A stretch of DNA of 23,106 bases from a virus, in the IMG/VR virus record IMGVR_UViG_3300013122_000399, positions 1 to 23,106 of that record; one strand, written 5' to 3'. The notes under the pieces are model-generated. The model was given only the letters and a program-made list of their open reading frames with translations. It made no database searches and was not told the origin of the DNA. The position numbers were made by a program, and so were the translations under genes. Below, in pieces: positions 1 to 23,106 of this stretch; the first letter of the stretch is position 1; every line of letters starts with the position of its first letter.

Positions 1-527
1 CGGCTTCCGGACTCCGGGGTCCGGACTGGACTCCACGCGGGGTCCGGCGGCCACCGGGGGTGTCCAGCTTCAAGGGTTTGATTTTGCGGTGTTTCAGGCG
101 GGTTCAGGCAGAGCTGGCTTCCGGGTGGCTTCCCAAAAATCCGGCCCTGTCGCTAGCGATGTGCCGCGCTTCGCCCGCCAGCATACGAATATCACCAGGA
201 AGGAACCAGAAATCAGTGGGTTAGCGGGTTGGACCCCATGCTGGACCCCGGAAGCCAGCGGCGCGGACGACTGTCTCCGCGCTCCTCTCCCAAGTATACT
301 GCAATAAATAAGGATCCCGGGCCGATTCGTCTCAGCTTTCGATGTCTCGGCGAAAATTGTCTCTATGGACCTGAAAGGCTTGACACACGATTTCCTAGGA
401 CCGCAGCTTCCTTGCGATGCAGCGTCCTCAGCAATACACACAGACTCAATGGCCCTTAGTCCCGCAGTGGTGAAGTGCGCATCCGACCGACCCCTCAGCC
501 GAAAAATGAATGTGAGACAAGCCAAGC
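1..527. other. Gene-poor left edge
   Basis: I see no convincing gene here. Open frames exist on both strands, but none has a ribosome binding site, recognisable domain or consistent codon use. The first 250 bases are very GC-rich and contain repeated GGACYCC/GGRGTCC words (near 9, 16, 28, 39, 232 and 244), including a perfect inverted repeat CCGGAC/GTCCGG at 7-24. A GC-rich stem (GCGCGGA/TCCGCGC, 261-282) precedes an abrupt fall in GC content near 290-310. The lower-GC stretch continues into the next gene and may mark the edge of an acquired segment. No att duplication or tRNA end could be identified. Confidence 0.5.
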
Positions 528-1772
528 ATGATTGTCCGGACATCCTTTCGTTGCACCACTTGCGGCCAGAACCATACGGTTCGTATCGGCCTCGGTCATG
601 AAACCTACCAAACACACACGTTTCTTTGCCTAGGCTGCGGAGAAGAATTGACCGTTGGTTTGCGGGTCCTCCGGCCCGAAGGCAGCCCGATCCCTCAATT
701 CAACGGCGAGCCAGTCGAGAATGTAGAGCTGTCGGACGAGGAAGCTGGCGCGCCCATCGTAAATGTCGATGCAAATTTTCTTATTCCGTTGGAAGAAAGA
801 CATAAGGACGTTTCGTTTCCTCGAATCACACAAATGCACGAAATGATGAAGGTCGCTGAGAAGCATGGCTCGCTTGTTTCATTTAAGGATTTTCCCAAGA
901 ACTGGCAAAATTCTCGCCCCTATCGATCAGCAGATTTCGCTGCAGAATGGAAACTGCTTAAAAAAGCCTGGAACCTTCACCGCAACGGCCACGCAAAGCT
1001 CAGCGAAAGAAAAATTGCAGAAGGATCCGCAGAATTTTACGCCAACGATCCGTTGAAAAACATCGAGGATTGGCTCTGGCGTTTCTGTTTATTCTTCAGC
1101 CAACCAGCATTTGAGGTTCCTTTTCGTGATGCATTCAAGATTGTGCAGGACAATCGCGAGAAGCCAGAATTCAAGGCATTCCTCAAGGAATATGTAGATA
1201 ATCTAGCTCCAAAGCGGGCCGAGATGTATCTCGCGATAATCCGAGAGTTCTTCTTGGCCTATGATGACTTCGCGCAGGTGATCTTTCGTATCAAGAGTGG
1301 CTTGGAGGTTGATGACGGCGCTGGTGTGAACTCGGCCCAGTTCGACAATACGAAAATGTTCTATGGCAACGCGTTTGAGACTTTCTCGTCGCTCGTCGAT
1401 ATCCTCGCCTACTTGAACAACGTCGCTTCTGGGCGCTCCTTTGATCAGTTCTTGACCTTAACCAGAAAGAAGTATCTCGAACTAGACAAGTCCGGGAGGT
1501 ACGGTCCATTTGATGGGTTGCCCGCTTTTGCGAACCTTTGCGCTGAGCGTGATAATCAGTTACGGAATGCATCCCATCATTCTTCAATCAGATTGGTCAC
1601 GCCTGAAAACAAGATTATTTTTCGATCAGGGAAAGGCGGAACTGGGCCGGAGCAAGAGATGGGCTATGCCTCTTATTTGGCGAAGTGCTCGATTCTGTTC
1701 CTTCAGATCATCAACCTTCTCCGCTTCGAGATCATGCTCATGGAAGTGCACGGCAAGCCCTTTCCTGCCTAA
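528..1772 (+). CDS. Zinc-ribbon protein with HEPN-like C-terminal motif
   Basis: Unknown family; 414 residues. The N-terminus has two CxxC pairs (C9/C12 and C34/C37), a zinc ribbon. The rest is mixed and largely helical with many acidic and aromatic residues. Near the C-terminus, R346-N-A-S-H-H351 matches the RNxxxH signature of HEPN-domain ribonucleases and sits between predicted helices, as that motif normally does. HEPN proteins are common in toxin-antitoxin and abortive-infection systems; that link is inference here, since a short motif can arise by chance. The gene is clearly lower in GC (near 50 percent by eye) than its neighbours, suggesting horizontal transfer. It stands alone, converging on the minus-strand cassette, with no partner antitoxin visible. 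The ATG at 528 was chosen because the zinc ribbon follows immediately; the ribosome binding site is weak. Confidence 0.75.
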   Translation: MIVRTSFRCTTCGQNHTVRIGLGHETYQTHTFLCLGCGEELTVGLRVLRPEGSPIPQFNGEPVENVELSDEEAGAPIVNVDANFLIPLEERHKDVSFPRITQMHEMMKVAEKHGSLVSFKDFPKNWQNSRPYRSADFAAEWKLLKKAWNLHRNGHAKLSERKIAEGSAEFYANDPLKNIEDWLWRFCLFFSQPAFEVPFRDAFKIVQDNREKPEFKAFLKEYVDNLAPKRAEMYLAIIREFFLAYDDFAQVIFRIKSGLEVDDGAGVNSAQFDNTKMFYGNAFETFSSLVDILAYLNNVASGRSFDQFLTLTRKKYLELDKSGRYGPFDGLPAFANLCAERDNQLRNASHHSSIRLVTPENKIIFRSGKGGTGPEQEMGYASYLAKCSILFLQIINLLRFEIMLMEVHGKPFPA

Positions 1773-1826
1773 GTGGCCGCCAATGACCTACAGGGGCCGC
1801 CAGAGTTCGAAGCTGCGTTCCCATGC

Positions 1827-2249
1827 TTAATCTGCACCGCGAACGACGAACTCCATTGACCGCTTCCGTGGCGGCCGTTTTCCGTTCAGCCGCCAAACAA
1901 TCACAGCGATGCCGTACTGCCATCGGCGGTTGGCCGTTGCCCTGCTGATGCCGAGTTCCCAACAGATCGGCTTCCACGGTTTCCGGTTGGCCCGCAGCCA
2001 TAGGAGCCGGGCATCGTCGGGATCCAGCCAGCGTAGCCAAAGCAGTGTCTCCTCGGCTTCCGTGATCTGGCGCGGGCTGGGCCTTGGCCGCCGCATCCGA
2101 GGCTCCTGACCGACCTGATCGGCAAAGCTGTGGAAGTACTCGGGCCAAGCGTTGAAGTAGCCCTGCGGCTTCACCTCGGGGAGCGACCGGAACACGTCGG
2201 CGGCGCTCTCGAGGCGATCCTCGACCATGGCGGGCGTCCAGTCAGCCAT
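1827..2249 (-). CDS. DUF6362-like phage-associated protein
   Basis: 140 residues, last gene of the minus-strand cassette. The start used is the ATG at 2249 (MADWTP), because it is preceded by a GAGG ribosome binding site and overlaps the stop of the upstream gene by 8 bases (ATGGCTGA); a longer frame to 2315 exists but would lie inside that gene. The C-terminal half (around WLRANRKPWKPICWELGI followed by SRATANRRWQYG) looks like a helix-turn-helix, so DNA binding is plausible. The family assignment to DUF6362, small proteins found near phage terminase and replication genes in alphaproteobacteria, is from memory. Function is unknown; a transcriptional or packaging-related DNA-binding role would fit. 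Confidence 0.7.
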   Translation of the reverse strand: MADWTPAMVEDRLESAADVFRSLPEVKPQGYFNAWPEYFHSFADQVGQEPRMRRPRPSPRQITEAEETLLWLRWLDPDDARLLWLRANRKPWKPICWELGISRATANRRWQYGIAVIVWRLNGKRPPRKRSMEFVVRGAD

Positions 2250-2442
2250 TTGCGACCTCACGTTCGGCCAAGCGCGGCCCGTAGAGCTTTTCGCCAAGCT
2301 GACGCACCAGTTCACGCTCGGGCCAAGTGAGGCGCGGATCGTCGGCAGAAATTGCTAGCAGTCCCTGTTCCTGCCATCCCTCCCGTTTGACCTGCTCGGG
2401 ATCCCGGCGTTGGCCGCCGTAGCCCCTCGGATGCCACCTCAT
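2242..2442 (-). CDS. Small hypothetical protein
   Basis: 66 residues, rich in charged and aromatic residues (MRWHPRGYGGQRRDPEQVKR at the start), no recognised domain. It is joined to both neighbours. Its ATG overlaps the stop of the RuvC-like gene as ATGA at 2439-2442, and its own stop overlaps the next start by 8 bases. This coupling is the main evidence that it is real. The basic N-terminus would suit nucleic-acid binding, but no function can be assigned. Confidence 0.6.
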   Translation of the reverse strand: MRWHPRGYGGQRRDPEQVKREGWQEQGLLAISADDPRLTWPERELVRQLGEKLYGPRLAEREVANG

Positions 2443-2960
2443 GCGACACCCCCGTTCGTCTCGATGGCCCAGTGCAGGATGGCGATGGCATCGGCCTCGT
2501 TGTCATCAGCCGGACTGAAGCCCCGGGCCCGCGCCGCTGAGACCATCGCTTCCTTGTCGGCGTTTCCCTTCCCGGTAGCATGACGCTTGATGGTGCCGAC
2601 CGGAACGCCCTGATAGGGAATGCCACGCAGTTCGGCCCATGCCGTGAGGGTGGCCATCAGCCCGCCATAGACATGGGCCGCGTCGGTACCGACATGGCGG
2701 CGGACTTCCTCGAACCAGATCGCGGCGATTGGCCCGGACAGTCGGTCGATCTCGGTAAGCCAGTTGGTAAAGCGGAGGTACCGCATGCCGCCGCCATCGA
2801 AGCGGCCGGGGCGAAAGGACGTCGTGCCGCTCGTGATCAGGCCGTCATGACCGCGGATCGCCCAGCCTGTCGTCGTCCCGAGGTCGAGGGCAAGGATGCA
2901 GGACGCGGAAAGGCACCCCGGTTCGAGGTGCAGGTCGGCTGTCTCGGTGGTCGGCGTCAT
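2439..2960 (-). CDS. RuvC-like Holliday junction resolvase, phage type
   Basis: 173 residues with the RNase H/RuvC fold. The first strand carries LALDLGTTTGWA with D26 as the first metal ligand. IWFEEV holds the conserved Glu of the second motif, and DDNEADAIAIL near the C-terminus supplies the last acidic residues. The KGNADKEAM segment before it is typical of crossover-junction endodeoxyribonucleases. It would resolve branched replication or recombination intermediates of the element. It is the first gene of a three-gene coupled set (with 2242-2442 and 1827-2249), separated from the primase operon by a terminator and a repeat-rich region that probably holds its promoter. It belongs to the resolvase family, not to Cas9, despite the shared RuvC fold. 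Confidence 0.85.
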   Translation of the reverse strand: MTPTTETADLHLEPGCLSASCILALDLGTTTGWAIRGHDGLITSGTTSFRPGRFDGGGMRYLRFTNWLTEIDRLSGPIAAIWFEEVRRHVGTDAAHVYGGLMATLTAWAELRGIPYQGVPVGTIKRHATGKGNADKEAMVSAARARGFSPADDNEADAIAILHWAIETNGGVA

Positions 2961-3060
2961 GTTGAAGGCTCACCTGGATCGGGGGCCTTCGGCTTTGGTC
3001 ATTGGCAGGGAATCATGCCATGCGCGCCCTTTCAAGAAAAATGCGCCTGACGATGCTTCT
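2961..3060 (-). promoter_or_regulatory. Leader of the RuvC-like operon
   Basis: This hundred-base stretch separates the repeat cluster from the RuvC-like start. Read on the minus strand it carries an AGGTGAG-like ribosome binding site and two tiny open frames (5 and about 10 codons) beginning at ATGs near 3017 and 3003. They may be chance. No clear -10/-35 pair was found; one TTGAAA near 3030 has no good partner. Confidence 0.3.
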
Positions 3061-3312
3061 GTCCCACCTGGTCGCGGGGTGTCCCACTTGTCGATCAAAG
3101 TGGGACGCCAGATTTTCCTTTCAAAACAAGGCGTGTCCCACCTGTCCCACTTGTCCCACCTTTTTCCCTACGTCGCATGAGGAAAAATGAGGTCGGCCGG
3201 GACATGTACGCTCCATATAAGAAAGAGAGAAGTTGGTGGTCCAAGTGGGACAGGTGGGACAGCATTGATTTTGAATAGTTTTTTCCGTCCCACCTTTGGC
3301 TTGAAGTGGGAC
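3061..3312. repeat. GTCCCAC iteron-like repeat cluster
   Basis: Ten perfect copies of a 7-mer lie in about 250 bases. GTCCCAC on the plus strand occurs at 3061, 3081, 3135, 3144, 3153 and 3287, and its complement GTGGGAC at 3100, 3245, 3254 and 3306, with a degenerate copy at 3323. Copies at 3135-3159 and 3245-3260 are phased at exactly 9 bases, and the extended consensus is GTCCCACYT. The two phased blocks point in opposite directions and flank a more AT-rich centre (about 3160-3244). The site lies between the primase operon and the resolvase operon, so it could be a replication origin for the element, an operator array, or both. Confidence 0.75.
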
Positions 3313-3341
3313 ACGCTCCGAAGTGGGGCAACGGCCAAACG

Positions 3342-3369
3342 AAAAGGGGCACCCGGATGGATGCCCCTT
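3342..3369 (-). terminator. Rho-independent terminator of the primase operon
   Basis: An 8-base perfect stem (3344-3351 with 3362-3369, AAGGGGCA/TGCCCCTT on the plus strand) with a 10-base loop. On the minus strand the stem runs into TTTTC, giving a U tract. It lies 27 bases beyond the stop of the primase/VapE gene, as expected for the end of the long replication operon. Confidence 0.7.
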
Positions 3370-3395
3370 CGATGCTTGCCACGGCTATCCCGACT

Positions 3396-5951
3396 TCAGT
3401 TGCCGCTCTGCGCCCTGCGGTAGCGCCATTCGCGGGTCGCGCCCGCGCCGCTGCGGTATCGCTCCCAATCCCGCGACTTCAGCCAGGCCCCCACACGCAT
3501 CTGGTCGCCCTTCGTCCATTTCGCAGGCTCGATGCCGAGCGCACCTTCGAGGATCTCGCCCACAGACACATCGCAGATCGGCTCAGGACGTTCGAACTCT
3601 TCAACCTGCCAATCCTCATAGCCCGCGTGACCTCGATTGACGCTGCGGGTGTCGTGGGTCAGCCATCGGTCGATACGGGCGTCCCAGGCATCCGCCTGGT
3701 AGCGTGCCTCCTGCGCGGCGGCGGCTTCGTCAAGGATCGCCGGATCGTCGATCCACCAGATCGCGCCTTCGCGGAAGCGATGGACGGCTTCGGCCCAGAG
3801 CTGGTCCCGGTCGCGAGCTAGCGCCGGGATGTCGATGGTCCCGCAGCGCAGCGGCCAGAAGCGGCGGTTGCCGGTCTCGTCGCGCAGATAGGTGTCGGGG
3901 TTCACGGTGCCCGCGAAGACGCATTGGCGCGGCACCTCGACGGTGTACCGGCCGTAGGGAGGACGGAAGCGGTCTGTGGTGCGGGTGAGGAATGCCTTGA
4001 TGCGCGAGACCTCGGCCCGGCCGATGGCGTCGAGTTCGGCGATCTCCACGATCCAGACGCCCTGCATGTGGATGGCGGCATCCTTTGACCCAAGCTCGGG
4101 CAGTTCGTCGGTGAACCATGCTTCGCCCGCCAGCACCTTGATGGCTGTCGATTTGCGCGCGCCTTGCGGGCCTTCGAGGATCAGCATGTGATCGGCCTTC
4201 ACACCGGGGCGGAAGATGCGTGCCACGGCCGAGATGAGCCAGAGCGCGCCGACGGTATGGTGGAACGCGGTCGGGGCAGCGCCGAGATAGGTGCTGGTCC
4301 AGGTCTCGATCCGGGGCGTGCCGTCCCAGCGGAGGTGTTCCAGCCAGTCGCGGACGGGATGGATGCGGTGTTCGCGGGCGACTGCGCCGACGGCACGACC
4401 GACCACAAGCGGCGCGACATTGACCCCGCGCAGTTGCAACCATTCCGCGGTCCGGACATCGTCCGCATCCTCCCACGGACGTGGAAACGGGCCGGTAGCG
4501 GCATCCCACGGCAGCGGTTGGCACACGACGATCTCCTGGGAGAAGTCGTCGAAGGCCAGCACGCCCGCGAAGGCGATGTCGGACGTCAGTGCGATGATGA
4601 CATTGGCCTCGTTGCGCTCGGGCGTTCCGACCAGATCCTGTCGCAGGCGGTTGAACCAGGCAGGTTTGGCGATCCGCGCATGGGGATCGCCGGAGACGTT
4701 CACGCGCTTCACCAGTTCGATCAGCTGCTTGTCGAGGATCGACATGGCGATGCCAGTGGTGGTCTTGATGCGGGCGAGGATCTGGCGCGCGGGCAACGGG
4801 TCCAGTCGCGCGAGGGCAATGCGGCCGAGAAGTTCGCCAAGGGCCGAGATATCGGGCGGGTTGGTCAGCGCATCGGCGGCCGCCACCAGGTCGGCGATGA
4901 TGTCGCCCGCAGACGGCAAGCGCTCCGTCTCGGCAGGCAGTTCTTTGGTCAGAAACTCCTGACTCAGGCCATAGTCGTCGGCGCGCGCCCCGCGCAGAAG
5001 GTCGTCGTTGAAATCGTCGCTATGCAGCGGGACCACGATCTCGTTCGGAATGTCAGCCCGGTTCAGCCGGTCCGAGAGCGTGGCGGCCGCCTGGCGTCCG
5101 GCATCGCCAGCATCGGCGTAGATCGTGACCCGCGTCGTGCCCTCGGGCCAGCGAAAGCGCGCGAGGCCATCCGCAGACAGCGCTGCCCAGACGGCGGTGC
5201 CGAACAGGGCATGCGCTGCCAGGGCGGTCTCGATGCCTTCGGCAATGCCGAGATGGCCGCCCGCAGGCTTTGCGAACAGGCGCACGGCTGCTTCGGCCAC
5301 CGAACCCAGCATCTTCTTGCCAGCCGGGCCCTTGGCGCTGCCATCGTCGAGCAGGAATGTCCGATGGATGCCGGGGGCGCGTTCCCCGTTCACAACACGC
5401 GGCAGCGCGATCAGCCCTGGCCACCCGCGCCGTGTGTCGAAGTCCGGCAGATCGGGGTGGAACAGCAGGTCAGGGCATCCCGGATCGCCGAGGCCCCGTG
5501 CGCGCAGGTAGGCCTCGCCAACGGTTCCGGCGAGCGGCTGAGCTCCATCGACCAGACGCGCAACCTCGGTTGAATGGTCGGGCTTCGGGCGCGGCGCCGA
5601 TCTGGGTGCGGGGCGATCCATCCCCGCAATCCGGGCGGCTTCGTCGAAAAGCGCGCCATCGCTCAGCCCCGTCGCCTGCGCGATCAGATCGATGGGCCCG
5701 GCGCTTTCGCCGGTCGCATAGTCGAAACCCCAACCGGCATACGGCCCATCGAGGTGGATGGTGCACGACCCTTCCTTGCGCGGCGGGCGGCCGGACAGGT
5801 CGGCACAGCGCAAGGAGCGACGGTCGCGCGCAAGCCTCGCCTCTGGAAAGATGCCGGGGAGCCAGTCGCCTGCGGTCGCGGCAAGCCGATCCTTCACGGC
5901 GGCCAGATCGTGGCGCGCCTTCGGCATGGCGATGTCGTTGAGATCGATCAT
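3396..5951 (-). CDS. Toprim primase / VapE-family ATPase fusion
   Basis: 851 residues. The N-terminal third resembles a phage primase: a degenerate zinc-binding-like segment (about 45-105), then a Toprim fold around 230-310 with GIAEGIETALA and the DAGDAG motif. The C-terminal half (about 500-800) is a virulence-associated-E (VapE) type helicase/ATPase with Walker A GPQGARKST (K600) and downstream WIVEIAELD as Walker B. Such primase-helicase fusions start replication of prophages, satellites and integrative elements. The start MIDLND is preceded by TGAGGGGGC, where TGA is the stop of the helicase gene and GGGGG the likely ribosome binding site. It is the last gene before the terminator and the repeat cluster, a natural place for an origin used by this protein. 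Confidence 0.85.
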   Translation of the reverse strand: MIDLNDIAMPKARHDLAAVKDRLAATAGDWLPGIFPEARLARDRRSLRCADLSGRPPRKEGSCTIHLDGPYAGWGFDYATGESAGPIDLIAQATGLSDGALFDEAARIAGMDRPAPRSAPRPKPDHSTEVARLVDGAQPLAGTVGEAYLRARGLGDPGCPDLLFHPDLPDFDTRRGWPGLIALPRVVNGERAPGIHRTFLLDDGSAKGPAGKKMLGSVAEAAVRLFAKPAGGHLGIAEGIETALAAHALFGTAVWAALSADGLARFRWPEGTTRVTIYADAGDAGRQAAATLSDRLNRADIPNEIVVPLHSDDFNDDLLRGARADDYGLSQEFLTKELPAETERLPSAGDIIADLVAAADALTNPPDISALGELLGRIALARLDPLPARQILARIKTTTGIAMSILDKQLIELVKRVNVSGDPHARIAKPAWFNRLRQDLVGTPERNEANVIIALTSDIAFAGVLAFDDFSQEIVVCQPLPWDAATGPFPRPWEDADDVRTAEWLQLRGVNVAPLVVGRAVGAVAREHRIHPVRDWLEHLRWDGTPRIETWTSTYLGAAPTAFHHTVGALWLISAVARIFRPGVKADHMLILEGPQGARKSTAIKVLAGEAWFTDELPELGSKDAAIHMQGVWIVEIAELDAIGRAEVSRIKAFLTRTTDRFRPPYGRYTVEVPRQCVFAGTVNPDTYLRDETGNRRFWPLRCGTIDIPALARDRDQLWAEAVHRFREGAIWWIDDPAILDEAAAAQEARYQADAWDARIDRWLTHDTRSVNRGHAGYEDWQVEEFERPEPICDVSVGEILEGALGIEPAKWTKGDQMRVGAWLKSRDWERYRSGAGATREWRYRRAQSGN

Positions 5952-5960
5952 CGCGCCCCC

Positions 5961-7280
5961 TCACGCCAGGAGGACCAGCCCGCGCTCGGCGCGGGTGATG
6001 GCAGTGTAGAGCCAGCGGCGGCGGTCGATTTCGCTGCGACCAAGGCCATCGTCCCAGACGATCACGTTCTCCCACTGCGAGCCTTGCGCCTTGTGGGCGG
6101 TGATTGCCCATCCGAAGGTCGCTTCGGTCAGCTTGCGCTTTTCCCGCCAGTCGCGATCATGACGCTTGGCATCGTAGGCGACGTGATCCTCGAAATGCCC
6201 CTTGTAGATGCGCAGCCGGCCCGGACGGCCGTCGCTGTCGAACGGCGTGACACGTCGTCCGTCCTCGTCATGCACAACGGCCGAGAAGTAGAGGCTGCCC
6301 TCGTCGACGATATCCTCGAGGGTCAGGAACATGCCGTTGATCAGACCGAGCGAATTGTCGTTCTTCAGGCAGATGATCTTTTCCGCCCCGCCAGTGGGCA
6401 GATATGTCCCGCCCAGCCCGGCCGCCGCGCGCATCGCGTTGTTCAGCTGGAAGCGCGTCGCGTTCAGGCCGCAGATCAGTTGCCCGCCGCGCAGCGCCTG
6501 ATCCGGCGTGATGTCGCCCTTGCGCAGCTTGGCGACATGGGCGTCGTAGACCCCGAACCCGATGGGTTCCCCCATCCGCGCCATCGTGGCGAGACGGATG
6601 ATGGCGCTTTCGGCCGCCTGGCGGTGAATCTCGGTCAGCATCACGTCGGGCGCGTCCCGGGTGAAAGCCCCTTCGCCCTTGATGGGCGGCAACTGTCCGG
6701 GATCGCCCAGCACAAGGATCGGCTTACGGAGGCTCATCAGGTCGCGGGCCATCTCCTCGCCCACCATCGACACCTCGTCCAGCACGATCAGCCGCGCATC
6801 CGCGGCATCGCTTTGCGGGTTCAGGGCGAAACGGGGATGCTTCATCGAGGACAGCGCCTGGCGCATCGCCTCGATCCCCGCCTCGGCCGCGGTCCTGTCG
6901 AAACCGGTCAGCTTGCGCGCTGCGGTCTCGGCCTCCTGCACCTTTGCGGCAGCGGCGGCGATTTCCTCCTCGGTCGCCTCGATCACCGAATAGATCAGGC
7001 TGTGGATGGTGCGGGCGGGCGTGCCCTTGCGGCTCAGGACCAGCGCAGCCTTGCCGGTGAAGGTCGCGGTCACGACGCCCGGCACGCAACGGCCGTCCTT
7101 CGCGCTGCGATGGGGTGACAGTCCAAGGTCGTCGAGGGCGAATTTCAGGACCGTGCTCTTGCCCGACCCGGCGTAGCCGAAGAGCCGGAACACTTGTTGC
7201 TCCTCGGTTCGGTTCTCGAACCAGTCGCGGACTTCGGCGATGGCGGCGGCCTGCGCGGCTGAAGGGACGAAGTCAGACAC
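5961..7280 (-). CDS. RecD-like ATP-dependent DNA helicase
   Basis: 439 residues from the GTG at 7280, chosen because GGAGG lies 7 bases upstream and GTGTCTGA overlaps the stop of the nuclease gene. A longer ATG frame to 7397 would sit inside that gene. Superfamily 1 motifs are in order: Walker A GYAGSGKST (K41), a Walker B LIVLDEVSMV, the Q-rich GDPGQLPPI motif, and C-terminal AITAHKAQGSQW and YTAITRAERG (motifs V and VI). The family includes RecD2 and phage Dda-type helicases. It probably unwinds DNA for replication or together with the nuclease encoded just upstream, a RecB/RecD-like split arrangement. Confidence 0.88.
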   Translation of the reverse strand: MSDFVPSAAQAAAIAEVRDWFENRTEEQQVFRLFGYAGSGKSTVLKFALDDLGLSPHRSAKDGRCVPGVVTATFTGKAALVLSRKGTPARTIHSLIYSVIEATEEEIAAAAAKVQEAETAARKLTGFDRTAAEAGIEAMRQALSSMKHPRFALNPQSDAADARLIVLDEVSMVGEEMARDLMSLRKPILVLGDPGQLPPIKGEGAFTRDAPDVMLTEIHRQAAESAIIRLATMARMGEPIGFGVYDAHVAKLRKGDITPDQALRGGQLICGLNATRFQLNNAMRAAAGLGGTYLPTGGAEKIICLKNDNSLGLINGMFLTLEDIVDEGSLYFSAVVHDEDGRRVTPFDSDGRPGRLRIYKGHFEDHVAYDAKRHDRDWREKRKLTEATFGWAITAHKAQGSQWENVIVWDDGLGRSEIDRRRWLYTAITRAERGLVLLA

Positions 7281-8073
7281 CGCCGCCCCTCCAGCACCGC
7301 TCCGCCCATGCGCAGGGCGCGTGCCACTTGCCACCGGCCATGCCGCCCCGACAGACGACCGCCGTGGGCTCGGTGGCCATCCGGGGCAACCATTCACCCG
7401 CCGCCGAGGCCTGGACGACCGTAACGGCGCGATCCGACATCACCTGTGCAAGGCGGGCATCGAACGGCACCAGTTCCGCATACAACTCCATCGTGTCGCG
7501 ATTCAGCGCGGTAAAGAGCGCCGGGTTGGGCAGGTCCATGTAGGCCTGATAAAGGGCGATCTGGGCGGCGTAGACGGGGCGCGCGATGCTCACACCGCGC
7601 TTGACCACATCCTTCCAGCTCGACGCCCCGAGCGCCTTGTTCTCCCAGAGGGCGGGATAGTCCATCGCGACGGGGCCGGAGACGAAGCAGCCGTCGATAT
7701 GCCCCTTGAACCGGCCCGCCATGGCCGCGAAGCCGAACTGGCGGCCATCGGGGCGCTCGGTTCGCAGGTCGAATCCGGCGATCCGGAACCAACCAGCGAC
7801 GATGTCCTCGGCCCGGTGGCCAGCCTCGAAGATCCGCAGGATGCGCGGTTCGAACTCCTGGCCTTCGTCCTTGGGGACGGCGAGGTAGTCATACTGGATC
7901 TGGCGCAGACAGTTGCGCCCGAGCCCCGAGGAACTGACATAGGTGCGGGGGCGCTCGGCGAGATTGCGCGCCGTCAGGGCCGCATCGATGGCGGATGAGA
8001 CGGCGGCGGAGATCGGCGGTCGCGGCGCGTCCTGGCCATAGATGCAGCCGGAGCCATGGTTCAGGTCGATCAT
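7273..8073 (-). CDS. PD-(D/E)XK nuclease, RecB/Cas4-like
   Basis: 266 residues from the ATG at 8073 (MIDLNHG), which overlaps the previous stop as ATGA. The nuclease core is visible as GHIDG with D127, then LWENKAL with E144 and K146 (E-x-K), and a following AQIALYQAYM helix carrying the Gln and Tyr typical of RecB-like nucleases. An N-terminal C (NCLRQIQY) and late cysteines (CRGGM, APCAWAERC) could bind an iron-sulfur cluster as in Cas4/AddB, but this is uncertain. A phage-type 5'-3' exonuclease working with the downstream helicase and the Sak4-like ATPase in recombination is the most likely role. Its distance and operon separate it from the CRISPR locus, so it is unlikely to be an adaptation Cas4. 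Confidence 0.85.
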   Translation of the reverse strand: MIDLNHGSGCIYGQDAPRPPISAAVSSAIDAALTARNLAERPRTYVSSSGLGRNCLRQIQYDYLAVPKDEGQEFEPRILRIFEAGHRAEDIVAGWFRIAGFDLRTERPDGRQFGFAAMAGRFKGHIDGCFVSGPVAMDYPALWENKALGASSWKDVVKRGVSIARPVYAAQIALYQAYMDLPNPALFTALNRDTMELYAELVPFDARLAQVMSDRAVTVVQASAAGEWLPRMATEPTAVVCRGGMAGGKWHAPCAWAERCWRGGGV

Positions 8074-8279
8074 TGGTCGCGCTCCCAGAACCCGCCAGCC
8101 TGCGCGATGCAGGTCAGCTTGTGATGCTGGGCCTCGGTCAGCCGGGCGCGCGTGCCGAATGTCTCCAGCTTCTGGCGCAGGCTCTCGCAGAACTCGACCT
8201 CGAAGTCGGTGATGGCGTTCGTTGTCGCGGCGGCGAGAAGGTCGGCCCATGTGGCGGTCTCATTGTTCAGATCGATCAT
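8070..8279 (-). CDS. Small hypothetical protein (MIDLNN)
   Basis: 69 residues, no recognised domain; predicted to be helical with an acidic middle (TDFEVEFCESLRQKLETF). The start at 8279 was chosen because TGAGGGGGC, holding the previous stop and a ribosome binding site, lies just before it, exactly as at the primase gene. Its stop overlaps the nuclease start (ATGA), so its translation is coupled to that of the nuclease. A small accessory or inhibitor of the nuclease is a guess only. Confidence 0.65.
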   Translation of the reverse strand: MIDLNNETATWADLLAAATTNAITDFEVEFCESLRQKLETFGTRARLTEAQHHKLTCIAQAGGFWERDQ

Positions 8280-8289
8280 GGCGGCCCCC

Positions 8290-8754
8290 TCAGAACGGAA
8301 TCGGATCGTCATGGGCGGTGCCGGTGCGCTCCTTGCGCGCGCCCTGCGCCAGCATGCTGTCGACGTAGCCGGTGACGGCCGCCTCGATCAGCCGGTCGAT
8401 ATCGGCGGCGGTGCGATGGAAGAAGGGCTCCATGAGCCCGAGGTCGGTCAGCGCTTCGGCAAAGAGCGCCCGCGCGTCGCGGATCGCCTGTGCCTCGCGG
8501 GCGGTCTTGTCGATCATGCCATTGTTCCTTTGGGCGATTGCACTGCCCACGTCCTGACAGCGGAGCGAGCAGAAGCGGTGATAGGGGTGAGGAGCGGTGG
8601 CCGAAGGCCAGTGATCGGTCCGGGGGACCGATCGCAGCGACGAACGGTTGTGCTGGAGCCGGTGGACGTAGCCGAAGCCGCGGGCTTCCCGCGCGCAGAC
8701 GGCGCAAAGCGCTACCCCAGCAAGAAATTCGCGATCGGGTCTTCGGGCGGCCAT
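8290..8754 (-). CDS. DUF6511-like zinc-binding protein
   Basis: 154 residues from the ATG at 8754 (MAARRPD), overlapping the upstream gene by 43 bases. Early CAVC and later FCSLRC give two cysteine pairs about 40 residues apart, a zinc-finger arrangement. The C-terminal part, from the internal MIDKT near 8517, is helical and rich in Ala and acidic residues and ends DDPIPF. From memory this layout (a zinc finger, RFCS-RCQD, then M-I-D and a helical tail) matches DUF6511, found in alphaproteobacterial phage regions. Function is unknown. A separate short protein starting at the ATG at 8517 is possible but less likely. Confidence 0.6.
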   Translation of the reverse strand: MAARRPDREFLAGVALCAVCAREARGFGYVHRLQHNRSSLRSVPRTDHWPSATAPHPYHRFCSLRCQDVGSAIAQRNNGMIDKTAREAQAIRDARALFAEALTDLGLMEPFFHRTAADIDRLIEAAVTGYVDSMLAQGARKERTGTAHDDPIPF

Positions 8755-9032
8755 CCCGCCCGCTGAAGCTTCTCGGTATGCATCACGATCCAGCGCGAGA
8801 TCGCATTGCTGGCCATGGCCTCGAGGTCGCCGAGGGTAAGGCTTGCGATGGGGTGGTGCAGTCTTCCTCGGGCCTCGAGCCATGTTCCGATCTCCAGCGC
8901 GGCGGCGCGCGTCACATGCGCCTGCCATTCGTCGGGGGTCATGGGCCGGTCGCCCGGCCCAACCCCATCGGGCGCAGTGCTGCGTGATCGCACGGAACCA
9001 CCCGACCGCCGCTTCTGCCGCGCCTCAGCCAT
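8712..9032 (-). CDS. Small hypothetical protein in replication cassette
   Basis: 106 residues from the ATG at 9032, which overlaps the stop of the preceding gene as ATGGCTGA, the same 8-base overlap used at 2242-2249. An alternative start at 8942 (MTPDEWQAH, 76 residues) removes a basic, poorly structured N-terminal stretch and may be the true one; neither has a good Shine-Dalgarno. The conserved-looking part is MTPDEWQAHVTRAAALEIG to the C-terminal PEDPIANFLLG, mostly helical. No domain is recognised. Confidence 0.55.
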   Translation of the reverse strand: MAEARQKRRSGGSVRSRSTAPDGVGPGDRPMTPDEWQAHVTRAAALEIGTWLEARGRLHHPIASLTLGDLEAMASNAISRWIVMHTEKLQRAGWPPEDPIANFLLG

Positions 9033-9774
9033 TGAGCCAGGCGGGCATCGCGGGGGCGCCCGGCGCGGCGGATGCCGATGCCTGCGTCGCGGCAGCCGCT
9101 GTGGGTACGGTCTGCGCGCCCCAGGCCGGAGCGGTCGACGAAGCGGGCTGCGTTGCCGCGCCCCAGGCCGGTGCCGGGGCCTGCCAGCCCGGCGCCGCGA
9201 CGCTCGCGGCCTTGCGCGGCGGGGCGTTGACCGGATCGGGCGGGACGGTTTCGCCACGCATGATGGCGGCATGGTGCGGCTCGTCGGGCAGAACGACGTT
9301 GGCGATGCGGTTCTGGTCGCGGTACTGCGGGTTGGAGGCGGGCTCCACCATGATGCGGGCGGCGAAGACGATGCCCTCGAGATGCCGCAGGCCGGGCAGA
9401 ACCCGCTTGGCCTTGGCGGCGGGGCTTTCGTCCCTGGGATCAAGGCCAAGGGCGCTGTCCACGATGGCGCGAAAGGTGGATTTCGAGATCTTCCAGCCGA
9501 TGGACTGGCCTTTCTCGTCCAGCTTGCCGCCCGCCACGGTGAAGCTCTGCCAGAACTTGCGGCGGGCATGGGGGCCCTCGACCACGGTGAATTCGCAGTC
9601 GAGCATACGGGCATCGCTGGACTGCGAAGCCTTCAGAAGCCCCGCATCCGCCGGGGTCGCACCGTTCACGCCACCGGGGCGAATGGTCAGCCGCACCTTG
9701 GCGAAGGTGCCGTCCGGGATCAGTTCCCCGATGGGGGCCATCTGCGGCTGGGCGTCGTTCAGATCGTAGCTCAT
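9025..9774 (-). CDS. Phage DNA-metabolism protein, possibly DUF669/SSB-like
   Basis: 249 residues from the second ATG (9774, MSYDLND), picked over the ATG at 9780 because AAGGA then stands at the normal 7-base spacing. Residues up to about 170 look like a compact beta-rich domain (FAKVRLTIRPGG, LDCEFTVVEGPHARRKFWQS, IGWKISKSTFRAIVDSALGL) of the kind seen in phage DUF669 and related proteins beside recombination ATPases. The remaining 75 residues are an Ala/Pro/Gln/Trp-rich, repeat-like tail (APAWGA occurs twice) ending PAWLNG, similar in style to the flexible tail of single-strand DNA-binding proteins. It lies directly after the Sak4-like gene. A single-strand DNA-binding or recombination accessory role is inferred. 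Confidence 0.65.
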   Translation of the reverse strand: MSYDLNDAQPQMAPIGELIPDGTFAKVRLTIRPGGVNGATPADAGLLKASQSSDARMLDCEFTVVEGPHARRKFWQSFTVAGGKLDEKGQSIGWKISKSTFRAIVDSALGLDPRDESPAAKAKRVLPGLRHLEGIVFAARIMVEPASNPQYRDQNRIANVVLPDEPHHAAIMRGETVPPDPVNAPPRKAASVAAPGWQAPAPAWGAATQPASSTAPAWGAQTVPTAAAATQASASAAPGAPAMPAWLNG

Positions 9775-9793
9775 GGTCATGTCCTTTCAGGGA

Positions 9794-10651
9794 TCAGGAG
9801 GCGAAAGCGGATTGGTGGGGAGCGCGGCCGTCGATGCGGGCGAGCAGCGCGCCAAGGTCGGGCGGTTCGGTCAGGTCGAGGCGGCCGGACCGGTCCTTGG
9901 CGGGAAGGCCCCAGGGGTTGCCCGACTTGCAGACAAGGCGGCGTTCGGTGGCGGTCTCGTCCAGCACCCAGCCACCCTCGGTATCGCGTGCGAAGAGGTG
10001 CATCGACACGACCTGGTCCACGATGCCGGGCAACTCACGCCCGGCCTTGCTGCCTTCCATCTGCGGTTGCCAGGTGACAGTGCCGAAGTCGTCGGTCACC
10101 TTTTCCAGCACGCCGACAAGGATCACGGTCTTGCCGCGCGCATGCTGAAGGTGCTTCAGCGCCTGGATCACCTCGCGCCCCAGAAGCCCATAGGCGCCCC
10201 GGACATCCGGCTTGCCGGTCCGGTCCGAGAAGGCCTCGGGCTGCTGGCGGGCATAGGCCATCGCCTGCCGCGTCAGATCTGTGATCGAGTCGACGAAGAC
10301 GATGCGGCGCGCGGCGAGGAAGGCTTCGATGCCGCTGTCGCGGTGCTGGGCCTGCAGCCACGCGTGCCGTTCGGTCCCGTACCAGGACTGCGGATGCTGC
10401 GCCGGATCCGGCCCGCCGATCAGCACCGCAAGGTCGCGGAAATCGGTGAAGCTGCGCACCGGGATCGATGCGCCGCGCCAGTCCTGCACCGATTTCATCC
10501 CGGCCTCGAGGTCGAGGCAGACGGTTTCCTCGGCCGGCAGGGACTTCAGGAGCGTGGTCTTGCCCACGCCCGGTGGGCCGAAGATGGCGAGAGAGGTCTT
10601 GTTCTCGGCGGCCGAGAGACGTTCGTCGGCGGTGATGATGCGGAAAGTCAT
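9794..10651 (-). CDS. Sak4-like RecA-fold ATPase (AAA_24)
   Basis: 285 residues from the ATG at 10651, preceded by GGAGAA at good spacing. The long frame upstream of it (to 10954) lies over another gene and is not coding. Walker A is FGPPGVGKTTL (K31) and Walker B is RRIVFVDSITDL, followed by an ATPase core with ILVGVLEKVTDD. This is the compact RecA-like family that phages use for single-strand annealing (Sak4) with an SSB-type partner. The C-terminal part holds a short acidic/basic tail. With the downstream DNA-binding-like protein, the PD-(D/E)XK nuclease and the resolvase it makes a complete phage recombination set. Confidence 0.85.
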   Translation of the reverse strand: MTFRIITADERLSAAENKTSLAIFGPPGVGKTTLLKSLPAEETVCLDLEAGMKSVQDWRGASIPVRSFTDFRDLAVLIGGPDPAQHPQSWYGTERHAWLQAQHRDSGIEAFLAARRIVFVDSITDLTRQAMAYARQQPEAFSDRTGKPDVRGAYGLLGREVIQALKHLQHARGKTVILVGVLEKVTDDFGTVTWQPQMEGSKAGRELPGIVDQVVSMHLFARDTEGGWVLDETATERRLVCKSGNPWGLPAKDRSGRLDLTEPPDLGALLARIDGRAPHQSAFAS

Positions 10652-10752
10652 GGGGTTCTCCGAAAGATTGAAAGGGGCGCGGCGGCGGGGGTGACCGGGT
10701 GCCGAAGGGGAACCTGCCCGGCGTTGCCGCTCGGGCGTCCCGCCGCCGCGCG

Positions 10753-11271
10753 TCACCGGTCTCGGGTCTCGAGCCGGAACACGGGTTTGCCGGTGGTCTC
10801 GGACCGGGCGGCGGCGAAGCCTTCGCGCATGGCGTCGGGCCAAGCCCCAAAACGGCGTTCCGGCACGCGGTAGGCGATCTCGAGATACTGGGTCGGATCG
10901 TCGCCCGCCTCGCGGATCCGGGTCGCCATCGCGGCCAGCCGGTCCTGATCCCACGTGACCTTCTTCGGCAGATCGGCAATCACGACCACGCCCGCATCCT
11001 CGATCCGGACGGTGCCGGAGGTCTTGCCTTGGGCGGAACGCTCGGCCTCGGTCGCCGCGCCATAGCGCTGCGCCAGTGCCGCCTCGAAACGGTCCTTCAG
11101 GCGCTTGACCCGGGCGGTCTCGGCCGCTGCCTCGTCCTGAAGCGCGAGAAGCAGCGCAGCGGGCATGTCGGCGATCTCGCCTATGGACAGCCGGTCGAGG
11201 TCATCGAGCGTCGGCATGTTGCCGGCGCGCCCCCCGCTCGGCGCATCGGTGCTTGGGAACGGCATGGCCAT
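10753..11271 (-). CDS. Hypothetical phage protein, coiled-coil N-terminal half
   Basis: 172 residues. After a flexible start, residues 25-75 form a likely coiled coil (LALQDEAAAETARVKRLKDR and onward). The C-terminal half is a beta/alpha domain with VTWDQDRLAAMATRI and YRVPERRFGAWPDAMREGF. This layout, a helical segment followed by a K-V-x-W-D-Q motif, recalls small proteins placed next to recombination ATPases in phages (DUF7173-like, from memory). It starts at TGATG with the stop of the previous gene, so translation is coupled. The 101 bases between its stop and the Sak4-like gene hold no recognisable feature. Confidence 0.6.
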   Translation of the reverse strand: MAMPFPSTDAPSGGRAGNMPTLDDLDRLSIGEIADMPAALLLALQDEAAAETARVKRLKDRFEAALAQRYGAATEAERSAQGKTSGTVRIEDAGVVVIADLPKKVTWDQDRLAAMATRIREAGDDPTQYLEIAYRVPERRFGAWPDAMREGFAAARSETTGKPVFRLETRDR

Positions 11272-11663
11272 CAGCGCCCCTCCCGCTTCAAGGCCGCGTC
11301 AACGGCGCGGTCCGTGCCGAGAGCCCCGGCCTCGCGGGCCAGGCGGTGGAGCCGTTCGAGTGCCGAGGAGCGGCGGATCGCGGCCGACACGTCGGCATTC
11401 GCCGCCACGACGGCGAAGGCGATGTCGTCGATAGTCGCCATCTCGATCAGCAGCGGCTCGGTCTCGTTCCCCTCGCGCCACGGCGCGGGGATCGCATCCG
11501 GCAAGTCGTCCAGGCTGTGGAAGGCACGGCGGAGCCGCGTCATCAAGTTCGGCAGCCGGGAGGGCTGCGGCTCCGTTGTCGCGGTCTCGGCCGATTTTCC
11601 GGCGATGGCGAAGTAAAGGGACGGCGGGAGCCAATCCCCGATCCAGGCAAGCACGGCGCGCAT
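11271..11663 (-). CDS. Hypothetical protein
   Basis: 130 residues, no recognised family. The N-terminus (MRAVLAWIGDWLPPSLYFAI) is hydrophobic and could be a membrane or amphipathic helix, followed by a Thr/Pro-rich linker and a mainly helical C-terminal half. Both ends are coupled by TGATG junctions (11663 and 11271), so it is certainly part of the operon. An internal ATG (MTRLRRAFHS) would give a shorter soluble form. Confidence 0.55.
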   Translation of the reverse strand: MRAVLAWIGDWLPPSLYFAIAGKSAETATTEPQPSRLPNLMTRLRRAFHSLDDLPDAIPAPWREGNETEPLLIEMATIDDIAFAVVAANADVSAAIRRSSALERLHRLAREAGALGTDRAVDAALKREGR

Positions 11664-12019
11664 CAGGCGGCCTCCTCTGTCGCGATAAGTTGGGAAAGCG
11701 GGATCGGCGCATGGCGCGGTTTGGTCCGCGCGATGGCCAGATAGGCAAAGCGGTCTGGGCCGACCCGGACCTGCACCAGATGCACCAGCGCCGCCTCGAA
11801 GGCGCGGTGGGCGGCACTGGCCAGCGCCCCCAGCCTGCGGCGTTCCGGCTCCGGCAAGGTGGAAATCACCGCCGTGGCATCGATGCCGAGGAACCCGCGA
11901 TGATACTCGAGGCGGTCGCCCGGCATGGCCTGACCGATCCAGGCGCAGAACTCGATGTCGGTGAGCGGCCGGGGCTTGGCCGGGGTGAAGGCGTTGGGGT
12001 GCATGACGAACATCTCCAT
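11663..12019 (-). CDS. Hypothetical protein
   Basis: 118 residues, soluble and mostly helical, no recognised domain. It starts 13 bases after the sigma-like gene with GAGG before the ATG, and ends in TGATG with the next gene. The middle (LPEPERRRLGALASAAHRAF) resembles short alphaproteobacterial phage-region proteins of unknown function. Position directly after a regulator suggests an early gene of the cassette. Confidence 0.55.
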   Translation of the reverse strand: MEMFVMHPNAFTPAKPRPLTDIEFCAWIGQAMPGDRLEYHRGFLGIDATAVISTLPEPERRRLGALASAAHRAFEAALVHLVQVRVGPDRFAYLAIARTKPRHAPIPLSQLIATEEAA

Positions 12020-12032
12020 GTCGGTCCTCTAC

Positions 12033-12626
12033 TCACGCTGCCTTGGAACCGTCCCACCCCGCCCCGAACCCGCGCATCGCGAGGTCGAGCCGAAGGCGGG
12101 CGATGTGGCGGTAGAGGGCGGAACGGGAGATGCCGGTGCGGCTTACGATCTCGGGACCGGCACAGGTGCCAAGTGCCGCGCAGAGGCCACGCATGTCGTC
12201 AGGCAGACCGCCCAGCGCCCGGGCGAGATCGTGGTGGGTCTCGGCATCATCCACGGCGGAGCGGTCCTGACCCTGCCAGGCGGCCAGACCGTCGGCCTCT
12301 GCCAGCACGCAACCCAGCCGCTCGGTGCCGCCCGAGATGGGAGCATCCAGCGAAATCACGGTGCCACCCTGTGCGCGGAGCTGGCGGTGATGACGGTTGG
12401 CGATGCGCGAGGACTGGTTGCGCAGGATGATGTTGGCGAAAGCGCCGATGGTGCCACGCGCGGGATCATGGGCGGGCAAACGGCGCAAGAGATCGACCAG
12501 AAGGTCCTGGCCCAGATCCTCACGGTCGCAGTGGGGCAGGTTCAGCTTGCGCCGCAACCGGCGCGCCGCAGCGTCTGCCTCGTGGATGATGGTTTCAATG
12601 TCGTCGGGGGAGAGTTCGATCCGCAT
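12033..12626 (-). CDS. Sigma-70-like transcription factor
   Basis: 197 residues. Residues about 33-80 (REDLGQDLLVDLLRRLPAHD, then FANIILRNQSSRIANRHHR) resemble sigma region 2, with the acidic patch and the helix that contacts the -10 element. Residues about 155-187 (EIVSRTGISRSALYRHIARL) are a helix-turn-helix like region 4. The middle is poorly conserved, as in small ECF-type or phage sigma factors. It is the first gene of the replication operon, so it may direct transcription of the cassette or autoregulate. Four 11-base-phased GGTGGG repeats lie just upstream. A non-sigma HTH regulator is the main alternative. Confidence 0.7.
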   Translation of the reverse strand: MRIELSPDDIETIIHEADAAARRLRRKLNLPHCDREDLGQDLLVDLLRRLPAHDPARGTIGAFANIILRNQSSRIANRHHRQLRAQGGTVISLDAPISGGTERLGCVLAEADGLAAWQGQDRSAVDDAETHHDLARALGGLPDDMRGLCAALGTCAGPEIVSRTGISRSALYRHIARLRLDLAMRGFGAGWDGSKAA

Positions 12627-12687
12627 CGCTGCATGCCTCGGTCATCGTTTCTGATGAGCCCAAGGTGCCGGATGCGGTCGGCGCGCA

Positions 12688-12726
12688 GGTGGGAACGCGG
12701 TGGGAATTTGGTGGGGGTTTGGTGGG
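12688..12726. repeat. Four 11-bp-phased GGTGGG repeats
   Basis: GGTGGG starts at 12688, 12699, 12710 and 12721, an exact 11-base period, or about one helical turn. On the minus strand they read CCCACC and lie 62-101 bases upstream of the sigma-like start. This fits binding sites for a regulator on one face of the DNA. They share the CCCAC core with the 3061-3312 cluster but have different phasing. Confidence 0.65.
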
Positions 12727-12732
12727 CGGCGG

Positions 12733-13686
12733 TCAGCCGTCGATCTGGATGCCCGATGCAGGAACGCCGAGCCGGTAGCCCCGACCGCGCGCTGTCGCGA
12801 TCAGGGTCTCCGCTTCGGCCTTCGTAAAGCCTGCCGCCACAAGGGCGGCACGAAGCTCCCGGATCAGATCCTTTGCCTCACGCCCCGTTGTGCCCTCGAC
12901 TTCGGGACCCGAAGCGACCTGGTCGCGCGTTTTCGCCTTCGCCAGCAGCCGCTGGAACACCGGGAACAGCTGATGCGACAGGACGACCGACCGGCCCAGC
13001 CATTCCACTTCGGCCGATGCGCTCCGAACCCGAAGCGAACCCGGACCGGGAGGCGGCTTCAAGGTTGCAGGATCGATGGCTACGCCGAGGCCGCCTGCGA
13101 CGGGCACCATGACGGACACGGTTTCGACCATATGGAATCCGGCATCGCGCAGTCGCTTCGCCGCGGCGGGAGGGATCGCAGGCACGAGGATGGTGACATC
13201 TTGGCCCTGTGCTGCCTGACGCATCGTCGCGACGATTGCCTCGCTGGAAAGAGCCGCAGCTTCGAATGCGAGGAAGATGACCCGGCCAGAGGGCAAGGCC
13301 CCAAGGAGCCACAGCCCCTCGACCAGCTGCGAAGGGGCATCCTTGAACCCCGCCGCCGCGCCGATCACTGACGCCAGACCGGCGGCTTCAACGCGATAGA
13401 CGAGCAGATCATCCTCGGTCAGGTTGACATCCTGGGCCTGGTCCAGGGGGCATTCGGCCCTGAACTGTTCACCACCCACGGACCGGATGGGCCGCGAAGC
13501 AAGCCCGCAGTCGCATCGATCGCAGACATCCCACTCCGTCAGTCGTGCATCCTCGACGAGGACACGCCGCGACAGCAGTCGTTCGAAGAGAGGCCCCTGA
13601 AAGGGCCTTGCCACCGCACCCGTCAGGATCGCGTCGTCGCCAGCTTCACTCAGCCGCGTCAACAACCTCAAAATCGTCTCGGTCAT
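12733..13686 (-). CDS. Winged-helix protein of unknown function
   Basis: 317 residues, second gene of a two-gene unit. The N-terminal third has a cysteine cluster (CDRCDC, residues about 55-60, and a later C in RAECPL), possibly zinc-binding. The middle (about 95-200) looks like a Rossmann-type or receiver-like alpha/beta domain with VIFLAFEAAAL and VTILVPAIPPAAAKRLRDAG. The last 90 residues form an OmpR/PhoB-type winged helix: VEWLGRSVVLSHQLFPVFQR, a recognition helix around LIRELRAALVAAGF, and the terminal wing ARGRGYRLGV. DNA binding is therefore likely, but the regulated target is unknown. It starts 41 bases inside the preceding gene, so the two are translated together. Confidence 0.75.
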   Translation of the reverse strand: MTETILRLLTRLSEAGDDAILTGAVARPFQGPLFERLLSRRVLVEDARLTEWDVCDRCDCGLASRPIRSVGGEQFRAECPLDQAQDVNLTEDDLLVYRVEAAGLASVIGAAAGFKDAPSQLVEGLWLLGALPSGRVIFLAFEAAALSSEAIVATMRQAAQGQDVTILVPAIPPAAAKRLRDAGFHMVETVSVMVPVAGGLGVAIDPATLKPPPGPGSLRVRSASAEVEWLGRSVVLSHQLFPVFQRLLAKAKTRDQVASGPEVEGTTGREAKDLIRELRAALVAAGFTKAEAETLIATARGRGYRLGVPASGIQIDG

Positions 13687-14887
13687 TCATCAGCCCGTTG
13701 CGCCGGATCAGGGTCAGCACGCGCGCCTCATGCTGCGTGCGCCGGAACTGCAGGACGCCGGGCGGGCGCAGCTTCACCGTCACCTGTGGTTGCCGCTTGC
13801 CTTCGCCCTTGAAGAGCACCCGGAACACCAGTTCCCCAAGCCGCCAGGAGCCGCCGAACGCCACCGGCGTCCCGCCGAAGTGACGCAGCGCCTCGCCGCT
13901 GAGGTCTCGCGACCGCAAGCTGCGCGCAACACGCGCATAGCCATTCTTGCCGGGCACCATCAGGTCGGCGGCAGCATCGATGATCTGCACCTTGTCGATC
14001 CCCGGATCGTGGCGATGATCGAAGGCGAAGCCCGGTCCGGCCAGTTCCACCGGGCGCAAGGTGTAGAGATCCTGTGCATCCTCGCCGTCGAAGAAGCCCG
14101 GACGCTCGAGGATGATCGATGCGAACAGCTTCGCGATCTCGGGTTGGTGCGCCTTCCTGATCCGCGCCAGCCTCAGCATACCGGTGTTCTCAGAATAGCG
14201 CAGCACAGCGTGGGAGATCTGTCGAACGCTGATCACCCGTTCCTGCTGCCCTTCGACAACCGGCATCGTCGACACCGTCGATCCGTGGCTGACCACGAGG
14301 TTGATCTCGTCGGCATCGGCGTAATCCCCGACCCGGCAATAGTCGCCGAGGAACGCCTGCTTGAAAAGATCGGCGACAGCGAGCCGGAACGCCTCGACCT
14401 TCTCTCCCGTCAGGTCGATGGTGACGCCCCGTTCCCGACCTGCGAACTCATGAAGGCGATCCGGGGCCAACAAGGCCAAGTGATCGGCGGCAGCTTCGAA
14501 TAGGTCAGGGTGTTCGAGGAAGACCCGCAAGGCGATATGCTTGGGGTCGTGCGCCTTGTTCGGCGCTTCCTGATCGCCAGTCTTCATTTCGGGAAAGAGA
14601 TCGATCCCGTCTCGGTCCGCCTGGACCTGGATGATTTCCAAACCTCGTGCGTCGCCGAGTTCCGCGATCCGATGCAGATCGCCGCGCAAACCCTCGGGGT
14701 AATTCTCTTCGGCGCCAGCAAGGAATTCCTGCAGCGCCTTGCGGACCTCCGCCTCTTCGCCCTCCAGCTGATCCAGAGAGAAACCCTTGAACTTGCCGTC
14801 ATGCCGGGCAAGCAGAGACTTCATCAAGGGCAAGTCGACGGTCTTGATGAACCTCGGGTTCACGAACTTCTTGAGGTTGCCCGCCAT
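13646..14887 (-). CDS. Unknown protein, first gene of a two-gene unit
   Basis: 413 residues; no family recognised. Soluble, without signal peptide or membrane segments, rich in charged residues. Features include an acidic/helical N-terminus (to about 90), IDLTGEKVEAFRLAVADLF near 160, and a conserved-looking block with RYSENTGMLRLARIRKA and ILERPGFFDGEDAQDLYTLR. The C-terminal 130 residues are beta-rich (WRLGELVFRVLF, PQVTVKLRPPGVLQFRR). No catalytic motif was identified. The start at 14887 has GGGAATC upstream. It overlaps the winged-helix gene by 41 bases and is divergent from the recombinase operon, so the shared upstream region (14888-15024) should hold both promoters. Confidence 0.7.
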   Translation of the reverse strand: MAGNLKKFVNPRFIKTVDLPLMKSLLARHDGKFKGFSLDQLEGEEAEVRKALQEFLAGAEENYPEGLRGDLHRIAELGDARGLEIIQVQADRDGIDLFPEMKTGDQEAPNKAHDPKHIALRVFLEHPDLFEAAADHLALLAPDRLHEFAGRERGVTIDLTGEKVEAFRLAVADLFKQAFLGDYCRVGDYADADEINLVVSHGSTVSTMPVVEGQQERVISVRQISHAVLRYSENTGMLRLARIRKAHQPEIAKLFASIILERPGFFDGEDAQDLYTLRPVELAGPGFAFDHRHDPGIDKVQIIDAAADLMVPGKNGYARVARSLRSRDLSGEALRHFGGTPVAFGGSWRLGELVFRVLFKGEGKRQPQVTVKLRPPGVLQFRRTQHEARVLTLIRRNGLMNDRDDFEVVDAAE

Positions 14888-15024
14888 ACTGATTCCCCTT
14901 TCCCATTAACTGACAGTTCATCATATGTTCTCTTGCGTTGTCGCGCAACTTGAGCGGGAGCACGTGGGACGGTTTTCGGGTCCGATGAGTAGAGGCCGAG
15001 GGAGACGAACGCCCCGAGGCCCGC
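14888..15024. promoter_or_regulatory. Divergent promoter region with a candidate operator
   Basis: This region lies between divergent genes. It contains a perfect inverted repeat AACTG-A-CAGTT (14908-14918; six of seven positions pair if extended) just 20 bases from the start of the 413-residue gene, a TTGCG/CGCAA inverted repeat near 14933-14948, and one isolated GTGGGAC (14964-14970) identical to the 7-mer of the 3061-3312 cluster. No pair of -35/-10 elements stands out. Confidence 0.4.
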
Positions 15025-15228
15025 ATGAAACGCCCCAATCCCCTGCCACCCGACGAGATGACCGCTGCCGAGCGCCGAGCCGAGTTGTGCGCGTTGCTGG
15101 CGCTCGGGCTGGTCCGCCTGACGCAGCGCGAGCGGGGTGAACCTTCTGACGAAACTGGAGAAATTCGCCTACACTATCTGGCCGACCGATGCCGTCATGC
15201 AACCCCGAACCCAACGGAGACCACATGA
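15025..15228 (+). CDS. Small protein of serine-recombinase module
   Basis: 67 residues beginning MKRPNPLPPDEMTAAERRAE, no recognised domain. A short protein of this type is regularly found directly before DUF2924 and recombinase genes in alphaproteobacteria (established context). Its last codons overlap the next ATG (ATGA, 15225-15228). The helical middle (RRAELCALLALGLVRL) and the cysteine-containing tail are all that can be said about structure. Confidence 0.7.
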   Translation: MKRPNPLPPDEMTAAERRAELCALLALGLVRLTQRERGEPSDETGEIRLHYLADRCRHATPNPTETT

Positions 15229-15680
15229 CGACGCACGACCTCATCCCCGCGCGCCTGGCCGCGCTGAAGACCACCCCGACACCAGACCTGAAGGCGCAGT
15301 GGCGCGAGTTGTTCGACAGCGAACCGCCGCCCTTCAACCGGCGCTACCTCGAATCCCGCCTGGCCTATCGCATCCAGGAACTCGCCTATGGCGGGTTGAA
15401 GCCCGAGACCGTCCGGCGCCTGGAACGGCTTGGCGAGGAACTGGACGGCGGCGACAAGAAGAAGCGCAGCATCCGCGCCGACCGCGACCGTCCCATCACC
15501 GGCACCCGGCTACTGCGCGAATGGCGGGGCGTCGAGTGCGTAGTGACCGTCACCGCCGACGGCTTCGAGTGGCAGGGGCGGCCATACAAGTCGCTGTCTG
15601 CCATCGCGCGCGCCATCACCGGCACCCGCTGGAACGGCTGGGTGTTCTTCGGCCTCAAGAACCACAGGGGGCGGACATGA
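15225..15680 (+). CDS. DUF2924 protein
   Basis: 151 residues from MTTHDLIPARLAAL, with GGAG before the ATG. The family signature is visible: LKAQWRELFDSEPPPFNRRY early, RLAYRIQELAYGGL, then TGTRLLREWRGVECVVTV, GFEWQGRPYKSLSAIARAI and TGTRWNGWVFFGL. DUF2924 proteins are almost always encoded beside a large serine recombinase in this group of bacteria and are thought to assist it, probably as a DNA-binding or directionality partner (inference). The stop overlaps the recombinase start (ATGA, 15677-15680). Confidence 0.9.
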   Translation: MTTHDLIPARLAALKTTPTPDLKAQWRELFDSEPPPFNRRYLESRLAYRIQELAYGGLKPETVRRLERLGEELDGGDKKKRSIRADRDRPITGTRLLREWRGVECVVTVTADGFEWQGRPYKSLSAIARAITGTRWNGWVFFGLKNHRGRT

Positions 15681-16987
15681 CGAAGCCCGTCGTCCGCAAG
15701 CTCCGCTGCGCGGTCTACACCCGGAAATCCTCCGAGGAAGGGCTGGAGCAGGAGTTCAACAGCCTCCACGCCCAACGCGAGGCCTGCGAGGCTTACATCG
15801 CCAGCCAACGGTCCGAGGGCTGGGTGCTGGTCCGGGATCAGTATGACGACGGCGGCATATCGGGCGGCACACTGGAACGCCCCGGCCTGAAGCGGTTGAT
15901 GGCCGACATCGAGGACGGGCTGGTCGACGTGGTGGTGGTCTACAAGATCGATCGCCTCAGCCGCTCGCTGGCCGACTTCGCCAAGCTGGTTGAGGTGTTC
16001 GACCGCAATGGCGTCACCTTCGTCTCGGTCACGCAGTCGTTCAACACCACCACCTCCATGGGGCGGTTGACGCTGAACATCCTGCTGTCCTTCGCCCAGT
16101 TCGAGCGCGAGGTGACGGCTGAGCGCATCCGCGACAAGGTCGCCGCCAGTCGCAAGAAGGGGATGTGGATGGGCGGTGTGCCGCCCTTCGGCTACCGGGT
16201 AGAAAACCGCAAGCTGCTGGTGGACGAGACCGCCGCCGCGCATGTGCGCTGGATCTTTGACCGCTTCATCGAAATCGGGTCCTGCACGGTGCTGGCCCGC
16301 GAGGTCAGCGCGCGGGGCCTCGGCACGCCGCGCGGCAACCGGATCGACAAGAAGTACCTCTACCGGATGCTGTCAAACCACGCCTACCTCGGCGAGGCGG
16401 TGCACAAGGGCGCGAGCTACCCGGGCGAGCATGACGCCATCATCGACCGCGAGACATGGGACCGCGTCCACGCCATCCTGCAGGAGAGCCCCCGCAAGCG
16501 CGCCGCACGCACACGCGCCGATACGCCCGCGCTGCTGAAGGGGCTGCTATTCGGCCCAGATGGCGCGGCGTTTTCGCCAACGCATACACGCAAGGGCGGT
16601 CGGCTCTACCGCTACTATGTCAGCCAGACCGTGCTGAAGCATGGCGCGGGGTCATGCCCTATCGGCCGCGTGCCAGCGGGCGAGATCGAGGCTGCGGTCG
16701 TTGACCAACTCCGTGCCGTGTTCCGGCAGCCAGAGATTGTTGCGGGCACGTGGAAGGCGGCGCGCGCCCGGGCCGACGACATCACCGAGGCCGACACTCG
16801 CGTGGCCCTGCAGCAGCTCGACCCGCTGTGGGACGAACTCTTCCCCGCCGAGCAGGCGCGCATCGTCACGCTGCTGGTCGAGCGCGTCGATATCGGCGCG
16901 AACGGGCTCAACTTCCGGCTCCGGATGGACGGCCTCGGAGGGCTCGCGCGCGAGATGCTGGCTGGCAGCATCGGAGCAGCGGCATGA
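15677..16987 (+). CDS. Large serine recombinase
   Basis: 436 residues. The resolvase/invertase catalytic domain spans about 10-155 with YTRKSSEEG (S18 the likely nucleophile), QYDDGGISGGTLERPG and the KIDRLSRSLADF motif. A Recombinase domain follows (about 165-275, VPPFGYRVENRKLLVD to LYRMLSNHAYLG), then a zinc-ribbon-like part (LLKGLLFGPDGAAFSPTHT) that has lost most zinc cysteines. The C-terminus is short and lacks an obvious long coiled coil, making it smaller than classic large integrases. It would integrate, excise or invert DNA by cutting with a phosphoserine linkage. It may mobilise this island, although no att core was found. Confidence 0.9.
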   Translation: MTKPVVRKLRCAVYTRKSSEEGLEQEFNSLHAQREACEAYIASQRSEGWVLVRDQYDDGGISGGTLERPGLKRLMADIEDGLVDVVVVYKIDRLSRSLADFAKLVEVFDRNGVTFVSVTQSFNTTTSMGRLTLNILLSFAQFEREVTAERIRDKVAASRKKGMWMGGVPPFGYRVENRKLLVDETAAAHVRWIFDRFIEIGSCTVLAREVSARGLGTPRGNRIDKKYLYRMLSNHAYLGEAVHKGASYPGEHDAIIDRETWDRVHAILQESPRKRAARTRADTPALLKGLLFGPDGAAFSPTHTRKGGRLYRYYVSQTVLKHGAGSCPIGRVPAGEIEAAVVDQLRAVFRQPEIVAGTWKAARARADDITEADTRVALQQLDPLWDELFPAEQARIVTLLVERVDIGANGLNFRLRMDGLGGLAREMLAGSIGAAA

Positions 16988-17367
16988 ACCGCAGGGCGCC
17001 GATCCCCGAGACGGTCACGCTTCACGTCCCGTTCCGCGTCGTGAAGCGCGGCGGGCGCAAGGAAATGCAGTTGCCAGAAGGCGGGACGCGCCCGGCGAGG
17101 ACCGACAGCACGCTGGTCAAGGCGCTGGCGCGTGCATTCCGCTGGAAGCGGATGCTGGAATCGGGCGAGTTCGCCACCATCGCCGAACTGGCCGAAAGGG
17201 AGGGCATCGCGCCCTCCTACATGACCCGGGTCCTGCGTCTGACGCTGCTTTCGCCCGACATCGTCGACGCGATATTGGATGGGAAGCAGGGATCCGACAT
17301 GACGTTGGCGCAGGTGGTAGAACCGTTTGCGGATGAATGGGCGGCGCAACGGCAAACCCTCGTCTAA
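16984..17367 (+). CDS. HTH protein of the recombinase operon
   Basis: 127 residues, starting as ATGA on the recombinase stop. The central part (ATIAELAEREGIAPSYMTRV, about 62-85) is a helix-turn-helix of the ParB/KorB kind, after a basic N-terminal half (VVKRGGRKEMQL). A protein like this usually follows the recombinase in such modules. It probably binds DNA near the recombination site or regulates the operon. The name and exact role are unknown. Confidence 0.75.
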   Translation: MNRRAPIPETVTLHVPFRVVKRGGRKEMQLPEGGTRPARTDSTLVKALARAFRWKRMLESGEFATIAELAEREGIAPSYMTRVLRLTLLSPDIVDAILDGKQGSDMTLAQVVEPFADEWAAQRQTLV

Positions 17368-17544
17368 TCGCTATGCGACCGACCCTTACCGGTCATTCAC
17401 TCTGCATTGCCTCCGCTGCGGTGGGGTCCGCTGCTCCGGACTTTCGCTGCAGGTGCAAAGTCGAACCGATGACGAACTGGTAGTCTGCGGGGCAGTACTG
17501 GCGTTGCCTCAAGGTCAGGACAATTAACCACAATCTTCGGGCAT
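17368..17544. other. Intergenic region before the CRISPR locus
   Basis: About 180 bases without a convincing gene, between the HTH stop and the tracrRNA terminator. It contains several CCGGT/GGTCC words and an AATTAACCAC stretch, but no repeat of the array, no promoter and no open frame with a ribosome binding site. It may be a decayed end of the recombinase module. Confidence 0.4.
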
Positions 17545-17630
17545 CAAAAAGGAAACGCGCCCCGCAGGACGCGCTTCAATGTGGTGCTACTTCGAGCTTG
17601 TTAACGGCTCGACCGCGAATTCTGAACAAT
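17545..17630 (-). ncRNA. tracrRNA, divergent from cas9
   Basis: Recognised from its anti-repeat. Plus-strand 17600-17627 matches the 5' part of the CRISPR repeat (crRNA sense) at 24 of 27 positions with a one-base insertion, including an unbroken 12-base block CGAATTCTGAAC. The transcript must therefore run on the minus strand to be complementary to the crRNA. After the anti-repeat comes a short linker region, then a strong hairpin and a U tract (17546-17576). The expected RNA is about 85 nucleotides: anti-repeat, about 23 linking bases, terminator hairpin. It pairs with the repeat part of crRNA to load Cas9. The 5' end is inferred from a weak promoter and is not proven. Confidence 0.8.
17546..17576 (-). 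terminator. tracrRNA 3' terminator hairpin
   Basis: On the minus strand, AAGCGCGTCC and GGGCGCGTTT pair (10 pairs with some G-U) around a TGCG tetraloop, followed by CCTTTTT. This is a textbook intrinsic terminator and also the usual 3' hairpin of type II tracrRNAs. Confidence 0.8.
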
Positions 17631-17633
17631 ATG

Positions 17634-17662
17634 AGTGTTGCACGTCCTTGCTGCACTTTCAA
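17634..17662 (-). promoter_or_regulatory. Candidate tracrRNA promoter
   Basis: On the minus strand TTGAAA (17662-17657) and AACACT (17639-17634) are separated by 17 bases. Transcription would start near the first base of the anti-repeat, giving an RNA that begins GUUCAG. The -35 is good (5 of 6), the -10 weak (3 of 6). It lies inside the 13-bp repeats. Confidence 0.35.
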
Positions 17663-17675
17663 GTTGCAATTTCTC
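17637..17675. repeat. Three 13-bp repeats in cas9/tracrRNA divergent region
   Basis: GTTGCACGTCCTT, GCTGCACTTTCAA and GTTGCAATTTCTC follow each other without gap; TGCA occurs at an exact 13-base period (17639, 17652, 17665). They lie between the tracrRNA start and the cas9 ribosome binding site and could be regulator sites. Confidence 0.5.
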
Positions 17676-17717
17676 CCAGCATTCCAGAGACTTTCGCAAG
17701 TTGTATTGGGGAAGAAG

Positions 17718-20700
17718 ATGCGCCTAGGTCTCGACATCGGAACGAATTCCATCGGCTGGTGGCTCTATGAAACCAACGGAACTGAAACGAATGCCCGGAT
17801 CATAAGTGTCATCGACGGTGGTGTCCGCATCTTCTCGGACGGTCGCGACCCGAAATCAGGGGCTTCTCTTGCTGTCGACCGGCGGGCCTCCCGCGCCATG
17901 CGCCGCCGCCGGGACCGCTATCTGCGCCGCCGTACGACGCTGATGAAGGTACTCGCCAAGGTCGGCCTGATGCCAACCGACCCGGAAGAGGCCAAGGCAT
18001 TGGATCTGCTTGATCCCTATGAATTGCGGGCAACGGGTTTGGATAAGGCTTTGCCGCTGACACAACTGGGACGGGCATTCTTTCACCTCAACCAGCGGCG
18101 CGGCTTCAAGTCGAATCGTAAGACAGATCGCGGCGACAATGAAAGCGGCAAGATCAAGGACGCCACCGCGCGGCTGGATCAGGCGATCATGGCCAGCGGT
18201 GCTCGCACCTATGGCGAGTTCCTTCATATGCGTCGCCAGCGGGCCAGCGATCCGCGCCATGTGCCGACCGTGCGCACCCGCCTGTCCGTCGCCAATCGGG
18301 ACGGGCCGGATGGCAAGGAAGAAGCCGGGTACGACTTCTACCCGGACCGAAAACATCTGGAGGAGGAGTTTCACAAGCTCTGGGCGACACAGGCGGGTTA
18401 TCATTCTGAATTGACTTACGAATTGCGCGATTTGGTCTTTGAAAAGATTTTCTATCAGCGCCCACTCAAGGAACCGGAAGTCGGTCTGTGCCTTTTCTCC
18501 GGCTACGATAACATTCCCTCTGACGAGCGGCGCCTCCCCAGGGCCCACCCGCTGACCCAGCGCCGCGTGCTTTATGAAACCGTGAACCAGTTGCGCGTCA
18601 CAGCGGACGGGCGCGAAACCCGACCGCTGACGCGCGAGGAACGTGATCAGATCATTCACGCGCTTGACAACAAGAAACCAACAGCATCGCTGACATCAAT
18701 GGTCATGAAATTGCCCGCGCTGGCGAAGGTGCTGAAACTGCCCGACGGCGAACGCTTCACGCTGGAAACCGGGGTGCGCGATTCAATCGCCTGCGATCCG
18801 GTCCGGGCCAGCCTGTCGCATCCCGATCGTTTCGGCCCGCGCTGGTCCACGCTGGACGACGAGGCGCAATGGGACGTGGTTTCCCGCATCGGCAAGGTGC
18901 AGAGCGATGCGGAATATGCGGCGCTGGTAAAGTGGCTGATGGATAACCATGCGCTCGACCGTGACCATGCCGAGGCCGCCGCGCGTGCGCCGCTGCCCGA
19001 AGGATACGGGCGGTTGGGGCTGACCTCGACCATCCGCATTCTGGAGAAGCTGGAGGCGGCTGTCGCCACCTATGCAGACGCCGTCGCCGCTTGCGGCTGG
19101 CACCATTCGGATCAGCGCACAGGTGAATGCCTCGACCGTCTGCCTTATTACGGCGAAGTTCTGGAACGGCATGTCATACCCGGCAGCTACAACCCGCAGG
19201 ATGACGACGTAACCCGCTATGGCCGGATTACCAATCCGACCGTCCATATCGGGCTTAATCAGCTTCGGCGGCTAGTGAATAAAATCGTCGAGAGCCATGG
19301 CAAACCTGACCAGATTGTCGTGGAACTGGCGCGGGAGCTGAAGCAATCCGAACAGCAAAAAAAGGACGCCATGCGGAGTATCCGTGAGGCAACAGATGCG
19401 GCCGTAAAGCGGAGCGAAAAACTCGAAGATCTTGGCATTGAGGATAGCGGACGCAATCGGATGCTCCTTCGACTCTGGGAGAATCTTAATCCCGACGACA
19501 TCATGCGGCGCTTTTGTCCCTATACTGGAGAGCGTATTTCGGCCGCTATGATCTTCGATGGCTCCTGCGATGTGGATCACATCCTGCCTTATTCGCGAAC
19601 GCTCGATGACAGTTTCGCCAACCGCACGCTGTGCCTCAAGGAGGCCAACCGCGAAAAGCGGAACCAGACCCCGTGGGAGGCCTGGGGCGACACCCCAAAA
19701 TGGCACGCCATCGAGGCCAATCTGAAGAACCTGCCCGACAACAAACGTTGGCGTTTCGGCCCGGACGCGATGGAGCGGTTCGAAGGGGAAAACGATTTCC
19801 TCGACCGAGCACTGGTCGATACCCAGTATCTCGCCCGGATTTCCCGCACCTACCTGGACACGCTCTTTACCGAAGGCGGCCATGTTTGGGTTGTCCCCGG
19901 ACGCCTGACCGAGATGCTGCGACGTCATTGGGGGCTGAACTCGCTATTGAGCGATGCGGAGCGCGGTGCGGTCAAGGCCAAAAATCGCACCGATCACCGC
20001 CACCATGCCATTGACGCTGCTGTGGTGGCTGCCACCGACCGCAGCCTGCTGAACCGGATCAGCCGTGCCGCAGGGCACGGGAAAGATGCGGGCCAGTCTG
20101 CCGAACTCATCGCCCGCGACACGTCGCCGCCGTGGGAAGGGTTTCGCGACGATATACGCGTGCAACTCGGCAAGATCATCGTCAGTCACCGCGCTGATCA
20201 TGGTCGAATCGACCGGGAAGGGCGCAAAAAAGGCAAGGACAGCACGGCGGGGAAGTTGCACAACGACACTGCCTATGGCGTGGTCGATGCTACGACCGTA
20301 GTCAGCCGCACTCCATTACTCTCGCTGAAGCCCGGCGATATCGCCGTGACCCCAAACGGCAAGAATATCCGCGATCCGCAACTGCAAAAGGCGCTGGAAA
20401 CCGCAACACGTGGCAAGGAAGGTAAAGCTTTTGAGGCGGCGCTGCGCGATTTCGCAGCCAAACCCGGCCCTTATCAGGGGCTGCGCCGGGTGCGACTGAT
20501 CGAGACCTTACAGGAAAGCGCCCGTGTCGAAATCGGCACCCGCCCCGATGGCGGCCCGCTCAAGGCCTACAAGGGGGACAGCAACCATTGTTACGAACTC
20601 TGGCGTCTGCCGGACGGCAAGGTAAAAGCGCAGGTGGTTACCACGTACGAGGCCCATTCCGGGCCCGAGAAGCGCCCCCATCCGGCGGCTAAACGCCTGC

Positions 20701-20960
20701 TGCGCGTATTTAAGTGCGACATGGTGGCATTGGAACGGGAGGGTGAGACGATCTTTGGTTACATTCAGAAACTGGATATCGCCCACGGCCTCTATATTGC
20801 TCCTCATAATGAAGCAAATTCAGATGCGCGCAATCGTGACAAATCTGATCCGTTCCGGTTTATTCAGATGGGCGCCGGGCCAATGCTGAAGGCCGGTATT
20901 CGCCGTGTTTTCGTCGATGAAATCGGTCGTCTTCGGAACGGGCACGTAAGGCCGCGCTGA
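17718..20960 (+). CDS. cas9: Cas9 endonuclease, type II-C
   Basis: 1080 residues from the ATG at 17718, which has GGGGAAG just before it and begins directly with RuvC-I (MRLGLDIGTNSIGWWLYE, D6). A frame extending to 17598 has a non-Cas9 N-terminus and overlaps the tracrRNA. In order: RuvC-I; arginine-rich bridge helix (about 54-75, RAMRRRRDRYLRRR); recognition lobe; RuvC-II with VVELARELKQ (E536); HNH with CDVDHILPYS (D620, H621, later N644); RuvC-III with HHAIDAAVVA (H763, D766); then the wedge and PAM-interacting part. All nuclease residues are present, so the enzyme should cut both DNA strands guided by crRNA and tracrRNA. The length is typical of compact II-C enzymes, and only cas1 and cas2 follow. 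Confidence 0.97.
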   Translation: MRLGLDIGTNSIGWWLYETNGTETNARIISVIDGGVRIFSDGRDPKSGASLAVDRRASRAMRRRRDRYLRRRTTLMKVLAKVGLMPTDPEEAKALDLLDPYELRATGLDKALPLTQLGRAFFHLNQRRGFKSNRKTDRGDNESGKIKDATARLDQAIMASGARTYGEFLHMRRQRASDPRHVPTVRTRLSVANRDGPDGKEEAGYDFYPDRKHLEEEFHKLWATQAGYHSELTYELRDLVFEKIFYQRPLKEPEVGLCLFSGYDNIPSDERRLPRAHPLTQRRVLYETVNQLRVTADGRETRPLTREERDQIIHALDNKKPTASLTSMVMKLPALAKVLKLPDGERFTLETGVRDSIACDPVRASLSHPDRFGPRWSTLDDEAQWDVVSRIGKVQSDAEYAALVKWLMDNHALDRDHAEAAARAPLPEGYGRLGLTSTIRILEKLEAAVATYADAVAACGWHHSDQRTGECLDRLPYYGEVLERHVIPGSYNPQDDDVTRYGRITNPTVHIGLNQLRRLVNKIVESHGKPDQIVVELARELKQSEQQKKDAMRSIREATDAAVKRSEKLEDLGIEDSGRNRMLLRLWENLNPDDIMRRFCPYTGERISAAMIFDGSCDVDHILPYSRTLDDSFANRTLCLKEANREKRNQTPWEAWGDTPKWHAIEANLKNLPDNKRWRFGPDAMERFEGENDFLDRALVDTQYLARISRTYLDTLFTEGGHVWVVPGRLTEMLRRHWGLNSLLSDAERGAVKAKNRTDHRHHAIDAAVVAATDRSLLNRISRAAGHGKDAGQSAELIARDTSPPWEGFRDDIRVQLGKIIVSHRADHGRIDREGRKKGKDSTAGKLHNDTAYGVVDATTVVSRTPLLSLKPGDIAVTPNGKNIRDPQLQKALETATRGKEGKAFEAALRDFAAKPGPYQGLRRVRLIETLQESARVEIGTRPDGGPLKAYKGDSNHCYELWRLPDGKVKAQVVTTYEAHSGPEKRPHPAAKRLLRVFKCDMVALEREGETIFGYIQKLDIAHGLYIAPHNEANSDARNRDKSDPFRFIQMGAGPMLKAGIRRVFVDEIGRLRNGHVRPR

Positions 20961-21019
20961 ATCGGATTCGTCCGAATCGGTAAAATATGTCACTCTTCCA
21001 AGAGTTTGGAGGCTGACAT
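20961..21019. promoter_or_regulatory. cas9-cas1 spacer with two short hairpins and RBS
   Basis: Two perfect small inverted repeats: GATTCG-TC-CGAATC (20965-20978) and CTCTT-CC-AAGAG (20993-21004). The cas1 ribosome binding site GGAGG (21008-21012) follows 7 bases before the ATG. There is no U tract, so transcription probably continues; the hairpins may set relative cas9 and cas1 expression. Confidence 0.45.
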
Positions 21020-21931
21020 ATGGATCAGATCGTGGATATCTGCACGGATGGGCGACACCTGTCGCGTGAACGGGGCTTTCTGAAAGTTAGCGAAGGGGCC
21101 GAGGAAATCGGCCGGATTCCACTCGACCAGATCGCCGCGGTGATCGTCCATGCTCATGGCACCACGTGGTCGACCTCGCTACTGGCCGAACTGGCCGATC
21201 GTGGAGCGCCGGTTGTCATCTGCGGGACCAACCACGCGCCACGGTCTGTGCTTATGCCGCTTGAAGGACATTATGCCCAGGGGCGGCGGCTTCGTGCCCA
21301 GTGGCAGGCCAAGGTGCCGCTCATGAAACAAGCGTGGAAGCAGGTTGTCATCTGCAAGATCACCATGCAGGCGGCCGCGCTGGAAGCAATGGGAGAGGCC
21401 CATGCGCCGGTTGCCATGCTGCGGCGCAAAGTCACAAGCGGCGACAGCACCAACGCAGAGGCCCAGGCCGCCCGCTACTACTGGCCGCGCATGATGGGCG
21501 AGGATTTCCGCCGCGACCGCACCGCTCCCGACTGCAACGCGTTGTTGAACTACGGCTATACCGTGCTGCGGGCCGCCGCCGCACGCGCCGTCGTGGCCGC
21601 GGGTTTGCACCCGACCATCGGGCTGCACCATTCCAACCGGGGCAATGCTTTCGCATTGGCCGACGATCTGATGGAACCGTTCCGCCCCCTAGTCGATTGC
21701 TGCGTGCGTTCTCTCGTGGCCCGCAACGGAGCGGACGTCGATACCGAGGCCAAGCAAACCCTGACCAAGCTTATCGCACTCGATCTGCCCTTGGGCGACG
21801 GGCTGACGCCGGTTTCCGTCGCGCTAGGTAGGCTCGCCATCTCTCTTGGGCAGAGTTTCGAAGCCGGTGCCTTAAACCTCGCCCTGCCTGCACCACCGGA
21901 TGCGCTCATCTTCACGGGGCTGGGGGCATGA
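21020..21931 (+). CDS. cas1: Cas1 integrase, type II
   Basis: 303 residues. With Cas2 it forms the complex that captures protospacers and joins them to the leader-proximal repeat. The metal-binding triad is visible: E147 in TNAEAQAARYYW, H204 in IGLHHSNRGN and E219 in DDLMEPFRPLVD. The N-terminal beta domain (residues about 1-85) precedes the helical catalytic domain. The length is normal for type II Cas1. It is linked to cas2 by an ATGA overlap. No Csn2 or Cas4 gene is in the window, as expected for subtype II-C. Confidence 0.97.
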   Translation: MDQIVDICTDGRHLSRERGFLKVSEGAEEIGRIPLDQIAAVIVHAHGTTWSTSLLAELADRGAPVVICGTNHAPRSVLMPLEGHYAQGRRLRAQWQAKVPLMKQAWKQVVICKITMQAAALEAMGEAHAPVAMLRRKVTSGDSTNAEAQAARYYWPRMMGEDFRRDRTAPDCNALLNYGYTVLRAAAARAVVAAGLHPTIGLHHSNRGNAFALADDLMEPFRPLVDCCVRSLVARNGADVDTEAKQTLTKLIALDLPLGDGLTPVSVALGRLAISLGQSFEAGALNLALPAPPDALIFTGLGA

Positions 21932-22272
21932 CCGTCGCCCCTGTTTTTTTGTCTGGATACCGGATCATGTGGATACTCGTGATGTTCGACCTGCCCACCG
22001 ACACCAAACCGCAGCGCAAGGCTGCGACGGATTTTCGGAATTTCCTTCTGGATGAAGGGTTCGAGCGCAGCCAGTTCTCGGTCTATGCGCGCTTCGTGAA
22101 TGGCAAGGAGGCGTTTCAATCCCGCGTGACCCGGATCGAGCGACATCTACCCGACAAGGGGGACATTCTGATCCTCAACTTCACCGACCGACAATATCGT
22201 GATATCGTGCATTTCTCGGATCAGGGTCGACGGGCGGCCCGAAAGAATCCGGAGCAACTGGCGCTGTTTTGA
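21928..22272 (+). CDS. cas2: Cas2, CRISPR adaptation protein
   Basis: 114 residues with the ferredoxin-like start MWILVMFDLPTDTK (D21 is the conserved acidic residue) preceded by 13 extra residues from the ATG at 21928. This ATG overlaps the cas1 stop (ATGA) and was kept, though the internal ATG at 21967 could also be used. SQFSVYARFV and the C-terminal LILNFTDRQYRDI complete the fold. It ends NPEQLALF, a tail usual in II-C. Cas2 dimers bridge two Cas1 dimers; nuclease activity is not required for spacer acquisition. Confidence 0.95.
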   Translation: MTVAPVFLSGYRIMWILVMFDLPTDTKPQRKAATDFRNFLLDEGFERSQFSVYARFVNGKEAFQSRVTRIERHLPDKGDILILNFTDRQYRDIVHFSDQGRRAARKNPEQLALF

Positions 22273-22300
22273 TGATGTTTTTCCAGATTACATCACTCGA

Positions 22301-22339
22301 CCCCTGCCAAAACCCCTTTTTTTCAGGGGCTTGGCGGGG
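22301..22339 (-). terminator. Hairpin between cas2 and the array, probable crRNA terminator
   Basis: A long nested hairpin: CCCC/GGGG outside, GCCAA/TTGGC in the middle, CCCCT/AGGGG inside. On the minus strand the inner stem CCCCT-GAAAAAA-AGGGG is followed directly by TTTT, so a transcript arriving from the array would be terminated here. On the plus strand no U tract follows the outer stem, although the structure could still stabilise the cas2 mRNA end. Confidence 0.6.
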
Positions 22340-22344
22340 GATCA

Positions 22345-22353
22345 AGCTTAGCA
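22345..22353 (-). promoter_or_regulatory. Repeat-embedded extended -10 promoter (first of twelve)
   Basis: Each repeat ends, in the crRNA sense, with TGCTAAGCT: an extended -10 (TGn) plus TAAGCT. The same position in the Neisseria meningitidis II-C repeat has TGCTACAAT, where every repeat drives its own crRNA. The same element occurs in every copy, at plus-strand positions 1-9 of each repeat. Activity is inferred. Confidence 0.5.
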
Positions 22354-23106
22354 GTTCAGAATTCGAGGTCCAGCCGCAACCGTCCACAATGGCGATCTGC
22401 GCACGGGCGTAGCTTAGCAGTTCAGAATTCGAGGTCCAGCCGCAACGAAACGACCTGCTCGATCTTGTCGCGCTCGTAGCTTAGCAGTTCAGAATTCGAG
22501 GTCCAGCCGCAACCCGAACTCCAAGTAATAGGCATAGGCCAATAGCTTAGCAGTTCAGAATTCGAGGTCCAGCCGCAACAGGCCCGCAGCGCAGCGCTCA
22601 CCGCCTCGAAGCTTAGCAGTTCAGAATTCGAGGTCCAGCCGCAACTCCTAAGCGCAGGGGGATTGCATGATCTACAGCTTAGCAGTTCAGAATTCGAGGT
22701 CCAGCCGCAACCGGCCGAGGCCGGGGCCAAGCTGGCCGCATAGCTTAGCAGTTCAGAATTCGAGGTCCAGCCGCAACAGAGCCGCCCGATCACCCTCTTC
22801 CTGTTCCAGCTTAGCAGTTCAGAATTCGAGGTCCAGCCGCAACGTGGCGCTTCCCGTCCTGCTGGTCAGCAGGAGCTTAGCAGTTCAGAATTCGAGGTCC
22901 AGCCGCAACCGATGGCAGCTTGTATAACCGACTTCGCAAAGCTTAGCAGTTCAGAATTCGAGGTCCAGCCGCAACTCGCGTGATCCAGTTCATCGCGGTA
23001 GTGCTAGCTTAGCAGTTCAGAATTCGAGGTCCAGCCGCAACAGGCGCGACAAGTGGAGCTGCGCTTGCCAGAGCTTAGCAGTTCAGAATTCGAGGTCCAG
23101 CCGCAA
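22345..23106 (-). CRISPR. Type II-C CRISPR array, at least 12 repeats
   Basis: Twelve identical 36-base repeats are visible; the last lacks its final base because the window ends. In the crRNA sense (minus strand) the repeat starts GTTGCGGCTGGACC and ends CTGAACTGCTAAGCT. Repeat starts: 22345, 22411, 22478, 22544, 22610, 22676, 22742, 22808, 22874, 22940, 23006, 23072. Eleven spacers are 30 bases each except spacer 2 (22447-22477), which is 31. All spacers differ. No repeat is degenerate, so the ancestral end is not marked at the cas2 side by a decayed repeat. The array continues beyond 23106. By eye no spacer has an exact match elsewhere in the window. Confidence 0.97.

Follow-up and report, generated by a model that had tools for sequence, protein, structure and literature searches.

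The locus described here raises the question of which RNA would serve the Cas9 encoded on a viral contig, and how the gene for that RNA is arranged with respect to cas9. The stretch of DNA analysed (hereafter the window, 23,106 nt) is an IMG/VR virus contig, and its record ends inside a CRISPR array. An original prediction had proposed a tracrRNA gene on the minus strand upstream of cas9, and this proposal is borne out by pairing, covariation, position and conservation. The features on which the argument draws are as follows.

17546-17577, minus strand: intrinsic terminator; stem 17577-17552 with 11 pairs, then CTTTTTG (five T)
17586-17597, minus strand: nexus hairpin (GCU-CGAAGU-AGC), with covarying pairs in 19 distinct rows
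17600-17627, minus strand: anti-repeat, with the predicted tracrRNA +1 at 17627; recognised by match to the repeat, duplex and conservation in relatives
17634-17639, minus strand: candidate tracrRNA -10 box AACACT (weak), placed by position; 3/6 consensus, A at -11 and T at -7 informative
17657-17662, minus strand: candidate tracrRNA -35 box TTGAAA, with its start exactly 35 nt before the anti-repeat, a position shared by most relatives
17664-17692, plus strand: candidate cas9 promoter TTGCAA-17-GAGACT, 7/12 consensus letters, back to back with the tracrRNA promoter
17718-20960, plus strand: cas9 (1080 aa), ATG at 17718; TIGR01865, 3e-161
21020-21931, plus strand: cas1; TIGR03639, 2e-69
21928-22272, plus strand: cas2; TIGR01573, 1.5e-20
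22345-23106, minus strand (crRNA strand): CRISPR array, 12 repeats of 36 nt, the last cut by the record end

The predicted tracrRNA gene and its setting

The window carries a type II-C gene set, in which cas9 is followed by cas1, cas2 and the array, and csn2 and cas4 are absent from the operon as covered by the record; a phage-type Cas4-domain exonuclease (7273-8250) lies far from the cas operon and belongs to the prophage part. Genes for phage replication are found in the left part of the window, together with a serine integrase and its companion gene, which ends at 17367 and adjoins the tracrRNA. The set of cas9, cas1 and cas2, together with a tracrRNA that has its own promoter, is shared with the II-C system described for Campylobacter jejuni (PMC3656092), and the array opposite to the cas operon and the minimal gene set recall Neisseria meningitidis and Pasteurella multocida as described in PMC3936727. 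The latter account has the location and direction of the tracrRNA differ between II-C members; the tracrRNA gene of the window diverges from cas9 directly upstream of it.

A comparison with locus L001, whose Cas9 is 96% identical, bears on the left border of this region. The L001 counterparts of the integrase and its companion (window 15137-17367) show 77-79% protein identity, whereas the DNA from about 17336 on, with tracrRNA and cas9, is far more alike. This jump in similarity suggests a recombination or attachment junction near 17336. L001 comes from a MAG labelled Planctomycetaceae and is probably a mis-binned alphaproteobacterial contig.

When window positions 1-22340 were compared on both strands with the CRISPR repeat, the top match outside the array was found at 17605-17627 on the plus strand, so that RNA from the minus strand would be complementary to the crRNA. 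This anti-repeat, originally placed at 17600-17627, scored 38, against 25 for the next match, 22 on the other strand and 32 for the best of 60 mononucleotide-shuffled windows; no better anti-repeat exists elsewhere within the 23 kb record. It also ranks first in duplex energy (-41.9, the second-ranked 45-nt tile reaching -38.8), and as the DNA is G+C-rich, energy alone discriminates weakly. An Rfam search of the window gave no match at gathering scores. Co-folding of the anti-repeat with repeat positions 1-27 produced 25 pairs (24 Watson-Crick and one G-U), two 1x1 mismatches and one bulged tracrRNA base. The duplex had been predicted with 24 of 27 matches, one bulge and three mismatches; the bulge stands, and the mismatches are two, a G-U pair having been counted as a third. 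Towards the spacer end of the duplex, relatives retain a mismatch and the bulged base, as one would expect of a bulge recognised by Cas9.

A terminator scan of the region found one terminator where 0.5 would be expected from shuffles, which is unremarkable alone. Across relatives the terminator covaries, and in the alignment 98.9% of the structure cells of nexus and terminator are paired, and 10 of 15 hairpin pairs show a change of both partners in at least one sequence. None of 500 shuffles gave covariation as high, and slid registers pair in 34-52%. The terminator thus holds up as an 11-pair stem with a T run that covaries in relatives, and the predicted transcript, from 17627 to about 17546 (~82 nt), agrees with the length of roughly 85 nt first given.

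GTDB genomes supplied 18 loci with relatives of the Cas9, and viral contigs another 2. In all 20 loci that cover the region, the window among them, the tracrRNA core is found upstream of cas9 on the minus strand (L028, which begins within cas9, was left out of this count); CRISPR arrays are present in 17 of the 20 and also in L028. Among 12 distinct repeat/anti-repeat pairs, the own pairs average -41.1 kcal/mol against -34.0 when permuted, and none of 20,000 permutations matches the own pairing; the anti-repeat and the repeat therefore evolve together. A covariance model of the tracrRNA, searched in genome samples that overlap, gave matches at E up to 1e-8 in the genus of L017 (10 of 125 genomes), its family (24 of 394) and its order (22 of 390), and at E up to 1e-6 in its class (22 of 385).

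At L062/L065 (G180:C19) a single cas9 is preceded by two tracrRNA-like copies at a distance of 344 nt from each other, and L040 (G104:C43) has a tracrRNA-like element with two repeat-like copies just upstream and no cas9 motif within 1300 nt. The viral contig L027 (1847-15200) bears a complete locus of tracrRNA, cas9, cas1, cas2 and array at about 5823-11281, flanked by portal and capsid genes on one side and a large terminase gene on the other; the nine spacers compared recur in L028, which stems from another metagenome and has the terminase on the same side. L027 and L028 represent a phage-borne Cas9 system.

We infer transcription, start sites, processing and Cas9 binding from sequence, pairing, covariation, position and conservation, and on these grounds the element of the window is almost certainly the canonical short tracrRNA of a type II-C CRISPR-Cas9 locus. 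In the mechanism proposed, RNA polymerase would start at 17627, and the RNA would begin with the anti-repeat and end about 82 nt on at the terminator. Its first 28 nt would form a duplex with repeat positions 1-27 of each crRNA, in whose lower stem a G-G mismatch, which is conserved, and one bulged U would remain, and the nexus and terminator hairpins would be bound by Cas9.

Candidate promoters and predicted transcripts

The candidate tracrRNA promoter consists of TTGAAA, a 17-nt spacing and AACACT. A promoter scan of the window region did not include it in its list, and the promoter claimed earlier is instead borne out by the placement of the -35 box in relatives. Among the first 20 loci the best -35 lies exactly 35 nt before the first base of the anti-repeat in 16; the -10 region is loose, with A at -11 and T at -7 standing out. 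A -35 box of at least 5/6 was found in the zone from -45 to -28 in 49 of 73 loci, starting at exactly 35 in 35 of them, and in the 69 loci long enough for a control the tested zone had such a box in 47, against 11 for the control zone. (L073, with a region under 46 nt, was left out of the promoter and gap comparisons.) From this usual distance of 35 nt, transcription is predicted to start at 17627, and with +1 at the anti-repeat the tracrRNA would need no 5' processing.

On the other strand, the candidate cas9 promoter, in the form TTGCAA-17-GAGACT or AAGACT, is common to the window, L001, L002 and L027. L002 belongs to an isolate with the short layout, Aliiroseovarius sp. Z3. A single base separates the predicted -35 box of the tracrRNA (17662-17657) from the candidate one of cas9 (17664-17669), and the predicted transcripts run away from each other with no overlap. 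The spatial linkage once claimed between the tracrRNA 5' region and cas9 accordingly holds for position, as a back-to-back layout. The weakness of the candidate cas9 promoter would fit a different arrangement, in which the promoter serving cas9 lies upstream of the tracrRNA gene and the cas9 leader, antisense to the whole tracrRNA, titrates it. Clear TTGAC -35 boxes between tracrRNA and cas9 in L003, L010 and L013 argue against such a leader, which we consider unlikely.

In crRNA orientation the repeat reads GTTGCGGCTGGACCTCGAATTCTGAACTGCTAAGCT, and its last 9 nt, which would remain unpaired, carry a -10-like box (TAAGCT) outside the part paired with the tracrRNA. T31, A32 and T36 are invariant in 11 of 11 distinct repeats, with variation at positions 28-30 and 33-35; the -35-like TGGACC within the repeat reaches only 4/6, whereas the TAnnnT tail is invariant in the 11 repeats. 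A -10 box at the repeat end is therefore predicted, as in C. jejuni, where crRNAs are reported to start at position five of each spacer (PMC3656092); starts inside each spacer rest there on dRNA-seq and northern blot and are predicted in the window. Repeat promoters are treated as the II-C pattern in PMC12080349. With the box in the unpaired tail, each crRNA of the window probably starts a few bases into the spacer from its own promoter, and RNase III would then be needed at most at the 3' end.

The array of the window has 11 whole spacers (10 of 30 nt and one of 31). Comparison of the array with phages, and of three 20-nt spacer ends (of the 11 spacers) with viral contigs, found nothing, and the spacers taken as guides against region 17501-18000 gave at best 9/12 letters, which is not notable. 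An 18-nt stretch shared by one window spacer and the L017 cas9 falls at the spacer end farther from the seed and was treated as chance.

Decayed repeats and candidate self-matching guides in relatives

In some relatives the interval between tracrRNA and cas9 holds more than promoters. The first cases were the Paracoccus loci L010, L013, L017 and L018, in which a decayed repeat, in crRNA orientation, lies on the tracrRNA strand just upstream of the tracrRNA. A screen of 74 distinct loci found a decayed repeat with a score of at least 28, and none of 60 shuffles as high, in 18 rows; left out of the screen were L038, L040, L061, L076, L082 and L083 (no cas9 motif found), L079 and L093 (no tracrRNA core) and six exact duplicates. 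Removal of four copies (L031-L034, of L018, L010, L017 and L013, left out of the guide-target tests) and addition of L038, restored by hand for the guide-target, folding and heptamer analyses, gave 15 loci. For L017 and L038 the point where the decayed repeat begins was chosen manually, as it was for L055 in the swap test. All 18 rows have a tracrRNA-cas9 gap of 158-439 nt, against a gap of at most 144 nt in 45 of 53 loci without a decayed repeat.

In 10 of the 15 loci, the 12 nt that precede the decayed repeat agree in at least 10/12 letters with a site in the tracrRNA-cas9 interval; nine of the ten sites are on the tracrRNA strand and that of L039 is on the other. Candidate guides and targets swapped between loci reach this level in 5 of 210 pairs, and own matching beats all 20,000 permutations, counts that are inflated by relatedness within Paracoccus; outside Paracoccus, own pairs match in 5 of 8 and swapped pairs in 1 of 56, and 6 of 20,000 permutations are as good. 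The putative guide and its target covary between loci. No target of at least 10/12 was found between tracrRNA and cas9 in L055, L018, L017, L063 and L070, which do have a decayed repeat. The matched site is followed by GGAAA in L010, L013, L036, L037 and L038 (Paracoccus group), by GGGGTTG in L048 and L075, by AGGATTGA in L003 and by AGTTTTAC in L077; the motif is not constant between loci.

A spacer in the array of L010 (about 11755-11784) resembles a tail gene of a Dinoroseobacter phage (MK882925.1, 11047-11074; E = 0.5). On the PAM side the phage match has CGGAAAGC, which resembles the GGAAA of the Paracoccus-group cas9-promoter sites, offset by one base, and as a hint to the PAM this flank is only suggestive. 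Phage searches with the L014 and L003 arrays gave no match, and comparison of the L018 array with plasmids gave no protospacer that was taken up.

Ten loci were folded as one strand, and in most of them the decayed repeat and the anti-repeat form a hairpin while the terminator is preserved. In L077, L003, L055 and L075 the predicted tracrRNA promoter is clearly itself a decayed repeat. In 39 anchored loci without a recognised decayed repeat no such origin of the promoter was seen, identity being 0.285 in the expected register and up to 0.334 in others; a TTGC match 7 nt before the -35 occurs in 7 of these 39, against 3 in all at other distances. The heptamer GTCCACA, with an enrichment of about nine-fold relative to all loci together, was observed on the tracrRNA strand some 90-200 nt upstream of the tracrRNA in the long-gap relatives L003, L010, L013, L038, L048, L055, L074 and L077, and in some loci it is the loop of a hairpin of 5-6 pairs with differing stems.

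A repeat-like segment with a 5' stretch matching a site at the locus's own cas9 promoter is the predicted tracr-L natural single-guide layout, here in type II-C relatives. It is like the tracr-L described for Streptococcus pyogenes (PMC11417352, PMC8616872) in that, in these relatives, about 9-12 nt at the front of a putative long tracrRNA form match the cas9 promoter region beside a PAM-like motif; the subtype is different, and the window is without such an element. Tracr-L was regarded as a trait of II-A; as stated in PMC8616872, it was not found in other subtypes, and a literature search by title and abstract opening (mostly open-access papers) found no description of tracr-L in type II-C. 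On balance, we lean towards the tracrRNA-cas9 interval being a self-control switch in a Rhodobacterales type II-C clade, where the decayed repeat adjoins or forms the tracrRNA promoter, the longer transcript would be a natural single guide, and its 9-12-nt guide would park Cas9 on its own promoter without cutting. A tree of Cas9 N-termini with 68 rows requires 7 changes of the trait, and supported branches force no fewer than 6 of them. Since the trait is scattered over the tree, and one carrier, L003 from Loktanella sp. IMCC34160, falls inside the wider group of the window, it would have been lost (or gained) repeatedly.

The window itself might, like these relatives, make a longer minus-strand transcript from inside cas9, a natural single guide repressing cas9 beside the short form, and a promoter-like site does lie on the minus strand at 17827-17799. 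However, the 200 nt upstream gave -16.0 against the anti-repeat, with 95 of 100 shuffles as low, and no decayed repeat is present there, the best upstream repeat match scoring 15 with 45 of 60 shuffles as high. The 50 loci without a decayed repeat show no own-target signal, and the value of the window is 7/12. On these energy, repeat-score and own-target tests a natural single guide in the window was rejected, and a long form there is very improbable. With a short gap of 90 nt and no repeat-like segment upstream, the window appears to be a version without the proposed cas9 brake. It is scarcely conceivable that the element is a decayed array repeat or scaRNA-like regulator and not a tracrRNA, for although it resembles the repeat and scaRNAs are predicted in other type II systems according to PMC6199352, it is antisense to the repeat, has a nexus and terminator and covaries with the repeat.

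Meaning for the locus and its family

Read as the short tracrRNA, the element of the window is a further II-C tracrRNA of a well-known sort, and its exact extent (17627 to about 17546) and its pairing with the repeat are the requirements for testing this Cas9. The natural-guide layout of the relatives has a wider interest, beyond this ordinary finding. If it is true that type II-C systems brake their own cas9 by a natural single guide, then self-regulation of Cas9 would be no peculiarity of II-A, and related loci with and without the brake would offer a natural comparison of immunity against self-damage.
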